From Chryseobacterium indologenes (GTDB lineage Bacteria; Bacteroidota; Bacteroidia; Flavobacteriales; Weeksellaceae), in assembly GCF_018362995.1 (NCBI RefSeq), contig NZ_CP074372.1, forward strand, positions 992,001 through 1,056,000: a DNA stretch of 64,000 nt, given 5' to 3'. The position numbers and the translations under genes were made by a program. Shown in pieces: positions 1 through 64,000 of this stretch (position 1 is its first letter; each line of letters starts with the position of its first letter). The notes below the pieces were generated by a model that saw only the letters and a program-made list of their open reading frames with translations, did no database searches and was not told where the DNA came from.

Positions 1-48
1 TCATAGAAATGTAAAGCCATGGGACGAATAATTTCTTTTTTTAATGAT

Positions 49-56
49 TATCTTTG
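49..56 (+). promoter_or_regulatory. -7 promoter box of the first MFS gene
   Basis: TATCTTTG matches the Bacteroidetes -7 consensus TAnnTTTG. No clear TTG lies 17-23 nt upstream. Transcription would start near position 63, upstream of both candidate start codons (84 and 132) of the MFS gene. Confidence 0.5.
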
Positions 57-131
57 ATCTCTTAAAAATCTGACGGATTCATTATGATCCGCTGTCAGAC
101 ACCTTTCAATTCAAATAAAAACTTATACGTA

Positions 132-1328
132 ATGCAGGAGAGTTCTTCCCACGGTATTTCCCGGACTGTTATCTGGCTTATGGCCGTTATTTCCGGACTG
201 GTAGTCGCTAACAATTATTATAATCAGCCTTTACTGGCACTTATTTCAGAAGAACTTCAGGTTTCTGAGAGTGCGGCAAGTAAAATTTCTGTGCTTACCC
301 AGATCGGTTATGCATTGGGACTGTTGCTGATTGTTCCGTTGGGTGATAAGTTTTTCCGTAAGAAACTGATTTTAATAGACCTGTTTCTCGTTTTTGGATC
401 TCTTTTATGGATGACTTTTGCCACTCAGCTGTGGATGCTGTATGCGGCCAGTTTACTGATTGGAGCTACATCGGTTATTCCGCAATTGTTTGTTCCTATT
501 GCAGCAGAACTTTCATCAGATAAAGAAAAATCGGCCAATATCGGATTGGTAATGTCCGGATTGTTGCTGGGAATTCTTCTTTCCCGTTTTGTAGGAGGAA
601 TAGTGGGTGAAGTCTGGGGCTGGAGAGCTATGTTTGGTATTGCGGCAGGATTGATGATCCTGGTATGGCTGGCAGTATATAAAATGCTTCCTGAGCTTTC
701 TCCTAATTTCAAAGGAACTTACAAAGAGCTGATGCGTTCTGTTGCCCATCTGGCAAGAACACAACCTGTTCTTCAGCTGGCATCTTTCCGCGGGGCAATG
801 GCATTTGGATCTATGTGTGCATTGTTTACAACTTTGGTTTTTCATATGGAGAAACCTCCCTTTAATGCCGGATCATCTGTTGTAGGAAGTTTTGGATTGG
901 CAGGAGCTGTAGGAGCTTTAGCCGCCGCAAAAGTAGGAAAGCTTCAAAAGTATCTGGATATTAACCGCATTATATTGTATTCTTTACTGATCGTTATTGG
1001 AAGCTGGGGTTTTATTTATTTTGCCGGAGAAACCTATTGGGGGCTGATTGTAGGCGTTATTCTTGTTGATCTTGGTGTACAGTCAAGCCATATTATGAAC
1101 CAAACCAATTATTTCCTGATCAAATCAAATGCAGTCAACAGGCTGAATACCGTTTATATGGTATCTTATTTCATCGGGGGATCACTGGGAACCTGGCTGG
1201 CTTCCGTTGCATGGCAAAAGGCTCAATGGACTGGGGTATGCTTTGTAGGAACGGTATTTGGGGTATTAGCCCTGATCGCTCATATTCTGTTTTCAAAAAG
1301 AGTAAATAGAGCAAACGCAGAGATGTAA
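132..1328 (+). CDS. MFS transporter (drug-efflux type)
   Basis: Inner-membrane major facilitator protein with about 12 hydrophobic segments, probably exporting a small toxic compound; the substrate cannot be read from sequence. The N-terminal half has the usual first helix (VVANNYYNQPLL) and a loop 2-3 motif with GDKFFRKK. I start it at the ATG at 132, giving 398 aa, normal for the family. An in-frame ATG at 84 adds 16 polar residues (MIRCQTPF...) that look unlike an MFS N-terminus, but it cannot be excluded because the promoter box lies upstream of both. The gene converges on an HxlR regulator, separated from it by a strong hairpin. Confidence 0.85.
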   Translation: MQESSSHGISRTVIWLMAVISGLVVANNYYNQPLLALISEELQVSESAASKISVLTQIGYALGLLLIVPLGDKFFRKKLILIDLFLVFGSLLWMTFATQLWMLYAASLLIGATSVIPQLFVPIAAELSSDKEKSANIGLVMSGLLLGILLSRFVGGIVGEVWGWRAMFGIAAGLMILVWLAVYKMLPELSPNFKGTYKELMRSVAHLARTQPVLQLASFRGAMAFGSMCALFTTLVFHMEKPPFNAGSSVVGSFGLAGAVGALAAAKVGKLQKYLDINRIILYSLLIVIGSWGFIYFAGETYWGLIVGVILVDLGVQSSHIMNQTNYFLIKSNAVNRLNTVYMVSYFIGGSLGTWLASVAWQKAQWTGVCFVGTVFGVLALIAHILFSKRVNRANAEM

Positions 1329-1351
1329 ATTTTTATATTTCGGATTCGCTT

Positions 1352-1390
1352 AAGGAGCGGGATTTTATCAAAGATAAAATCCCGCTCCTT
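1352..1390. terminator. Bidirectional hairpin terminator
   Basis: A perfect 18-bp inverted repeat (AAGGAGCGGGATTTTATC and its complement) with a 3-nt AAA loop lies between the convergent MFS and HxlR genes. The inner GATTTTATC/GATAAAATC arm resembles the hairpin core of the dispersed TCCAAC repeat family elsewhere in the window. Confidence 0.8.
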
Positions 1391-1431
1391 CTATTTTCAA
1401 GTTTATTCAGATTCAAAATCCGCAAAATCTC

Positions 1432-1809
1432 TTACGCTTCGGTTGTTTCCTGTGCCTGCATCATTTCTCTGTGTTTTCCTCCCCATTCATCAAGCTGTTT
1501 CCATATAGGAATCAGTTCTCTTGCAATATCAGTAAGCTCATAATCTACTCTTGGGGGAACTTCTGCATGAACAGTTCTTTTTACTAAGCTTTCTTTTTCC
1601 AACTCTCTCAGCTGCAGCGTAAGCATTCTTTCCGTGATTCCTGAAATAGAGTTTCTAAGTTCGCTGAAACGTAATTTTTCATCTTTTAACTTGTTTAAAA
1701 TAATCAGTTTCCACCGGCCTCCGATTTTGCATACAGCATAACTCAGATCACATCCCTGTATATATTGTCTGTTGATATTATTGGTCGAATTTTCTTTTAG
1801 CTTTCCCAT
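1432..1809 (-). CDS. HxlR-family transcriptional regulator
   Basis: A 125-aa winged-helix DNA-binding protein of the HxlR/MarR-like type. Visible family features are the N-terminal Cys (GCDLSYAVCKIGGRWKLIIL), the recognition region (LRFSELRNSISGITERMLTLQLRELE) and the wing ending in VDYELTD. HxlR proteins act as dimers and often sense electrophiles or redox stress through the N-terminal cysteine. It is divergent from the hydrolase-MFS-DsbA genes starting at 1969, so these are likely targets. An 18-bp palindrome directly upstream of its start codon could be its own operator. Confidence 0.9.
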   Translation of the reverse strand: MGKLKENSTNNINRQYIQGCDLSYAVCKIGGRWKLIILNKLKDEKLRFSELRNSISGITERMLTLQLRELEKESLVKRTVHAEVPPRVDYELTDIARELIPIWKQLDEWGGKHREMMQAQETTEA

Positions 1810-1810
1810 T

Positions 1811-1828
1811 ACTTACAAATTTGTTAGT
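1811..1828. promoter_or_regulatory. Palindromic candidate HxlR operator
   Basis: ACTTACAAATTTGTTAGT is a palindrome with only one mismatched base pair (16 of 18 positions), two bases from the start codon of the minus-strand HxlR gene. It falls in the predicted 5' leader, downstream of the minus-strand -7 box TACATTTG at 1854-1861. This geometry suits autorepression. Confidence 0.5.
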
Positions 1829-1853
1829 ACCATACATTTAGCTGCATACAATG

Positions 1854-1861
1854 CAAATGTA
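1854..1861 (-). promoter_or_regulatory. -7 promoter box of the HxlR gene
   Basis: On the minus strand this reads TACATTTG, a full match to TAnnTTTG. It would start transcription near 1847, about 38 nt before the HxlR start codon. No clear -33 TTG is visible. Confidence 0.45.
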
Positions 1862-1968
1862 AGGTTTGAGATTTAATTTTACACACAGAAAGCAGAAAAT
1901 ATGCGGCAGTAAGGAACAATAGCGCTCACGTTCCCTGCAAAATAATAGTAACTTAAATCAAAATAATA

Positions 1969-2907
1969 ATGCAATTAACACCTAAAATAACACAGATTTT
2001 AAATCATTTAGAAAAAATACAACCTTTCAATCCGCAGAGTTCCTTAGACGGAGCCCGTAAGTATCTTGAAACAATGTCCTTTCAGCTTAGCGGTAAAAAA
2101 GAATCCGTTGCAATGATTGAAGAGTTGGAGATTGTACAGGAAAATCATCAGATTTCTGTTCGGATTTATCGTCCTAACGGAAAGGATATTCAGAATTCAT
2201 CGGCTATTATTTATATTCATGGAGGCTGGTTCATCGCTGGAGGATATGAAACCCATGATGCTGTAGTCCGTAAACTGGCTAATAAAACCGGATCTGTGGT
2301 TATTTTCGTAGATTACCGTCTTGCTCCGGAACATCCTTTTCCCGCAGGCTTAAACGATTCTCTTGACAGTATAAAATGGGTTATAGAAAATGCAGAATCT
2401 TTAGGAATTGATCCTGATAAAATAGGAATTATAGGAGATAGCGCTGGCGCAGCATTGGCTACGGCTGTTTCTACTGAAATAGGAAAGCATCTTAAGTTTC
2501 AGGTATTAATTTATCCTGCAGTCGATAATCAGCTCAATTCAAAGTCGTGGGAAACTTATGAAAACGGGCCGGTTCTTAATAAGCAGGGCGGGATTGAAGC
2601 ATGGGATTGGTATCTTCCCAAAGAAGAAAAAGATAATCCTTTGGCAATTCCTGTCTTAATAAAAGATTTTAAAGAAACTCCACCCACTTTGGTGATTCTT
2701 GCAGAGCATGACCCTTTGCTTGATGATGGGAAACAGCTTTCTGAAAATATGAAAAATGCAGGCGTTACACTTACAACAAGTCTTTACAAAGATATGGTCC
2801 ACGGATTTATGCATATGGGAGAAATTCTGGAAGAAGTACAGTCTGCAATAGGTGAAATGGCTGTTTTTGCTCACCGAAATTTAAATTCTGTAGAAGAAAA
2901 AGTATAA
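1969..2907 (+). CDS. Alpha/beta hydrolase, hormone-sensitive-lipase-like family
   Basis: A 312-aa cytoplasmic esterase or lipase of the HSL (family IV) type. The oxyanion-hole motif HGGWF and the nucleophile elbow GDSAGA (Ser158) are present; the C-terminal half has a plausible acid (EHDPLL) and histidine (MVHGFMHM). These enzymes hydrolyse short-chain esters; the substrate is unknown. Its last base is the first base of the next ATG (ATGA-type junction), so it is co-transcribed with the MFS gene at 2907. Divergence from HxlR suggests control by that regulator. Confidence 0.9.
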   Translation: MQLTPKITQILNHLEKIQPFNPQSSLDGARKYLETMSFQLSGKKESVAMIEELEIVQENHQISVRIYRPNGKDIQNSSAIIYIHGGWFIAGGYETHDAVVRKLANKTGSVVIFVDYRLAPEHPFPAGLNDSLDSIKWVIENAESLGIDPDKIGIIGDSAGAALATAVSTEIGKHLKFQVLIYPAVDNQLNSKSWETYENGPVLNKQGGIEAWDWYLPKEEKDNPLAIPVLIKDFKETPPTLVILAEHDPLLDDGKQLSENMKNAGVTLTTSLYKDMVHGFMHMGEILEEVQSAIGEMAVFAHRNLNSVEEKV

Positions 2908-4073
2908 TGAAAAAATACGCATATATTGGATGTCTGGGATTTATAGCCGTTATTACAACAGAATTTGGCGTTATCGGAATTCTCCCGCAGGTTGCAGAAC
3001 ATTACAAAATAAGTATAGACAAGGCAGGGTATCTTTTGAGTGCTTTTGCATTGATTATTGCTCTTACAGGCCCTTTTATGACCTTATTTACATCAGGATT
3101 TGATCGTAAAAAAATAATGCTTGCAGCCATTTTCATGTTTCTGATTACAGGTTTTGTATCTTCATTTTCACCTCCTTTCTGGCTGTTGATGCTGGTTAGG
3201 ATTTTACCGGCATTTTTACAGCCTGTGTATATTGCAACAGCTTTATCTGTGGCAGTTTCCCAGGCAGATGACCGGAAAAAAAATGAGCTGATGGGAATTG
3301 TATTTAATGGAGTAGCCATTGCTATGGTTACAACGGTTCCTTTTGCCACATGGATTGCGGGACTTTGGTCGTGGGAATATTCATTTATGATACAGACTGC
3401 AGTAAGTCTGATTGCTTTAGCGGTCATTTACTTCCTTCTTCCTCCAATGCCTGTGAAAGAAAAAAAAACCTATGGAAACCAGGTAAGAATCCTGAAGCAG
3501 CCTCCATTTATTCTGAGTACTCTGACTAACTTTTTCATGATTACTGCGTGGTTTTCTACTTACAGCTACTTTGCTGATTATCTGAATAAAGCCAAAGGAA
3601 TGGATACATCAATGGTAAGCTATATGCTGCTGTTGTTTGGACTTATAGGAGTTGCAGCCAATGGAGTTGCCGGAAAAATGCTTAACAAAAATATTGCGGG
3701 TACTACGGCGATTTTTCTTTCCGGAACCATTTTAATACCTGTACTTTTATATTTTTCTGATGGAAATTTATTCGCAACAATTCTGGTAATCGGAGTCTGG
3801 GGATTTCTGTATTCACCAAGTTTTCTGAATGCATCAGCTTATATGATTTCTTCCGCACCGGATTCACTGGAGTTTGCCAACAGCCTGGCTACATCTTTTG
3901 GAAATCTGGGAGTAACGCTGGGAACTACGATAGGAGGATGGATCATTGTGACAAAAGGAGTAGCGTATATTCCCTGGATAGGTGTTGTTTTCGGGATTCT
4001 TGCATTTCTGATGATGATCTTAAAAAGCAGAGTTGAAAAACGAAGCCAAGTTGTTTCCATTTGTCAGAATTAA
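2907..4073 (+). CDS. MFS transporter, AraJ/sugar-efflux-like
   Basis: A 388-aa inner-membrane transporter with about 12 hydrophobic helices. The N-terminus (TTEFGVIGILPQVAEHYKIS) and the loop SGFDRKKIM are typical of the DHA1 drug:proton antiporters related to AraJ and YdhP. It overlaps the hydrolase gene by one base, so the two are translationally coupled. Together with the DsbA-family gene downstream this looks like a small stress or detoxification cassette under the HxlR regulator. Substrate unknown. Confidence 0.88.
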   Translation: MKKYAYIGCLGFIAVITTEFGVIGILPQVAEHYKISIDKAGYLLSAFALIIALTGPFMTLFTSGFDRKKIMLAAIFMFLITGFVSSFSPPFWLLMLVRILPAFLQPVYIATALSVAVSQADDRKKNELMGIVFNGVAIAMVTTVPFATWIAGLWSWEYSFMIQTAVSLIALAVIYFLLPPMPVKEKKTYGNQVRILKQPPFILSTLTNFFMITAWFSTYSYFADYLNKAKGMDTSMVSYMLLLFGLIGVAANGVAGKMLNKNIAGTTAIFLSGTILIPVLLYFSDGNLFATILVIGVWGFLYSPSFLNASAYMISSAPDSLEFANSLATSFGNLGVTLGTTIGGWIIVTKGVAYIPWIGVVFGILAFLMMILKSRVEKRSQVVSICQN

Positions 4074-4086
4074 ACTGTAACAATTT

Positions 4087-4117
4087 TTGTTACATTGGAT
4101 AAATTGTAGTAACTTTG
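4087..4117 (+). promoter_or_regulatory. Promoter of the FrnE-like gene
   Basis: TTG at 4087-4089 and TAACTTTG at 4110-4117 are separated by 20 nt, matching the Bacteroidetes -33/-7 arrangement. The predicted start near 4124 leaves a leader of about 24 nt, so this gene can be transcribed independently of the MFS gene before it. Confidence 0.6.
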
Positions 4118-4147
4118 TACTATTAATTTGATTTAAAATTAAATACA

Positions 4148-4849
4148 ATGAAAATAGAAATCTGGTCGGACGTGATGTGTCCGTTTTGCTATATTGGAAA
4201 AAATAATTTTGAACAGGCTTTAAGCAAACTGCCCTTCAAAGATGAAGTAGAAGTGGAGTGGAAGAGTTTTCAGCTGGATCCAACTTTAGATCCCAATAAA
4301 ACTCAGGATACCATTCAGTATTTCAGAGAAAAGAAAGGAGTCGGCGAAGCTCAGGCTACTCAAATGCTTGGACAGGTAACTCAAATGGGAAAAGGAGCAG
4401 GAATTGATTTTAATTTTGGAAAAACTCTGATCACCAATACTTTTAGTGCTCATAAATTACTTCATTTGGCTAAAAAGTACAATAAATCCAATGAAATGGA
4501 AGAAGCATTATTTATCGCTCATTTTATTGACGGTAAAAATGTAGGAGATACAGAAGTTTTGGCAGCTCTTGCTGAAAGCTTAGGGATTGACAAAGAAGAT
4601 GCAATGCAGGCCGTTACTACTGATCAACTGGATTATGAAGTTAACCAGGATATTCTTGAAGCAAGAAATAATGGCGTTTCCGGAGTTCCATTCTTCGTCC
4701 TGAACGGTAAATATGCTGTTTCCGGAGCTCAGCCTGTAGAGACTTTTGAAAATGCACTTCAGCAGACTTATAAAGAAACTGTAAGTCCGTTTAAGGATCT
4801 TTCCGGTGGCAGCGGAGCTTCCTGTGATACTGACGGATGTAGTATTTAA
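4148..4849 (+). CDS. DsbA-family oxidoreductase, FrnE-like
   Basis: A 233-aa thioredoxin-fold protein. The N-terminal sequence MKIEIWSDVMCPFCYIGK carries the CPFC redox pair (Cys11, Cys14), followed by the inserted helical domain and the cis-Pro strand (GVSGVPFFVLNGKY). There is no signal peptide, so it acts in the cytoplasm, as FrnE-type disulfide isomerases and 2-hydroxychromene-2-carboxylate-isomerase relatives do. The tail ends with an extra cysteine pair (ASCDTDGCSI), which may form a resolving or metal-binding site. A strong hairpin terminator follows. Confidence 0.92.
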   Translation: MKIEIWSDVMCPFCYIGKNNFEQALSKLPFKDEVEVEWKSFQLDPTLDPNKTQDTIQYFREKKGVGEAQATQMLGQVTQMGKGAGIDFNFGKTLITNTFSAHKLLHLAKKYNKSNEMEEALFIAHFIDGKNVGDTEVLAALAESLGIDKEDAMQAVTTDQLDYEVNQDILEARNNGVSGVPFFVLNGKYAVSGAQPVETFENALQQTYKETVSPFKDLSGGSGASCDTDGCSI

Positions 4850-4855
4850 GATAAT

Positions 4856-4890
4856 AAAACCCCAAAACAATTGATTTATTTTGGGGTTTT
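4856..4890 (+). terminator. Rho-independent terminator after the FrnE-like gene
   Basis: AAAACCCCAAAA pairs with TTTTGGGGTTTT (12-bp stem, 11-nt loop) just after the stop codon at 4849. Confidence 0.8.
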
Positions 4891-4917
4891 AATTTAATAT
4901 ATTAAAAAAACCTGTTG

Positions 4918-4925
4918 TATCTTTG
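4918..4925 (+). promoter_or_regulatory. -7 box that decides the nucleosidase start
   Basis: TATCTTTG at 4918-4925 predicts transcription from about 4932. The in-frame ATG at 4928 would lie outside the transcript, so the ATG at 4964 is the better start of the next gene. Confidence 0.5.
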
Positions 4926-4963
4926 TCATGCAGTACCAACAGCTGTATAAATCTGATTTCTCA

Positions 4964-5545
4964 ATGATAAAAATTAACAACGAAACGCACTATTCAATTG
5001 ACGATACCCTTTTTGTTTTTGCATTAGATTCCGAAGCAGGAACTGTTTTTGATGATAAAAATAAATTAATTACAGGGATCGGAAAGGTAAATGCAGCGAT
5101 AGAATTAACCAAAGAAATTCACGCAAGAAAACCTAAACTGATTGTGAACTTAGGTTCTGCAGGAAGTAAGGCATTTCACAAAGGAGAAGTGGTATGCTGT
5201 ACAAAGTTCATCCAGAGAGATATGGACGTAAGAGGGCTTGGATTTAAACTCTATGAAACACCATTATCCGGAGTACCTCCGGTATTGGAATACGGCCTTA
5301 AGATGGATGTCTTGAAAGAAGGAATCTGTGGCAGCGGTGACAGTTTTGAAATGAATCACTCTGAGACAGATTATAATATTGTAGATATGGAAGCTTATCC
5401 ACTGGCATTGATTGCTCAAAAGGAAAATATTCAGTTTTTATGTCTGAAATATATTTCTGATGATGCAGGAAGTGACGCAGCAGACGATTGGAGCGTACAG
5501 GTACATCTGGCTTCCGAAGCCTTTAAAAAAATACTGTTTTCATAA
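4964..5545 (+). CDS. MTA/SAH nucleosidase-like phosphorylase family protein
   Basis: A purine nucleoside phosphorylase-fold protein, most likely a 5'-methylthioadenosine/S-adenosylhomocysteine nucleosidase relative. Seen are the N-terminal strand with the acidic residue (FALDSEAGTVF), the TGIGKVNAA motif, the NLGSAGS ribose-binding loop and the catalytic-site segment VDMEAYPLA followed by KYISDDAGSDAADDW. It is short (about 194 aa from 4964), so specificity is uncertain; it may be a salvage nucleosidase. I reject the upstream ATG at 4928 because the promoter -7 box sits three bases before it. A hairpin terminator follows the stop. Confidence 0.8.
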   Translation: MIKINNETHYSIDDTLFVFALDSEAGTVFDDKNKLITGIGKVNAAIELTKEIHARKPKLIVNLGSAGSKAFHKGEVVCCTKFIQRDMDVRGLGFKLYETPLSGVPPVLEYGLKMDVLKEGICGSGDSFEMNHSETDYNIVDMEAYPLALIAQKENIQFLCLKYISDDAGSDAADDWSVQVHLASEAFKKILFS

Positions 5546-5552
5546 ACAATAT

Positions 5553-5582
5553 AATCCTGAACAAAGTTTCAGGATTTTGTTT
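5553..5582 (+). terminator. Terminator after the nucleosidase gene
   Basis: AATCCTGA pairs with TCAGGATT across an 8-nt loop, followed by TTGTTTT. It separates the nucleosidase from the AraC-family gene. Confidence 0.65.
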
Positions 5583-5617
5583 TCTATTTGTATTTTTACT
5601 TTCAACTCATCACTCAT

Positions 5618-6412
5618 ATGAAAGTTACTTTTTATAAGCCGATGCATTCTGTTTTGAAAGATTATATTGAAGGATATTATTTTATAGAAAAAGATGATCA
5701 TCAGAAACCTGTAAAATATCTTACATTTCCGGACAATTACTTCATTGTATCAGCATGTCAGGATGTTGCTGTTACACAGGATAAAGGATGGGTAGAAATT
5801 ACCAGATCTTCTTCTGAAAATATTGTGGTTGATTTTGTATTCAGATGTTCTGTTCCTACTGAAATTTTTTATCGGCAATCGGTTAATGAAGTTACCGTTT
5901 ACTTTAAACCATTGGGTATTTATCATTTTTTTAATGCTGATAAAAGCGAAGATCTGGAACAGGAAATCCTTCTTTCAGACTTTACAGACATTATGGGCAC
6001 TGTTTTAAAAGAGTCTGACAGGAAAATACAAATTGAAATACTGGAAAACTATTGTCTTTCCAAATTCCGGAAGAGGGACTTACACCTGGCCTATACAATA
6101 TTGAATGATTTTGAAACAGAATTGAGTATCGAAGAAATTGCTGCAAAAAATAAAATCACGAGACAGTATGTCAACAAAATATCTCAGCGGTATCTGGCTA
6201 AACCGGCCTCAGAATTCAGAAAAATACAGCGATTTCGTAATGTCTTGATTTCAAATAAAAAATCCAGAAATCTTACAGAACTTTCCTATGAACATCTGTT
6301 TTATGACCAGTCCCATCTCATTAAAGATTTTAAAGAGCTCACCAGGATAAGCCCCGGGAAATTCTTTGAGAATGTAGATACTGATCAGAATAATGTCTGG
6401 TTATTTATCTGA
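5618..6412 (+). CDS. AraC-family transcriptional regulator
   Basis: A 264-aa regulator with a DUF6597-like N-terminal sensing domain (about residues 1-140) and a C-terminal AraC helix-turn-helix region. In the latter, the first HTH (LSIEEIAAKNKITRQYVNKISQRYLAKPASEFRKIQRFRN) and the second (YDQSHLIKDFKELTRISPGKFF) are both visible. The ATG at 5618 is chosen; an upstream in-frame TTG at 5588 adds ten residues without family support. No obvious partner gene is next to it; the nearest downstream gene is an S41 peptidase with its own promoter box. Confidence 0.85.
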   Translation: MKVTFYKPMHSVLKDYIEGYYFIEKDDHQKPVKYLTFPDNYFIVSACQDVAVTQDKGWVEITRSSSENIVVDFVFRCSVPTEIFYRQSVNEVTVYFKPLGIYHFFNADKSEDLEQEILLSDFTDIMGTVLKESDRKIQIEILENYCLSKFRKRDLHLAYTILNDFETELSIEEIAAKNKITRQYVNKISQRYLAKPASEFRKIQRFRNVLISNKKSRNLTELSYEHLFYDQSHLIKDFKELTRISPGKFFENVDTDQNNVWLFI

Positions 6413-6449
6413 GTTTCCATTTTTACAATTCATACAGAACTCATTAAAA

Positions 6450-6457
6450 TACATTTG
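6450..6457 (+). promoter_or_regulatory. -7 box of the S41 peptidase gene
   Basis: TACATTTG matches TAnnTTTG. The predicted start is near 6464, about 18 nt before the ATG. Confidence 0.5.
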
Positions 6458-6481
6458 TTGAAATATTAAATCCTTATTTCA

Positions 6482-7492
6482 ATGAAAAAATTATATGTTG
6501 GGATTTCCCTTTTCACTTTCTTATATTCGAGTGCCCAGAAAAATGATATTTCAGTAGTGCTTGCTGATATTACAGAAAAAGTAAAAAGTCATTATATTGA
6601 TAAAGAAACTTATAAAAAAGTGGACTCTTTATTTCAAAGTGACTTAAAAAAAGGAACTTTGAAAGACCTCAATAAAAAAGATTTTGCGGATCTTCTTACT
6701 CAAAAGTTAAGAACAACTATTAAAGACGAACATTTTTTTGTTAAATATCTCGAAAACTACACGCCTGAAAAACAGATGAGTGAAAAAGAGAAAGAGAAAT
6801 TGAACAATGAACACAATAGTCTTGAAAATTTCGGGTTTGAAACAGTTCAGCGACTTCCGGGAAATATTGGGTATATCAATTATAAAGGTTTTGCCTCTCC
6901 TGAAGCCAGTGAAAAAACTTTAGCTGCCACCATGGACTTTGTTGCCAATACCCATTCTCTGATTATTGATCTCAGAGAAAACGGAGGTGGAGAAAACGGG
7001 ATGCTTCTTTTATTTTTAAGCTATTTTTTTGATCAAAAAAAAGATCTTTATACCACGTATTTCAGACATAATCAGAAAACGGTTGTAGACAGTACCCAAC
7101 CCAAAGTTTCCGGACAGAAATATCTTCATAAAAAGATCTATATTCTTACCAGCAAAAATACTTTTTCGGCCGGAGAAGCTGTAGCCTATTTTTTACAGCA
7201 ATATAAGCTTGCTGAAGTAATTGGTGAAAAAACAGGGGGTGCTGCCAATCCTGTGGATCATTTTATGGTTCAAAATCAATATTTACTGCTTGTTCCGGCA
7301 GGAAAAATAACAGCTTTAAACACGCAAAAGAACTGGGAACATATAGGAGTGATCCCCGATCAGGAAGTGAAAAGCGAAGATGCTTTAAAGATGGCTCACA
7401 TCAAAATTTTAAAAAATATAATAGCTTCAGAAACAAAAACAGAACTAACCTTACCTGAAATAAAAAATCTTATTTATAAATTAGAACAATAA
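6482..7492 (+). CDS. S41 family (tail-specific/IRBP-like) peptidase
   Basis: A 336-aa exported serine peptidase. Residues 1-18 form a signal peptide ending in SSAQ. An N-terminal helical domain (about 20-110) resembles that of IRBP/C-terminal-processing peptidases. The S41 core follows: GNIGYINYKGF, LIIDLRENGGGENG (oxyanion loop), SKNTFSAGEA with the predicted nucleophile Ser229, and IGEKTGGAANP. No PDZ domain is recognisable between them. The product probably acts in the periplasm or at the surface on unknown peptides. The GNAT gene follows after 9 nt and is likely co-transcribed. Confidence 0.88.
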   Translation: MKKLYVGISLFTFLYSSAQKNDISVVLADITEKVKSHYIDKETYKKVDSLFQSDLKKGTLKDLNKKDFADLLTQKLRTTIKDEHFFVKYLENYTPEKQMSEKEKEKLNNEHNSLENFGFETVQRLPGNIGYINYKGFASPEASEKTLAATMDFVANTHSLIIDLRENGGGENGMLLLFLSYFFDQKKDLYTTYFRHNQKTVVDSTQPKVSGQKYLHKKIYILTSKNTFSAGEAVAYFLQQYKLAEVIGEKTGGAANPVDHFMVQNQYLLLVPAGKITALNTQKNWEHIGVIPDQEVKSEDALKMAHIKILKNIIASETKTELTLPEIKNLIYKLEQ

Positions 7493-7501
7493 ATACCTGT
7501 T

Positions 7502-7999
7502 ATGTCATCAATTATTATCAATACATCCAGCGAAAAAGACCTTGAAACACTTCAGAATATTGGTATACAAACCTTCACTGAAACGTTTGCAGAAGATAAT
7601 ACTGAAGAGGCTATGAAAAAGTATCTGGAAGAAAGCTTTAATACTGAAAAGATAAAAGCAGAGCTGAATAATCCTGATTCATTTTTCTATATTGCCTGGG
7701 AAGAAGACAATCCGGTTGGTTACCTGAAAGTTAATTCCGGAAAAGCGCAGACAGAGCTTCAGGATGAAACCAGTCTGGAAATTGAAAGAATCTATGTAAA
7801 GAAAAGCCATCACGGTAAAAAAGTAGGTCAGCTTCTTTATAACCAGGCTTTGGAAACGGCTAAGCAGCTTGGTAAATCATACTTATGGCTTGGGGTTTGG
7901 GAAGAAAATCTGAGAGCTTTACAATTTTACAGAAAGAATGGATTCGTTGAGTTTGATAAGCATATTTTCAGGCTCGGGAAGAAGAACAGACAGATCTGA
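7502..7999 (+). CDS. GNAT family N-acetyltransferase
   Basis: A 165-aa acetyl-CoA-dependent acyltransferase. The core shows the strand VGYLKVNSG, the acetyl-CoA-binding segment IERIYVKKSHHGKKVGQLLYNQAL (Q/RxxGxx-type loop) and the final LGVWEENLRALQFYRKNGF typical of diamine/spermidine-type or RimI-like GNATs. The substrate cannot be named. It lies 9 nt after the S41 peptidase gene, so probably in the same transcript. Confidence 0.88.
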   Translation: MSSIIINTSSEKDLETLQNIGIQTFTETFAEDNTEEAMKKYLEESFNTEKIKAELNNPDSFFYIAWEEDNPVGYLKVNSGKAQTELQDETSLEIERIYVKKSHHGKKVGQLLYNQALETAKQLGKSYLWLGVWEENLRALQFYRKNGFVEFDKHIFRLGKKNRQI

Positions 8000-8049
8000 T
8001 GATGAAAAAAGTATTGGATTAATTTTCTTCAAAATAGAAAGATTGTATT

Positions 8050-8086
8050 TAACCACTGATTACACAGATTTTCACAGATGATTATA
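8050..8086. repeat. Dispersed ACCACTGATTACACAGAT-type intergenic repeat
   Basis: The segment holds ACCACTGATTACACAGA and TTTTCACAGATGATT, an imperfect internal direct repeat of CACAGAT. From general knowledge of Bacteroidetes genomes this wording recurs in intergenic regions; only one copy is seen here. Confidence 0.4.
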
Positions 8087-8119
8087 TAATACAATTCTTT
8101 ATACCTTCTAAATACCAAA

Positions 8120-8695
8120 ATGAACCATTCAGAATTTATAAAACATATTAATCACTATTATCCTTTATCTGAGGAAACGCTTAAAGATTTATTAGATATC
8201 TGTACAGAAGAATATTACCACAAAAATGATCTTCTGCTGGAATCCGGATCAATGGCGAGATATTATTACTTTCTCAAGTCCGGATTGATAGGGTATTATA
8301 CAATAGATGAACAAGGGGATAATATTTACAAAATCTTTTTTGAGGAAAACAGTTTTGTAGCTTCTACGTCCGCCATTATTAAAAATGAACCCAGTGATTT
8401 CACAATTATTGCACTGGAAGACTGCACAGTGATACAATATCCCGCAAAAGCTTACCGTGAGCTGCTGGAAAAGCACCATGATCTGGCACTTTTTCATATG
8501 CATTATCTGGAGAAAAACTGGGTGGTAAAAAAAGAGCCTCTCGAAGTCTCGCTAAAGTACGAAACAGCAAAAAAACGTTATTTACAATTGATTGAAAATA
8601 AGTCCCTTTACAACAGATTAAAACAGCATCATATCGCTTCTTATCTGGGAATCACACCTACACAGCTAAGCCGGATCAAGAAGGAGCTTCACTGA
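8120..8695 (+). CDS. Crp/Fnr-family transcriptional regulator
   Basis: A 191-aa regulator: cyclic-nucleotide-binding-like cupin (about residues 15-125) with a C-terminal HTH. The last helix reads ITPTQLSRIKKEL; it keeps the Ser-Arg pair but lacks the Glu of the Fnr recognition helix, so its site should differ from TTGAT-N4-ATCAA. No Fe-S cysteine cluster is present. It stands alone between two intergenic stretches, so targets are unknown. Confidence 0.88.
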   Translation: MNHSEFIKHINHYYPLSEETLKDLLDICTEEYYHKNDLLLESGSMARYYYFLKSGLIGYYTIDEQGDNIYKIFFEENSFVASTSAIIKNEPSDFTIIALEDCTVIQYPAKAYRELLEKHHDLALFHMHYLEKNWVVKKEPLEVSLKYETAKKRYLQLIENKSLYNRLKQHHIASYLGITPTQLSRIKKELH

Positions 8696-8726
8696 AATTC
8701 CTAAATTTGAAATTAAATAAACTAAC

Positions 8727-8762
8727 AAAAGCTTCAACATATGTTGAGGCTTTTCTCTTTTT
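8727..8762 (+). terminator. Terminator after the Crp/Fnr gene
   Basis: AAAAGCTTCAACAT pairs with ATGTTGAGGCTTTT (one G-T pair) and is followed by a T-rich run. Confidence 0.7.
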
Positions 8763-8859
8763 TATACTACAATTTTGTTACATCAAAGATGCATTGGTAC
8801 ACAATATGTTTTAAAAAATAAGATACCAGTGATTATCATTAATTAAAATTTATTTCAGC

Positions 8860-9672
8860 ATGAAGAAGCTCATCAAAATTGTATTTGTCCTTACTGCATT
8901 TGTACAGTTATCCGCACAAAAAATTATTCATCAGGAAATTTTCAGTCCGAAAATGAATAAAAAAATCAAAACAGTGATCATCACTCCCAATCTAAAGCCT
9001 AATACGAAGTATCCGTCTGTTTACATTCTTCATGGTTTCAGTGGTAATCCGGACAGAATTATAAAGCAGGATATTCCTGATTTGGTTAAAAAAGCTCAGG
9101 AATTGAAAACAATCTATGTACTTCCGGATGGAAATTACAGTTCGTGGTATGTAGACAGTCCGGTTGTTAAGGATTCGCAATATCAGACTTTTATCGGAAA
9201 AGAACTGGTAGAATTCATTGACAAAAATTATCCTGTGAAAGCTGAAAAAAAATTCCGTGGGATTATGGGATGGAGTATGGGTGGCTATGGGGCAACCAAC
9301 ATCGGAGTTACGTATAATAAGACATTTGGTATCGTAGGAAGTTCATGTGGTGCCTTAGATTTTAATTCTTTTGGAGAAGGATACCAGAAATATATGGTAA
9401 ATAAGGTTTTAGGTCCATTGGAATCTATTAATCCTGCTTTCCTTACTGACAGCAAAATAAAACTGATGGCCGGAGCAGATCAGCAATATATTTTCGACTG
9501 TGGAACGGAAGATACTCAAATGATCAATATGAACAGAAATTTTCATAAAAAACTGACAGAAATGAAGATCCAGCACCTTTACACAGAATCTTTAGGCGGA
9601 CATGTTCCTGAATATTGGAGCAGATCGTTATCTGAGCAGTTGTCTTTATTTGACAGATTTTTTAAGCAATAA
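8860..9672 (+). CDS. Secreted alpha/beta-hydrolase-fold esterase
   Basis: A 270-aa exported esterase related to the putative esterase family (esterase D / feruloyl or acetyl-xylan esterase-like). It starts with a signal peptide (MKKLIKIVFVLTAFVQLSAQ). The motifs are YILHGFSGNPD, the nucleophile elbow GWSMGGYGA (Ser139), an acid near CGTEDTQ and a C-terminal histidine in LGGHVPEYW. It would act in the periplasm or outside the cell on an unknown ester. It is monocistronic and ends before a GGGCTTTAGCCC-type hairpin. Confidence 0.88.
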   Translation: MKKLIKIVFVLTAFVQLSAQKIIHQEIFSPKMNKKIKTVIITPNLKPNTKYPSVYILHGFSGNPDRIIKQDIPDLVKKAQELKTIYVLPDGNYSSWYVDSPVVKDSQYQTFIGKELVEFIDKNYPVKAEKKFRGIMGWSMGGYGATNIGVTYNKTFGIVGSSCGALDFNSFGEGYQKYMVNKVLGPLESINPAFLTDSKIKLMAGADQQYIFDCGTEDTQMINMNRNFHKKLTEMKIQHLYTESLGGHVPEYWSRSLSEQLSLFDRFFKQ

Positions 9673-9724
9673 ATCCTTTTTTAAGTTTTGGTTGAAGCCA
9701 TTTTGAATTTATATTTAATGATTA

Positions 9725-9803
9725 AACGGGCTAAAGCCCGTTCCTATTGAATATTGATTAGTTTTTATATCAATAGAAGCGGGCTTTAGCCCGCTTTTTT
9801 TTT
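9725..9803. repeat. Double GGGCTTTAGCCC hairpin, probable terminator
   Basis: AACGGGCTAAAGCCCGTT is itself a palindrome. A second copy, GCGGGCTTTAGCCCGC at about 9778-9794, pairs with it, and the inner TATTGA/TCAATA arms extend the fold; nine T residues follow. A third partial copy (GGCTTTAGCC) lies at 9821-9830. It looks like a dispersed palindromic repeat that also terminates the esterase transcript. Confidence 0.65.
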
Positions 9804-9870
9804 ATTGTTAATGTAATATTGGCTTTAGCCAAAACTTATAGAAAATCAAGTAATTTTGAAAATATAAGAC

Positions 9871-9908
9871 AAAAAAAATCCTTTTTGAACTATGCCCAAA
9901 AAGGATTT
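9871..9908 (-). terminator. Terminator of the oxygenase gene
   Basis: On the minus strand AAATCCTTTTTG pairs with CAAAAAGGATTT and is followed by eight T residues. It lies just downstream of the stop of the minus-strand oxygenase gene. Confidence 0.75.
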
Positions 9909-9949
9909 GCGATTGATTGAATGTTCAAAAATGCTAACTAAGCATTATA

Positions 9950-11047
9950 TTAAAAATGTTTAAAGTTTTTACCCAGATGTTCCTCTATCACAAAGAACGG
10001 ATCTTCCGTAAGGGTATGCGCTCTCATGTCAATAAGGCTTACTTTACTCATCATACGAAGCATGATTCTTCTCTCGCACGGCTGTTCTATACCGTCAATA
10101 TTTCTTACTCCCGCCCGGAAAGCCGATCTTCCGTGAGCGCATAAGTGATTATTAACCAAAATCACATCTCCTGCCTGAGGGGTAAATCCTGAATAAATCA
10201 AATGTCTGGCCTCTTCCCAGAATTCATGCAGTGTACTTTGTGCTTCATCAGATTGTCTTATGCTGGAATTGAACAACTGTTCAGCGGCATCAAAACGCAT
10301 AAACGGAAGGCTGTAATTTCCATACAATACAGAATCTAATGTTTCCTCTTCATTATCTCCCGTTTCCAGATTGGCATCTTTTGGAATTTTATAAATACGC
10401 TCAAAAAGAGGTCTGTAATTTTCCCCGATAGCTTCATGAGAACGGATAGAATAAAGAGTAGAAGGAACCTGTTCCTCATTTCTTACATACATAAAGCTTA
10501 GAAAATCAGCCTGATGTTTCAGAAAAGCATCTTCTGTATGTACATACAAATCTGTTGAAGAGCCTGAGCCTGTCTGCGTTTCTTTCATTCTTTCATCAGG
10601 TATGATAGCATGGATCAATCCGCCGCCTTTACGCTGTGAATAATATTGTACAGGTTTTGAGGGAAGCGCCCCATGGATAAGGGCACATGCAAAACCGTAT
10701 AAATTAAATTTTGAATAATCAGCTGCCTGCCAATTGGGAGGAGTAGAGCCTATATTCTCCTGATCGATATCCATTAATCCGGTAAAGATCAGTGCACCAT
10801 ATTGATTTTTTGAAAAGTCACTCGCAAAATCAGCCGCTATATTTAAAATTCTCTCGGGTAAAAAATAAGACGCCAGCTGATGCACATGCTTAATAAAATC
10901 ACGGTTTTCATAAGTGTCATACTTTTTCTGAAGATGCAAAGCCGCATCTTTTATCATTCTTCTTTCCTGAGAGGTGACTTCTATGACCGTAGGAAGCAGT
11001 TTTACAGCTGTTAAACAGTCTTTATCTAAAATTTCTGTAGAATTCAT
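9950..11047 (-). CDS. Clavaminate-synthase-like Fe(II)/2-oxoglutarate oxygenase, likely lysine 4-hydroxylase
   Basis: A 365-aa non-haem iron oxygenase of the clavaminate synthase/VioC/AsnO family. The iron triad is visible as H170-T-E172 (VHTEDAF) and distal H305 (CAHGRSAF), with the Arg-rich RRIMLR segment about 20 residues later supplying the 2-oxoglutarate contact. Family members hydroxylate free amino acids; flavobacterial relatives are known as lysine 3- or 4-hydroxylases. It is divergent from a siderophore operon starting with a PLP decarboxylase. I infer that it makes 4-hydroxylysine, which on decarboxylation gives 3-hydroxycadaverine. Arginine or asparagine hydroxylation is the alternative; the C-H position is not readable from sequence. 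Confidence 0.85.
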   Translation of the reverse strand: MNSTEILDKDCLTAVKLLPTVIEVTSQERRMIKDAALHLQKKYDTYENRDFIKHVHQLASYFLPERILNIAADFASDFSKNQYGALIFTGLMDIDQENIGSTPPNWQAADYSKFNLYGFACALIHGALPSKPVQYYSQRKGGGLIHAIIPDERMKETQTGSGSSTDLYVHTEDAFLKHQADFLSFMYVRNEEQVPSTLYSIRSHEAIGENYRPLFERIYKIPKDANLETGDNEEETLDSVLYGNYSLPFMRFDAAEQLFNSSIRQSDEAQSTLHEFWEEARHLIYSGFTPQAGDVILVNNHLCAHGRSAFRAGVRNIDGIEQPCERRIMLRMMSKVSLIDMRAHTLTEDPFFVIEEHLGKNFKHF

Positions 11048-11057
11048 TAAAAAAAAT

Positions 11058-11086
11058 TTGGTGTTAAGTAATAATTTTTATCTTTG
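11058..11086 (+). promoter_or_regulatory. Promoter of the siderophore operon
   Basis: TTG at 11058-11060 and TATCTTTG at 11079-11086 are 18 nt apart. Transcription would start near 11093 and leave an AT-rich leader of about 170 nt before the decarboxylase ATG. Confidence 0.6.
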
Positions 11087-11093
11087 TTTTTAA

Positions 11094-11106
11094 TTATTCT
11101 AAATAA
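11094..11106. promoter_or_regulatory. Candidate iron-regulator operator between divergent promoters
   Basis: TTATTCTAAATAA is a 5-3-5 perfect inverted repeat lying between the predicted start sites of the operon (about 11093) and of the divergent oxygenase (about 11112). A Fur- or DtxR-like repressor bound here would shut both. The match is short and AT-rich, so this is tentative. Confidence 0.3.
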
Positions 11107-11118
11107 CAATAGCTGAGT

Positions 11119-11148
11119 CAAATTTAGTAATAATTATGTAATCACCAA
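11119..11148 (-). promoter_or_regulatory. Promoter of the oxygenase gene
   Basis: On the minus strand, TTG (plus CAA 11146-11148) and TAAATTTG (11119-11126) are 19 nt apart. The start would be near 11112, about 65 nt before the oxygenase ATG. Confidence 0.5.
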
Positions 11149-11263
11149 ATAAAATATAATAAAAAATGTAAAAATTAAAAACCTGACTATCAGATATATA
11201 TAATTATATATCAGAAAAACCACAACAATTCACAGATTAAAAAAATCACATTACAAAACTTTT

Positions 11264-12790
11264 ATGAACAACAATTTAATATCCCTTGAAGAGCTCGCAA
11301 GCACAACTTCACCTCACATTTCGGGGAATTTTGGGAATATTTTTCATCCTGACAATTATGATCATTATCGTAATGCTGTCAACAGTACTTTAGACCTGGT
11401 TCAGGAATTTCTTTACAGAAACAACAAACCTTTCAGTGGTATAGAAGCCAAAACAATGAAAGGAATGGTACAACAGATTGATCTTAATCAAAAATTATCC
11501 AACTATAATGAGCTTCTAGCAGAAGTAGACGAAATTTATGTGAAACATGCTACAGCTTTTCACCTTCCTCAATATGTAGCTCACCTTAACTGTCCTGTAG
11601 TGATTCCTGCATTGGCAGGTGAAATCCTTGTAAGTGCCATCAATTCTTCTCAGGACACTTATGATCAGAGTGCAGGCGGAACTTTCATGGAAAGAAAACT
11701 GATCGACTGGACCGCGGGTCAAATTGGATATAATATGAATGAAAGCGATGGCGTTTTCACAGCAGGAGGGTCACAGAGCAACTTAATGGGATTGGTCATG
11801 ATGCGTGACTGCTTTTCTCAGAAAAGATACAATCATAATATTAAAATGGATGGTCTTCCAGTGGAGGCAAGCCGTTTTAGAATATTCGTTTCGGATAAAT
11901 CTCACTTCAGTAATCTGAAAAATGCTTCTATTATGGGATTAGGTGAGAAAAGTATCATTAAAGTGCCTACTGATGGCCGTTTCCGTATGGACATTTCTCT
12001 TTTAAAGAAATATATTAAAAGGGAAGAACAGCTAGGAAATATTCCTATCGGAATCGTAGCAACAGCCGGAACTACAGATTTTGGAAACATAGATCCACTG
12101 GATGATATTGCGAATATTGCAGAACATTATAACATCTGGATGCACGTAGATGCAGCGTATGGATGTGCATTATTATTGAGTGAAAAGTACCGTGACCTGA
12201 TTAATGGCATTGAAAGAGCAGACTCTGTAACGATTGATTATCACAAATCATTCTTCCAGCCTATCAGCAGCAGTGCTTTTATTGTTAAGAACAAAAAAGA
12301 ACTGTTGATCCTTAAACATCATGCCGATTATCTGAATCCGAAAGAAATGGACGAAGAGGAAATTCCGGCACAGATCAATAAATCCATTACCCAAAGTACC
12401 CGAAGATTTGATGCGTTAAAACTTTGGTTTACCATAAGGATGATGGGCAAAGAACAGCTGGCAGAATATACAGATACTGTGATTGATCTTACCAAAGATG
12501 CTGCCGCAATGATTACTGAAGATGCAGATTTTGAACTTCTTTCTGATTCTGACTTAAGTGTTCTTGTTTTCAGGTATGTAAATCGGGAAATCAGTGATCT
12601 GAATGCCCTGAATCAGTACATCAAGATGAAATTGTTCTACAGCGGAGAAATCCTTGTAGCGAGTACAAAGGTTGACGGAAATTTCTATTTGAAATTCACT
12701 TTCCTGAACCCAATTACGACGACAGAAGACATTCATCAGATTCTCACCACAATCAAAAAGCATGGAAAAGACTTTAATACAGAAAACTAA
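11264..12790 (+). CDS. PLP-dependent group II decarboxylase (hydroxylysine/lysine or diaminobutyrate type)
   Basis: A 508-aa pyridoxal-phosphate decarboxylase of the family containing L-2,4-diaminobutyrate decarboxylase and siderophore lysine decarboxylases. Visible are the substrate-gate region DTYDQSAGGTFME, FTAGGSQSNL, HVDAAYGCA (Asp296) and the Schiff-base lysine in DYHKSFFQP (Lys328). In rhizobactin-type pathways it makes 1,3-diaminopropane, but no diaminobutyrate aminotransferase is present here. The divergent oxygenase makes 4-hydroxylysine a better substrate guess, giving 3-hydroxycadaverine. First gene of a nine-gene operon; its end overlaps the next gene by 29 bp. Confidence 0.9.
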   Translation: MNNNLISLEELASTTSPHISGNFGNIFHPDNYDHYRNAVNSTLDLVQEFLYRNNKPFSGIEAKTMKGMVQQIDLNQKLSNYNELLAEVDEIYVKHATAFHLPQYVAHLNCPVVIPALAGEILVSAINSSQDTYDQSAGGTFMERKLIDWTAGQIGYNMNESDGVFTAGGSQSNLMGLVMMRDCFSQKRYNHNIKMDGLPVEASRFRIFVSDKSHFSNLKNASIMGLGEKSIIKVPTDGRFRMDISLLKKYIKREEQLGNIPIGIVATAGTTDFGNIDPLDDIANIAEHYNIWMHVDAAYGCALLLSEKYRDLINGIERADSVTIDYHKSFFQPISSSAFIVKNKKELLILKHHADYLNPKEMDEEEIPAQINKSITQSTRRFDALKLWFTIRMMGKEQLAEYTDTVIDLTKDAAAMITEDADFELLSDSDLSVLVFRYVNREISDLNALNQYIKMKLFYSGEILVASTKVDGNFYLKFTFLNPITTTEDIHQILTTIKKHGKDFNTEN

Positions 12791-15182
12791 AACAGGAGAA
12801 AAAGCCCGTGAAATTACTTTCAGAATTCTGTTGAACGGAATGTTGAGAGAACTGGGAAACGGAAAATTCTACCAGGGAGTTCCAAAGTATGACATTCTCA
12901 CGGCAAAAGCTCTTCAGAACAGTGATTATCCGCTGCATATGAGATTTGAAATGAAGAAAAGCGGACTGTTTTTATTTGCTCCGGTTTCTTATCGTTCCGA
13001 AACGCTTTTTCATGAATATGGACCCGTTTTGTGGGCTGTTGACCACCAGAATAAGGCTGTTTTTGAAGTTAATAATGAAAAACTGACCGAGCTGGTTTAC
13101 AAAGAACTTTCTGAGACTACAAACGAAACAGGTTTCAGAAACTTTGTGGAAAGAATTCAAAGCAGCTTAAGAAACCTTGAACTCACAACTGAAGCATGTC
13201 TGCAGGATAATCAGCTTTTAACGTATTCTTTTTTGGAATCTGAACAAATGCTTCCTGCCGGACACAATCTGCATCCTTTCACCAAATCAAGAATGGGATT
13301 TTCTGAGGAAGAACAGTTGTTATACGGTCCCGAATTCGGAAAAGGATTTCAACTGGATTATTTCCTGATTCATAAAGACTGTATCACAGAAAAATCTCTT
13401 CCGGGAGTTTCAGCAAAAGAAATCTTTGAAAAATGGGCATCCATACCGGAAAGTTACGATTTTGAAAACATCAATGATTTTTACATCGTTCCCTGTCATC
13501 CATGGGAAGCGCAATATCTATTATCCACGGAAGAATATCCGGAAATGCTTGGGTCAGGGAAAATTATCCACATCGGCCCTTTGGGAGAGGATTTTTACGC
13601 AACATCCTCTATAAGAACGGTATATAATCCTGATTTTATCTGGATGCTGAAGTTTTCTTTGCATGTTTTAATGACAGGCTCTGTGAGAACAAACAGCTTA
13701 AAAGATCTCAACAGAGGGTATGCTTCGGCAATCTGGTGGCAGCATCAAAAAGCTTCATTTGAACAAGATTTTCCGAATTTTAAATTATTATTAGAACCTT
13801 CCACGTTAAGCGTTCATTATGAGGGGAAGAATATGGACAGTCTGAATATACTGCTCCGTGAAAATCCTTTTTCCAATGAAGATAAAGTGATTCTATTAGC
13901 CAGGCTTTGTCAGGATGAATCTACAGATGGTTTCAATTTTACAACACATTTCTTTAAAAATGTTGCCAATCAACTGGGAATGGAACCGGAAAAAGCTGCT
14001 ATTATCTGGTTTGAAAAATATGTGAGTCTATTGCTTTCACCATTAAACAGATTGTATAATCAATTAGGAATGGCTCCGGAAGTCCATCAGCAGAATCTTC
14101 TTATTCAACTGGATAATCAGCTTCTTCCTCAATCTATTTATGTAAGAGACGGACAAGGGTATCTGATCAAAGAAAGCTTTAAAGGAAAATATGAATCTCT
14201 GATCAATAACTATCCTGAAATTGAGGATCTTTTCATTAGAGATGAACGTCTTTTAGATATTATTTCCCACCATCTTCTGGTAAGTAACCTGAGTGCGTTG
14301 ATTGCTTCCATAGGTAAAACCGGATTGGTGAAAGAAAGAAGACTTATTCATATTCTGTACAGGGAGTTTGAAAACCTTCATGGAAATGAGCCTTCCTCAT
14401 TAACGGATTATGCTTTGAATCAAAGATATTGGGCAGTAAAATCAAACCTTCAGTCGGCGGTGTCTGATGTAGACGGCGGAGTGTCTGCTTCCTCAATTTC
14501 TTATGCTAAAGTTCCGAACCTTCTTCACAAACATTTCTTCTCAGATCAGCTGATTCATCCTCAGGGAACAGAAGTTTTCTTTAAAAGGTATTTCCAGAAA
14601 GAAGATGTAACGATGAGTATGCGTCCTATTGATCTTGAAAATGATCTTGAAAATGACCTTGAAATGCTTCATGAATGGTTCAACCGTGAACATGCCGTAA
14701 AAATCTGGCAGATGAACTGGCCTATTGACGAGCTGGAAACGTATTACAGATTGATGCTTCCAGGTGACGAAGCGCACAGTTATATCATTGCAGGAAATGA
14801 TGAGCCTTCTTGTAATATCGAGATTTATTGGGCATGCAGAGATATTGTTGGGGATTATTACGAAGTGCTTCCTACAGATTACGGAACGCACCAGTTCATT
14901 GCACCTACTGATCCTAAGAAGAAATTTGTATCTCCATCCACTCAATCTATGGTTGATTATGTTTTTGCACAGCCACAGGTAGGAAAAATGGTAGGAGAAG
15001 GGTCTGTAGACTCTCTTGCGTCTATGATGAACAAAGCTCATGTAGGCTTCAAAGTAGATAAAGTAATAGAAATGCCTCATAAAAAAGCCAATCTGAACTT
15101 CTGTTACAGAGAATGGTACTGGGAAAAATTCCCACAGAATAAAGAGGTACAAATCACCACAAACATCACAAAAAATGACTAA
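12762..15182 (+). CDS. NIS siderophore synthetase fused to a GNAT acyltransferase
   Basis: An 806-aa two-domain enzyme. Residues about 1-600 are an IucA/IucC-type synthetase that adenylates a carboxylate (citrate) and condenses it with an amine or hydroxyl: HNLHPFTKSRMGFS, VPCHPWEAQYLL and EVHQQNLL are its landmark motifs. Residues about 610-800 are an IucB/RhbD-like acyltransferase (MSMRPIDLENDLEND, HEWFNREH, NIEIYWACRD, HVGFKVDKVIEMPHKKANL). In rhizobactin and aerobactin systems these are separate proteins (for example RhbC and RhbD). The junction contains a 12-bp tandem repeat coding DLEN-DLEN-DLEM. It overlaps both neighbours, so translation is coupled. Confidence 0.93.
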   Translation: MEKTLIQKTKTGEKAREITFRILLNGMLRELGNGKFYQGVPKYDILTAKALQNSDYPLHMRFEMKKSGLFLFAPVSYRSETLFHEYGPVLWAVDHQNKAVFEVNNEKLTELVYKELSETTNETGFRNFVERIQSSLRNLELTTEACLQDNQLLTYSFLESEQMLPAGHNLHPFTKSRMGFSEEEQLLYGPEFGKGFQLDYFLIHKDCITEKSLPGVSAKEIFEKWASIPESYDFENINDFYIVPCHPWEAQYLLSTEEYPEMLGSGKIIHIGPLGEDFYATSSIRTVYNPDFIWMLKFSLHVLMTGSVRTNSLKDLNRGYASAIWWQHQKASFEQDFPNFKLLLEPSTLSVHYEGKNMDSLNILLRENPFSNEDKVILLARLCQDESTDGFNFTTHFFKNVANQLGMEPEKAAIIWFEKYVSLLLSPLNRLYNQLGMAPEVHQQNLLIQLDNQLLPQSIYVRDGQGYLIKESFKGKYESLINNYPEIEDLFIRDERLLDIISHHLLVSNLSALIASIGKTGLVKERRLIHILYREFENLHGNEPSSLTDYALNQRYWAVKSNLQSAVSDVDGGVSASSISYAKVPNLLHKHFFSDQLIHPQGTEVFFKRYFQKEDVTMSMRPIDLENDLENDLEMLHEWFNREHAVKIWQMNWPIDELETYYRLMLPGDEAHSYIIAGNDEPSCNIEIYWACRDIVGDYYEVLPTDYGTHQFIAPTDPKKKFVSPSTQSMVDYVFAQPQVGKMVGEGSVDSLASMMNKAHVGFKVDKVIEMPHKKANLNFCYREWYWEKFPQNKEVQITTNITKND

Positions 15183-16491
15183 CGAAGCCGTATACAATGT
15201 AATAGGCATAGGTATAGGTCCTTTCAATCTGGGACTTGCCGCATTATCCAATCCGATTTCGGAACTGAAAACCCTTTTTCTGGACCAGAGAGATGGTTTC
15301 GACTGGCACCCGGGATTGATGATTGACCATGTAACCCTGCAGACCCCATTTTTATGCGACTGCGTATCCATGGCTGATCCTACCAATCCTTTAAGCCTTT
15401 TGAATTATCTGAAGGAAACCGGAAGGCTGTATAAATTTTTTATCAGAGAAGATTTTTTCATTCCGAGAAAAGAATACAACCGTTACTGCCAATGGGTTAT
15501 TGAACAGCTTCCACAATGCCGTTTCTCTACTCAGGTAGTGGATATTACTTATGAAGAGGGTTTATATCATGTGACAACAATTCACACCAAAACAAAAGAA
15601 ACAACTGTTTTTAAAACGGAAAGACTGATTTTAGGAACGGGGACCCAACCTCATATTCCTTCTTTTATTCCGAAAGATGACTCCAGAATTATTCATACGA
15701 GCTCTTATCTGTATCGAAAAGAGGAATTATTATCTCAAGGAAAGAAAATTGCGATTATCGGTTCCGGACAGAGTTCGGCAGAGGTATTTTATGACCTTCT
15801 TCAAAACAGAAATGAAGAAACACAGTTGGGATGGTATTCCCGCCCGGACAGATTTTTCCCTATGGAATATTCTAAACTGACACTGGAACTTACTTCTCCT
15901 GATTATGTAGAATATTTCTACAACAGAAGCGAGTCAGCAAGGAAAACCATTTTAAGCAAGCAGCAAGCTCAGTTTAAAGGAATCAATTACGATCTGATTA
16001 ATGATATCTATGATTTTATTTATGATTTGAATATCGACAATGCTGATCCTAATCTTAAAATCATTCCTAACAGCCAGCTGAACAGCGTAGACAATAGTAA
16101 TCCTGACTTTATCAATCTTGAATTCACACAGCTGGAACAGGAAGTTCCTTATAATCAGGAAGCTGATTATCTGATTCTGGGAACAGGATACCGTTACCAC
16201 GAGCCTGCATTCATAAAGAATATTCAGGACAGAATTAAAAGAGATTCCAGCGGATTGTTTGATGTGAACAGGAATTATTCAATAGACCACAACGGAGGCG
16301 AAATTTACGTTCTCCACGCTGAAGTACACACCCACAGCTATATTTCTACCGATCTGGGAATGGCGGCTTACCGTAATTCCTACATCATCAATGATATTCT
16401 GGGAAGAGAGCATTATACAATTGAAAAGAAAATTGCTTTCCAGGATTTCGATGTCGAAAAATATGCTGATTTACCAACTACCAAAATTTAA
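15175..16491 (+). CDS. Siderophore amine N-hydroxylase (lysine/ornithine N-monooxygenase family)
   Basis: A 438-aa flavin monooxygenase of the IucD/PvdA/RhbE family, which N-hydroxylates the terminal amine that becomes a hydroxamate. The FAD site GIGIGPFNLGLAAL, substrate-side DQRDGFDWHPGLM, NADPH site IIGSGQSSAEVF and the C-terminal LGTGYRYH motif are all present, and length is normal. Given the operon, the likely substrate is a decarboxylated diamine (cadaverine or hydroxycadaverine). Start overlaps the NIS-GNAT gene by 8 bp; the next gene follows after 4 nt. Confidence 0.93.
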   Translation: MTNEAVYNVIGIGIGPFNLGLAALSNPISELKTLFLDQRDGFDWHPGLMIDHVTLQTPFLCDCVSMADPTNPLSLLNYLKETGRLYKFFIREDFFIPRKEYNRYCQWVIEQLPQCRFSTQVVDITYEEGLYHVTTIHTKTKETTVFKTERLILGTGTQPHIPSFIPKDDSRIIHTSSYLYRKEELLSQGKKIAIIGSGQSSAEVFYDLLQNRNEETQLGWYSRPDRFFPMEYSKLTLELTSPDYVEYFYNRSESARKTILSKQQAQFKGINYDLINDIYDFIYDLNIDNADPNLKIIPNSQLNSVDNSNPDFINLEFTQLEQEVPYNQEADYLILGTGYRYHEPAFIKNIQDRIKRDSSGLFDVNRNYSIDHNGGEIYVLHAEVHTHSYISTDLGMAAYRNSYIINDILGREHYTIEKKIAFQDFDVEKYADLPTTKI

Positions 16492-16495
16492 TTAA

Positions 16496-18307
16496 ATGAA
16501 CACCAACTTAAAAAATACAGTAAGCCAGGAAAACTGGAATCAGGCCAACAGAAACCTAATGGCCAAAACCATCGCAGAGCTGATGCATGAAGAGCTTCTC
16601 AAACCTGTGGCAACTTTTGAAGATCAGGACGGATATACCATTTTTAAACTTGAAACAGGATTTGAAAATATTACCTACAGCTTCCGCGGACAGGAAAGGA
16701 TGATGGATTATTGGCATATTGATAAAAACAGTATTACAAAGACCGAAAACGGTGAAGATCTGTCTGCCGTAGATGTGGCGGCTTTCTTTCTGGAAATGCA
16801 GTCAATTTTTGATTTAGATCCTTATACCATTGCAAGATATACAGAAGAATTGCTGCATACGCTGTATTGTGATGCTTTTATTTTATCCAAAGGAGTAATG
16901 TCTTCAAAAGACCTTGCGGATGCTGATTACCAGACTGTGGAGCACAACATGACCGGACATCCGTGGGTTATTGTGAACAAAAGCCGATTGGGTTTTTCTC
17001 CACGTGATCTGAAAACATTTGCCCCTGAAGCAGATGAGAATTTAAAAGTAATCTGGCTGGCTTCCCATAAAAGCAGATCGTCATTCCAGGCTTTGGAACA
17101 TATTGACCGAGAGCAGTTTTATCGTTCCGAAATAGGAGAGGATTTATATAATAATTTTCAACAACAACTGATTAGTGAAGGTAAAAATGTTGAAGATTAC
17201 CACTTTATTCCTGTACATCCTTGGCAGTGGGAGCACAAGCTTCAGATTCATTTTGCCGGAGATATTGCTTCCGGACTTTTAATCCAGCTGGGAGAGGGAA
17301 GTGATACCTACAGCCCGCAGCAAAGTATCCGTACTTTATTCAATGTAGATAATCCTAAAAAGAGATACCTGAAAACAGCTGTTTCTATTCTGAGTACAGG
17401 AAATATCAGAGGATTATCACCTAAGCAGATGAAAATTGCTCCTGCCATTACAGACTGGGTAAAAGGCTTAATTAAAGATGATGCTTACCTTGAAAATAAA
17501 GAAACTATTTTCTTAGGAGAAGAAGCTGCCATCACTTATCTGCACCCACAGTACGGAACTATTGCCAGTGTTCCTTACCAATACAATGAATTCCTTGGAG
17601 CATTATGGAGAGAAAGTGCTGAAAACTATCTGAAAGAAGATGAGCAAATGGTAACCATGGCTTCTTTACTTTATGTAGATGAAAGTGGAGTTCCATTGGT
17701 TCAGGCATTTGCAGAAAAAGCAGGTGTGAGTATCAAAGAATGGATTGAAAGCTATCTTGATGCCTATCTTACCCCATTATTACACATTTATTACACCCAT
17801 TCATTATGTGTAACGCCACATGGAGAAAACATTATGGTTGTTTTGAAAAATGGAATTCCAAAAAGAATCGTAATCAAAGATTTTGTGGATGATATTGTAC
17901 TTACCACAGAAGCCAGAGAAAAACTTCCTGCACACCTTGCAGACGGTTTGATTCAGTCTTCCAACAAAGAAAATATCCCGTTGTTTATTTTGCTGGGTGT
18001 TTTTGATGCTTTCTTCAGATATCTGTCAAATGCATTGCATACCTATTCAGACTTTAAGGAAGAAAAATTCTGGGGACTTGTCCACAACTGTGTAGAAAAT
18101 TATAAAGCTGAGAATACCCACCTTCAGGAAAGATACGAAAAGTATGACCTGTACGTGCCTGCATTTAAAAGATTCTATATCAACAGTCTGCGTCTGAAAA
18201 ATAACGGTTACAGTGAAAATAAAGCATTTGCCATTCCGAGAAAAGACGGAGCACTGCCTAATCCGCTGTATCAGATTGCCAATAAAAATTCAGTAGCAGC
18301 AGTATGA
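16496..18307 (+). CDS. Second NIS siderophore synthetase (IucA/IucC family)
   Basis: A 603-aa synthetase without extra domains, like RhbF or IucC. Landmarks are GHPWVIVNKSRLGFS, VPVHPWQWEHKLQ, the ATP-site segment IRTLFNV and the C-terminal FhuF-like part with HGENIMVV and RIVIKDFVDD. Two synthetases in one operon fit stepwise attachment of two side arms to the two ends of citrate. It overlaps the exporter gene by 4 bp (ATGA junction). Confidence 0.93.
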   Translation: MNTNLKNTVSQENWNQANRNLMAKTIAELMHEELLKPVATFEDQDGYTIFKLETGFENITYSFRGQERMMDYWHIDKNSITKTENGEDLSAVDVAAFFLEMQSIFDLDPYTIARYTEELLHTLYCDAFILSKGVMSSKDLADADYQTVEHNMTGHPWVIVNKSRLGFSPRDLKTFAPEADENLKVIWLASHKSRSSFQALEHIDREQFYRSEIGEDLYNNFQQQLISEGKNVEDYHFIPVHPWQWEHKLQIHFAGDIASGLLIQLGEGSDTYSPQQSIRTLFNVDNPKKRYLKTAVSILSTGNIRGLSPKQMKIAPAITDWVKGLIKDDAYLENKETIFLGEEAAITYLHPQYGTIASVPYQYNEFLGALWRESAENYLKEDEQMVTMASLLYVDESGVPLVQAFAEKAGVSIKEWIESYLDAYLTPLLHIYYTHSLCVTPHGENIMVVLKNGIPKRIVIKDFVDDIVLTTEAREKLPAHLADGLIQSSNKENIPLFILLGVFDAFFRYLSNALHTYSDFKEEKFWGLVHNCVENYKAENTHLQERYEKYDLYVPAFKRFYINSLRLKNNGYSENKAFAIPRKDGALPNPLYQIANKNSVAAV

Positions 18308-19707
18308 GGAAATTCCTGCATATACTAAAAGAAGGAGCGGTTTTTACGTATGGAGCCATAGCCGGAAAGAAAGTTGAACTGACTTCCGGGAGTATCAACC
18401 GTTCCATCTTTAGTCTTGCCATTCCCATGGTGATGGAACTTGTTATGGAATCTGTTTTTGTGAGTGTCAATCTATTGATTATTGCAAAATTAGGCGACAA
18501 GGTTCTTGGTCTTGTGGGAATTACAGATAACTACATCAACTTTGCTTATGCTATTGCCGTAGGTTTGGGAATTGCAGCAGCAACCCTTACCGCCAGAAGA
18601 GCAGGTGAAAAAGATAAAGAAGGAATGGGCAGAACAGCCCAATATATCATCTTGCTGGCTCTGTTTTTTGCAGTGCTTATTGGTGGAATTTCCTGCTTTT
18701 TCGCATCAGAAATTGTTGATTTTTTGGGAATCAATGCCAGTACGGTAACTGAAGGCGTTTCTTTCTCACGACTGGTCTTCCTGAGTATCGGGCTTGTAAT
18801 TCTTCGTTTATCTGTAAATGGACTCTTCAGAGGGGCTGGTGACGCCGACATAGCTATGAAATCGCTTTGGATCTGCCATATTTCCAATATCATCTTTGCA
18901 GTGATCCTTGTTTTCGGATTAGGATTTATACCTGCTTTTGGATTGATGGGATTGGCATATGCTACAGTTTTATCAAGGCTTTTAGGGGTTTTATATCAAG
19001 CCTTCGTATTGATGTCCGGAAAAACCAGCATCAGCATCAGAGTTCCTTTACAGCTTGATATTCCATTGCTGCAGAAGATTCTGAAACTCGCATTTGGAGG
19101 ATTGGTTCAGTATATCATTCCAACATCCAGCTGGCTGATTATGGTGAAAATCATCTCTACTTTCGGAACAACAGCGCTGGCAGGATACATTATTGCCCAG
19201 CGTATTGCTTCGGTCGCTACAATGCCTGCCTGGGGAATAGGAAATGCGGCTGGAGTTCTTACAGGCCAGAATCTGGGTGCCGGAGAACCGGACCGTGCAG
19301 AAAAAACAGTCTGGAGAGCAGGAACCATCAACATGACTTATCTGGTAATTGTAGCCTTATTCTGGCAGATTGCTGCTGAATATGTGGTGAAATTTTTTAC
19401 TACCGAACCTGAAGTTGCAAGATATGCGGTTCAATACATCCATGTGGTTTCTATGGCGTATCTGCTGTTAGGATTCACCATGGTAATCAGCCGTGCTCTG
19501 AATGCGGCCGGAAACATATTACAGGTAACGTTGTTGTACCTCGTTATGTTTTATGTGATTCAGCTTCCGCTGGCTTATCTCTTAGGAGTAAGGTTTCAGT
19601 GGGAACTGAGAGGAATATTTACCGCTATCGTTTCTTCGGAAATAGTTTTGGCTGTACTATTCCTCATGATTTTTAAAAATGGAAAATGGAAAACTATAAA
19701 AATTTAA
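18304..19707 (+). CDS. MATE-family efflux transporter, probable siderophore exporter
   Basis: A 467-aa inner-membrane protein with 12 predicted helices and the MATE internal duplication. The first repeat shows IPMVMELVMESVFVSVN; the second, GGLVQYIIPTSSWLIMVKI with GNAAGVLTGQNLGAGEPDRA. MATE pumps couple export to Na+ or H+. Its place between the biosynthetic genes and the ACP/ligase pair suggests that it exports the finished siderophore across the inner membrane, but the family also moves drugs. Confidence 0.88.
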   Translation: MRKFLHILKEGAVFTYGAIAGKKVELTSGSINRSIFSLAIPMVMELVMESVFVSVNLLIIAKLGDKVLGLVGITDNYINFAYAIAVGLGIAAATLTARRAGEKDKEGMGRTAQYIILLALFFAVLIGGISCFFASEIVDFLGINASTVTEGVSFSRLVFLSIGLVILRLSVNGLFRGAGDADIAMKSLWICHISNIIFAVILVFGLGFIPAFGLMGLAYATVLSRLLGVLYQAFVLMSGKTSISIRVPLQLDIPLLQKILKLAFGGLVQYIIPTSSWLIMVKIISTFGTTALAGYIIAQRIASVATMPAWGIGNAAGVLTGQNLGAGEPDRAEKTVWRAGTINMTYLVIVALFWQIAAEYVVKFFTTEPEVARYAVQYIHVVSMAYLLLGFTMVISRALNAAGNILQVTLLYLVMFYVIQLPLAYLLGVRFQWELRGIFTAIVSSEIVLAVLFLMIFKNGKWKTIKI

Positions 19708-19708
19708 A

Positions 19709-19954
19709 ATGAACACTACAGAAGAATTTTATGAAATTATCGCCTCTGCCATCGCAATAAAGAAAGAATTGGTAGATGAAAAACTAACATATCAGGAAAT
19801 CCCGGAATGGGATTCTATGTCTCATCTTCTGATCGTAGAAGCGCTTGAACAGTTTTATCAGATCAAATTTGATTTTAATGATATTCTGGAGATGGGAACC
19901 GTCGGCAAGATTCGTGAAAAAATGAAAAAATACGAAGTATTCGTAGAAAACTAA
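19709..19954 (+). CDS. Acyl carrier protein
   Basis: An 81-aa carrier protein. The phosphopantetheine site is Ser36 in WDSMSH, followed by the helix LLIVEALEQFY and an acidic C-terminal half. It sits directly before an AMP-dependent ligase, and the two probably make an acyl-ACP thioester. A carrier protein is not part of standard rhizobactin or aerobactin pathways, so it marks an extra acylation step in this siderophore. Confidence 0.9.
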   Translation: MNTTEEFYEIIASAIAIKKELVDEKLTYQEIPEWDSMSHLLIVEALEQFYQIKFDFNDILEMGTVGKIREKMKKYEVFVEN

Positions 19955-19958
19955 GCCT

Positions 19959-21347
19959 ATGAAAATTTTAGAAAATGTAATTGCCAATAAGAACCTGGCG
20001 TTTACAGATGCTTCCATCGGTACAACAATACCGGTGGGAACACTGTACCGGTCTTTAGGCTTAAACCCCGTAGAAAAAGGCCTGCTCTTTTTGTACAATG
20101 ACAATCAGCTGCCTAGCATTGAGGTGCTCCTCAATTTTTACGGAACAGCGCACACGATAGCGGTATTGGGACAGAAACTCCATGAGGAGTTCAAAGAACG
20201 TATTGAAGCGGAGTACCGCCCAAAATATATTTTTGATCCGCAGAGAGAAGCCATTGAAGGATACAGCCTGAAAGAATTCTCAGACCATATCAGAATTTTT
20301 GCAAAGGATGATTATAAAAGTGTGGTTACCATTCACCCTGACATCAAAATTCTTTTGAGTACTTCAGGAACTACAGGTGTTCCGAAACTGGTTAAGTTAT
20401 CTGATGAAAGTCTTTATCAGAACGCCTTGAGTATTCTTCAGTATATGCCGATTCTGGATACTGATGTAGTTCCTTTAAACGTTCCGATCAACTTTGTGTA
20501 CGGATTTTCTATTTTCACCACCAACTGTATGCGCGCCGGAAGAATTGTGTGTACAGATAAAGACATTATGCAGAAAGCATTCTGGGACGAAATGGAGGAG
20601 TACGGCTACAGTACTTTGGGTGGAGTGCCTTTCCTCTATGAAAATTTGAACAGAATAGGATTCTTCAGAAAAGATTCTCCAAGTCTGAGATATTTTACCC
20701 ACACCGGAGGTGTAATCAATGCTGAATTGAGAAAAACCATTTTCTCTTACTGTCATGAATTTAAAAAAGATTTCTTTGCACAATACGGACAGACTGAAGC
20801 AGGTGGAAGAATGGCTTATCTTACTACAGAAGGATTGCTGGAGGGTGAAACTTCTATCGGAACTCCTGTACACAAAGGAAGTTTCAGAATTGATCCTGAA
20901 ACCGATGAACTTCTCTTTTCACACATCAGTATTTTCGGAGGTTACGCCAATAAGCTGGAAGATTTGACAACGTACGAGCAGCCTTCCGTACTGCATACCG
21001 GAGATACCGCCAGAAAAGGTGAAAACGGAATTTATTATATCACAGGTAGAATAAAACGTATCATGAAGCTTTTCGGAATACGTCTTAATCTCGATGAGGT
21101 AGAATTTATTCTTAAAAATGAAATGCAGGGCAATACTTTCGTATGTCTGAATGCTAATGATAAAAAAATCGTGGTGTTGTATGACAACCCGGAAATAGAT
21201 CCTCAGATCATCACCGAAACCATTAAAAATAAACTGCGTATCAACCCACAATATGTACGCACAGAACTTATAGAATCATTCCCATTATCACAAAACGGTA
21301 AAATAAACTATCCCCTGTTACAAAACCTACAGCATGAAAACATCTAA
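19959..21347 (+). CDS. AMP-dependent acyl-ACP/acyl-CoA ligase
   Basis: A 462-aa ANL-family adenylating enzyme, shorter than typical acyl-CoA synthetases (about 500-560 aa). The P-loop-like motif LLSTSGTTGVPKLVKLS, the YGQTEAGGRM motif, HTGDTAR and the C-terminal swivel with GRIKRIMKLFG and the catalytic Lys near SQNGKINYPLL are present. It should activate a carboxylic acid and load it on the preceding carrier protein. Candidates are fumarate or a fatty acid, both reported in chryseochelins; sequence alone cannot decide. It overlaps the TonB receptor gene by 14 bp. Confidence 0.9.
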   Translation: MKILENVIANKNLAFTDASIGTTIPVGTLYRSLGLNPVEKGLLFLYNDNQLPSIEVLLNFYGTAHTIAVLGQKLHEEFKERIEAEYRPKYIFDPQREAIEGYSLKEFSDHIRIFAKDDYKSVVTIHPDIKILLSTSGTTGVPKLVKLSDESLYQNALSILQYMPILDTDVVPLNVPINFVYGFSIFTTNCMRAGRIVCTDKDIMQKAFWDEMEEYGYSTLGGVPFLYENLNRIGFFRKDSPSLRYFTHTGGVINAELRKTIFSYCHEFKKDFFAQYGQTEAGGRMAYLTTEGLLEGETSIGTPVHKGSFRIDPETDELLFSHISIFGGYANKLEDLTTYEQPSVLHTGDTARKGENGIYYITGRIKRIMKLFGIRLNLDEVEFILKNEMQGNTFVCLNANDKKIVVLYDNPEIDPQIITETIKNKLRINPQYVRTELIESFPLSQNGKINYPLLQNLQHENI

Positions 21348-23778
21348 AACCCTTATATTACTTCTTGGCCTTGCTTTATCTTCCAACTCGCTTTCTGCAC
21401 AGCAGGGCGACAGAATTCATGGCAAAATCATGCTGTCTGAAAAAGCACCGGTAAAAAACGCTGTTTTAAGACTTGTCAACACGTCTTATCAGGCAAAAAC
21501 CAATAATTTAGGAGAATATTACTTTGAAAATGTGCCACCTGGAGAATATACGCTTCAGGTGGTTTTAAATGACATTGAACTGATGAGGGAATCCATCCAC
21601 ATTCAGAAAGATGTCTATGAAATTCCTGCAATTTACGCCCCGTTACACAATAATGTGATTGAGGGAATTACCGTATATGCAGTGAGCAGAAATAAATTTT
21701 TGGATAAAGACAGTACTTCAGTGGCTAAAATGCCATTGAAAGTTCTTGAGAATCCACAGGCTTACACAAGCATCAACCAGCAGATCATGAAAGAACAGCT
21801 TACTTACGATATCTCGGAAGTATTGAAAAATGTTCCGGGAATGGTAAAAATGCAGGGAAGCCCGGGAAGAGGTTCAGGAGACGGAAGTTTCTACTACAGC
21901 CTTAGAGGTTTTCCTACCAAAGTATCCATGGTAGACGGTGTTCCTGCAACCACCAACGGAGAAATAGATCCTGCCGATCTTGAACGTCTGGAAGTGATCA
22001 AAGGTCCTTCAGGAACATTGTATGGAGGTGCAGTAACTTCGTTTGGAGGTTTAATCAATGCTGTAACCAAAAAACCGAAAGATTATTTAGGAGGTGAAGC
22101 TTCTTATTTGATGGGAAGCTACAATCTGAACCGTGTCACAGCTGATGTTTACGGACCGATTACGGAATCCAGAAATATGTTATTCCGCTTAAATGCGGCA
22201 TATCAGTATCAAAATGGTTTCAGGGATTCCGAATTCAGGAAATCATTCTTTGTAGCCCCTACAGTTAGTTATCAGGTTAATGAAAGGCTTAAGTTTAACT
22301 TAGGAGCTCAGATTTATAATTATGAAGGAACAAACACTCCGATTATTTTCCTTCCGAGAACAAGAGCTTATTTTTCTCATAATCCCGATGAACTTGGTTT
22401 CGACTGGAAAAGGTCATATTCCAACAATGATATGACGTTAAAAGCTCCGTCCATCAATGTAAAAGCTGAGGCTAATTACAAAATTTCAGATAAATGGACT
22501 TCACAAACCTTGCTTTCAAGAAACTTCAGAAAAACAGAAGGTTTGTACCAATATCAGTTTATCAGAGGAAATACAAGTGATGCCATGCTGGAACGTAACG
22601 TACAATGGCAGAACTCAGAAGCATCTTCTACAAGTGTTCAGCAGAACTTCAACGGAGAATTTAACATCGGAAAAGTTAAAAATAAAGTATTAATCGGATT
22701 AGATTACCTTAATCAGACAATCAACAATAACCATTCTCCGATTGTGGTATTTGATAATGTGGACGGACAAAATTTGACAGGGAGCTATGGAAGCATTTCT
22801 AAAGACCTTGCCCTTCAGAAAATCCAGGCAGCTACTCAGGCGGCAATTTCAGCAGGTAAAACACCTTTGGTTAGAAATACCACTGCATCCAATCTTTATG
22901 GAGCTTATATTTCAAACGTAACCTATATTACCGACCGTTTGATTACGCTGGTAAGTTTGCGTATGGATCATTATGAAAGTAAAGGACAGCTTAATCTGAA
23001 TGATAACAAACGTGTGGGTGAATTCAAACAGACGGCATGGTCTCCCAAAGTAGGAATCGTATACCAGATACTTAAAGACCAGTTATCTGCCTATGGGAAC
23101 TATATGAATGGCTTCAGCTATACAGCACCTGTTACACAACAGTTGGCAGACTACAGTGGAGATATGAAGCCACAGATGGCCAACCAGTGGGAGGTAGGAT
23201 TGAAAGGAAATCTCTGGAGAAACAAAATTAATTTTACCGTTTCATATTATGACATCCTTGTCGACAATATCCAGAGAGGAACCGGAGTGATCCGTGACGG
23301 AAAAGAATACAATATTGTTGTTCAGGACGGAAAACAAAGAAGTAAAGGCATTGAAATCGAAACGATCATGAATCCTGTTCAGGGATTAAATATTATGGCC
23401 GGATATGCTTACAATCACAGCAGATATGAAAAAGCTGATCCTGCTGTAGAGGGGCGCCGTCCGGAATCTGCAGGTCCTGCGAATGTATTCAATTCCTGGA
23501 TCAGTTACATACTTCCGATTAAAGGACTTCAGGGACTTGGAGTAGGTTTCGGGGTAAACCGTGTAGGAAAACAGATTACCGGAAATAAAGTGGTTACCGG
23601 ACAGTTTATATTTCCTGCCTATACTTTGGTGAATGCTTCTATTTCCCTTGAAAAAGAAAGATACAGGCTAGGATTTAAAATGAATAACCTGGGCAATGTA
23701 CAATACTTTGCAGGGCAGGGAGTAGTAGTCGCTCAGATGCCTCGTAATTTCGTTGCTGAGGTAAGCTTTAAATTTTAA
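21334..23778 (+). CDS. TonB-dependent ferric-siderophore receptor
   Basis: An 814-aa outer-membrane receptor. It has a signal peptide (to about residue 23, LSAQQ), a carboxypeptidase-regulatory-like domain (about 25-100), a plug (about 130-245, LRGFPTKVSMVDGVPA, IEVIKGPSGTLYGG-like wording) and a 22-strand barrel ending in aromatic FVAEVSFKF. It resembles hydroxamate receptors of the FhuE/FoxA group. As the eighth gene of the operon it is the probable importer of the siderophore made here. Confidence 0.92.
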   Translation: MKTSKTLILLLGLALSSNSLSAQQGDRIHGKIMLSEKAPVKNAVLRLVNTSYQAKTNNLGEYYFENVPPGEYTLQVVLNDIELMRESIHIQKDVYEIPAIYAPLHNNVIEGITVYAVSRNKFLDKDSTSVAKMPLKVLENPQAYTSINQQIMKEQLTYDISEVLKNVPGMVKMQGSPGRGSGDGSFYYSLRGFPTKVSMVDGVPATTNGEIDPADLERLEVIKGPSGTLYGGAVTSFGGLINAVTKKPKDYLGGEASYLMGSYNLNRVTADVYGPITESRNMLFRLNAAYQYQNGFRDSEFRKSFFVAPTVSYQVNERLKFNLGAQIYNYEGTNTPIIFLPRTRAYFSHNPDELGFDWKRSYSNNDMTLKAPSINVKAEANYKISDKWTSQTLLSRNFRKTEGLYQYQFIRGNTSDAMLERNVQWQNSEASSTSVQQNFNGEFNIGKVKNKVLIGLDYLNQTINNNHSPIVVFDNVDGQNLTGSYGSISKDLALQKIQAATQAAISAGKTPLVRNTTASNLYGAYISNVTYITDRLITLVSLRMDHYESKGQLNLNDNKRVGEFKQTAWSPKVGIVYQILKDQLSAYGNYMNGFSYTAPVTQQLADYSGDMKPQMANQWEVGLKGNLWRNKINFTVSYYDILVDNIQRGTGVIRDGKEYNIVVQDGKQRSKGIEIETIMNPVQGLNIMAGYAYNHSRYEKADPAVEGRRPESAGPANVFNSWISYILPIKGLQGLGVGFGVNRVGKQITGNKVVTGQFIFPAYTLVNASISLEKERYRLGFKMNNLGNVQYFAGQGVVVAQMPRNFVAEVSFKF

Positions 23779-23780
23779 GG

Positions 23781-24968
23781 ATGAAATTAAAGTTTAGAAA
23801 AATTGCATATCAGTTACATCTATGGCTCGGACTCACGTCCGGGCTTATAGTTGTTATTATGGCCGCTACAGGATGTATCCTTGCTTTTGAAGAAGAATTA
23901 AAACATATTGTTCACCCCAACAGATATTATGTTGAAAACATTGGAAGAAAAAAGCTTTCATTATCTCAACTTACGGAAAAAGCAGAAAAAGCACTTCCTG
24001 AAGGACTGAAGGTTAAAAGGGTAGTAATACCTTCCGATCCTGCACAAACCTATATATTCCGAACCCTTAAAATGGATAACGAAGCATGGACGTATTGGGG
24101 AACTTATCTTTATTATTACCGTGTGTATATTGATCCTTATAACGGAAAAGTTCAGGAAGTGGAAGATGCCAAAAAGGACTTTTTTGAAATTGTATTGGAT
24201 CTTCACAGAAGGCTTTTGCTGGGTGAAAAAATAGGGAAAACAATTACCGGCTATTCCACACTTGTGTTGGGGATCATTCTTTTTTCGGGGCTTGTAATAT
24301 GGTACCCCCGTAAAATGAGCAAAAGTATGCTGAAAGGAATGTTTTTCATTAAATTATCAGCCAACTGGAAAAGAATCAATTATGATCTTCATAATGTACT
24401 GGGATTTTATTCAGTGATTCCTTTGCTTATTATTTCTTATTCCGCATTGATATGGAACTTTGAAGATGTAGACAAATGGGTAAAGAATACATTAAATGGA
24501 AACATTCCCACAGAAAAGAAAGCCAAAAGTATCATACCTTCCGGAGAGTTTTCAAACCGGGAAAATATTCTCAATCTGATTGGAAATACCATGGAAAATG
24601 GACTTAAAAACAAAAAATCAGCGCTTATTAATTTTCCAAGATCAGAAGAAGGTACTTATTATACTGAACTGACTTATGACGGAAGACAATACAGAAACGA
24701 ACAGTTTAATTTTGATCAGTATTCAGGAGATATCTTAAAATCTCAATCTTATAAAAACAAAAATATCGGATATGGAACCGCATTGAGAGAAAGAAATTAT
24801 GACCTTCACACCGGAAGCATTTTGGGAATAACGAGCAGAATCATTTATTTTCTGGCAGCAATGATCGCAACATCACTTCCCATCACCGGTTTTATCATCT
24901 ATTTAAACAGGAAAAAGAAAAAACCAAAACATAAGAAAAACAAAATAGTTTATCCTTCTCATCATTAA
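23781..24968 (+). CDS. PepSY-associated transmembrane protein, probable siderophore-iron reductase
   Basis: A 395-aa inner-membrane protein with a first helix after IAYQLHLWLGL, a central PepSY-like periplasmic domain, further helices at about 150-170 and 205-230, and a last helix near 355-375 followed by a Lys-rich tail. Conserved histidines at helix edges (LHLWLG, DLHRRL, YDLHNVLGF, YDLHTGS) could bind haem. Relatives such as FoxB and PiuB are linked to reductive iron release from siderophores in the periplasm. It follows the receptor by 2 nt and ends the operon, before a long palindromic repeat. Confidence 0.87.
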   Translation: MKLKFRKIAYQLHLWLGLTSGLIVVIMAATGCILAFEEELKHIVHPNRYYVENIGRKKLSLSQLTEKAEKALPEGLKVKRVVIPSDPAQTYIFRTLKMDNEAWTYWGTYLYYYRVYIDPYNGKVQEVEDAKKDFFEIVLDLHRRLLLGEKIGKTITGYSTLVLGIILFSGLVIWYPRKMSKSMLKGMFFIKLSANWKRINYDLHNVLGFYSVIPLLIISYSALIWNFEDVDKWVKNTLNGNIPTEKKAKSIIPSGEFSNRENILNLIGNTMENGLKNKKSALINFPRSEEGTYYTELTYDGRQYRNEQFNFDQYSGDILKSQSYKNKNIGYGTALRERNYDLHTGSILGITSRIIYFLAAMIATSLPITGFIIYLNRKKKKPKHKKNKIVYPSHH

Positions 24969-24974
24969 TAAAGA

Positions 24975-25109
24975 GAAGAGGTTATCTCAAAGGACAACAA
25001 TCCGACTTTTGTCATTCTGACGAAGGAAGAATCTCATTAATAATTCAGGTGAAGAGATTCTTCACTACATTCCATTTCGTTCAGAATGACACTTTGACAT
25101 AGCCTCTTC
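24975..25109. repeat. GTCATTCTGA-type palindromic repeat element
   Basis: A long imperfect inverted repeat. Outer arms GAAGAGGTTATCTCAAAG (24975-24992) and CTTTGACATAGCCTCTTC (25092-25109) and inner arms GTCATTCTGACGAA (25011) and TCGTTCAGAATGAC (to 25090) pair, with GAAGAATCTC/GAGATTCTTC nearer the centre. From general knowledge the GTCATTCTGA-AGATTC wording recurs across Bacteroidetes genomes. It lies between convergent transcripts and may end both. Confidence 0.65.
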
Positions 25110-25140
25110 ACTTTTACTATTCAAAAGTAAGAATATCCAA

Positions 25141-25220
25141 TGTCAATTTTATCGAAGATAAAATCCTTGCGCCTTAAAACAAGTTTTCTTCATCTCAATT
25201 GCGCCTTCGCGTTTTCCAAC
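25141..25220 (+). repeat. TCCAAC-ended dispersed repeat, copy A (partial)
   Basis: Contains AATTTTATCGAAGATAAAATCC, then TTGCGCCTTAAAAC, and ends TTCGCGTTTTCCAAC. The order and wording match the 3' half of copies at 30285-30503 (reverse) and 51677-51833 (forward). Confidence 0.65.
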
Positions 25221-25231
25221 TAATAAAATAA

Positions 25232-26722
25232 TCAGCTTATCAATTCTTTCACGTTTTTCGAAAACACCTCAATCCCTTTATTCATTTCCTCAACATTCAA
25301 ATCCCCAAACCCCAGGCGCATCGCGGTAAGCCCTTTATTCTGATATAATAATGTTTTAGGAATAAAAAGATTATCCTTCGCACAATTCCTGCTCAGCTGC
25401 ATCAGATTCAGCGGAATATTCCATTCCAGCCATAGGGCAAGTCCTCCGGAAGGTTTTTTAAAAGAAATAAAATCACCAAGATTCTCTTCCAACAGTCCGG
25501 AAAAATAGTCACGTCTTTCCTGATAAACTTTTAAAGATTTTTTCAGATAACGGTTGATTTCTCCTTCTGCGATCATTTCTCCAAGCGCTCTTTCCATCAG
25601 AATATCGCCCTGACGATCTATAATTCCCAGGTATTTACGCATTTCTGTCATCAGATTCTCCGGAGCAACAATAAATCCTGTCCTGAATCCCGGAGCCAAA
25701 GACTTTCCGAAAGAACCAATATAGATCACCATTCCGTTCGTATCAGCACTGGCTAACGGAAGAATAGGACTTTTATCGTAATGAAATTCATAATCGTAAT
25801 CATCTTCCAGGATAATAAATCCATATTCATTGGCCAGTTCCAGTAATTCAAATCTTCTCTGAGCGCTCAAAGCAACCGTAGTAGGATAGTGGTGGTGCGG
25901 AGTAAGATAAAGCATGCGTATTTTCTGTTTTTTACAGGCTTCACGAACACTTTCCACTATAATTCCTTCTTCATCAATGGGAATCGAAACAATGCCAACC
26001 CCAGCTTTCATAAAGATCATATTGACGGAAAAATAACTCAAAGCGCCCACCAACACGGTGTCACCGGCAGAAAGAAGAATTTCTGAAACAATATAAATAC
26101 TCATTTCCGTACTTCTGGTAATAAGAAGGTTATTCTTGGAAATAGGAAGTCCGCGGGAAAGATTCAGATATTGGGATAAATGTTCCTTAAAAAATTCACT
26201 TCCGTCATGATTGTAATGTCCAAAAGCTTTCTGGCTGGATTTACGTTTCAAAATAGAACTGTAAAACCGGGAATGTTGTCCGATTTGCGTTAAACGGATA
26301 TCCGGCACCCCATCATTAAAGACATACTCACAATCCGAATGTTCAAAGGGATTATCTAAGATATTGGATGTTTTAAATGAAAAACCTGTTGTTATTGGAT
26401 AATTTTCAAGATTATTTTGCTCAAAATCGTTCACTTTCACAGGTTTTTCCTGATCTTTTCCAATCACAAAAGTCCCTTTGTTCGGAAAACTCTCTGTCCA
26501 GCCTTGAGCCGACAGTTCATCATAAACTGCAACCGCTGTATTTCTATGGATTTCCAACATTTCACTGAAGGTTCTTGTCCCCGGAAGTTTTGTTCCAAAA
26601 GGTAAAACACCTCTCTGAATGGTATTGATCAGCTGATTGGCAATCTGCAGATAGATAGAAGTCTCTGATTTTCTATCAATTTTTATAAAACTTTCGTAAG
26701 GAATTTTAACCGGACTATCCAT
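25232..26722 (-). CDS. MocR/PdxR-type regulator (GntR HTH plus aminotransferase domain)
   Basis: A 496-aa PLP-binding regulator. Residues about 10-80 are a GntR winged helix (SIYLQIANQLINTIQRG, GTKLPGTRTFSEMLEIHRNTAVAVYDEL); about 110-490 are a fold-type I aminotransferase-like domain with EDDYDYEF and the PLP lysine in IGSFGKSLAPGFR. MocR proteins sense PLP or amino-acid adducts. It is divergent from, and 66 bp away from, the gene run ending in bioF-bioD-bioB, so it may regulate biotin synthesis; regulation of the siderophore operon on its other side is less likely because the two transcripts converge. Confidence 0.9.
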   Translation of the reverse strand: MDSPVKIPYESFIKIDRKSETSIYLQIANQLINTIQRGVLPFGTKLPGTRTFSEMLEIHRNTAVAVYDELSAQGWTESFPNKGTFVIGKDQEKPVKVNDFEQNNLENYPITTGFSFKTSNILDNPFEHSDCEYVFNDGVPDIRLTQIGQHSRFYSSILKRKSSQKAFGHYNHDGSEFFKEHLSQYLNLSRGLPISKNNLLITRSTEMSIYIVSEILLSAGDTVLVGALSYFSVNMIFMKAGVGIVSIPIDEEGIIVESVREACKKQKIRMLYLTPHHHYPTTVALSAQRRFELLELANEYGFIILEDDYDYEFHYDKSPILPLASADTNGMVIYIGSFGKSLAPGFRTGFIVAPENLMTEMRKYLGIIDRQGDILMERALGEMIAEGEINRYLKKSLKVYQERRDYFSGLLEENLGDFISFKKPSGGLALWLEWNIPLNLMQLSRNCAKDNLFIPKTLLYQNKGLTAMRLGFGDLNVEEMNKGIEVFSKNVKELIS

Positions 26723-26762
26723 AATATCAAAACTGGCACCATGTAACCATCCGGCAATATAC

Positions 26763-26770
26763 TACTTTTG
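26763..26770 (+). promoter_or_regulatory. -7 box of the biotin operon
   Basis: TACTTTTG matches TAnnTTTG; start near 26777, a leader of about 12 nt. No TTG is present at the -33 position, which would suit activation by the divergent MocR protein. A direct repeat ACCATGTAACCATC lies just upstream, at 26738-26751. Confidence 0.5.
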
Positions 26771-26788
26771 ACATCAAAATAAAAATCT

Positions 26789-27412
26789 ATGGAATTTCAT
26801 CATCTGTTAAAAAGAATTGTACAGGACGGAAGTACCCATGCCAAATGGCTCAATACACTTTCTTATATGGAAAATGCCGGTGCAAGAAAAATATCAAAAT
26901 GTGAACATCCAACATTGGTTTCTCAGATCCAGCTGAAACATGCGGCTGAAGAACACCGTCACGCTTATTATCTAAAAAAACAGATTGGGAAAATAGATCC
27001 GGAATTATGTAAAACCTATGAAAGCACAGAGCTTCTGGCTCCTATTGCAACAAGTCAATATCTTCACTCATTGGATATAAAAGCCTGTCGCTACCTTCAG
27101 AATGCTTTTAATCTTGATAAAACAGATATTAAATATGCTGCCTATCTTTTTGTAACCTATGCAATTGAGGTACGTGCTGACGAACTTTATCCGGTTTATC
27201 AAGAGGCACTTACTGAAGCTTCTTCTAAAATCATGGTAAAATCTATTATCCTTGAAGAAGAGGGACATTTGGAAGAAATGATTCATCAGCTTAATGAATT
27301 TTCACCAGACTGGAAGCACCATGCAGACCATATTCTAACAATAGAAAAAGAATTGCATGAAGAATGGATCAATGCGATTACTCAGGAAGTAGCTCAGCTG
27401 AATTATGCTTAG
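26789..27412 (+). CDS. Ferritin-like diiron protein heading the biotin operon, function unknown
   Basis: A 207-aa helical protein I do not recognise by name. It carries a full carboxylate-bridged diiron pattern of the E-EXXH-E-EXXH kind: Glu28, Glu55-x-x-His58 (EEHRH), Glu127 (IEVRADE) and Glu157-x-x-His160 (EEGHLEE), spaced as four helices of a ferritin-like bundle. There is no signal peptide. The stop overlaps the bioF start by 8 bp, so the two are translationally coupled. A role in making or tailoring the pimeloyl precursor is an inference from context; iron storage or an oxygenase for another substrate is possible. Confidence 0.8.
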   Translation: MEFHHLLKRIVQDGSTHAKWLNTLSYMENAGARKISKCEHPTLVSQIQLKHAAEEHRHAYYLKKQIGKIDPELCKTYESTELLAPIATSQYLHSLDIKACRYLQNAFNLDKTDIKYAAYLFVTYAIEVRADELYPVYQEALTEASSKIMVKSIILEEEGHLEEMIHQLNEFSPDWKHHADHILTIEKELHEEWINAITQEVAQLNYA

Positions 27413-28514
27413 CAATACCTTCCGTTTCCAGGAGTCTCTGGATAAAAGAGAAGAAGAAGGAACGTTGAGGCGTTTGCGTCTTCGTTCTGATGGAATTGAT
27501 TTTTATTCCAATGATTATCTTGGATTTGCAAGAAGTAAGGAACTTCAAAATTTACTACTGCAAAAGATTACGGATAATCCTCAGCTGCTTTCCGGAAGCA
27601 CAGGTTCAAGGTTGATTAGCGGGAACAGTGATATTGCTGTTTCGGTGGAGAAAGGTATTGCTCAAAAACATCAGTTTGAGTCTGCCTTGCTTTTTCCATC
27701 GGGATATAATGCAAATCTGGCTTTGTTTTCCACACTTCCCGGTCGCCATGATGTAGTTATTGTGGACGAACAGATTCATCGGTCGGTACATGATGCCTGC
27801 AAGCTTTCGAATGCTAAAAAGCTGAAATTCAAGCATAATGATATTGAAGATCTTGAAAATATTTTAAAAAGACAGGAAGGTCATTGTTATATCGCAATAG
27901 AAAGTCTTTATTCCATGGAAGGAGATTTTGCTCCTATTTCGGAAATCGCTGCACTTGCCAGTAAATATAAAGCCTCTCTGATTGTTGATGAAGCACACGC
28001 ATTTGGCGTTTTTGGATATGGATTGATTGAAAAATATGAGTTGCAGAAGCAGATTTCAGCAGCCGTTATCACTTACGGAAAAGCCCTTGGAGTTCATGGA
28101 GCATCAATTCTTTGCAGTGAAACGGTGAAATCTTATTTGGTGAATTTTGCAAGTCCGTTTATTTATACCACTTCAGCGCAGGATTTTCAGTGGATGAGCA
28201 TCAAAACAGGGTATGAATTTTTAGATCAAAATTATGAACAGGCAACAAAACTTCAGGACAATATCAGAATTTTCCGAATTCAAAATCTAGATTCTCCATC
28301 AGCAGAAACGAGTCCGGTTCAGGCCATTCTAATCCCGGATAACCAAAAACTGAAAACAGTACAGAACACTTTATCTGAAGAAGGTTTTTTAACCTATGCG
28401 ATATACTGCCCAACGGTAAAAGAAGGAAATGAACGCTTGAGAATATGCCTTCACAGCTTTAATACAGAAGAAGAAATTATGAAACTGACAGAAATTATTA
28501 AAGAATTGATGTAA
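27405..28514 (+). CDS. bioF: 8-amino-7-oxononanoate synthase
   Basis: A 369-aa PLP enzyme that condenses pimeloyl-thioester with alanine, the first ring-forming step of biotin synthesis. Landmarks are FYSNDYLGFA, GSTGSRLISGN, DEAHAFGVFG (Asp195, His198) and the PLP lysine in TYGKALGVHG (Lys226). The oxoamine-synthase family also includes 2-amino-3-ketobutyrate ligase and serine palmitoyltransferase, but bioD and bioB follow directly. Start overlaps the diiron gene by 8 bp. Confidence 0.93.
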   Translation: MLSNTFRFQESLDKREEEGTLRRLRLRSDGIDFYSNDYLGFARSKELQNLLLQKITDNPQLLSGSTGSRLISGNSDIAVSVEKGIAQKHQFESALLFPSGYNANLALFSTLPGRHDVVIVDEQIHRSVHDACKLSNAKKLKFKHNDIEDLENILKRQEGHCYIAIESLYSMEGDFAPISEIAALASKYKASLIVDEAHAFGVFGYGLIEKYELQKQISAAVITYGKALGVHGASILCSETVKSYLVNFASPFIYTTSAQDFQWMSIKTGYEFLDQNYEQATKLQDNIRIFRIQNLDSPSAETSPVQAILIPDNQKLKTVQNTLSEEGFLTYAIYCPTVKEGNERLRICLHSFNTEEEIMKLTEIIKELM

Positions 28515-28535
28515 AGTATAATTTTTTAAATCCCG

Positions 28536-28558
28536 AAACACGAAACACGAAACACGAA
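28536..28558 (+). repeat. Short tandem repeat, unit CGAAACA
   Basis: Three and a half copies of the 7-bp unit CGAAACA lie in the 58-bp bioF-bioD spacer. No coding role is seen. Confidence 0.6.
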
Positions 28559-28572
28559 TCCCAAATAAAAAC

Positions 28573-29187
28573 ATGAAATTATTTATAACAGGAATAGGAA
28601 CCGAAATAGGAAAAACAGTCTGTTCAGCTGTTTTGGTTCAGCATTTTAAAACAGAATACTGGAAACCCATACAGTCCGGAGATCTGCATTATACAGACAG
28701 TCATAAAATCGAAGCATGGACAGATACCAGCTTTTGCCATCCGGAAACTTATCGTTTACAGCTGGCGGCTTCACCACATCAGTCTGCAGGAGAAGAAAAT
28801 ATTACCATCAATCTGAATGATTTTCAACTCCCCAAAACAGCAAATCCACTGATCGTAGAAGGTGCAGGAGGCCTTATGGTACCCATTTCAGACACAACAT
28901 TTATGATCGATCTGATTGAGGAATTAAACCTTCCGGCAGCATTGGTCGTAAGAAACTATCTGGGCTGCATCAATCATAGTTTACTCTCAATCTTAGCCTT
29001 ACAACAGAGAGAAATACCATTGGAATATTTAATTCTTAACGGAGATTTTCCAGAAGATACAGAAAGAGTAATCTGCAGCTTTATCGAAAAAGAAACAAAA
29101 ATTATAAGGATTCCGGAGATCAATCATACCGATAAGGAATCAATACAAAATGCTGCAAAGCAATTAACAATAACAAAAATAGGATAA
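28573..29187 (+). CDS. bioD: Dethiobiotin synthetase
   Basis: A 204-aa ATP-dependent carboxylase closing the ureido ring of dethiobiotin. The P-loop GIGTEIGKT (residues 7-15) and [11 protein letters not shown] match the family; KPIQSG is the substrate loop. It shares one base with bioB (TAATG junction), so the two are coupled. Confidence 0.93.
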
Positions 29188-30170
29188 TGGATACTAAAAC
29201 AACATTGAGAAACAACTGGACCAAAGAGGAAATTGAAGAAATTTATCACTTGCCTCTGATGGAACTTATTTATAAAGCAGCAACCGTACACCGCGAATGG
29301 CATGACCCTTCTGAAGTACAAATTTCAACACTATTATCTATCAAAACGGGTGGATGCCCTGAAGACTGTTCCTACTGCGGACAGGCAGCACGTTATCACA
29401 CCAACATCAAAGTACAGGCTTTATTACCAACTGAAACAGTAATTGCGCATGCTCAGAAGGCGAAAGATTCCGGTTCATCAAGATTCTGTATGGCAGCAGC
29501 ATGGCGTGAAGTTCGTAATAACCGTGATTTTGACAGAGTAATTGATATGGTAAAAGGAGTAAATGACCTTGGTCTGGAAGTTTGCTGTACGCTCGGAATG
29601 CTTACGGAAGAACAGGCTTTAAGATTGCAGGAAGCAGGATTATATGCTTATAATCACAACCTTGATACTTCAGAACAATATTATGAAGAGATCATTTCTA
29701 CCAGAACTTTTGACAACAGAATCAATACAATCAACAATGTAAGAAAAGCAGGAATCACAGTATGTTCCGGAGGAATTATCGGACTTGGTGAAACCCACAG
29801 AGACAGAATTTCAATGCTTCTGACGCTGGCAACAATGCCAAAACACCCGGAATCCGTTCCTATCAACGCATTAGCAAGAGTCGCTGGAACTCCATTAGAA
29901 GATAATGAAAAAGTAGATACCTGGGAAATGGTAAGAATGATCGCTACCGCAAGAATTGTAATGCCTTCTTCTATGGTAAGGTTAAGTGCCGGACGTATAG
30001 AAATGTCGGAAACAGAACAGGCATGGTGCTTTATGGCAGGAGCCAATTCCATTTTTACGGGAGAAAGAGAAACCTTATTGGTAACGCCTAATCCTGGAGT
30101 TTCTGAAGATATGCAGATGCTGCAGACCTTAGGATTGAAACCTATGATGAAAAAAGAAACATGCTGTTAG
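29187..30170 (+). CDS. bioB: Biotin synthase
   Basis: A 327-aa radical-SAM enzyme that inserts sulfur into dethiobiotin. The SAM cluster cysteines Cys57, Cys61 and Cys64 ([12 protein letters not shown]) and the second-cluster region ([21 protein letters not shown]) are present, along with the SAGRIEMS motif carrying the conserved Arg. Length is normal. Confidence 0.96.
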
Positions 30171-30575
30171 ATAATTATGAATTATAAATGATAAATGATG
30201 AGTGATGAGTTGGATCATTAGTATTATCACTTTTATTACAAAATTGGTTTTAGAATTTTTATAAACAACTTTAATCTGATATAGGTTGGAAAACGCAAAG
30301 ACGCAAATATTTAAGATAAATAATGTTTTAAGGCGCAAGGGTTTTATCTCCGATAAAATTGATTATGTACAAGTGATACTGTCAACGACTTAATAAGCGT
30401 TGTACTTGCTGAAAATCTAATATTGAGCGAAGTCGAAATATTCTTGCGTCCTTAAAATAATAGCAGTCGATGATAAACTTTGCGTCTTTGCGATTAATCC
30501 AACATTTACGCAAACATATTCAACTAAATTATTGTTAAATCCACCTTCATCACTCATTACTTTTTAGATCAATAT
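30171..30575. other. 405-bp gap between bioB and bioA
   Basis: No gene is seen. It begins with an AATTATGAATTATAAATGA stretch like those flanking the four-helix-bundle cassette at 59.3-59.7 kb, then holds repeat copy B (30285-30503). The bioA gene may therefore have its own promoter or rely on read-through. Confidence 0.6.
30285..30503 (-). repeat. TCCAAC-ended dispersed repeat, copy B (full, with terminal inverted repeats)
   Basis: The 219-bp element starts GTTGGAAAACGCAAAGACGC and ends with its complement TTTGCGTCTTTGCG plus ATTAATCCAAC, giving terminal inverted repeats of about 23-25 bp. Inside are the complements of AATTTTATCGGAGATAAAA, TTGCGCC and ATTTCGACTTCGCTCAATAT, the same modules as copy C at 51.7 kb but inverted. 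It has the build of a short non-autonomous mobile element. Confidence 0.7.
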
Positions 30576-31868
30576 ATGAATACAACAACAAAAGAATTCA
30601 GCCTCCTGCAAAGAGATAAAGCAATCAACTGGCATCCCTATACTCAGATGAAAACAGCTGAAGATGCAATTCCCATTGTAAAAGGGAAAGGGATTTATCT
30701 TTATGATACCGAAGGAAAAAAATACATGGATGTCGTTTCATCCTGGTGGGTAACGCTGCATGGACATTCTCATCCTTATATTGCACAGCGTGTTTTTGAG
30801 CAGTTAAACACATTGGAACAGGTTATCTTTGCTGGCTTTACACATGAACCAGCTGTACAGCTTTCAGAGAATTTACTGAAGCTTCTTCCTGCCAGTCAGG
30901 AAAAGGTTTTTTACTCTGATAATGGTTCTACAGCGGTAGAAGTTGCTTTAAAAATGTGTATTCAATATGCATACAATCAGGAAAAAAAGAAAACGAAAAT
31001 TCTGGCTTTTAAAAATGCTTATCACGGAGATACTTTCGGAGCGATGTCTGTAAGCGGGAAAAGCTTCTGGACAAGACCTTTTGAAAGCATGCTGTTTGAA
31101 GTCGTTTTTATTGATACACCCAATCCTGAAAACCTGAAAACCCTGCAGTCACAGATTAAAGAACTGGCCGATGAAGTAGCTTGTTTCATCTATGAACCAT
31201 TGGTTCAGGGTGCGGCCGGAATGCTAATGTATGACGCTGAAGATCTTAGCCAGCTCATGAAATTCTGCCGGGAGGAAGGCATTCTTATGGTTCAGGATGA
31301 AGTTTTTACAGGATTTGGAAGAACGGGTAAGCTTTTCGCAGCTGATTATCTTACGGAAAAACCTGACATTATGTGCTTTTCAAAAGGGTTAACAGGAGGC
31401 ACGATGCCCATGGGAATCACCACCTGTTCCAATGAAATTTACAATGCTTTCCTGTCGGATGATCGTTATAAAACCTTATTTCACGGGCATTCGTTTACAG
31501 CTAATCCTTTAGCCTGTACGGCCGCTCTCGCCAGTATGGAAATACTTCTGACAAACGAAACTCAAATGAATATCAACCGCATCACTCATCAACATTCAGA
31601 GTTTGTAAAAGCACTTGCTTTTCATCCTCATGTAGAAAAGGTTCGTCAGATCGGGACTATTTTAGCTTTCGATTTTAAAACCGGGAATGGTACTTCTTAT
31701 TTCAATGAAATAGGGAAGAAGCTATACAATGAATTCTTACAGAGAGGGATTATTATGAGGCCGCTGGGAAATGTAATCTATCTGGTACCACCTTATTGCA
31801 TTACATCCGAAGAATTGGATTTTGTATATCAGAATATTATGGAAGTTTTGGATCAGCTTAGAGATTAA
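30576..31868 (+). CDS. bioA: Adenosylmethionine-8-amino-7-oxononanoate aminotransferase
   Basis: A 430-aa class III PLP aminotransferase making 7,8-diaminopelargonate with SAM as amino donor. It has the BioA-specific start INWHPYTQMK, SSWWVTLHGH, DEVFTGFGRTG (Asp241) and the PLP lysine in CFSKGLTGGTMPMG (Lys270). The WH-PYTQM and SSWW signatures separate it from ornithine-type transaminases. It follows bioB after a 405-bp repeat-bearing gap, in the same direction, and is closed by a hairpin terminator. Confidence 0.95.
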   Translation: MNTTTKEFSLLQRDKAINWHPYTQMKTAEDAIPIVKGKGIYLYDTEGKKYMDVVSSWWVTLHGHSHPYIAQRVFEQLNTLEQVIFAGFTHEPAVQLSENLLKLLPASQEKVFYSDNGSTAVEVALKMCIQYAYNQEKKKTKILAFKNAYHGDTFGAMSVSGKSFWTRPFESMLFEVVFIDTPNPENLKTLQSQIKELADEVACFIYEPLVQGAAGMLMYDAEDLSQLMKFCREEGILMVQDEVFTGFGRTGKLFAADYLTEKPDIMCFSKGLTGGTMPMGITTCSNEIYNAFLSDDRYKTLFHGHSFTANPLACTAALASMEILLTNETQMNINRITHQHSEFVKALAFHPHVEKVRQIGTILAFDFKTGNGTSYFNEIGKKLYNEFLQRGIIMRPLGNVIYLVPPYCITSEELDFVYQNIMEVLDQLRD

Positions 31869-31902
31869 ACGATCCCTTCAGGTAATAATTTTTTAATTTT
31901 TT

Positions 31903-31938
31903 AAACCTTATAGATTCTAAGATCTATAAGGTTTTTAA
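31903..31938 (+). terminator. Terminator after bioA
   Basis: AAACCTTATAGA pairs with TCTATAAGGTTT across an 8-nt loop, followed by a T run. Confidence 0.75.
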
Positions 31939-32041
31939 TATATGATAATCTGATATTCAATATTTTTAAACCAAAACATTTAATCAGAGTATCTCAGTGA
32001 ATTCATTTACAGAATTGTTATTGGTTCTTAAATAATTTTTT

Positions 32042-33493
32042 TTACTTCTTAATTAGTTTTTTTGTAGAAAATCTTCCATTTCCAAAAATAGTTTTTGCAA
32101 AATAAACCCCTTTAGAAAGTTCAGAAACGTCAGAATTATTTTCTTTTACAGTCTTTAGTAATTTTCCATCAACAGAATAGATCTCTATCTTATCAATTTT
32201 TTCTTTTGACTGGTAAATTAAATGATGTTCTACAGGGCTTTCAAAAGTAATTTCAGGATTGTTTTTTATAGTTCCTTTTGTTGCTAATGTAGCAGTACCG
32301 TTTATAAGATAATTAACAATATTAAATGTTTCTCCATCGGTGCTCACAATGATATTATTATCAAAAACCTTTATTGAATTGATGCTATGATAAATTAAAT
32401 TAGGATCACTTTCTATATATTCTCCAAATACGGGATCAACAGTTCCGTTCTGATCAAGCTTAGAGATATAATAATAAGTATATCCACTATTATTGAGTCC
32501 AGCAAAGCCCGCAATATAATAAGAACCATTTTTTTCATAGATATCCCGAAATTCAAGACCAACAATCCCATTATAATTGAATGTAGTATCTGGTGTACCA
32601 TCAGCATTAAGTCTTCCTAAAACAGGTGGAGTCTGCCACGATAAATCATTTTTTGCATATACAATTTTATCAGCAGAATCTACTTTTACAATACTGGGGT
32701 CTCCACTAAACTGAACTTCTCCATTGTTACCAAAACCAACCATAGGCTGTCCATCAACAGTGTATTTTTTTATTGTGCCATTTCCGAAAAAAAGAAGATT
32801 AAACTGGTTATCTAAAATGATATAAGGAAGATATGAACTCTGAAAAGGATTCTGTTGATAAGTCAATATTTCTCCATTATTTCCAAAGCTATTGTCTAAT
32901 GTACCATCAGAATTTAATCTCAAAGTATGAGTTTTCGAATCAGTTTGACCAAAAGAATCCATGCTAATTCCTGAAACAAGAATTTTATTTCCCTGCTGTA
33001 TAAGATTGTTTAATTCAAAAGAAACGGATAAATTGGCTAATGCCCTTATTCCTCCATTTCCAAATGAAGGGTCTAATTGCCCATTAGAAAGTAATCGAAC
33101 TACATCCAAATAATACGTATTATTTGTAGAATCATATCGTTTGAGTAGTAAAGTTAATTTATCATCAGTATGTCTTAGAACTCCAACAAGAGAACTATTA
33201 TCGTAATTCAAAGCAATTTTACCATTCATACCAAAAGTCAAATCCAAAGGGCCACTGTAAGTTGTCGCTTTAGAAATAATTAATTGGTTGGTACTGGTAT
33301 TATAGGATTTATAAAATACTGAATTTGTCGTTGCAGTTAATTCTCCTGCATATGTGCTTCCCGTTCCTAAATATGAGCTTCCTGCTGGAAGGGTGTAAAT
33401 CCCGTTCGAAGCAAACGCAGGATCTTTGGAAATAATTTGTGCAAAAGAAGCTTGTGCCGCGAGAGTAAGCACAAATAATAATTGTTTTTTCAT
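32042..33493 (-). CDS. Secreted delta-60 repeat protein with T9SS sorting domain
   Basis: A 483-aa exported protein. Residues 1-18 are a signal peptide (ending FAQ). The body holds several copies of the delta-60 repeat unit (LDPSFGNGG, LDNSFGNNGE, MVGFGNNGE, DTTFNYNGI, DPVFGEYI), which form a beta-propeller-like array. The last 75 residues are a type A T9SS sorting domain (IEIYSVDGKLLKTV, LSKGVYFAKTI, STKKLIKK). The protein is therefore secreted or attached to the cell surface by the type IX system; its ligand is unknown. It is monocistronic. Confidence 0.88.
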   Translation of the reverse strand: MKKQLLFVLTLAAQASFAQIISKDPAFASNGIYTLPAGSSYLGTGSTYAGELTATTNSVFYKSYNTSTNQLIISKATTYSGPLDLTFGMNGKIALNYDNSSLVGVLRHTDDKLTLLLKRYDSTNNTYYLDVVRLLSNGQLDPSFGNGGIRALANLSVSFELNNLIQQGNKILVSGISMDSFGQTDSKTHTLRLNSDGTLDNSFGNNGEILTYQQNPFQSSYLPYIILDNQFNLLFFGNGTIKKYTVDGQPMVGFGNNGEVQFSGDPSIVKVDSADKIVYAKNDLSWQTPPVLGRLNADGTPDTTFNYNGIVGLEFRDIYEKNGSYYIAGFAGLNNSGYTYYYISKLDQNGTVDPVFGEYIESDPNLIYHSINSIKVFDNNIIVSTDGETFNIVNYLINGTATLATKGTIKNNPEITFESPVEHHLIYQSKEKIDKIEIYSVDGKLLKTVKENNSDVSELSKGVYFAKTIFGNGRFSTKKLIKK

Positions 33494-34094
33494 TGTTTGG
33501 TTTTTTAAATTTTTGAGGTTATAATGTAACCCGTAAGCCTGAAATTTTTAGGTTGTGGGTTCAAATGTATGGTAAAATTTCAGAAAAATAAATAGTCATC
33601 ACATCTTTTTTCCTAAGCACCTAAACGAAAATTTATGATAAGGTTCTTCATTTTTTCTTACTACAAAAAGCATTATAACTATTTATTATCAATTCCATTT
33701 ATGATATTGATTTTTTTATATTAATTTCATAAAAATATTGCTTTATATTTAATAATATGTTTATTTTTATCACAAACTAACAATTACAATTGGTGATAAT
33801 TCAGATTTTCACAATATCATATTTATGCGTATGGAAAATCCAGAAAAAGAGAAAGAAGACTGTCAGTTCTGAAATGGAATAGAAACGGTTCCACTGTTCT
33901 GCAAAATCTGAAAGCAAAGAACAAAGTAGCGAAGATCAGCACATGATCATGTTGAGCGATTGCTGCATTATTGCAACATTACCTTACCGTCCAATTAAGA
34001 TTAAAAATATCTGATACTCCTACGCAGTAGGGAGTCAAATAATTGATGGCTAAAAGTAAATTGATAATCACCCTTTAATATTAATATTTAAACT
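33494..34094. other. 601-bp gap between divergent secreted-protein genes
   Basis: No ORF is supported. It contains the leader and promoter of the delta-60 gene (hairpin 33528-33561, -7 box 33562-33569), a very AT-rich centre, and, near the GH5 gene, a hairpin ACTCCTAC-GCA-GTAGGGAGT at 34016-34035 whose role is unknown. Confidence 0.5.
33528..33569 (-). promoter_or_regulatory. -7 box and 5' leader hairpin of the delta-60 gene
   Basis: On the minus strand TACATTTG (33562-33569) is a -7 box; directly downstream, AACCC.. to ..GGGTT arms at 33528-33561 form a roughly 12-bp stem with one bulge at the very 5' end of the predicted mRNA. Such hairpins can stabilise transcripts. Confidence 0.4.
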
Positions 34095-35807
34095 ATGAAA
34101 ACAAACAAAATGTGGCTACTGGCCTTTCTGTTAATCATTCTTTCCAGCTGTTCTACGATGGAAGAAAAAGTTTTTTCAGAAGAATCTGAAACCAACCTGA
34201 ATGCCAGTGCAAGAGCATTGGCAGCAACCCCAATGCTGCATGTCGGAGGCAGAAACCTTCAGGACCCCTGTGGCAATAATGTTCTCTTACATGGTGTTGC
34301 CATAACACCCAGCCCCTGGTTTAATGGATGTCAATATGGTGCCAATTCAGGCTACTGTACCTGGGACAATTACAATGTTCAGGGAGCCCTGAACTATAAC
34401 AAAGCTGTCATGAACAAACTCAGCAACGCTGCCGATGGCTGGTATCTCAATTACATTCGCCTTCACATTGATCCATATTGGACCAATGATCCCGGACCGG
34501 CTATCCCTGAGAACGATATCTCAAGATTCAATTATAACCGCCTGGTTACTTATACAGATCAGGTGATTATTCCACTCATCAACCATGCCCGCAGCCTGGG
34601 AATGTATGTCATCCTGCGTCCGCCAGGTGTATGTCCGAGCCGTATTGCTGTGAACGATGCCTATCATAGTTATCTTAAAACCGTATGGACCTTTTTGTCA
34701 CAGCATCCGGGCTTAAAGAATGCTGACAACGTAATGTTCGAATTAGCAAATGAACCTGTTGAAATCCTTGGAACAAATGGCACATGGGGATCTACAGGAA
34801 ACGAGCACTTTGCAGCACTTAAAAATTTCTTCCAGCCTTTAGTCAATATTATCCGTAACAACGGAGCCAATAATGTTTGCTGGATACCGGGTACAGGATG
34901 GCAATCGCATTATCAGGGCTATGTCAATAACCAGATCACAGGGGGTAATATTGGTTACGCTGTTCATATTTATCCGGGTTACTGGGGTGGTGTCAACAAT
35001 TATCAATCCTTTCAAAATGCATGGAATATCAATGTTAAACCAATCGCAGACATTGCTCCGATTGCCATTACCGAGACCGACTGGGCTCCTCAGGGATATG
35101 GTACCTTCGGTGTTGCTACTACCGGTACGGCAGGTGGAAGCGGATTTGGTGCAAACTTAAAATATATTGTGGATCAGTCGGGCAATGTGAGCTGGAACCT
35201 CCTTGCCCCTGATGATCTGCTTCACAAGGGAGACCCTAATGCAGGAACAGCCTTCAACAACGACTGGGAGGCCTGCGCCGCCCCAAGCAAACAGTGGTTT
35301 CAGCAATATGCGTCCTCCAATTATCCCGTTGGAAACTGTAACACAACCAGCAGCCTGGTCAATAATGGCATTTACGAAATTGAGTTTCAGACTGATGCCA
35401 ATAAAGTACTTGATTTAAAATCAGGTGAGGATGCCAATGGCGCAGTGTTAAGACCATGGACAAGAAATGGTGCTAATGCACAGCGTTGGGTTGCCATTGA
35501 TGCTGGCAATGGTTACTGGCGTTTTGTATCCAAAGCGAGTGCTTCTAACCGTTGTATTGACCTGACAAGTAACAGCAATACACTGGGAACGTCAATCCGC
35601 CTTTGGCAGAACTATAGTAATGACGCACAGGCATGGCAGGTAGTTGCGGTCTCCAATGGTTATTACAAAATTCTTTCAAAGGTTGATGCTTCGCGTGGCT
35701 GGGATATTCCAAGCTGTACCATGGACGGCAATTCTAACTTACAGCTTTGGGATTATTATGGTACATCCTGCCAACTGTTCAAGTTCAAATTTATAGCAAT
35801 GAACTAA
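34095..35807 (+). CDS. Lipoprotein glycoside hydrolase family 5-like enzyme with ricin-type lectin domain
   Basis: A 570-aa outer-surface or periplasmic lipoprotein. The lipobox LSSC puts Cys19 at the mature N-terminus. Residues about 45-410 are a GH5-like TIM barrel: the acid/base Glu220 in ELANEPVE and the nucleophile Glu327 in ITETDW are visible, with conserved aromatic residues around YWGG. Residues about 430-567 are a ricin-B-type beta-trefoil (QRWVAIDAGNGYWRF, QAWQVVAVSNGYYKI) that would bind sugar. It probably cleaves a beta-glucan, mannan or similar polysaccharide. It contains more GC and CCC runs than neighbours in places, but nothing diagnostic of transfer. Confidence 0.88.
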   Translation: MKTNKMWLLAFLLIILSSCSTMEEKVFSEESETNLNASARALAATPMLHVGGRNLQDPCGNNVLLHGVAITPSPWFNGCQYGANSGYCTWDNYNVQGALNYNKAVMNKLSNAADGWYLNYIRLHIDPYWTNDPGPAIPENDISRFNYNRLVTYTDQVIIPLINHARSLGMYVILRPPGVCPSRIAVNDAYHSYLKTVWTFLSQHPGLKNADNVMFELANEPVEILGTNGTWGSTGNEHFAALKNFFQPLVNIIRNNGANNVCWIPGTGWQSHYQGYVNNQITGGNIGYAVHIYPGYWGGVNNYQSFQNAWNINVKPIADIAPIAITETDWAPQGYGTFGVATTGTAGGSGFGANLKYIVDQSGNVSWNLLAPDDLLHKGDPNAGTAFNNDWEACAAPSKQWFQQYASSNYPVGNCNTTSSLVNNGIYEIEFQTDANKVLDLKSGEDANGAVLRPWTRNGANAQRWVAIDAGNGYWRFVSKASASNRCIDLTSNSNTLGTSIRLWQNYSNDAQAWQVVAVSNGYYKILSKVDASRGWDIPSCTMDGNSNLQLWDYYGTSCQLFKFKFIAMN

Positions 35808-35863
35808 ACATCTCAGAAAGATGTAATAAATGTGACTTTATTTTCTAAAATTTTTATATTATT

Positions 35864-35896
35864 TCGCGGTAAGCAGTCCTTACCGCGATTTTTTTT
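35864..35896 (+). terminator. Terminator after the GH5 gene
   Basis: TCGCGGTAAG pairs with CTTACCGCGA across a 5-nt loop and is followed by eight T residues; a textbook rho-independent terminator. Confidence 0.85.
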
Positions 35897-36014
35897 AAAA
35901 CAAAAACCTAAAGCTTCACTATACAAGAAATTCATTTCAGTATCTTGTCATTTCTCCTGATAGTATGCCTTTGAACTGTAAATCACATATAAATTGACAA
36001 TTTATTAAGCTGCT

Positions 36015-36329
36015 TTATGCCAATCCGTTTCCCCATGAATGAAGTTCAGAAAGAATAGGCCCCAGCTTTTGACCTCTTTCTGTCAGTTTATAATAAACTT
36101 CCGGTGGAAAATTATGCACTTCAGTCCGTTCAATAATGAGATCTTTTTCCAGCTGTTTCAACTGTTCTGCAAGTACTTTCTTGGAAACCCTGGGCATATT
36201 CCGCCAAAGCTCCACAAAACGCACCCGATCTTCCTCAAAGAGGTTTTGCAGGATCAGCGGCTTCCATTTACCAGAAAGGACATCCAGGCTTCGTCTTAAT
36301 CCACAGTTTTTAAATTCTTCAAAATTCAT
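36015..36329 (-). CDS. HxlR-family transcriptional regulator
   Basis: A compact 104-aa winged-helix regulator. The N-terminal Cys9 (FKNCGLRRSLDVLSGKWKPLIL), the recognition helix region (VRFVELWRNMPRVSKKVLAEQLKQLE) and the wing (PPEVYYKLTERG) mark HxlR. It is divergent from the metallo-hydrolase gene 92 bp away, whose promoter contains an interrupted palindrome, so it probably represses that gene in response to a reactive metabolite. Confidence 0.9.
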   Translation of the reverse strand: MNFEEFKNCGLRRSLDVLSGKWKPLILQNLFEEDRVRFVELWRNMPRVSKKVLAEQLKQLEKDLIIERTEVHNFPPEVYYKLTERGQKLGPILSELHSWGNGLA

Positions 36330-36372
36330 AAGTCAGTTGAATATTTATGGTTAACCTTTTGGTAACCTTCGA

Positions 36373-36402
36373 TTGTTTTACCCTGATCAGGTAATAACTT
36401 TG
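36373..36402 (+). promoter_or_regulatory. Promoter with embedded palindrome, metallo-hydrolase gene
   Basis: TTG (36373-36375) and TAACTTTG (36395-36402) are 19 nt apart. The spacer holds TTACC-C-TGATCA-GGTAA (36378-36394), a palindrome with one extra base, ideally placed for repression by the adjacent HxlR protein. Confidence 0.55.
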
Positions 36403-36421
36403 TTCAACAAAAATACCCAAA

Positions 36422-37192
36422 ATGAAATTACAATTGTGGCGTAATGCAACATTACTACTGAATATTGATGGAGTTTCTATTCTGATAGATCCCATGCTCG
36501 GAGAAAAAGGTTCCAGAGGAAAAATGCCAATGACAGACAGCGAATTACTCAATCCTCTCGTAGACCTGCCTTTTAATAAAGAAGAATTAAATAAAAAATT
36601 AAAAAGTGTAGATGCGGTTGCTGTAACCCACCTTCACCCTGATAATTGGGACGTTGCTGCCATTGAACTTCTTGATAAAAACATTCCGGTTATATGCCCG
36701 GATGTCATTTCGAAACAAATTGCAGGACAAGGTTTCAAAAACATTATTACGATTAATAATGATCCGGTTCAATTCAAAAATATTGAGATATCAACCACCA
36801 AAGGACAGCATGGAACCGGAGAAATCGGAGAAAAAATGGGAATCGTGAATGGATTTGTATTTAAAACAGAAAATAAATCAGTATACATCGCAGGAGATAC
36901 TATCTGGTATGATGAAATTGCTCAGGAAATTGCTCAGCATCAGCCACAACACATCATTGTAGCAGGAGGAGCTGCTACTTTTTCCATAGGAGATCCCATT
37001 ATTATGACCAGCGAAGACATTCTGAAAGTATGTGAATATGCTCCGGAGTCTACTGTTTGGGTAACTCATCTTGAAACCTTAAGCCATTGCAGGGAAGACA
37101 GAAAATTTATTAAGGAGAAAATCAATGAAAACAGCTTAGAAAAGAGATGCTTTGTACTTGATAACGGTGAAGAAGCTGAATTAAAATTTTAA
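36422..37192 (+). CDS. UlaG-like metallo-beta-lactamase-fold hydrolase
   Basis: A 256-aa MBL-fold protein. The start MKLQLWRNATLLLNIDGVSILIDPML is typical of the UlaG/YtxM group. Metal motif 1 reads THLHPDNWD, so the usual HxHxDH is H70-x-H72-x-D74-Asn75, with the last His replaced by Asn. Other ligands look intact: KGQHGTG, IAGDTIWYDE and VTHLETLSHCR. Such proteins are lactonases, phosphodiesterases or of unknown role. The divergent HxlR regulator probably controls it. A bidirectional hairpin follows. Confidence 0.85.
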   Translation: MKLQLWRNATLLLNIDGVSILIDPMLGEKGSRGKMPMTDSELLNPLVDLPFNKEELNKKLKSVDAVAVTHLHPDNWDVAAIELLDKNIPVICPDVISKQIAGQGFKNIITINNDPVQFKNIEISTTKGQHGTGEIGEKMGIVNGFVFKTENKSVYIAGDTIWYDEIAQEIAQHQPQHIIVAGGAATFSIGDPIIMTSEDILKVCEYAPESTVWVTHLETLSHCREDRKFIKEKINENSLEKRCFVLDNGEEAELKF

Positions 37193-37224
37193 TTAATAAA
37201 ACTGTTTGAAAAAGTAAAAAAATT

Positions 37225-37261
37225 AAGGATAGAAAGCAATGATTAATTGATTTCTATCCTT
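37225..37261. terminator. Bidirectional terminator
   Basis: AAGGATAGAAA (37225-37235) pairs with TTTCTATCCTT (37251-37261), between the convergent hydrolase and MFS genes. Confidence 0.65.
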
Positions 37262-37272
37262 TAAACGTATGA

Positions 37273-38469
37273 CTAATCTTCTACATATCTATTTCTCGCG
37301 GCCTTCATTCCGAAATAGAGCATTAACAGTACCGCAGAACTCAATAAATAAAATGAGCTGTTCCAGGAAACATCCCAATCATGTAATTTTCCAAATAACG
37401 GAGGACCAAATGCAGCAATCAGATATCCAACAGACTGTGCCATTCCGGAAATCTTAACAGCATTGATACTGCTTTTCGTTCTTGTAGAAAAAAACAGAAT
37501 AGATAAACTGAAAGACAAACCATTGGAAATTCCTATGATCACAGCGTTCACATAAATCCACTGAGATTTCAGGAACACAAACATCATCGTACTTCCGAAC
37601 ATCAGAGTGCATATAAAAAGAATCATAAGCCTCTGATCTTTCATCTTGCTGGCAATAATCGGACAGCAGAACGTCACAGGAATCATCGTAATCTGAATCA
37701 CAAAGAAAACCCATCCGGAACTTTCTCCCTGCATATTAAAATCTGCAAGAAATGAAGGCAGCCACGTCACCAGACAGTAATAAAATAAGGACTGCAGCCC
37801 CATAAAAATACTGATATTCCATGCCTGAGCGGATTTGAACATATTAAAACCAGAAGTACTGATAGGAAGATTTTGATTTCTTTTATTAAAGATAAATTCC
37901 AATGTTAAAACAAGAAAACCTAATGCCGCAATAATCAGCCAGATTCCTAAAGAGCCTTTCCATCCAAAACCTGTCAGTTCCCCGATCTTTACACTAAAAC
38001 CAGAAGCCAAAGCTGCTGTAAGATTCATGGATACGGCAAAAATCCCCGTCATAAGGCCAATCTGATTCGGAAAATTATTTTTAACATATCCCGGAGTAAC
38101 CACATTTCCAATGCATATCCCTAAACCAATGAATACAGAACCTAAAAACAACAGCCAAAGAGATCCGCTGATACGTAAAAACAAGCCAAAACTTAAAATA
38201 ATCAGGGAATACATCAGAAGTTTACTGATTCCGAACTTATTAGAAAACCTACTGACCAATACAGAGCAGGCCGCAAACATAAACAGTGGAATAGAGGTAA
38301 GCAGACTTACCTGAAAATTATCCAGTTTCAATGCATCTCTTATTTCACCCAATACAGGAGCTACTGCCACAATCGGAGAACGGAGGTTACTGGAAATTAA
38401 TATAACTACCAGAACGTTAATAATTAACAAAACATACGAAGCATTCTTTTTTACTTCATTATTCATCAT
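37273..38469 (-). CDS. MFS transporter, CynX/NimT type
   Basis: A 398-aa inner-membrane protein of about 12 helices. The start SSNLRSPIVAVAPVLGEIRDAL followed by LLTSIPLFMFAACSVLV is characteristic of the cyanate/2-nitroimidazole transporter branch of the MFS. Substrate unknown; the family exports nitroimidazoles and small acids. It is divergent from an AraC regulator, from which it is separated by 71 bp carrying facing -7 boxes, so the AraC protein is its likely regulator. Confidence 0.9.
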   Translation of the reverse strand: MMNNEVKKNASYVLLIINVLVVILISSNLRSPIVAVAPVLGEIRDALKLDNFQVSLLTSIPLFMFAACSVLVSRFSNKFGISKLLMYSLIILSFGLFLRISGSLWLLFLGSVFIGLGICIGNVVTPGYVKNNFPNQIGLMTGIFAVSMNLTAALASGFSVKIGELTGFGWKGSLGIWLIIAALGFLVLTLEFIFNKRNQNLPISTSGFNMFKSAQAWNISIFMGLQSLFYYCLVTWLPSFLADFNMQGESSGWVFFVIQITMIPVTFCCPIIASKMKDQRLMILFICTLMFGSTMMFVFLKSQWIYVNAVIIGISNGLSFSLSILFFSTRTKSSINAVKISGMAQSVGYLIAAFGPPLFGKLHDWDVSWNSSFYLLSSAVLLMLYFGMKAARNRYVED

Positions 38470-38485
38470 GATAAAAACTTTTCTG

Positions 38486-38517
38486 CAAAATTAGTATAGT
38501 AATTTTGTTTAATTTTG
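38486..38517. promoter_or_regulatory. Facing -7 boxes forming a palindrome (MFS/AraC divergent promoters)
   Basis: CAAAATTA (38486-38493, minus-strand TAATTTTG) and TAATTTTG (38500-38507) are perfect 8-bp inverted arms around GTATAG. A further plus-strand TAATTTTG lies at 38510-38517 and suits the AraC gene. One protein bound here could block both directions. Confidence 0.5.
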
Positions 38518-38540
38518 CCAAAGTTTTAACCTAAAACGAC

Positions 38541-39323
38541 ATGAACGCTAACGACAGTATAAAAATAGATGATCTTGAGAAACCTTATTTTGTATGGTTT
38601 GAAGAAAACTGGGTTCATGATGATGTTCTTCACCATCATCAGAAAGGCCAGCTTGTATATGTGGAAAGCGGTTTTCAGTACATTACTATTGATGAAAAAA
38701 TTTATCTGCTCCCACAAAATTATGCGGTATGGATTCCTCCAAATGCAGTTCATAAAACCAATTCACATTCTGAAAAGATCAAGCTGATGATCATGTTTGC
38801 TGATATCAGCACAAAAAAACCTTTTTATAATGAGATCAATGTATTTTCTGTTCCCCCGGTTTTAAAAGAAATGATAAAATATGCAGAAAAATGGTCTAAG
38901 CAAACGGTTTCAGATAATGATGAAAACCTATTTCTGAAAGCATTGTTCAACGAACTTCCACAATTTGTAGAGCATTCATTAACTCTTCATATCAGTCTTC
39001 CAAAAGATCAGCGCCTTACAAAAATTATTAAGTATCTTCATCATCACTACCGGGATGAAATTAAAATGGAGGATCTCAGCGATGCAGCTCTTTTATCTTT
39101 CCGTACACTGGAACGTATTTTCAAAAAAGAAACCGGGCTCACCTTAAGTAAATACCAGCAGATGCTTCGTATCATTAAAAGTCTGGAGTTTCTGAGTGCC
39201 GGTCATCTTACCATTTCAGAAACAGCTTATGAAGTAGGGTACAGGAGTGTACAGGCCTATACCAGAAGTTTTCTGTCTGTGATGCAGTTCAGGCCTACAG
39301 ATTTTGTTAAAACAATTCAATAG
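38541..39323 (+). CDS. AraC-family regulator with cupin sensing domain
   Basis: A 260-aa regulator. The first half is an AraC-type cupin (HHHQKGQLVYVESGFQYITI, VWIPPNAVHKTNSH); the second half contains two HTH motifs (IKMEDLSDAALLSFRTLERIFKKETGLTLSKYQQMLRI; TISETAYEVGYRSVQAYTRSFLSVMQFRPTDF). This YdeC/NimR-like arrangement with a divergent CynX/NimT transporter parallels the E. coli nimR-nimT pair, where the regulator responds to 2-nitroimidazole. Same role here is an inference. Confidence 0.9.
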   Translation: MNANDSIKIDDLEKPYFVWFEENWVHDDVLHHHQKGQLVYVESGFQYITIDEKIYLLPQNYAVWIPPNAVHKTNSHSEKIKLMIMFADISTKKPFYNEINVFSVPPVLKEMIKYAEKWSKQTVSDNDENLFLKALFNELPQFVEHSLTLHISLPKDQRLTKIIKYLHHHYRDEIKMEDLSDAALLSFRTLERIFKKETGLTLSKYQQMLRIIKSLEFLSAGHLTISETAYEVGYRSVQAYTRSFLSVMQFRPTDFVKTIQ

Positions 39324-39499
39324 CCGTTTAAAGCAACTACAGAGCGGATCGAATATAGCGAAAAAGAGACTTATTGAGATCTTAAAACTTTGAGTATTCC
39401 TTTGTATAAAAGCAACTGACTTGTTTGAAAAAGAAAATAATTCACATTTTACATCATTTTCCACTTCAGCAGTCAATATTCAATTATGATATTATTGAA

Positions 39500-39562
39500 A
39501 ACAAAAAGGTCCCCACGAATGGAGACCTTAAAAAAACACAAATGATGAAAAAAAATTATTTC
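39500..39562 (-). ncRNA. Candidate small RNA, about 60 nt
   Basis: On the minus strand a full promoter (TTG at plus 39595-39597 complement, 18 nt, TATATTTG at plus 39569-39576) is followed by an A/T-rich 30-nt stretch and a hairpin (AAGGTCTCC..GGGGACCTT, with one internal mismatch, plus 39507-39529) ending in five T residues. No ORF longer than a few codons fits. Expected RNA runs from about 39562 to 39500. Confidence 0.5.
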
Positions 39563-39568
39563 GATTCA

Positions 39569-39599
39569 CAAATATAAACAAAAATCATGTTATGCAAAA
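39569..39599 (-). promoter_or_regulatory. Promoter of the candidate small RNA
   Basis: Minus-strand TTTTG (plus 39595-39599) and TATATTTG (plus 39569-39576) with an 18-nt spacer: both Bacteroidetes promoter elements match. No coding gene lies downstream on this strand before the hairpin. Confidence 0.5.
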
Positions 39600-39903
39600 C
39601 ATCATAAGCTCATTTTTTTTAAAAATTATTTATTTTAAGTAAAAACAATTATTCTCTAAATGATTTTAGTTTTGTTTAGGATTCCGGAATTCTTTACACA
39701 AAAAACATATCCTGCTAAATATAATTCGCGCTCTGATGAATTGTATGCCGTTTTTTAGCCTCAACAGAAAAATTGCAAAAAGTGAATTATTATAAAAATA
39801 AAGCTTCTTTAACACAGTATCCAAACATACGTTTAACTTTTTTTGTGACTCTACTCATAAAATTCTATAGGATTTTTACAGTAATTTCTCCAAAACATAC
39901 AGT

Positions 39904-40512
39904 ATGAGTCCAAAAAAATTTAAGGGAGTCCCTAAACAAAAATTCGGAGGTTTTCATGATACGGAAACCAGGAAACTATTTGATCAGGAATCCATGTCAT
40001 TGAAATTTGAAACATTAAAAGAACGGTTTTTCTCAGTCAATAAGTGGCAAAGCTATTGCGGGGAGGCATTTGCAGCATTTAAACTTTATGATTTTAACGG
40101 CCGTCCTGTGGATCGTGAACCACAGAAAGGAGATTTTATCAGGATTGATATTCCGGGACCGGGAGAGCCTGAGGCCAAAGGATATGATTGGGTAGAGATT
40201 ACAGATATTTGTTTTTACGAGAACAGCTTTGCTGAATGTATAACAATGACCTGCAGACCGTCCAGAAACCCGGAAGACAAAAAAAACCGCCATATTGCTC
40301 ATTTTTACAGCTCCGGATCAACCTCTACTTTTATGATATCAAAAAGTCCTGCTCATTTAAAAGCCGCAGTGTATGGACGAAATGAAAGACCTAATCTGAA
40401 TGCTAAGCTCCTTGATGTCATCAGAAATCTTGTTATCGCAGCCGGTGGAATAATGGGAGCCGCTAAAATACAATGGAAACAGCTTACCGACGGTTTTTTA
40501 GATTTTGAATAA
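39904..40512 (+). CDS. Conserved-looking protein of unknown function
   Basis: A 202-aa soluble protein with no signal peptide or membrane helix. It is basic at the N-terminus (MSPKKFKGVPKQKFGG) and has a central region rich in beta strands (GDFIRIDIPGPGEPEAKGYDWVEITDICFYE) and a stretch TMTCRPSRNPEDKKNRHIAHFYSSGSTSTF that reads like a surface domain of a type VI or phage-baseplate-associated or bacteriocin-like factor, but I cannot place it. It lies before an FNR-type box and transporter cluster, in the same direction, with 85 bp between. No function is assigned. Confidence 0.7.
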   Translation: MSPKKFKGVPKQKFGGFHDTETRKLFDQESMSLKFETLKERFFSVNKWQSYCGEAFAAFKLYDFNGRPVDREPQKGDFIRIDIPGPGEPEAKGYDWVEITDICFYENSFAECITMTCRPSRNPEDKKNRHIAHFYSSGSTSTFMISKSPAHLKAAVYGRNERPNLNAKLLDVIRNLVIAAGGIMGAAKIQWKQLTDGFLDFE

Positions 40513-40527
40513 CTATTTTCTACCTTT

Positions 40528-40543
40528 TTTGATCTAGATCAAA
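40528..40543. promoter_or_regulatory. Perfect FNR-type box upstream of the MFS/SIP genes
   Basis: TTTGATCTAGATCAAA is a perfect 16-bp palindrome containing TTGAT-N4-ATCAA, the FNR consensus. Its centre lies about 43 nt before the transcription start predicted from a near-consensus -7 box (GACCTTTG, 40565-40572), the classic activator position. No -33 TTG is seen. Confidence 0.6.
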
Positions 40544-40597
40544 GTTTAGTATTTGTTGTACAGGGACCTTTGCACCCGAATATTTTAAACAAAATTT

Positions 40598-41773
40598 ATG
40601 AGTACAACATTAGAAAAAGGACAGACTATTAATTTCTATCAGGCGACTGCTCCTATTATCATTTCGGTATTCGGGGTTTATCTTACGATAGGAATCGCCT
40701 TGGGAGTACTTCCCGGATTTGTCCAGAACACACTAGGCTTTGACAGTATTATTGTGGGGCTTGTTATTGGTCTCCAGTCGTTGTCAACACTTTTAACCCG
40801 CGCATATTCCGGAAAAATTACAGATACCAGAGGAGCCAAGAAAAGTAAAATGTCCGGTGTGGTATTAGCTGTTATTGCCGGGATTGTTTATGTACTTGCG
40901 GTACTATTTCAAGCTCATTCGTTAACGGCACTTATCTTTCTGCTACTGGCAAGAATCATTCATGGTGTTGGCGAAAGCTTTCTGGTTACCGGAGCATTAA
41001 CATGGGGAATAGGACTGGCAGGACACTCCAACTCCGGAAAAGTAATGACCTGGAACGGTATTGCTATGTATGCAGGAATTGCAACAGGAGCTCCTTTAAG
41101 TATCTGGTTGAGTAAAGAATACAATATTCTCCCTGCTTTTATCCTTATAGCTCTGCTTCCGCTTGTAAGCTGGATTTCTACCGCAAAACTTCCTTCTATT
41201 CCTGTAGATAAAGATCATGTACGAACACCTTTTTATAAGGTGATCGGTACGATATCAGGCCAAGGGCTGAGCCTTGCTTTTTCATCAATGGCTTTTGGAT
41301 GTATTGCTTCTTTTATTGCATTATTTTTCTCACAAAAGAATTGGGGGGATGCATCACTTGCTTTTATGATTTTCGGAATATGTTACGTTCTTACCCGGAT
41401 TTTCTTTGCTTCATTTCCGGATAAATACGGAGGTTTTAAGATTGCTTTGATCTCTCTGATTATCGAAGTGGCAGGACAGCTGCTGATCTGGACGTCTGCG
41501 TCAAAAACACTGGCCATTATCGGATGTGGATTAACCGGAGTTGGATTTTCATTGGTTTTTCCGGCTCTGGGAGTTCTTGCCATTCAAAAAGTAAAGCCAC
41601 AAATGAGAGGAACAGCGTTGGGAGCATATGTTGCTTTTGTTGATCTGTCATTAGGATTGGCAGGACCTATTGCCGGACTGATCGCCGGTTGGTTTGATTA
41701 TCAGGCAGTCTATCTTTTCGGGGGAATCAGCTGTGTTGTGTCAATGTTTATTCTACTATATAATAAAAAATAA
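40598..41773 (+). CDS. MFS transporter
   Basis: A 391-aa, 12-helix MFS protein related to the YfcJ/YhhS and similar exporters: motif A wording [17 protein letters not shown] in loop 2-3 and [18 protein letters not shown] in helix 4 are visible. It is followed two bases later by a siderophore-interacting protein, so a role in metallophore or iron-chelate traffic is likely; the substrate is not determinable. An FNR-type box lies upstream. Confidence 0.88.
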
Positions 41774-41775
41774 AA

Positions 41776-42540
41776 ATGGAAAATACTATAATTACTCAAA
41801 CAGAGAAAACGAAAAAAATACGTTCTGCATTTATCGTTAAAAATAAACAATATCTCACTCCACATCTTATCCGTGTAGTATTTGAAATCAATGAAAATCA
41901 GGTTGAAATGCTAACTAATGTACGCTCTGGTTCTAATAATAAAATCTTTATTCCAACTGAAGAGGGAAGAGATCCTTTAATCAGAACCTATACCAACAGA
42001 AAAATTGATCTGGAAAACAGGGAATTAATTGTAGATTTCGTTGCCCATGGTGATAACGGACCTGCTTCTGCCTGGGCACTGCAAGCAAGTTCTGGTGATT
42101 CATTGGAAATAGGAATGAAAGAAAGTGCAAGACCGTTAGTTCCTGACGCTGATTTTTATCTGCTGGCGGGAGATGCAACAGCATTACCTGTTATTTGCGC
42201 CATTGCAGAGCAGTTTCCTCCTTATGTATCAGTAAAAATATTATTAGAGGTGGCTGGGAAAGAAGATGAACTTATTTTGTGTTCCGCAGCAGATATATCC
42301 GTCGAATGGCTTCATAATCCTCATCCGGAAGAGGGAAGCCGGCTCGCAGAAGCTGTAAAATCGGTTCAGTTTTCACCCGGAGTTTTGAAAGAATATGTTT
42401 ATATCGCTGCAGAATATACGACAGTACATGAACTTCGTACTTACTTTAAAACAACCCTGCAGTGGGATCCTCATGCAATATATGCATGTTCTTATTGGAG
42501 AGCGGGACAATCGGAAGGGAAATCATCTGAAAGTACTTAA
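41776..42540 (+). CDS. Siderophore-interacting protein (ViuB/YqjH-like ferric-chelate reductase)
   Basis: A 254-aa cytoplasmic flavoprotein. The FAD-binding strand ends in RTYTNR, followed by [16 protein letters not shown], a NAD(P)-side [15 protein letters not shown], and the C-terminal signature [13 protein letters not shown]. Proteins of this family reduce Fe(III)-siderophores to release iron. It follows the MFS gene by 2 nt. It could complete the siderophore cycle begun by the locus at 10-25 kb, although that locus has its own PepSY reductase candidate. Confidence 0.93.
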
Positions 42541-42606
42541 GAAGCAGGATCTGCAGTAAATTTTTAGCATATTTATTACTACATTTGCTGCGACTGATTT
42601 AAATAA

Positions 42607-43176
42607 ATGGAAGACGTATTAGTTTCATATATTAAAAGCAAAATATCAATAACAGACGAAGAATTGAAAGTTATTCTTTCTTATTTCAAACCTGTTAAAT
42701 TAAAAAAGAACGAGCTTCTCGTTACCAATGTTCATTCTCCCAAAAAAACATTCTTTGTTGTAAAAGGCTGTTTACGGATATTTTATATTAATAAGGAGGG
42801 GCAGGATTCTACAAGATATTTTGCTTTTGAAAATCAGTTTGCTACAGCGCTTCATACCTTTATTACTTCTGAACCTTCTGATGAACTTCTCCAGGCTGTG
42901 GAAGATTCGGAGGTATATTATATTACCCATCAGGATTTTTATCATTTATTAGACATTATCCCACAATGGGAAAAATTTTACCGAATTTATATTGAAATTG
43001 CCTGTATTGCTAACACCAAAAGGCTGATGTCTTTTATGGTACAGGATGCACTTGAAAAATACAAACAGTTACTGGAAGAAAATCCAATTATTGTACGTCG
43101 GCTTTCTAATAAAATGGTAGCTTCCTATCTAAATATTTCACAGGAAACCCTAAGCAGATTGAAGTCAAAACTATGA
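42607..43176 (+). CDS. Crp/Fnr-family regulator with FNR-like recognition helix
   Basis: A 189-aa regulator: cupin domain (about 20-120) and C-terminal HTH. The recognition helix reads ISQETLSRLKSKL, giving Glu180, Ser183 and Arg184, the same E-x-x-S-R spacing that Fnr uses to read TTGAT. No N-terminal cysteine cluster is present, so it does not sense oxygen through an Fnr-type 4Fe-4S cluster. It is 66 bp after the siderophore-interacting protein gene and probably controls this cluster through the box at 40528-40543. Confidence 0.88.
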   Translation: MEDVLVSYIKSKISITDEELKVILSYFKPVKLKKNELLVTNVHSPKKTFFVVKGCLRIFYINKEGQDSTRYFAFENQFATALHTFITSEPSDELLQAVEDSEVYYITHQDFYHLLDIIPQWEKFYRIYIEIACIANTKRLMSFMVQDALEKYKQLLEENPIIVRRLSNKMVASYLNISQETLSRLKSKL

Positions 43177-43296
43177 TTTTTTGTTTGACAAATCTAACAT
43201 GATCAGGAATGACTATTATTTATTTAAACCATTTTTAAACTAGCTAAAATTATCAAAAAATTAATACCAGAGCCTGTTCAAGAAAAATTTAAGCCC

Positions 43297-43304
43297 TATA
43301 TTTG
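43297..43304 (+). promoter_or_regulatory. -7 box directly before the 120-aa gene
   Basis: TATATTTG predicts a transcript starting at about 43310-43311, which coincides with the ATG at 43310. The mRNA may be leaderless, or translation may start at a downstream Met (43340 or 43343). Confidence 0.45.
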
Positions 43305-43309
43305 CACTC

Positions 43310-43672
43310 ATGTTAAAATGGTTCTCCATATTATGCTCAATGATGTATGTGCTGGCTACCACCAATGCGGGGGAAGTACTGAAGGTACCTATGTTTGTGG
43401 AACATTTTATGGAATACCAAGGAAGCTTATCAGAATTTGTCATGGAACATTATGATAATCACAAACAGGATTCTGACTGGGATATTGATCAGAAACTGCC
43501 GTTTATCAATCCTCCCATCGTACTGACTGTAAATGCCCAACTTCCGGAAATTACATTTGAACTAAAAAAACCTAAAGAAATTACTGTTTCCAAGAGAAAC
43601 AGTATCTATAAGGAAAAAGATTTCTCCAATCAATACCTTTCCCAGATTTTCCAGCCTCCGCGGCTTTCTTAA
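43310..43672 (+). CDS. Small exported protein preceding the metal RND operon
   Basis: A 120-aa protein with a short hydrophobic N-terminus (MLKWFSILCSMMYVLATTNAG) that looks like a signal peptide or anchor, a central charged domain containing the histidines HFMEY and EHYDNHKQ, and a basic C-terminus (FQPPRLS). I do not recognise a family. It lies 264 bp before the RND pump gene, in the same direction; small periplasmic proteins often accompany such metal efflux systems, so a metal-related role is an inference. Confidence 0.7.
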   Translation: MLKWFSILCSMMYVLATTNAGEVLKVPMFVEHFMEYQGSLSEFVMEHYDNHKQDSDWDIDQKLPFINPPIVLTVNAQLPEITFELKKPKEITVSKRNSIYKEKDFSNQYLSQIFQPPRLS

Positions 43673-43935
43673 CAGATTTTATACTGACATTGCTTTAGCC
43701 TTAAAGCAGTCTATTTATTATTACATCAATTTAACCTGTTGTGCATTATAACACTGTTTATGATGTCTTTACTAAATTTTGTCGTAAATTTTTCATCATG
43801 ATAAGTTTACAACAAAGCACATGATTATCAGGTAGATATCATTACTTACGGGTATAATATCTTCTGTGATCGTACAAATAAAGACTTCAGTGGCTTTTAT
43901 AAGACATTCCGGGTTATCAATTAATAGTTTTTTCC

Positions 43936-46900
43936 ATGTTAAATAAAATTATTGAGTTTTCTGTAAAGAATAAACTCATCATTGCTCTGTTTACAGTGGG
44001 GCTTGTTCTTTTTGGGGTCTATGAAACTACCAAACTTCCCATAGATGCTCAACCGGACATCACAAATAATCAGGTCCAGATCATTACCACAGCGCCTTCT
44101 TACGGTGCTGCAGATATAGAACGTCTTGTTACATTTCCTATCGAACAGGCTACAAGTAACATCAGCGGAATTACCGAACTTAGAAGTTTTTCACGTTTTG
44201 GACTTTCATTAGTAACGGTGGTTTTTGATGACAATACGGATGTCTATTGGGCACGTCAACAGGTTCAGGAACGTTTACAGCTTGTTCAGGACAACATTCC
44301 TGCGGGAATCGGTAAACCTGAATTAGGTCCTATTTCCACAGGATTGGGGGAAATTTTCCAATATGTCGTTAGGGCCAAAAAAGGATATGAAAATGTCTAT
44401 GATGAAACTGAACTCAGAACCATTCAGGACTGGGTAGTCAGAAGACAGCTTCTGGGAACTAAAGGTGTGGCAGATGTTAGCAGCTTTGGAGGAAAACTGA
44501 AGCAATATGAAATTGCCATTAATCCAAACAAACTTCAGGCATTCAATATCAATATCAACGATGTTTTTGGGGCATTGGAGAAGAATAACCAGAATACAGG
44601 AGGTGCTTATATTGAGAAGAAAGAAACCGTTCTGTTTATCCGCAGTGAAGGGCTTCTGGGAAGTACGGAAGATATCGGAAATATTCAGGTGGCGGAAACC
44701 AAAGAAGGTATTCCGGTGCATATTAAAGATGTTGCTTCCGTCAAGATAGGGTATGCAACAAGGTATGGCGCTATGACCTATAATGATACCGGAGAAGTAT
44801 CCGGAGCTATTGTACTGATGCTGAAAGGAGAGAATGCCAATGTAGTGATTGGGAATATTAAAGAAAGACTGGAAAAAATTCAGGAATCACTACCTGAAGG
44901 CATTGTCATTGAACCTTTCCTTGACCGTGCAAAAATGGTAAACAATACCATCAGTACAGTAAAAACAAACCTGATGGAAGGAGCTCTGATTGTTGTTTTC
45001 ATTCTGGTTTTATTCTTAGGAAACTTCAGAGCTGGATTACTGGTAGCGTCTGTGATTCCTTTAGCCATGCTTTTCGCGATCATCATGATGAATATTTTTG
45101 GGGTAGGAGGAAATCTGATGAGTCTTGGAGCACTTGATTTCGGGCTTATCGTAGACGGAGCCGTCATTATTGTAGAAGCGGTACTGCATCAGCTGGCCCA
45201 CAAAAAGCATTTTGGAAAAGACAATATGCTCAGCAAAAAAGAAATGGATGACCAGGTTTCCGGTTCTGCTACTAAAATGGTGAACAGTGCGGTTTTCGGG
45301 CAGATCATCATCTTAATTGTATACCTTCCGATCTTTACGCTTCAGGGAATTGAAGGGAAAATGTTTAAACCAATGGCCCAAACCGTTGCTTTTGCACTGA
45401 TTGGAGCATTTATTCTTTCCCTTACTTATATTCCTATGATGAGCTCTCTGGTACTGAGCAGAAAAAAGAAGGAAAAAGAAAATATTTCAGACCGCGTAAT
45501 GGGCAAAGTGGAAACAGGCCACCAGAAATTCCTGATAAAAGCCCTTAAATACAGAAAAACCATTATTCTGGGAGTATTAGTACTGTTTGTTGGTGCTGTT
45601 CTTACTCTTTCCAGAATGGGGGGAGAATTCATTCCATCTTTGGAAGAAGGTGATTTTGCGGTTGAAATGAGAATCCTTCAGGGAAGCAATATTAACGAAA
45701 CAAAAAAAGCAACCACTCAGGCCGCCAATATCCTTTTAACCCAGTTTCCTGAAATACAAAAGGTGGTTATGAAGATCGGTAGTGCAGAAATTCCCACTGA
45801 ACCGATGCCCATGGATTCCGGAGATATGATCATTGTTTTAAAACCTAAAAAAGAATGGACTTCCGCCAAAACATTCCCGGAGCTTTCTGATAAAATGAGT
45901 AAAGCACTGAGCGTTATTCCGGGATTGACTACCAGCTTCCAGTTTCCAGTACAAATGCGTTTCAATGAATTAATGACCGGAGCGAGACAGGATGTGGTAT
46001 GCAAAATTTATGGAGAAGATCTCGACAGCCTTGCTGCTTACGCAAAAAAGATGGGAAGTATCATCAATACGGTAAAAGGAGCTCAGGATCTTTATATTGA
46101 GCCCGTTGTAGGAGCTCCACAGGTTGTGATTGATTATAACCGTTCAGAACTGTCCCGTTATAATATTTCTGTAGCTGATATCAACAGGGCAGTCAATATG
46201 GCTTTTGCAGGGCAGACAGCAGGCGCTTTGTACGAAGGTGAAAAGAAGTTTGACATCGTTGTCCGAATGGATAATGAACATAAAAAAGACATCACCAGTA
46301 TTCAGAATCTATTAATTCCTACATCATCAGGAGAGCAGATTCCATTGTCACAATTGGCAAAAGTTGAGCTTAAAAACAGTCCGAATCAGATCCAGAGAGA
46401 AGATACCAAAAGAAGGATTATCGTTGGGTTTAATGTAAGAGGAAGAGATGTTCAAAGTATTGTTGAAGAGCTTCAGCAAAAAGCAGGTAAAAGCCTGAAA
46501 TTATCACCTGGATATACCGTCTCTTATGGAGGAGCCTTTGAAAATTTAAATGAAGCCAAAGCCAGACTCGGAGTAGCTGTGCCGATTTCATTAGTGATGA
46601 TCTTTCTGTTACTGTTCTTTGCATTCGGCTCTGTAAAACACAGCTTACTGATCTATACTGCCATTCCATTGTCAGCCATTGGAGGTGTTTATTTTCTGGC
46701 ATTGAGAGGGATGCCTTTCAGTATCAGTGCGGGGGTAGGATTCATCGCTTTATTCGGAGTTGCGGTACTTAACGGAATAGTTTTGATATCAGAGTTTAAC
46801 CGATTGAAAAAGAACGGAATAGCCAACACTAACAGAATTGTACTGATAGGCACAAAAATCAGGCTTCGTCCGGTTTTAATGACTGCTTTTGTTGCTTCGT

Positions 46901-48273
46901 TAGGATTTCTTCCTATGGCCATCAGCAACGGTGCCGGAGCAGAAGTACAGCGACCTTTGGCTACTGTTGTCATTGGTGGATTGATGCTCGCTACACTTCT
47001 CACCCTTTTTGTACTTCCTATTCTCTATGTTTTGTTTGAAAATATTAATAAAGATAAAATGAAATTCTCTAAAAAAACCAATTATAAAAAACTTTCAGTT
47101 TTCTTATTGCTGATCTCTTTCGGAAGTCTTCAGGCTCAGGAAAACATTACCTATGACCAGGCTTTGGAAAAGGCATATCAGCAAAACGGACACCTTAAAA
47201 ACTCAAAATTAGTATCTGATTATCAGGAAAAACTAAAAGCCAGTTATCTGGATATTCCGCAACTGGAAGTTACAGGAGGATTCGGGCAGATTCAGGGAGA
47301 AGAAACCGATAATTCATTCGGAATTTCTCAGAGATTCAGTTTTCCTACTGTATATTCAAAAAGGAAACAGATGCTGGATGCAGAATGGTCTGCAAGTATC
47401 ATTAATCAAAACCTGACTAAAACACAGCTTACCAAAGAGGTTACAGACGTTTTTTACAGAATATTGGTTCTTCAGGAGAAGAAAAAAGTATTGGAATACA
47501 TCAGCCAGATGTACAATAATTTTGCTGACAAGGCAGGACTAAGATTAAAAAAAGGAGAAGCCAATATTCTGGAAGAATCAACCGCTGAAATCCAGAAAGA
47601 ACAGGTGAAAATACAGCTGAACAGTCTTGAAAATGATCTGAATATGGCAAAACTGCAGCTTCAGTTATTACTTCAGTCCGAAACTCCTTACCAGCCGGTT
47701 GCTGATAAACCGATAATGAATATCGGGCTTCAGATTTCCGAGGAAATGGTAAAACAACATCCTGAGCTTCAGTATCTGCAGCAACAGATCAAAGTAGGAG
47801 AGGCCGAAGTGCAGTTAGAAAAAAGTAAACTTCTTCCGGATCTTCTTTTTGGATATACCAATCAGAGCATGAAAAACATCAATAACAACCGTTTCAATTC
47901 AGTGCAGGTGGGAGTAGGAATTCCTTTATTTACAAAGGGACAAAGAGCTTTGGCAAAGGCGGCGCAGGCTAAAATTGCCATCTCTGAAAATCAATACCAA
48001 AGAAAAGAAATTGAACTTAAAAACAGATTGAAACAGCAGCTGAATAATTATATGAACCAACAGAGAATCATTGAAAATTATGAACAAAAACAGCTTCCAA
48101 AATCCGAGACTATTTTAAAGACAGCCCAGAAACAGATGGAAGTAGGAGAAATTGATTATCTGGATTGGGTAATATTGGTGAACCAGGCCGTAAAAACGAA
48201 ATCAGATTATATCGATCAGCTGGAAAAACTAAATCAGATCGGTGCCGAACTTAATTTCTTAATTTCAAAATAA
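43936..48273 (+). CDS. Heavy-metal RND pump fused to a TolC-type outer-membrane channel
   Basis: A 1445-aa ORF. Residues 1 to about 1035 are a CzcA/CusA (HME-RND) proton antiporter: TKLPIDAQPDITNNQVQ start, the intramembrane GALDFGLIVDGA, FNELMTGARQDVVCKIYG and late helices. From Met1042 there is a second signal peptide (KKLSVFLLLISFGSLQAQ) and a CusC/TolC-like coiled-coil domain to 1445. The pump spans the inner membrane and expels metal cations (Zn, Co, Cd or Cu); which one is not clear. The channel part must be in the outer membrane, so the second part is either released by signal peptidase or translated separately from the ATG at 47059. The adaptor gene follows after 7 nt. Confidence 0.9.
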   Translation: MLNKIIEFSVKNKLIIALFTVGLVLFGVYETTKLPIDAQPDITNNQVQIITTAPSYGAADIERLVTFPIEQATSNISGITELRSFSRFGLSLVTVVFDDNTDVYWARQQVQERLQLVQDNIPAGIGKPELGPISTGLGEIFQYVVRAKKGYENVYDETELRTIQDWVVRRQLLGTKGVADVSSFGGKLKQYEIAINPNKLQAFNININDVFGALEKNNQNTGGAYIEKKETVLFIRSEGLLGSTEDIGNIQVAETKEGIPVHIKDVASVKIGYATRYGAMTYNDTGEVSGAIVLMLKGENANVVIGNIKERLEKIQESLPEGIVIEPFLDRAKMVNNTISTVKTNLMEGALIVVFILVLFLGNFRAGLLVASVIPLAMLFAIIMMNIFGVGGNLMSLGALDFGLIVDGAVIIVEAVLHQLAHKKHFGKDNMLSKKEMDDQVSGSATKMVNSAVFGQIIILIVYLPIFTLQGIEGKMFKPMAQTVAFALIGAFILSLTYIPMMSSLVLSRKKKEKENISDRVMGKVETGHQKFLIKALKYRKTIILGVLVLFVGAVLTLSRMGGEFIPSLEEGDFAVEMRILQGSNINETKKATTQAANILLTQFPEIQKVVMKIGSAEIPTEPMPMDSGDMIIVLKPKKEWTSAKTFPELSDKMSKALSVIPGLTTSFQFPVQMRFNELMTGARQDVVCKIYGEDLDSLAAYAKKMGSIINTVKGAQDLYIEPVVGAPQVVIDYNRSELSRYNISVADINRAVNMAFAGQTAGALYEGEKKFDIVVRMDNEHKKDITSIQNLLIPTSSGEQIPLSQLAKVELKNSPNQIQREDTKRRIIVGFNVRGRDVQSIVEELQQKAGKSLKLSPGYTVSYGGAFENLNEAKARLGVAVPISLVMIFLLLFFAFGSVKHSLLIYTAIPLSAIGGVYFLALRGMPFSISAGVGFIALFGVAVLNGIVLISEFNRLKKNGIANTNRIVLIGTKIRLRPVLMTAFVASLGFLPMAISNGAGAEVQRPLATVVIGGLMLATLLTLFVLPILYVLFENINKDKMKFSKKTNYKKLSVFLLLISFGSLQAQENITYDQALEKAYQQNGHLKNSKLVSDYQEKLKASYLDIPQLEVTGGFGQIQGEETDNSFGISQRFSFPTVYSKRKQMLDAEWSASIINQNLTKTQLTKEVTDVFYRILVLQEKKKVLEYISQMYNNFADKAGLRLKKGEANILEESTAEIQKEQVKIQLNSLENDLNMAKLQLQLLLQSETPYQPVADKPIMNIGLQISEEMVKQHPELQYLQQQIKVGEAEVQLEKSKLLPDLLFGYTNQSMKNINNNRFNSVQVGVGIPLFTKGQRALAKAAQAKIAISENQYQRKEIELKNRLKQQLNNYMNQQRIIENYEQKQLPKSETILKTAQKQMEVGEIDYLDWVILVNQAVKTKSDYIDQLEKLNQIGAELNFLISK

Positions 48274-48280
48274 CAACGTC

Positions 48281-49432
48281 ATGCATTTCAAGAATATATC
48301 AATATACAGCCTTGCCTTAATCCTTACTTTATCTTCATGTTCAGGAAAAAAAGAAGAAGAAAAAACGGTTTACGAAAACACAAAATTCACCAAAAACAAT
48401 GAGAATTCGGTTCATCTTACGGAAAAACAAGTTCAGTCTGTAGGAATTACCATCACATCCATTCAGAACAGGAATATGGAGAAGCTGGTAAGACTGAACG
48501 GAAAAGCAGAAATTGCACCTTCTCACATCAGTTCGGTTTCCAGTATCATGGGCGGACACATCAAGTCTATTAACGTAATTAACGGAAGCCACTTCAATAA
48601 AGGACAGGTTCTAGCTGTTGTAGAAGATCCACAGTTTATACAGCTTCAGCAGGATTATCTGGTGACAAAAGCACAGCTTGAAGCCGCAAGACTGAACTTT
48701 AACCGTCAGAAAGACCTTAATACGAGCAAAGCAAGCAGTGATAAGACGATGCAGACCGCTCAGGCAGACTATTCTACTCTGAATGCTACTTTAAGAGGGC
48801 TTGAAGAAAAGCTGAGAATCATCGGAATCAATGCCAAAGGTTTACATACCGGGAATATCAGAAGTAAGATCAATATTTACGCTCCGTTTACCGGTTTTGT
48901 AAGTAAGATTCTTGTGAATAACGGACAATATATCAATCCGGCAGATACCTTGTTTGAGCTGATCAACCCCGCAGGACTGCTTTTGGAATTAAAAATTTTT
49001 GAAAATGATGTGAATGATGTGAAAGTAGGTCAGGAAATTTTAGTGTACAACAATCAGAATCCGGATGTAAAATCCAACGCCAGAATCGTCAGTGTAGTTC
49101 CAAGTATTGAAAATGGGGGATCCGCAACTGCAATTGCTAAGTTGTCCTCGGTAAATTCTGAATTTGTAAAAGGAATGTATATCAATGCTGAAGTTAATAT
49201 CAGCAGCCGTTACACACAAGGGCTTCCGAACGAAGCGGTAGTATCTTTTGAGAATAAAAATTATGTTTTTGAAGATCTCGGAAAATCCAATTACAAAATG
49301 ATTCCTGTGGTAGCCGGAATTTCTGATGATCAGTTTACAGAGATTGTAAAAGCAGATGCTTTAAAAGATAAAAAAATTGTGCAGAAAGGAGCATACAGCC
49401 TTTTGATGATGCTTAAAAACAAAGCAGAATAA
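48281..49432 (+). CDS. RND periplasmic adaptor (membrane fusion protein)
   Basis: A 383-aa CusB/HlyD-type adaptor. The lipobox LSSC (Cys20) makes it a lipoprotein. A lipoyl-like half (SVSSIMGGHIKSINVINGSHFNKGQVL), a helical hairpin (about 115-190) and the second lipoyl half (IYAPFTGFVSKILVNNGQYINPADTLFELI) appear in order, then beta-barrel and MP domains. It bridges pump and channel of the preceding gene. A terminator follows at 49457. Confidence 0.92.
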   Translation: MHFKNISIYSLALILTLSSCSGKKEEEKTVYENTKFTKNNENSVHLTEKQVQSVGITITSIQNRNMEKLVRLNGKAEIAPSHISSVSSIMGGHIKSINVINGSHFNKGQVLAVVEDPQFIQLQQDYLVTKAQLEAARLNFNRQKDLNTSKASSDKTMQTAQADYSTLNATLRGLEEKLRIIGINAKGLHTGNIRSKINIYAPFTGFVSKILVNNGQYINPADTLFELINPAGLLLELKIFENDVNDVKVGQEILVYNNQNPDVKSNARIVSVVPSIENGGSATAIAKLSSVNSEFVKGMYINAEVNISSRYTQGLPNEAVVSFENKNYVFEDLGKSNYKMIPVVAGISDDQFTEIVKADALKDKKIVQKGAYSLLMMLKNKAE

Positions 49433-49743
49433 GTTCTAAATACATATCATGCAATTAAAAGATCAGTCGAGAGATTGATCTTTTTTTATTTTAAAAGAAT
49501 AAATACAAAGTATTCAGTTAAGCCTTTATCAGTAACAAAGTCGCGTCTCTTTACTTTCTCAAAATTGGCATTTTAATCATGTTACTTTGCGTTAAGAATT
49601 AAAAAAACATGACATTTGACATGTTTTAAGTATTGAGAAATGTTATTTAATGCATAATTCATTTTAAAATAATATATTTAAGAAGTGAATAGTTTTTAAA
49701 GGATTTTTTAGATGAATAAGAAAAGAACTTTTATCAAAAATTT
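49433..49743. other. 311-bp gap after the RND operon
   Basis: Contains the adaptor terminator (49457-49488) and an 8-bp inverted repeat AAAACATG..CATGTTTT at 49604-49627. No gene is seen. Confidence 0.5.
49457..49488 (+). terminator. Terminator after the RND operon
   Basis: AAAGATCA (49458-49465) pairs with TGATCTTT (49476-49483) and runs into seven T residues. Confidence 0.75.
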
Positions 49744-51552
49744 ATGACAAAAAAACCTTTGCACAATTTCCATATTCCGGTAATGGGACTGGCTTATACC
49801 ATAGACAGCCCGATCCGTGTTGCACAATATGGAATTTCTTCTGTGATCTCTATCATTGATGATGAAATCCTTGAAAAGATGAAAAACTTTTATAACAAAA
49901 AGTTTAATCTTGACTATTTTGGAATCTCAACAAAAACAGACGATTACAGGGCAAGAAGAGTTACTGCCTATCTGGATATGGTGGATGATATCGTGAATGA
50001 AAAATTTGAATCTTTCAAACAGGAAATCAGCAAAAATACGGAGGCATTAAAAGACTTCATGGCCATACTTCCGAATACTTCGGATCTTAAAACCGGCCTT
50101 CAGAATCTTATTAATCAAAAAGATAACTGGAGCTCCAATATCAAAAACTTCATAGAATCCAACCTTAAACCGGGAAGCATTGATGTCAATATCATGACGA
50201 AAGTGGATAAAGACAATTATCAGAACAATGAGCAGCTTCCGGTAATGTATAATGATGCCCATGCTTCACTGCGCGGATTTGCCAAAAGCAAACTGTCATC
50301 ATCAATGGTTCTTTCTGCAGGAATGAATCCTCGCCTGTACAGCTATATGGAAGAATTTGAAGACTTTTATCCGGATGAAAACGGAAATATCAAAAAGAAA
50401 ATCATTCTTAAAGTAAGCGACTTCCGTTCAGCAATGATTCAGGGAAATTTTCTGGCTAAAAAAGGATTGTGGGTCTCAGAATACAGAATAGAATCCGGAT
50501 TGAACTGCGGAGGACATGCTTTTGCAACTGAAGGATTGCTTCTTGGGCCGATCATGGAAGAATTCAAGCAAAAGAAAAATGATCTGATACAATCGGCACA
50601 TACATTAATGACAGCCGCTTTGGAACAAAAAGGAAAGCCTATGGTGTCTGAACCTTTAGAAATGAAAATTACTGTTCAGGGTGGAGTAGGAACTTCCGAA
50701 GAGCATGAGTTTCTGTTGGCCAATTATAATGTAGACAGTGTAGGATGGGGCTCTCCGTTTTTATTGGTGCCAGAAGCTACATCTGTAGACACTGAAACCA
50801 GGAATCTGCTTGTGAAATCAAAAGAACAGGATCTGTATCTGAGTAATATTTCGCCTCTTGGAGTTCCTTTCAACACGGTAAAAGGAACCTCTAATGAAAC
50901 ATTGAAGTATGAAAAAGAAGCCAAAGGCAAATATGGAAGTTCATGTCCTAAAAAACTTCTGGCATTAAGCAAAGAGTTCTCTCCTGAAGGAACCTGCACC
51001 GCTTCCAAAAAATATCAGGACATCAAACTCAAAGAGTTGTATGCAGACCGTGAAGCCTTAACAGAAAAGGAATTCGATAAAAGAAAATCTCAGATTACCG
51101 ATAAAGCCTGTCTGTGTGTAGGCCTTGTAAACGCTGCCTATATGGAGCAAAATCTTGAAATCAAAGGAGAAAAGCAGGGTGTTGTGATATGTCCCGGACC
51201 CAATATTGCCTTTTTTGACAAAGAAGTTTCACTTTCGGAAATGGTAAAACATATTTATGGAAATACCAATATTCTTTCCAATACCCAACGTCCGAATATG
51301 TTCATCAATGAACTGAAAATGTATGTGGAATATCTGAGAAAGGAAATTACAGAATCATCCGTACAGATTACCCATTCCCAAACAAAAAAATGGAATACTT
51401 TCAAGAAAAATATACTTGAAGGAATAGAATATTATCATGATCTTTTTAAAGGGTCATCATTTTTCCGCAACGGATTATCAACCATCAACCTGCAATTACA
51501 GGAGTTTAAACTTCAGCTTACCGCTATTGAGGTTCCGCAGGTTGAAAAATAA
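49744..51552 (+). CDS. Nitronate-monooxygenase/IMPDH-like FMN barrel protein with a cysteine cluster, function unknown
   Basis: A 602-aa protein without signal peptide. The opening FHIPVMGLAYTIDSPIRVAQYGISSVISI, SGLNCGGHAF (Cys255, His258) and ITVQGGVGTSEEHEFLLANYNVDSVGWGSPFLLVPEA follow the order and wording of FMN-binding TIM barrels of the 2-nitropropane dioxygenase type (PVMG; GGHxG; GGIGT-xxxxLALGADGVQxGT). About 150 residues between them are a helical insertion. Downstream, Cys401, Cys418, Cys456, Cys458 and Cys483 could hold an iron-sulfur cluster. I cannot name a reaction; an oxidoreductase is the best guess. Confidence 0.7.
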   Translation: MTKKPLHNFHIPVMGLAYTIDSPIRVAQYGISSVISIIDDEILEKMKNFYNKKFNLDYFGISTKTDDYRARRVTAYLDMVDDIVNEKFESFKQEISKNTEALKDFMAILPNTSDLKTGLQNLINQKDNWSSNIKNFIESNLKPGSIDVNIMTKVDKDNYQNNEQLPVMYNDAHASLRGFAKSKLSSSMVLSAGMNPRLYSYMEEFEDFYPDENGNIKKKIILKVSDFRSAMIQGNFLAKKGLWVSEYRIESGLNCGGHAFATEGLLLGPIMEEFKQKKNDLIQSAHTLMTAALEQKGKPMVSEPLEMKITVQGGVGTSEEHEFLLANYNVDSVGWGSPFLLVPEATSVDTETRNLLVKSKEQDLYLSNISPLGVPFNTVKGTSNETLKYEKEAKGKYGSSCPKKLLALSKEFSPEGTCTASKKYQDIKLKELYADREALTEKEFDKRKSQITDKACLCVGLVNAAYMEQNLEIKGEKQGVVICPGPNIAFFDKEVSLSEMVKHIYGNTNILSNTQRPNMFINELKMYVEYLRKEITESSVQITHSQTKKWNTFKKNILEGIEYYHDLFKGSSFFRNGLSTINLQLQEFKLQLTAIEVPQVEK

Positions 51553-51577
51553 CCGTATTTTTTAATTGATAGATAAT

Positions 51578-51620
51578 AAAAACAGCTTTCAACGCGGAGG
51601 CTGTTTTTGTTTTTTTCTGT
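51578..51620 (+). terminator. Terminator after the 602-aa gene
   Basis: AAAAACAGC pairs with GCTGTTTTT and is followed by a long T-rich tract. Confidence 0.65.
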
Positions 51621-51676
51621 TCTGTTGAAGAAGCACAAAGCCGATAAGCGATAAGATTTATAATAGTAATACATAA

Positions 51677-51833
51677 TTTAAGGCACTAGAACATTTCGAC
51701 TTCGCTCAATATCAGATTTTTCAGCAAGTGCGTGTATAGTTTTTACAGCACACAATTTTATCGGAGATAAAATCCTTGCGCCTTATAAACGATGGTACAA
51801 ATAAAATTCTTTGCGCCTTTGCGTGTATCCAAC
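51677..51833 (+). repeat. TCCAAC-ended dispersed repeat, copy C
   Basis: Shares ATTTCGACTTCGCTCAATAT, TTTTCAGCAAGT, AATTTTATCGGAGATAAAA, CCTTGCGCCTTA and the end TTTGCGCCTTTGCGTGTATCCAAC modules with copy B (inverted, 30285-30503) and partly with copy A. Its left end near 51640 is degraded. Confidence 0.65.
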
Positions 51834-51980
51834 TTCTAATTATTTCAATAGATAATAATAAAAAAAACCTTGTAAACATCAGTATTTCCATTCATAATAA
51901 CTATAACGGGAATGGCTATTTTGAATATTCATCAGGTTTAATATTCCTTACCTTAGAGGTCACTTAGTAAAATTATTTTT

Positions 51981-52925
51981 ATGGAAAAAAGAAAGATCAA
52001 GAACACCGATTTAACGATTGCACCAATCAATTTCGGAGGAAATGTTTTTGGATGGACACTGGATGAAAAACAGTCTTTTGATATACTGGACCGCTTTGCA
52101 GAAGCAGGATTCAATTTTGTAGATACAGCAGATACTTATTCATGGTGGGTGAACGGGAAAGGAGGACAGTCTGAAGAGATCATCGGAAAGTGGATGAAAA
52201 GCCGTTCCAACCGTAATGACATCGTTCTGGCAACCAAAGTAGGTTCTGAAACCAAAGAACATGGCTATGATATCAGCAGAAAACATATTTTACAATCAGT
52301 AGATGAGTCACTGAAAAGACTTCAGACTGATCATATTGATCTCTATTATACTCACTTTGATGATAATATCACTCCGGTAGAAGAAACGCTTTCGGCTTAT
52401 GATGAGATCATTAAGGCTGGAAAAGTTCGTTATATTGCGGCTTCTAATTTATCACCTGAGCGATTAAAAGCATCATTTGAAGCCGCGGAAAAGAATAATC
52501 TTCCCAAATATGTTGCATTGCAGCCTCATTATAACCTGATGGAAAGAGAAGGTTTTGAGAAAAATTATGCACCTCTGGCAGAACAGTTTGATTTAAGTGT
52601 ATTTCCATATTGGTCTCTTGCTGCAGGTTTTCTAACAGGTAAATACCGTGATGAAGCGGACCTTGCAAAAAGCGCAAGAGGTGAGGGCGTAAGAAAATAT
52701 TTAAATGATAAAGGACTTGAAGTATTAAAGGCTTTGGATCAGGTAAGTGCAAAACACAATACTACTCAGGGAACGGTTTCTTTAGCATGGCTGTTATCCA
52801 ATCCTTTGATCACGGCGCCCATTGTAAGTGCTACAAGTGCATCACAGCTTGAAACAGTATTCAATGCCCCAAAACTTATTCTGGATCAGGAAGATATTGA
52901 TCTGTTGAATAAAGCAAGTAACTAA
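51981..52925 (+). CDS. Aldo/keto reductase
   Basis: A 314-aa NADPH-dependent aldo/keto reductase of the YajO/Tas/PLC type. The catalytic Asp in FVDTADTYSWW, the Lys in VLATKVGSE and the active-site HIDLYYTHFDD are visible; the C-terminal NADP part LITAPIVSATSASQLE is normal. It is monocistronic, with a terminator at 52955. Substrate unknown. Confidence 0.92.
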   Translation: MEKRKIKNTDLTIAPINFGGNVFGWTLDEKQSFDILDRFAEAGFNFVDTADTYSWWVNGKGGQSEEIIGKWMKSRSNRNDIVLATKVGSETKEHGYDISRKHILQSVDESLKRLQTDHIDLYYTHFDDNITPVEETLSAYDEIIKAGKVRYIAASNLSPERLKASFEAAEKNNLPKYVALQPHYNLMEREGFEKNYAPLAEQFDLSVFPYWSLAAGFLTGKYRDEADLAKSARGEGVRKYLNDKGLEVLKALDQVSAKHNTTQGTVSLAWLLSNPLITAPIVSATSASQLETVFNAPKLILDQEDIDLLNKASN

Positions 52926-52954
52926 TTTTTCAACTTTCATTATAGACTAAAATT

Positions 52955-52986
52955 AAATCCGTTCATCACTGAACGGATTTTTTTAT
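52955..52986 (+). terminator. Terminator after the aldo/keto reductase
   Basis: AAATCCGTTC pairs with GAACGGATTT across a 6-nt loop, then TTTTATT. Confidence 0.8.
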
Positions 52987-53061
52987 TATTTAACAACGCT
53001 AACCACCCCGTCAAAAATTCTTTGAATTTTCGCCATCCGATTAGGATTATTCAGCTGTTCA

Positions 53062-54909
53062 TTAATCAGAGTATTCCTTCAAAAGCTGTCTGTAGCTCAT
53101 CAGTATTGAAGATTTTGAAATAAAGCCTATAAAATCATTATTCTCACTCACTACCGGAAGGTTCCATACCCCTGTATCATCAAAAGTCTGAAGAATATCC
53201 AGAGGTTTATTGTCACGGTGGAGTATAGCCGGTGGTGCTTTCATAATCTGAATAACCAGTTGGAAAGCATCCATTTCTTTGTTAAAAAGATAAGGTCTAA
53301 TATCATCGAGAGTTAGGATTCCCTTTAGCTTTTTATTATCATCTACAACGGCAAAGATATTCTTATCTCCATTTTTTACCATTTCAAATAGTTCAGTAAC
53401 AGAAGCATTTTCATTAATCGTCTGAGAATACTGATCGATAAAATCTTCCGTTCTCAAAGCAAAAAGAAGGTTCTTATCATGTTTATTGGTCAATATTTTT
53501 CCTTCATCAGCTAAAGATTTCAGTTCCGGAGAAATTGGGGAAAACCATTTGGCAATAAGGTAAGACATCACAGAAACAATCATCAGAGGAATGAACAAAT
53601 CATACCCGAAACTGGATTCAGCAATCAGAAATATCGCTGTAAGAGGAGCGTATAATACACCACTCATTGCTCCGGCCATTCCTACCAAAACAAGATTCGT
53701 TACCGGAACATCTGTAAAACCTATGTGCTGGCAGACCAAAGCAAATAAGTACCCTAAAGTTCCTCCTGCAAAAAGCGACGGGGCAAAATTACCTCCGTTA
53801 CCTCCGCTGAATATCGTAAAAGAAGTAGCAAATGCTTTTAACAGCAATACCAGAACTAAAAATATAATAATGGTCCATTCTCCGATCTCAAAATACCTGA
53901 AAAAACTGTTTTCAATAATAGAATGGGTATTTCCGTTGGTAAATGCTTTCACAGTTTCATATCCTTCTCCGAATAAGGGAGGAAAAAGAACACACAATAA
54001 TGAAAGTACAGCGCCTCCAAACATTGCTTTACGCATTCTGGAAAGCTGAAGCCCTTTTATAAAATGTTCTACTTTTTGAGAAATAATTACAAAATAACGG
54101 GCATACAAGCCTGTTACAATTCCTAAGATAAGGTAATAAGGAACATTTTTATAGTTGAACGCATCTCTTGTATAAAACCTGAAAAGAACATCTTCCTGAA
54201 GCAAAATCCTCGACAAAAGACTTCCGCAGACAGCAGCCACAACCAGAGGAATAAAGTCTGTAAAAACCACTCCCGTCAGGAGAATTTCAAAGGCAAACAT
54301 GATTCCGGCAATCGGCGCATTGAATGCCGAAGCAATCCCTGCTGTAGCACCTGCAGCCAGCAATAAAGTACGTTCTTTGTAACTTAATCTGTAGGTCTGC
54401 GCATAGTTTGAGCCAATAGCAGCTCCGGTAACGGCAATAGGACTCTCCAATCCTGCGGAACCTCCCAACCCAACAGTAACTGCACTTTGTATTACCTGAG
54501 AATACATTTTAACGGAAGCTACGATACTGGAATTCTGTGCAATTTCATACAGAATAGCCCCGATACCTTTACGGTCCTGTCCTTTGAACAAGGTCAGAAC
54601 AATCATCGTGGTAAGAACAATTCCTAAAAAAGGAAAAACAATATAGAACAGTATCTGATATTCAAAATGGACTTTATTCGTAATGAAATTGTGAATATAG
54701 TGTACCAGCGTTTTCAGAATAACTCCTGCAAGCCCTGCGGTGCAACCTACCAAAATTCCGGAAAGAACAAGAAACTGATTCCGGCTCAGTCTGTTGTTCA
54801 GCCAATGCAGAATAAGCTCATAACTACGTGCTTTTTCTAATCCGTATTTCTGGAAATCTCTTTTAAATTTAAGGAAGCTCAGGTACTTTTTTTTGTTGTG
54901 AATTTTCAC
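53062..54909 (-). CDS. ClC-family chloride channel/antiporter with CBS domains
   Basis: A 615-aa integral membrane protein. The first 460 residues form the ClC core: GLGGSAGLESPIAVTGAAIGS carries the anion-gating Glu in GLESP (usual form GREGP), and GGNGGNFAPSLFAGG is the second selectivity-filter motif. The last about 130 residues are two CBS domains (VTELFEMVKNGDKNIFAVVDDN; ILQTFDDTGVWNLPVVSENNDFIGFIS) that may bind adenine nucleotides. It exchanges or conducts Cl- across the inner membrane. Monocistronic. Confidence 0.9.
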   Translation of the reverse strand: MKIHNKKKYLSFLKFKRDFQKYGLEKARSYELILHWLNNRLSRNQFLVLSGILVGCTAGLAGVILKTLVHYIHNFITNKVHFEYQILFYIVFPFLGIVLTTMIVLTLFKGQDRKGIGAILYEIAQNSSIVASVKMYSQVIQSAVTVGLGGSAGLESPIAVTGAAIGSNYAQTYRLSYKERTLLLAAGATAGIASAFNAPIAGIMFAFEILLTGVVFTDFIPLVVAAVCGSLLSRILLQEDVLFRFYTRDAFNYKNVPYYLILGIVTGLYARYFVIISQKVEHFIKGLQLSRMRKAMFGGAVLSLLCVLFPPLFGEGYETVKAFTNGNTHSIIENSFFRYFEIGEWTIIIFLVLVLLLKAFATSFTIFSGGNGGNFAPSLFAGGTLGYLFALVCQHIGFTDVPVTNLVLVGMAGAMSGVLYAPLTAIFLIAESSFGYDLFIPLMIVSVMSYLIAKWFSPISPELKSLADEGKILTNKHDKNLLFALRTEDFIDQYSQTINENASVTELFEMVKNGDKNIFAVVDDNKKLKGILTLDDIRPYLFNKEMDAFQLVIQIMKAPPAILHRDNKPLDILQTFDDTGVWNLPVVSENNDFIGFISKSSILMSYRQLLKEYSD

Positions 54910-55031
54910 CTTGGAAACATTTTTATGCTGCTATGAATGAATACAGCTCCGTAAATTTATGAAATATCTTACAAAAACACCTAAAAACACCTTTCTCAAT
55001 TTCTGTTCATGATCTTTATTTATGACAAGCT

Positions 55032-56024
55032 TTATCCCGTTTTCTTAGAATTACCCGTCAATAGTAATCCTGCAGCCACAGCTCCAATAAGTCCTGCACC
55101 TGCCCAGATCAAAGGTTTTGCAGGAATAGAGAACAATGTTTTTCCATCAATTCCCATATTTCCTTTAGAAGGTTCCTTTACATTTCCGCCGGTGTTTTTA
55201 TCCCGATGCGCTTTTTTCATGACCATCCGCATTCCTGCTGAAGAGACATAGCGAATGACTCCCGGAAACATTTCATACAGGTTTTTAAATACCACTGCAG
55301 ACCAATCGGGATAGGTAGCTTCTTTTGGATTCTTAGCAGTCTCTACAATAGAAGCGGCCAGCTTACGCGGATCAAATGAAGGTGGAGGCGTACTGAGTTT
55401 TATTCCTGAGTAATTAGCAGCATGTTCTATTCCTGATGATTTCTGAAATCCCGGGTAAAGCGCACAGATATGAATATCAGGAAAATCTGAAACTTCTCCC
55501 TGTAAGGTTTCCACCATACCACGGATTCCAAATTTTGAGGCGGTATAGGCTGTTCCATAGGGTGCAGGCATCCATCCGCCAATGGAAATATTGTTAAGCA
55601 GTACTCCCTTTTTCTGTTTCTTAAAGACAGGAAGCACTGCATGGGCCGAGTGCATATATCCCAGCAGGTTTGTTTTCACGATCTGATCGCTCACATCAAC
55701 CGGAATTTCTTCAAATTTACCAAATGCCAGCACTCCGGCATTATTCACCCAGTAATCAATTTTACCACTAAATTCAAGGGCTTCTTTTACTAGATTTTCA
55801 ACCTCTCCGGCTATAGAAGTATCTGTGGGAACAGCAATTACCGTAGCGCCCAGTTTTCTGCATAGTTCTGCTGTTTCTTTCAAAGCATCTTCACCTCTTG
55901 CTGCCAGCACAAGATCTGCTCCCTGTTCTGCAAAAGCTTCTGCTACAGCCTTCCCAATACCACTTGAAGCACCTGTAATGACCACTGTTTCTCCAAAAAA
56001 AGGAGGTCTTCTTTGATTTTTCAT
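55032..56024 (-). CDS. Short-chain dehydrogenase/reductase with C-terminal membrane helix
   Basis: A 330-aa SDR enzyme. The nucleotide site TGASSGIGKAVAEAF, NNAGVLAFG, the catalytic Ser (NNISIGG) and YTASKFG (Tyr and Lys) are all present. It is longer than classic SDRs because about 90 residues follow, ending in a hydrophobic helix (LIWAGAGLIGAVAAGLLL) and a short basic tail, so it is probably membrane-anchored. It follows the NDH-2 gene by 34 bp, in the same direction. Confidence 0.9.
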   Translation of the reverse strand: MKNQRRPPFFGETVVITGASSGIGKAVAEAFAEQGADLVLAARGEDALKETAELCRKLGATVIAVPTDTSIAGEVENLVKEALEFSGKIDYWVNNAGVLAFGKFEEIPVDVSDQIVKTNLLGYMHSAHAVLPVFKKQKKGVLLNNISIGGWMPAPYGTAYTASKFGIRGMVETLQGEVSDFPDIHICALYPGFQKSSGIEHAANYSGIKLSTPPPSFDPRKLAASIVETAKNPKEATYPDWSAVVFKNLYEMFPGVIRYVSSAGMRMVMKKAHRDKNTGGNVKEPSKGNMGIDGKTLFSIPAKPLIWAGAGLIGAVAAGLLLTGNSKKTG

Positions 56025-56058
56025 AATAATAAAGATTTAAGTGTTGGTATTTTTTTAA

Positions 56059-57327
56059 TTATCCGTTCCCTGTATTTCTTTTTGGAAAGAGAATAAGCCT
56101 AATGGATGGATTGTTGGTAATAAACAGACGGAACCAGTCCATGGCCATCTGAATTTTATTTTTGAATCCTACCAAAGGAATAATATGAATGAAAAGCCAG
56201 GTGAGCCACGCTATGAATCCATTAAAAGAATGTTTTGGAAGATCTACCACAGCATTGTATTTTGAAATAATGGCCATACTGCCTTTATCATTGTACTGGA
56301 ATTGCTCCAGAACTTTTCCGTCTTTTATCCGTTTAAAATTAGCAGCAAGATTTTTCCCCTGCTGAATGGCAACCTGAGCGAGCTGGGGATGTCCTTTCGG
56401 AAATTTTTCATCAGCCAGCATTAAAGAAACGTCTCCCAATGCGTAAATATTGGTCGTTCCTTCTACTTTATTATAGGCATCTACTAAAACTCTTCTTCCT
56501 TTTCCAATGCTTTCTTCCGGTAGTCCCGGGATTTCTTTTCCGATCACTCCGGAAGTCCAGATCAGGGTCTCCGTTTCAATAGATGTGCCGTCGCTTAGAA
56601 TGACTTTATGATCAGTATAGTCTTTTACGGAAACATTCAGCAGAATTTTAACACCTAATTCTTTCAGTTTTTCATAGGCAGTTTCCTGAGCCAACTTGCT
56701 CATCGGTGAAAGTAAGGTAGGTAAAGCATCAATCAGGTAAAGGTTAGAAAGCCCCAGTTTTATTTCAGGATATTCTTTCTGAGCAATATATTTTCCCATT
56801 TCAGCCAGCATCCCGGCCAGTTCTACTCCTGTAGGACCACCTCCCGCAATCACGATATTCTGAAGTTTTTCTGCTTCTTTGATGTCTTTATTCCGGGCAG
56901 CTTCTTCCAGAGTCAGCAGGATATGATTTCTGAGATAAAGAGCTTCTTCTATATTTTTCATAGGCATGGCACATTTCTTTACATTTTCCATTCCAAAGAA
57001 ATTAGATTCTGTTCCTAATGCCAATACGAGATAATCATAGTTCAGGTTTCCTGTATCAGTTTCTATGGTCTTGTTTTCGGGGTTTACTTTCAACAGGCTT
57101 CCCATATGAAATTTCACATGTTTGTCGTTGGAAAAAAGTTTTCTGAAAGGGTAGCTGATATTGGAAGCTTCTATGAAGGAAGTAGCAACCTGATAGATGA
57201 GTGGCGGGAAAAAATGATAATTGTTCTTATCAACCAGGGTTATTTTGAACCTTTTATCATTTTTGAGAGATTTGATAAGATTGATCCCCGCAAATCCTCC
57301 TCCTACGATTAGAATATGCTTTTTCAT
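56059..57327 (-). CDS. Type II NADH dehydrogenase-like FAD oxidoreductase
   Basis: A 422-aa NDH-2 family flavoprotein. FAD site IVGGGFAGINLIKSL, NAD site IVIAGGGPTGVELAGML and the C-terminal FAD contact IYALGDVSLM are present; the C-terminus is amphipathic with basic residues and would attach to the inner membrane. It transfers electrons from NADH to quinone without pumping protons. Upstream of the SDR gene in the same transcript. Confidence 0.9.
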   Translation of the reverse strand: MKKHILIVGGGFAGINLIKSLKNDKRFKITLVDKNNYHFFPPLIYQVATSFIEASNISYPFRKLFSNDKHVKFHMGSLLKVNPENKTIETDTGNLNYDYLVLALGTESNFFGMENVKKCAMPMKNIEEALYLRNHILLTLEEAARNKDIKEAEKLQNIVIAGGGPTGVELAGMLAEMGKYIAQKEYPEIKLGLSNLYLIDALPTLLSPMSKLAQETAYEKLKELGVKILLNVSVKDYTDHKVILSDGTSIETETLIWTSGVIGKEIPGLPEESIGKGRRVLVDAYNKVEGTTNIYALGDVSLMLADEKFPKGHPQLAQVAIQQGKNLAANFKRIKDGKVLEQFQYNDKGSMAIISKYNAVVDLPKHSFNGFIAWLTWLFIHIIPLVGFKNKIQMAMDWFRLFITNNPSIRLILFPKRNTGNG

Positions 57328-57495
57328 AATAAATTGTTATTGAAATGGTGTACTGAAAGTGATTCAATAACAGGACCAAAGAAGTTCCAAAATAAATATT
57401 TAACATAATGTTTAAAACAACAAAACCTACCTTGTTTTAATGAGAAACAAGTGTTTCAGGATGTACTGTCTATTTTTCTTTTAACGTTTCGCACG

Positions 57496-58536
57496 ATGTT
57501 TGCAGCCTGTTTAAGAATCCAACACTTTAAATATATTCATATAAAAACAGACATTTTAACAGAAAAGCACCGACTGGGAATAGGTGGAGTAGCGATAGGA
57601 ACTGCTTTTGAAAATATTACAGATGAACAGGCTTATAAGATACTGCAAACAGCCTGGGATACAGGAATCCAGTATTATGATACGTCTCCGTGGTATGGAC
57701 TGACCAAGAGTGAGCGAAGATTCGGAGGTTTTCTTAAGGATAAAGACAGGAATGACTTTGTTTTTTCAACCAAAGTAGGGAGACTTTTTCATGAGGTTCC
57801 TGAATCTGAAGTTCCGCCTACCATGTGGAAAAATCCTCTTCACTACGATTTCTTTCATGATTATACAGCTGATGCTGTGCAAAGATCTATTGAAGACAGC
57901 CTGGAAAGAACCGGACTGAGTCATATTGATATTGTTTACATACATGACCTGTCTGAAGATCAGGTAGGAGACCGCTATCCTTATTTTCTGAAACAGGCAA
58001 GAGAAGAGGCTTTTAAGATTCTTTCAAAGCTTAGGGAACAGGGAGTTATCAAAGCATGGGGAATGGGTGTGAATAAAATAGAACCTATTTTGGATTGTAT
58101 TGACTCTGCCGATCCGGATATCTGTCTTTCTGCAACGCAGTATTCTATTCTGGAACATGAAGATGCGGTGGACCGGCTGCTTCCTGTTGTGAGAAAAGCA
58201 GGGGTAAAACTTGTTTCGGGAGCTGGATATAATTCAGGATATCTGGCTGGAAGAGAGCGCTACAATTATAAAGATGTGATCCCAAAAGGAATGCATGAGA
58301 AAAGAGCCCGTATGACATCTATTGCAGAAAAATACAACATAAGTATTATTGATGCTGCTCTTCATTTTGTATTGGCCGCTGATGAATTTGCTTCTATTAT
58401 TCCCGGAGCGAGCCAGCCTGAACAGGTAAAAGATAATATGAAAGCTCTAAATACTACTATTCCTGTTGAATTCTGGAAAGAGTTAAAAAATGAAGGGCTG
58501 ATTTATGACAAGGCACAGGTTCCGGGAGGAAAATAA
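57496..58536 (+). CDS. Aldo/keto reductase, L-fucose/D-threo-aldose dehydrogenase-like
   Basis: An aldo/keto reductase of the branch that holds L-fucose dehydrogenase and pyridoxal 4-dehydrogenase. The core starts at LGIGGVAIGTAF and has YYDTSPWYG (catalytic Tyr), FVFSTKVGR, DIVYIHDLS and GASQPEQV. Upstream, the reading frame continues to a GTG at 57451 and an ATG at 57496; I use the ATG. About 16 residues before the core (AACLRIQHFKYIHIKTDIL) look atypical for the family, so the true start could be a rarer codon further in. Confidence 0.85.
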   Translation: MFAACLRIQHFKYIHIKTDILTEKHRLGIGGVAIGTAFENITDEQAYKILQTAWDTGIQYYDTSPWYGLTKSERRFGGFLKDKDRNDFVFSTKVGRLFHEVPESEVPPTMWKNPLHYDFFHDYTADAVQRSIEDSLERTGLSHIDIVYIHDLSEDQVGDRYPYFLKQAREEAFKILSKLREQGVIKAWGMGVNKIEPILDCIDSADPDICLSATQYSILEHEDAVDRLLPVVRKAGVKLVSGAGYNSGYLAGRERYNYKDVIPKGMHEKRARMTSIAEKYNISIIDAALHFVLAADEFASIIPGASQPEQVKDNMKALNTTIPVEFWKELKNEGLIYDKAQVPGGK

Positions 58537-58607
58537 ATAATTTGTATCTTTTATGTTTATTCGCTTAAATTCAAAATTTCTTCAAAATTTAATGATAGTT
58601 TTATGGC

Positions 58608-59282
58608 ATGAAAATCCTAATCGTTGAAGACGAAGCAGCACTTACCCAAAGTATTTCCGAATATCTGTCCGGAGAGAACTACCTGTGTGAAGCAGCCAGC
58701 ACATTCAGTGAAGCCATGAGTAAAATAGAGATATTTGACTATGACTGCATTTTACTGGACATTATGCTTCCGGATGGAAATGGTCTGAAGATACTTGAAG
58801 AATTAAAAAAGCAACAAAAACAGGACGGCCTAATTATTATTTCTGCCAAGAATGCTCTGGATGATAAAATTGAAGGTTTAAAACTGGGTGCGGATGATTA
58901 TCTTACCAAACCTTTTCATCTCTCCGAGCTTATGGCAAGGGTATATTCTATTATCCGGAGAAAGCAGTTCAGCAGTTCCAATGTGGTAAAACAAAATGAA
59001 CTTCAGATTGATTTGCTGGCTAAAACAGTTGCTGTAAATGATGAAGCCATTTCGTTAACAAAAAAAGAATTTGATCTTTTAATTTATTTCATAGGCAATA
59101 AAAATAAAGTTATCTCCAAAAGTACACTGGCAGAACACCTTTCCGGAGACCTTGCAGATATGCTAGACAATCATGACTTCGTATATGCTCACGTAAAAAA
59201 TCTTAAGAAAAAGCTGTATGATGCGGGATGTGGACATTATTTGAAAACAGTGTATGGAACGGGGTATAAGTGGGAAAGCTAG
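58608..59282 (+). CDS. OmpR-family response regulator
   Basis: A 224-aa response regulator. Receiver residues 1-115 show the acidic pair (VEDEAA), the phospho-acceptor Asp in DCILLDIMLPDG and KPFHLSEL; residues about 130-224 are the winged-helix effector (ISLTKKEFDLLIYFIGNKNKVISKSTLAEHL, YAHVKNLKKKL, VYGTGYKWES). Its kinase partner is the gene at 59712, but a four-helix-bundle cassette separates the two. Confidence 0.93.
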   Translation: MKILIVEDEAALTQSISEYLSGENYLCEAASTFSEAMSKIEIFDYDCILLDIMLPDGNGLKILEELKKQQKQDGLIIISAKNALDDKIEGLKLGADDYLTKPFHLSELMARVYSIIRRKQFSSSNVVKQNELQIDLLAKTVAVNDEAISLTKKEFDLLIYFIGNKNKVISKSTLAEHLSGDLADMLDNHDFVYAHVKNLKKKLYDAGCGHYLKTVYGTGYKWES

Positions 59283-59310
59283 AATAATTATAAATTATAA
59301 ATTATGAGTG
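59283..59310. repeat. Left inverted arm of the four-helix cassette
   Basis: A/T-rich arm with AATTATAAATTATGA wording that pairs with the complement of the arm at 59681-59710. Similar wording (AATTATGAATTATAAATG) occurs after bioB. Confidence 0.45.
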
Positions 59311-59661
59311 AAAAGAAAAATGTACTGAAAGATAAAAAGTTTTAGTTTTGCAGTAAGGATTATTAATCTTTATAAATATCTTTCAACTCATAAAAATGAA
59401 TATGTTCTGAGTAAACAGCTATTAAGAAGTGGAACAGCAGTAGGAGCCTTGATAAGAGAGTCACAGAATGCAGAAAGTAAGGCAGACTTTATTCATAAGC
59501 TCGCTGTTGCTCAAAAAGAATGTGACGAATCTATTTACTGGATTGAGCTTTTATGTCATACTGAATATTTATCATCTACTGAATTTGAAAGCATAAATAA
59601 TGAAGCCATAGAAATATTAAAAATAATCCGAAGCATCATCATTACATCAAAAAACAAATAG
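59304..59661 (+). pseudogene. Frameshifted four-helix-bundle protein (S23/IVP-like)
   Basis: Reading from ATG 59304 gives MSEKKNVLKDK and then a stop; one base removed from the A5 run at 59334-59338 restores the frame SFSFAVRIINLYKYLSTHKNEYVLSKQL, LRSGTAVGALIRESQNAES and on to KNK at 59661. The whole corrected protein (118 aa) is a four-helix-bundle protein of the family linked to the S23/rRNA intervening-sequence proteins. Either the gene is broken, the run is a slippage site, or there is a sequencing error. The lower part alone could be read from a TTG at 59449. It lies inside a two-component operon. Confidence 0.65.
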
Positions 59662-59680
59662 TCTTCCGTAAAAAACAATT

Positions 59681-59710
59681 CATAATTTATAATTCATAAT
59701 TCATCATTAT
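59681..59710. repeat. Right inverted arm of the four-helix cassette
   Basis: CATAATTTATAATTCATAAT followed by TCATCATTAT, whose complement carries AATTATAAATTATG as in the left arm (59283-59310). It ends one base before the kinase start codon. Confidence 0.45.
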
Positions 59711-59711
59711 C

Positions 59712-60998
59712 TTGAAGCCTCTACTAACCAAAACCACAAAACCCTTTCTCATCTACGTACTTATTGTACTGATGATAAGTATTCCTGTCTATTATTTTGT
59801 GGTGGACACCATCTGGAAAGGTGAGCTGGATGAGCATAATCACATTATTATCAAGAAAACAGCTTATGAATTTAACCAATTAAAGCTGTCTGAAGAAGAA
59901 TTGGACAAAAGCGTTACGCTATGGAATCATATCCAGCCTGAAACGAATATTGAAAAAATTTCAACTCAGCAAATAAAACGGGATACGGTTTATACTTATG
60001 AAAAACATTTACCTTTTATTTCGGAACAAAAAAAAGAACGGTACAGATGCCTGAAAAAGGTCATTTATCTGCAAAACAAACCTTATCTTTTTACCATACA
60101 GACCAATATTGAGGAATCACACGAAACAATAGCGGTGATCGCAATGATTACCATTTTTTTCTTTGTAATCATTGTTTTAGGGCTTTTATACCTGAACAGA
60201 AAGCTTTCTTCATCTATCTGGAAACCATTCAGAGATACATTGGATCAACTGAAAACCTTCAATCTTAACAGCCAGAATACCCTACAATTTCCGGCTTCTG
60301 ACACCACAGAATTTGAAGAACTGAATCAGTCTCTTTATAAACTGATAGAACGCAATATTTCTACTTATAAAACCCAGAAAGAATTTACAGAAAACGCTTC
60401 CCATGAGCTGCAGACTCCGTTGGCCATTATTAAGAATAAGCTTGATCTTTTGCTTCAGGATCAGAATCTCACTGAAAAACAGTACAGAATCGCTGAAGAT
60501 ATAAACAAGGCTCTTACTAGAAGCTCCCGCATCAATAAAAACCTTTTACTGCTTGCTAAAATTGAGAATAATCAGTTTGATGGTTCAGAGATTGTTTTGT
60601 TTGACCATTTACTTCAACAAAGTATTGACACACTTGGGGAACATTTTGAGCAAAAAAATATTTCCGTTCAGGAAGAGATCTCTGCTAGTGTACAGGTGAA
60701 TGGAAACAGCATTCTCACAGAAATACTGATCAACAACCTCATCATCAATGCCATTCGCCATACTTCTCCCGGAGGTTTTATTTCTATCCAATTGACGGGT
60801 TCATCTTTTGAAGTTTCCAATTCCGGTGCTGAAAAGCTGAATACGGATTTCCTGTTCAAAAGATTTTCAAAACTTTCAACAGATAACAGCGGAAGCGGGC
60901 TGGGACTCGCTATCATTCAGGAAATCTGCAGGTTTCATCATTGGACGATCAGCTATCGCTTTGAAAACAATCGCCATATCTTCACTGTTAAATTATAG
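59712..60998 (+). CDS. Sensor histidine kinase
   Basis: A 428-aa membrane kinase. An N-terminal helix (PFLIYVLIVLMISIPVYYFVV), a periplasmic sensor of about 100 residues, a second helix (TIAVIAMITIFFFVIIVLGLLYL), a linker, the dimerisation box with the phospho-His (NASHELQTPLAIIKNKLDLL) and the ATP domain (INNLIINAIRHT N-box; GSGLGLAIIQEI G-box) are present. It starts with TTG, directly at the right edge of the four-helix cassette, so the cassette may have displaced the original start. Its partner is the OmpR-type regulator upstream. Confidence 0.88.
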   Translation: MKPLLTKTTKPFLIYVLIVLMISIPVYYFVVDTIWKGELDEHNHIIIKKTAYEFNQLKLSEEELDKSVTLWNHIQPETNIEKISTQQIKRDTVYTYEKHLPFISEQKKERYRCLKKVIYLQNKPYLFTIQTNIEESHETIAVIAMITIFFFVIIVLGLLYLNRKLSSSIWKPFRDTLDQLKTFNLNSQNTLQFPASDTTEFEELNQSLYKLIERNISTYKTQKEFTENASHELQTPLAIIKNKLDLLLQDQNLTEKQYRIAEDINKALTRSSRINKNLLLLAKIENNQFDGSEIVLFDHLLQQSIDTLGEHFEQKNISVQEEISASVQVNGNSILTEILINNLIINAIRHTSPGGFISIQLTGSSFEVSNSGAEKLNTDFLFKRFSKLSTDNSGSGLGLAIIQEICRFHHWTISYRFENNRHIFTVKL

Positions 60999-61172
60999 TT
61001 AAAGAATTTACGGCTCCGGCAATTCAAAATTTCTTCTAAATCACATTGCACCTTTGTATAGAAAATACTGAGGCAGATATTTATTTGTTATGACTGAAAA
61101 TAAGTCTTCATTCACAACAACTATCTGGTTTTCTGAATCAATGCCATTGGTGGTATCTAAAAACAAAGCAAT

Positions 61173-61928
61173 ATGAGAACAGCAAACAAAGTAGCAGCCG
61201 TTACACTCCTTTTCTGGCTTATGAAAATTGTAGCCACTACCTTGGGGGAAACCTTGGGAGATTTTATTTCTATGACTCTTAATCTGGGGTATGTTGTAGG
61301 AATTTTGGTTACGCTCGCATTTTTCATCCTCATATTATCCGTACAGCTTCGTGTAAAAAAATATATTCCGGCAGTTTACTGGATCGTGATTATCGCAACA
61401 ACAACTTTGGGAACAGAAATCTCCGATTTTATTGACCGTACTTTAAAAGCTGGATACCTGGTGGGGAGTCTGATTTTGCTTTTTGGCCTTTTAAATTCCT
61501 TATTCTTATGGTACAGAAAATATAAAAACCTTGAGGTTTATCCCATTTTTGAAAGAAATAAAGAATTCTATTACTGGACGGCCATCTTATTTTCGAATAG
61601 TCTGGGAACAGCTTTTGGGGATTTTCTGAGTGATAATTTAGGACTTGGATATATGACGGGAGCTTTGATCACCGGACTCATTATATTAGTAGTAGTGGCG
61701 CTTCATTATTTAACAAAAATCAATCATGTCGTCCTGTTCTGGATTGCTTTCGTTTTTACCAGACCGTTTGGTGCCACATTCGGAGATCTTTTGACAAAAC
61801 CTTTAGCTAAAGGAGGTCTGGACCTTGGAACATTGAATGCTTCCCTGATATCTCTTGCTCTGATGGTTTTGATGATTATCATTTCACAAAGAAAGCACAG
61901 CCGGGAATTACCTCTTCAAAACGAATAA
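61173..61928 (+). CDS. Membrane protein of four tandem repeats (COG4705-like)
   Basis: A 251-aa integral membrane protein with eight hydrophobic segments and no signal for a soluble domain. The same unit occurs four times: TTLGETLGDFISMTLNLGYVVG, TTLGTEISDFIDRTLKAGYLVG, NSLGTAFGDFLSDNLGLGYMTG and RPFGATFGDLLTKPLAKGGLDLG. Each has a conserved Gly-x-x-x-x-Asp-Phe motif beside a TM helix. Its function is unknown; the family is found near two-component systems, as here. Confidence 0.85.
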   Translation: MRTANKVAAVTLLFWLMKIVATTLGETLGDFISMTLNLGYVVGILVTLAFFILILSVQLRVKKYIPAVYWIVIIATTTLGTEISDFIDRTLKAGYLVGSLILLFGLLNSLFLWYRKYKNLEVYPIFERNKEFYYWTAILFSNSLGTAFGDFLSDNLGLGYMTGALITGLIILVVVALHYLTKINHVVLFWIAFVFTRPFGATFGDLLTKPLAKGGLDLGTLNASLISLALMVLMIIISQRKHSRELPLQNE

Positions 61929-61979
61929 TTAATATTTCTCCTTATAACAAACTTTTTATAGAAAATAAAGACTAGCATA

Positions 61980-64000
61980 ATGAATAAGACAGCCTTATTA
62001 TTTTTCCCAACCTGTATGGTAATTTCTTCCCTTGTTTCAGCGCAGACAGCTTCTGTAACGGCATCCGGAAGAATCATGAATAAAGATAAAACTGCAATAC
62101 CTTACGCCCATATTATTTTAAAAAAAGAAAAAGACAGCACTTTTATGGCCGGAACCATTACCAATGAAGAAGGAAGATTTTCTATTACAGGCATAAAACC
62201 GGACCATTATCTTCTGGAAACCTCCATCACCGGATATGATACGCACACTCAGCCTGTTTTCATAGGAAGTCTTTCAGAATTTCTGGAAATCCCTGCCATT
62301 GAACTGAATCAGAAACAGGAAAATGAAACCAAAATAGAAGCCATCACCATTACGGTATCTAAAAAGAATGAGATAGACAGCCGACTTGATAAAAAAACGT
62401 ATTCTGTAGCAGACAACATCAGCCAAAGTGGCGGATCAGTATTACAAAGCATGCAGAACCTTCCGGGAATTACTGTACAGGACGGTAAAGTACAGCTTAG
62501 AGGAAATGATAAAGTAACGGTACTTATTGATGGTAAACAGACTGCTCTCACCGGGTTTGGAAGCCAGACAGGGCTGGATAATATTCCGGCTTCTGCTATT
62601 GATAAAATTGAAATCATCAACAATCCTTCCTCAAAATATGATGCGAATGGAAATGCAGGAATCATCAATATTATCATGAAAAAGAATAAACAGAACGGAT
62701 GGAACGGAAAAGCAGGATTCACAACAGGTTTAGGTTCTCTTTGGGTAAGAAAAGAAAATCTTCCCACAATAAGACCACAGTATACATTAACGCCTAAAAT
62801 AAACCCATCACTGTCTGTTAATTACAGAAAAAACAAGGTAAATATATTTTTACAGGCCGATAATTTATATACTGAAACTCTTAATAAAAATGAATTTGTA
62901 ACCCGTACTTATGATGATGGAACCGTTATTAATTCTCAGCTGAAAAGAAACAGAAATACGAATTTTTTCACCACTAAAGCAGGAATAGACTGGACCATTG
63001 ATCCGCAAAATACCTTAACCATTTCAGGAATGTATGGAAGCGAAAAGATCATCGACAGGGGAGACCAGCCGTTTTTCAATGGAGATATGTCCCAACGTCT
63101 GCGTCTGTGGCAGTTTTTGGAAGACGAGCTGAAAACAACCGTGATGGGAACCGCTTCTTATCAGCATAAATTCAAAGATGCCGGGCATGTTTTGAATGCA
63201 GGATTCAATTATACTTTCCACAGAGAGGATGAAAAGTATTTCTATGATAATTACCTTCCTTATTCCACAGGAACGGATGCTTTTAAGTTACTATCTGATG
63301 AACAGGTGTATGATTTCAATGTAGATTATGTAAAACCTCTGAAATACGGCCGGATAGAAACCGGAATTAAATTAAGAAACAGAAGCATTCCTACCAATAT
63401 GAATTTCATTCCCGGTACCAACTCTGTGCTGGATGCTTCTGCAGGAGGAAAAGCTGATTATAAAGAATTTATTCCTGCGGTATACGGAAATTATGTTTTT
63501 GAAAATGAAAAATGGGAAGCAGAACTGGGACTGAGATTGGAATACGTAAAAATTCAATATGATGTAAATCCCAACCACCCAACTTATAAAAGTGACGGGT
63601 ACAATTATACCCAGCCATTTCCGAATTTCAGACTTGCTTATAAGCTTGATGACCGTAATAAGTTCTCTGTATTTTATAATAGAAGGGTAGACCGTCCTAA
63701 CGAAGTAGACATCCGTATTTTTCCAAAGTATGATGATGCAGAAATCATTAAGGTAGGAAATCCGGCACTGCGTCCTCAGTTTACGAATTCTATTGAGCTT
63801 GGATATAAACACAATTGGGATAATGGATATCTGTATTCTGCTTTATACCACCGTTTTGCCAACGGAACTATCACGAGAATTTCAAGTATTGTTCCGAACA
63901 GCACTCTTATCTATGCCATATTCCAGAATGCCGGAAAAAGCTATAACACAGGGATTGAAACGATATGGAATCAAAAGGTATCGGATGTATATTCCTTTAA
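61980..64000 (+). CDS. TonB-dependent outer-membrane receptor, truncated at window end
   Basis: An open frame from ATG 61980 that runs to the end of the window, at least 673 codons. It has a signal peptide (MNKTALLFFPTCMVISSLVSAQ), a carboxypeptidase-regulatory-like domain (VTASGRIMNKDKTAIPYAHII, GTITNEEGRFSITGIKP), a plug (LPGITVQDGKVQLRGNDKVT, IDKIEIINNPSSKYDANGNAGIINI) and part of the outer-membrane beta-barrel (OMP_b-brl_3-like). Substrate unknown; this SusC/FhuE-like group may take up peptides, glycans or chelates. Confidence 0.88.
   Translation, partial: MNKTALLFFPTCMVISSLVSAQTASVTASGRIMNKDKTAIPYAHIILKKEKDSTFMAGTITNEEGRFSITGIKPDHYLLETSITGYDTHTQPVFIGSLSEFLEIPAIELNQKQENETKIEAITITVSKKNEIDSRLDKKTYSVADNISQSGGSVLQSMQNLPGITVQDGKVQLRGNDKVTVLIDGKQTALTGFGSQTGLDNIPASAIDKIEIINNPSSKYDANGNAGIINIIMKKNKQNGWNGKAGFTTGLGSLWVRKENLPTIRPQYTLTPKINPSLSVNYRKNKVNIFLQADNLYTETLNKNEFVTRTYDDGTVINSQLKRNRNTNFFTTKAGIDWTIDPQNTLTISGMYGSEKIIDRGDQPFFNGDMSQRLRLWQFLEDELKTTVMGTASYQHKFKDAGHVLNAGFNYTFHREDEKYFYDNYLPYSTGTDAFKLLSDEQVYDFNVDYVKPLKYGRIETGIKLRNRSIPTNMNFIPGTNSVLDASAGGKADYKEFIPAVYGNYVFENEKWEAELGLRLEYVKIQYDVNPNHPTYKSDGYNYTQPFPNFRLAYKLDDRNKFSVFYNRRVDRPNEVDIRIFPKYDDAEIIKVGNPALRPQFTNSIELGYKHNWDNGYLYSALYHRFANGTITRISSIVPNSTLIYAIFQNAGKSYNTGIETIWNQKVSDVYSF

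Follow-up and report, generated by a model that had tools for sequence, protein, structure and literature searches.

Related siderophore systems and enzymes

NIS synthetases are assigned to types, among them type A and type C. In aerobactin biosynthesis, a type A and a type C enzyme place N-acyl-N-hydroxy building blocks on citrate, and lysine itself is used. Lysine 4-hydroxylases are known mainly as biocatalysts. Those of the KDO2–KDO6 type carry out 4R-hydroxylation of free lysine; one of them, KDO5, presumably originates from Flavobacterium. A computational paper has credited Tyr233 of KDO5 with steering C4 selectivity.

Chryseochelins A–C are known from their structures (PMC9989332). The available part of that report describes chryseochelin from Chryseobacterium as holding 3-hydroxycadaverine, citrate and fumarate, the first and last of which the first-pass annotation of the present DNA had also named. 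It gives m/z 621.22 with fragments at 233.113 and 389.119, at 100.076 and 117.102 (3-hydroxycadaverine) and at 99.008 (fumarate), and says that the pathway awaits proof. Its main text uses neither 'gene cluster' nor 'NIS' as a term, and no chryseochelin genes were named in the literature found.

Gene content of the Chryseobacterium locus

The window is a 64,000-nucleotide stretch of Chryseobacterium indologenes DNA, in which positions 9950–24968 form an iron-siderophore locus (Table 1). Judging from the sequence, its genes probably make up a pathway, under iron control, to a siderophore of the chryseochelin type. Chryseochelins A–C (PMC9989332, as far as available) share the genus with the locus, as well as the citrate core expected from two NIS synthetases, the hydroxamates and the 3-hydroxycadaverine expected from an oxygenase and a decarboxylase, and the acyl-activation module could supply fumarate; they are, however, known from structures, and the locus from genes alone.

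All the genes named earlier were found, with open frames and the expected domains, except that the acyltransferase is not a separate gene but a GNAT domain (residues 628–771) of the first NIS synthetase, a protein of 806 residues. The IucA/IucC domain (PF04183) occurs in two proteins, both at the locus, and in no others in the 5.0-Mb genome. For the PepSY protein, the label 'reductase' is guessed from its domain.

Table 1. Features of the siderophore locus and their positions in the window
Feature	Position	Strand	Evidence
Fe(II)/2-oxoglutarate lysine hydroxylase, KDO5-like, predicted L-lysine 4-hydroxylase	9950..11047	-	phmmer, 464 bits to 6euo
Promoter-like motif TTTGG..TAnnTTTG, decarboxylase operon	11057..11086	+	pattern in 40/46 loci, without chance estimate
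Fur-box-like palindrome GTTTTTAATTATTCTAAAT between the divergent oxygenase and decarboxylase genes	11086..11104		3 mismatches to ATTTAGAATNATTCTAAAT
Promoter-like motif TTTGG..TAnnTTTG, oxygenase	11119..11149	-	pattern in 45/46 loci, without chance estimate
PLP decarboxylase, predicted 4-hydroxylysine decarboxylase	11264..12790	+	453 bits to DfoJ 5o5c
NIS synthetase, IucA-like, type A, with fused C-terminal GNAT N-acyltransferase	12762..15182	+	Pfam IucA_IucC, FhuF, Acetyltransf_8
Flavin N-hydroxylase, diamine class	15175..16491	+	423.1 bits to 6xbb
NIS synthetase, DesD/DfoC/AlcC-like, type C	16496..18307	+	426 bits to DfoC
MATE exporter	18304..19707	+	TIGR00797 above cut-off
Acyl carrier protein (ACP), likely attachment serine Ser36 in WDSMSHL	19709..19954	+	weak match to 2lml
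AMP-forming acyl ligase, predicted acyl-ACP ligase (fumarate proposed)	19959..21347	+	PF00501
TonB-dependent siderophore receptor	21334..23778	+	TIGR01783 above cut-off
PepSY membrane protein, possible ferric-siderophore reductase	23781..24968	+	PF03929, PF03413

The oxygenase

The closest PDB relative of the oxygenase is the L-lysine 4-hydroxylase KDO5 (6euo/6eur), with 59% identity over 348 columns and 15 of the 16 checked KDO5 positions identical; it differs in having Leu227 in place of Tyr233, which counts against the proposed pathway. Residues H170, E172 and H305, singled out in the first-pass annotation, do align with the KDO5 iron ligands H176, E178 and H312. Together with D173, D253, R331 and R327, they are the same as in KDO5 in 61/61 oxygenase rows, so that the 2-His-1-Glu iron site is kept, as are the Asp and Arg residues described as binding the substrate in KDO5. 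The enzyme is thus a predicted L-lysine 4-hydroxylase. Action on cadaverine, after decarboxylation, is judged less likely, because Arg331, which aligns with the lysine-carboxylate anchor Arg338 of KDO5, is retained in every row. R327 corresponds to KDO5 Arg334, the arginine modelled with succinate.

Residue 227 is Leu in all 55 Chryseobacterium/Elizabethkingia rows, which represent 52 distinct oxygenases, several genomes being present twice from two collections; the position is Tyr in all six rows of a second genus. The enzymes of this genus (g35) are 83–92% identical to KDO5 and for that reason it is taken as Flavobacterium; these six enzymes sit in clusters of the same kind. The L019 oxygenase, whose translation holds a stop, is counted in the residue table; stops also occur in the translations of the first NIS of L043, the PepSY protein of L137 and the esterases of L024 and L085.

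Linkage and distribution

Close relatives of the oxygenase were seen only with the cluster or its ligase (46/46 database loci, that of C. rhizoplanae DSM 29371, L001, among them). Among 246 genomes of the family, 44 possess the oxygenase and the same 44 hold an orthologous second NIS at >1100 bits; among 395 genomes of the order, the oxygenase was found in 28, all with the ligase. The second genus has it in 13 of 155 genomes, four of these matches being marked with one internal stop; the ligase accompanies it in 13/13, on the same contig in 12. A phylum search gave six positives in 395 genomes, all from the second genus or Chryseobacterium, and may have missed distant lysine hydroxylases of other orders. 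Gene order is common to two families in the six loci read (6/6). This linkage across genome sets argues against the oxygenase as an unlinked neighbour, a reading that was rejected.

A shorter cluster, lacking the oxygenase, second NIS, carrier protein and ligase, is present in 14 Chryseobacterium genomes and demonstrably occupies the same slot in five of them. In genome G397 of the second genus, the cluster is present without the oxygenase, and only short chance-level matches, with no oxygenase remnant, were found beside it; the oxygenase step is therefore not indispensable there, which counts against the proposed pathway.

The decarboxylase and the source of the diamine

The decarboxylase scores 453 bits against DfoJ (5o5c) and 360 bits against the diaminobutyrate enzyme 2qma. 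A route of the rhizobactin/schizokinen type would make diaminopropane from diaminobutyrate and leave the oxygenase with some other task. It would agree with the first model match of this protein, the RhbB diaminobutyrate decarboxylase, although that match scores 381 bits where the cut-off is 900; three related decarboxylases match the same model at 365–398 bits. The closer similarity to DfoJ, the diamine class of the N-hydroxylase and the linkage of the oxygenase in all positives examined make such a route highly improbable. The first-pass annotation had argued against it from the lack of an aminotransferase for diaminobutyrate, and this point holds genome-wide: the best of eight matches to TIGR00709 in the 5.0-Mb genome reaches 212 bits, below the cut-off of 401.6. 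The rhizobactin route was rejected on the RhbB score, the similarity to DfoJ and the missing aminotransferase.

Oxygenase-linked decarboxylases form their own clade, with support of 100/99, and 24 fixed differences, one of which is a gap, part them from the decarboxylases of oxygenase-less clusters; at seven positions, the unlinked enzymes have the residue of both DfoJ and 2qma. The linked decarboxylases number 61, with 58 distinct sequences. Trees were built from 17 of the 55 Chryseobacterium/Elizabethkingia cluster rows, six linked g35 rows, one g35 row without the oxygenase, 14 oxygenase-less Chryseobacterium rows and one Elizabethkingia-group row (L083), the first NIS of which is absent from the NIS1 tree. 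In the decarboxylase, NIS1 and N-hydroxylase trees, all unrooted, one supported branch splits the 23 oxygenase-linked rows from the 14 unlinked Chryseobacterium rows; the order of the forks is unsure, since the decarboxylase outgroups lie on long branches (program warning) and the other two trees have no outgroup. The idea that the decarboxylase tracks the oxygenase more closely than NIS1 or the N-hydroxylase was dropped: all three trees show the same split, with outgroups in one tree only.

NIS synthetases and the N-hydroxylase

The best PDB match of the first NIS is IucA (5jm7, 154 bits), followed by DfoC (114 bits, with the best stretch in the GNAT part), and its scores against DesD are 26 bits or less. 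The second NIS matches DfoC (426 bits), DesD (413), AlcC (370), IucC (248) and IucA (47). By similarity, therefore, a citrate-using type A and type C pair is present, and an IucA-like with a DesD-like enzyme is the pair expected for two joins to citrate. The N-hydroxylase scores 423.1 bits with 6xbb, 422.6 with the desferrioxamine enzyme 5o8p, 366 with putrescine N-hydroxylase and 153 with the lysine N6-monooxygenase MbtG.

The locus resembles the desferrioxamine pathway (DfoJ/DfoA/DfoC, DesABCD) in its decarboxylase, diamine N-hydroxylase, DesD-like NIS and GNAT part matching DfoC, but adds an IucA-like NIS domain carrying the GNAT, the oxygenase, the ACP and the ligase. The decarboxylase, N-hydroxylase and second NIS match desferrioxamine-type proteins best or near-best in the PDB, as would suit a desferrioxamine/bisucaberin-type product made of hydroxycadaverine–dicarboxylate units only, without citrate; given a first NIS domain of the citrate-using IucA type (154 bits versus at most 26 for DesD), we regard that product as improbable. 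An IucA-type enzyme is not known to be needed for desferrioxamines. The plain desferrioxamine type, a DesD-type NIS without a citrate-type one, was likewise discarded, the IucA-like domain being present. The aerobactin pathway (IucA/IucC) has the same type A and type C pair; the locus differs from it by a desferrioxamine-type decarboxylase and a second NIS whose score with DesD (413 bits) exceeds that with IucC (248 bits).

The carrier protein and the ligase

The small protein at 19709–19954 has no Pfam or NCBIfam match, and a PHROGs search with it found nothing. It is likely to be a carrier protein, given a weak PDB match (2lml, 27.5 bits) and a WDS motif invariant in six aligned sequences. 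The core motifs of the ligase, including K448, are invariant in nine aligned sequences, and its predicted structure, with a mean pLDDT of 63.6 from nine sequences, was too poor to use.

The hydroxycadaverine–citrate skeleton might carry another acyl group, such as a fatty or other dicarboxylic acid, making a chryseochelin relative, or the ligase and ACP might be used for the fatty-acyl tail found in chryseochelin C, with fumarate entering otherwise. The best matches of the ligase are scattered: they include gramicidin synthetase and several kinds of ligase, such as D-alanine and oxalate-CoA ligases, with a top score of 57 bits. Two related ligase genes adjoin a carrier-protein gene at loci that have no NIS genes. 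Against this, chryseochelin, with its fumarate, is the only Chryseobacterium siderophore structure met in the literature, as far as available, and the 14 sister clusters that lack the oxygenase yielded no ligase or ACP match above 45 bits in their stretches. Either variant is rather unlikely, if clearly less so than the rhizobactin and desferrioxamine routes. A gene for the fatty acylation seen in chryseochelin C was not identified, which counts against the chryseochelin reading.

The divergent intergenic region

The Fur-box-like operator is kept in 46/46 loci, 45 of them identical and one with a single base changed, and when the 216-base gap was shuffled by mononucleotides, 18 of 2000 shuffles came within three mismatches of the Fur-box consensus. 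It differs at 4 of 19 bases from the Riemerella Fur box, ATTTAGAATTATCCTAAAT, as given in the available part of PMC10986502. A sigma-70 promoter scan found 43 sites compared with 46.2 in shuffles, and terminator-like sites numbered 19 compared with 11.1. The consensus TTTGG..TAnnTTTG is what we take to be the Bacteroidota promoter type. From the operator, we infer that the locus is regulated by iron.

Proposed pathway

By similarity, genes for 3-hydroxycadaverine, a hydroxamate and two citrate joins are present in this Chryseobacterium, and the reactions, their order and the product are inferred from them as follows. The oxygenase would hydroxylate free L-lysine at C4, and the decarboxylase would convert 4-hydroxylysine to 3-hydroxycadaverine, the product expected by numbering after loss of CO2. 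The flavin enzyme would N-hydroxylate one amine and the GNAT domain acylate the hydroxylamine to a hydroxamate; the AMP ligase would activate the acyl group, proposed to be fumarate, and the ACP would carry it. Of the two joins to citrate, the IucA-like domain would make the first and the DesD-like synthetase the second; the MATE protein would export the siderophore and the TonB receptor import its ferric form. The first-pass annotation had proposed the route from lysine through 4-hydroxylysine to 3-hydroxycadaverine, and the KDO5-like oxygenase with its anchor arginine and the DfoJ-like decarboxylase argue for it, as the diamine-class N-hydroxylase and the IucA-like and DesD-like synthetases do for N-hydroxylation and joining to citrate; that scheme had left the ligase and carrier protein unexplained.

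A more speculative extension, which we consider less likely than not, takes the hydroxyl as a chemical handle, not decoration. An NIS enzyme would first esterify citrate on the 3-hydroxyl, giving chryseochelin B, whose ester would shift to the amide (A) or be trapped by fatty acylation (C); the ligase and ACP would form fumaryl-ACP and the Leu227 branch would be C4-selective without the tyrosine. We know of no fumaryl-ACP serving as acyl donor for siderophore GNATs.

Implications

If the proposed pathway is true, lysine 4-hydroxylases, an enzyme type studied in the laboratory, would have a function in nature. Chryseochelin, which plant-protecting strains make as their siderophore, would then acquire a set of candidate genes, present in dozens of genomes. 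Natural comparisons are offered by the G397 cluster and by the shorter clusters that lack the oxygenase but occupy this slot, and the Leu227 branch would test a published idea on regioselectivity.

Gene content of the siderophore locus

The siderophore locus (9950–24968) lies in a 5.0 Mb single-contig genome and comprises a leftward oxygenase gene and nine rightward genes, with coding regions that overlap or are separated by short gaps. The gene set proposed in the first-pass annotation stands as regards an oxygenase divergent from the pathway genes, but the acyltransferase is not separate, being a GNAT domain fused to the first NIS synthetase. No NIS genes beyond the two of this locus were found in the whole genome. 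The nearest relative of the oxygenase, 99% identical, belongs to Chryseobacterium rhizoplanae.

Features of the window, with one gene of a related locus
Feature	Coordinates	Strand	Remarks
Oxygenase	9950–11047	−	464 bits to L-lysine 4-hydroxylase 6euo, the best solved relative
Decarboxylase		+	453 bits to DfoJ versus 360 bits to diaminobutyrate decarboxylase
First NIS synthetase		+	IucA-like, fused GNAT
N-hydroxylase		+	Diamine class
Second NIS synthetase		+	DfoC/DesD-like
MATE exporter, carrier protein (ACP), AMP ligase, TonB receptor, PepSY membrane protein		+	Further rightward genes
Palindrome-like site	11086–11104		In the 216-base oxygenase–decarboxylase gap
Putative esterase	8860–9672		Adjoins the cluster; PF00756, weak match to enterochelin esterase
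Efflux pump	43936–48273		AcrB-type, fused to outer-membrane efflux domain; 1445 residues
Nitroreductase-family gene	L106: 7283–7918		Equivalents in loci L105, L107–L110 and L137

Linkage of the oxygenase to the cluster

A single scan of genome contigs yielded 46 loci with a close oxygenase; all 46 contain the decarboxylase, both NIS genes, N-hydroxylase, MATE, ACP and ligase in identical order, the ligase being cut by the locus edge. The oxygenase is present in 44 of 246 genomes of the family and the orthologous second NIS (>1100 bits) in exactly those 44, the highest score below these orthologues being 458 bits. Across the order, 28 of 395 genomes contain the oxygenase, all 28 with the ligase; three more (G397, G273 and G319) have the ligase without the oxygenase. 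Thirteen of 155 genomes of a second genus, g35, possess the oxygenase, each with the ligase, on one contig and about 11 to 12 kb apart in 12 cases and on separate contigs in one; an additional g35 genome has only a remote ligase (36% identity). Among the five candidates scored per genome, no third NIS match was found in any oxygenase-positive genome.

Clusters without the oxygenase

The decarboxylase, NIS-GNAT and N-hydroxylase genes are adjacent in all 14 Chryseobacterium genomes lacking the oxygenase. No oxygenase, ACP or ligase match above 45 bits occurs in the stretches of these clusters that were read, and the orthologous second NIS is absent from all 14 genomes. In L068 and L075, the two loci with frames listed, the cluster is completed by a TonB receptor and by a MATE gene other than that of the window cluster. 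A MocR-type gene on one side and an esterase on the other, as at the window cluster, flank five of the 14 loci (L068, L075, L077, L079 and L082); thus, the oxygenase cluster and the shorter single-NIS-GNAT cluster are alternative occupants of one chromosomal slot. The remaining loci showed at most one window-type flank, and the layout of L071 differs. G175 and G206, both among the 14 genomes, carry a further NIS locus elsewhere (L069 and L073). Since the esterase beside the window cluster is also found next to oxygenase-less clusters, it probably belongs to the host flank.

A decarboxylase tree of 41 sequences, whose outgroups DfoJ and 2qma sit on long branches that drew a program warning, groups the 23 oxygenase-linked sequences and that of G397 in a single clade (100/99). 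The 14 unlinked ones fall outside it, although most of the linked sequences come from the same genus, Chryseobacterium. One supported branch also parts linked from unlinked Chryseobacterium in the NIS1 and N-hydroxylase trees, built without an outgroup; midpoint rooting puts all six linked g35 rows of the NIS1 tree on the unlinked side. Comparison of 61 linked with 14 unlinked decarboxylases gives 24 columns, one of them a gap, with a different fixed state in each set. Seven of these have the DfoJ and 2qma residue in the unlinked enzymes and another residue in the linked ones (linked/unlinked: Leu101/His, Tyr133/Trp, Arg144/Gln, Asn220/Ser, Ala369/Asn, Ile371/Val and Ser378/Thr); G397 has the linked residue at 101, 133, 144 and 369 and the unlinked one at 371 and 378; its residue 220 is Thr.

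Variants in other genera

The G397 cluster (L137, genus g35) is complete from decarboxylase to ligase without the oxygenase, and no oxygenase remnant was found beside it in the 30 kb fetched; its product is predicted to be an unhydroxylated version. All seven g35 clusters read include a nitroreductase-family gene, which precedes the decarboxylase in G397 and sits between the oxygenase and the decarboxylase in the others; no match to it turned up in the searched loci of Chryseobacterium and Elizabethkingia. The ligase of G273 and G319 (L139 and L140) is near a carrier-protein gene in loci with no NIS matches, which look like sugar-polymer loci; a dehydrogenase-like gene separates the related ligase and carrier-protein genes there.

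Among the sampled genomes of genus g23, only G023 (Elizabethkingia argenteiflava; L024 and L085) has the oxygenase cluster. Four others (G046, G062, G074 and G084) have an NIS match of 38–39%; the only one of these read, L083 of G046, comprises decarboxylase, N-hydroxylase, separate GNAT and NIS genes. This distribution suggests that the cluster was transferred as a whole.

A putative operator resembling a Fur box

The 19-base site in the oxygenase–decarboxylase gap is three mismatches from ATTTAGAATNATTCTAAAT, is identical in 45 of 46 loci and differs by one base in the other; when the gap was shuffled by mononucleotide 2000 times, 18 shuffles came at least as close to that sequence. Riemerella, like the window host, belongs to Weeksellaceae. 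Its Fur box is reported as ATTTAGAATTATCCTAAAT, with Fur binding shown by gel shift, and it has a separate bidirectional promoter under Fur control (PMC10986502, PMC11967795). The 17-base core with two mismatches occurs at 28 places in the host genome versus 13 for the reversed control. Of the 15 such loci read, L151 and L153 appear to adjoin TonB-type receptors and L162 a ferritin-like gene; most of the remaining ones are beside genes with no obvious connection to iron. The window alone has four matches at up to three mismatches, not above chance (16 of 100 shuffles). Sites with 3–4 mismatches, counted with no shuffle control, occur in longer gaps of three g35 clusters, of G397 and of two oxygenase-less clusters; the receptor–decarboxylase gap of L075 has no such site.

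Predicted product and oxygenase selectivity

Chryseochelin A, from Chryseobacterium soil isolates, contains citrate, 3-hydroxycadaverine and two fumarate appendages; chryseochelin B has one unit ester-linked via the hydroxyl and chryseochelin C has added fatty acids, and the discoverers regard the pathway as still to be proven (PMC9989332). A lysine 4-hydroxylase followed by a decarboxylase would yield 3-hydroxycadaverine and, since decarboxylation turns lysine C4 into cadaverine C3, would explain this unusual unit. No gene making a double bond from succinyl was seen in the window cluster, and sister clusters lack the ligase and ACP; the simplest proposal is therefore that ligase and ACP would supply fumarate as fumaryl-ACP. 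No mention of the cluster genes was seen in the open-licence literature searched, a scope outside which preprints and most subscription papers fall.

The window oxygenase is 59% identical to the L-lysine 4-hydroxylase KDO5 over 348 columns. Fifteen of the 16 KDO5 residues named in PMC11066847 are identical: the iron ligands H170, E172 and H305, three residues that the first-pass annotation had listed, the substrate-carboxylate anchor R331, and Q138, R139, H146, T159, S161, D173, D224, N226, D253, R307 and R327. These 15 are unchanged in all 55 Chryseobacterium/Elizabethkingia rows (52 distinct) and all six rows from g35. This genus is, presumably, Flavobacterium. The oxygenases of these six rows are 83–92% identical to KDO5 itself and are located in the same cluster type as the window oxygenase, and this connects the biochemical assignment with the pathway. 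The sole departure among the 16 positions is Leu227 in place of KDO5 Tyr233; every one of the 55 Chryseobacterium/Elizabethkingia rows has the leucine, whereas all six g35 rows retain the tyrosine. The Leu227 branch constitutes a natural test of the idea that tyrosine guides C4 selectivity.
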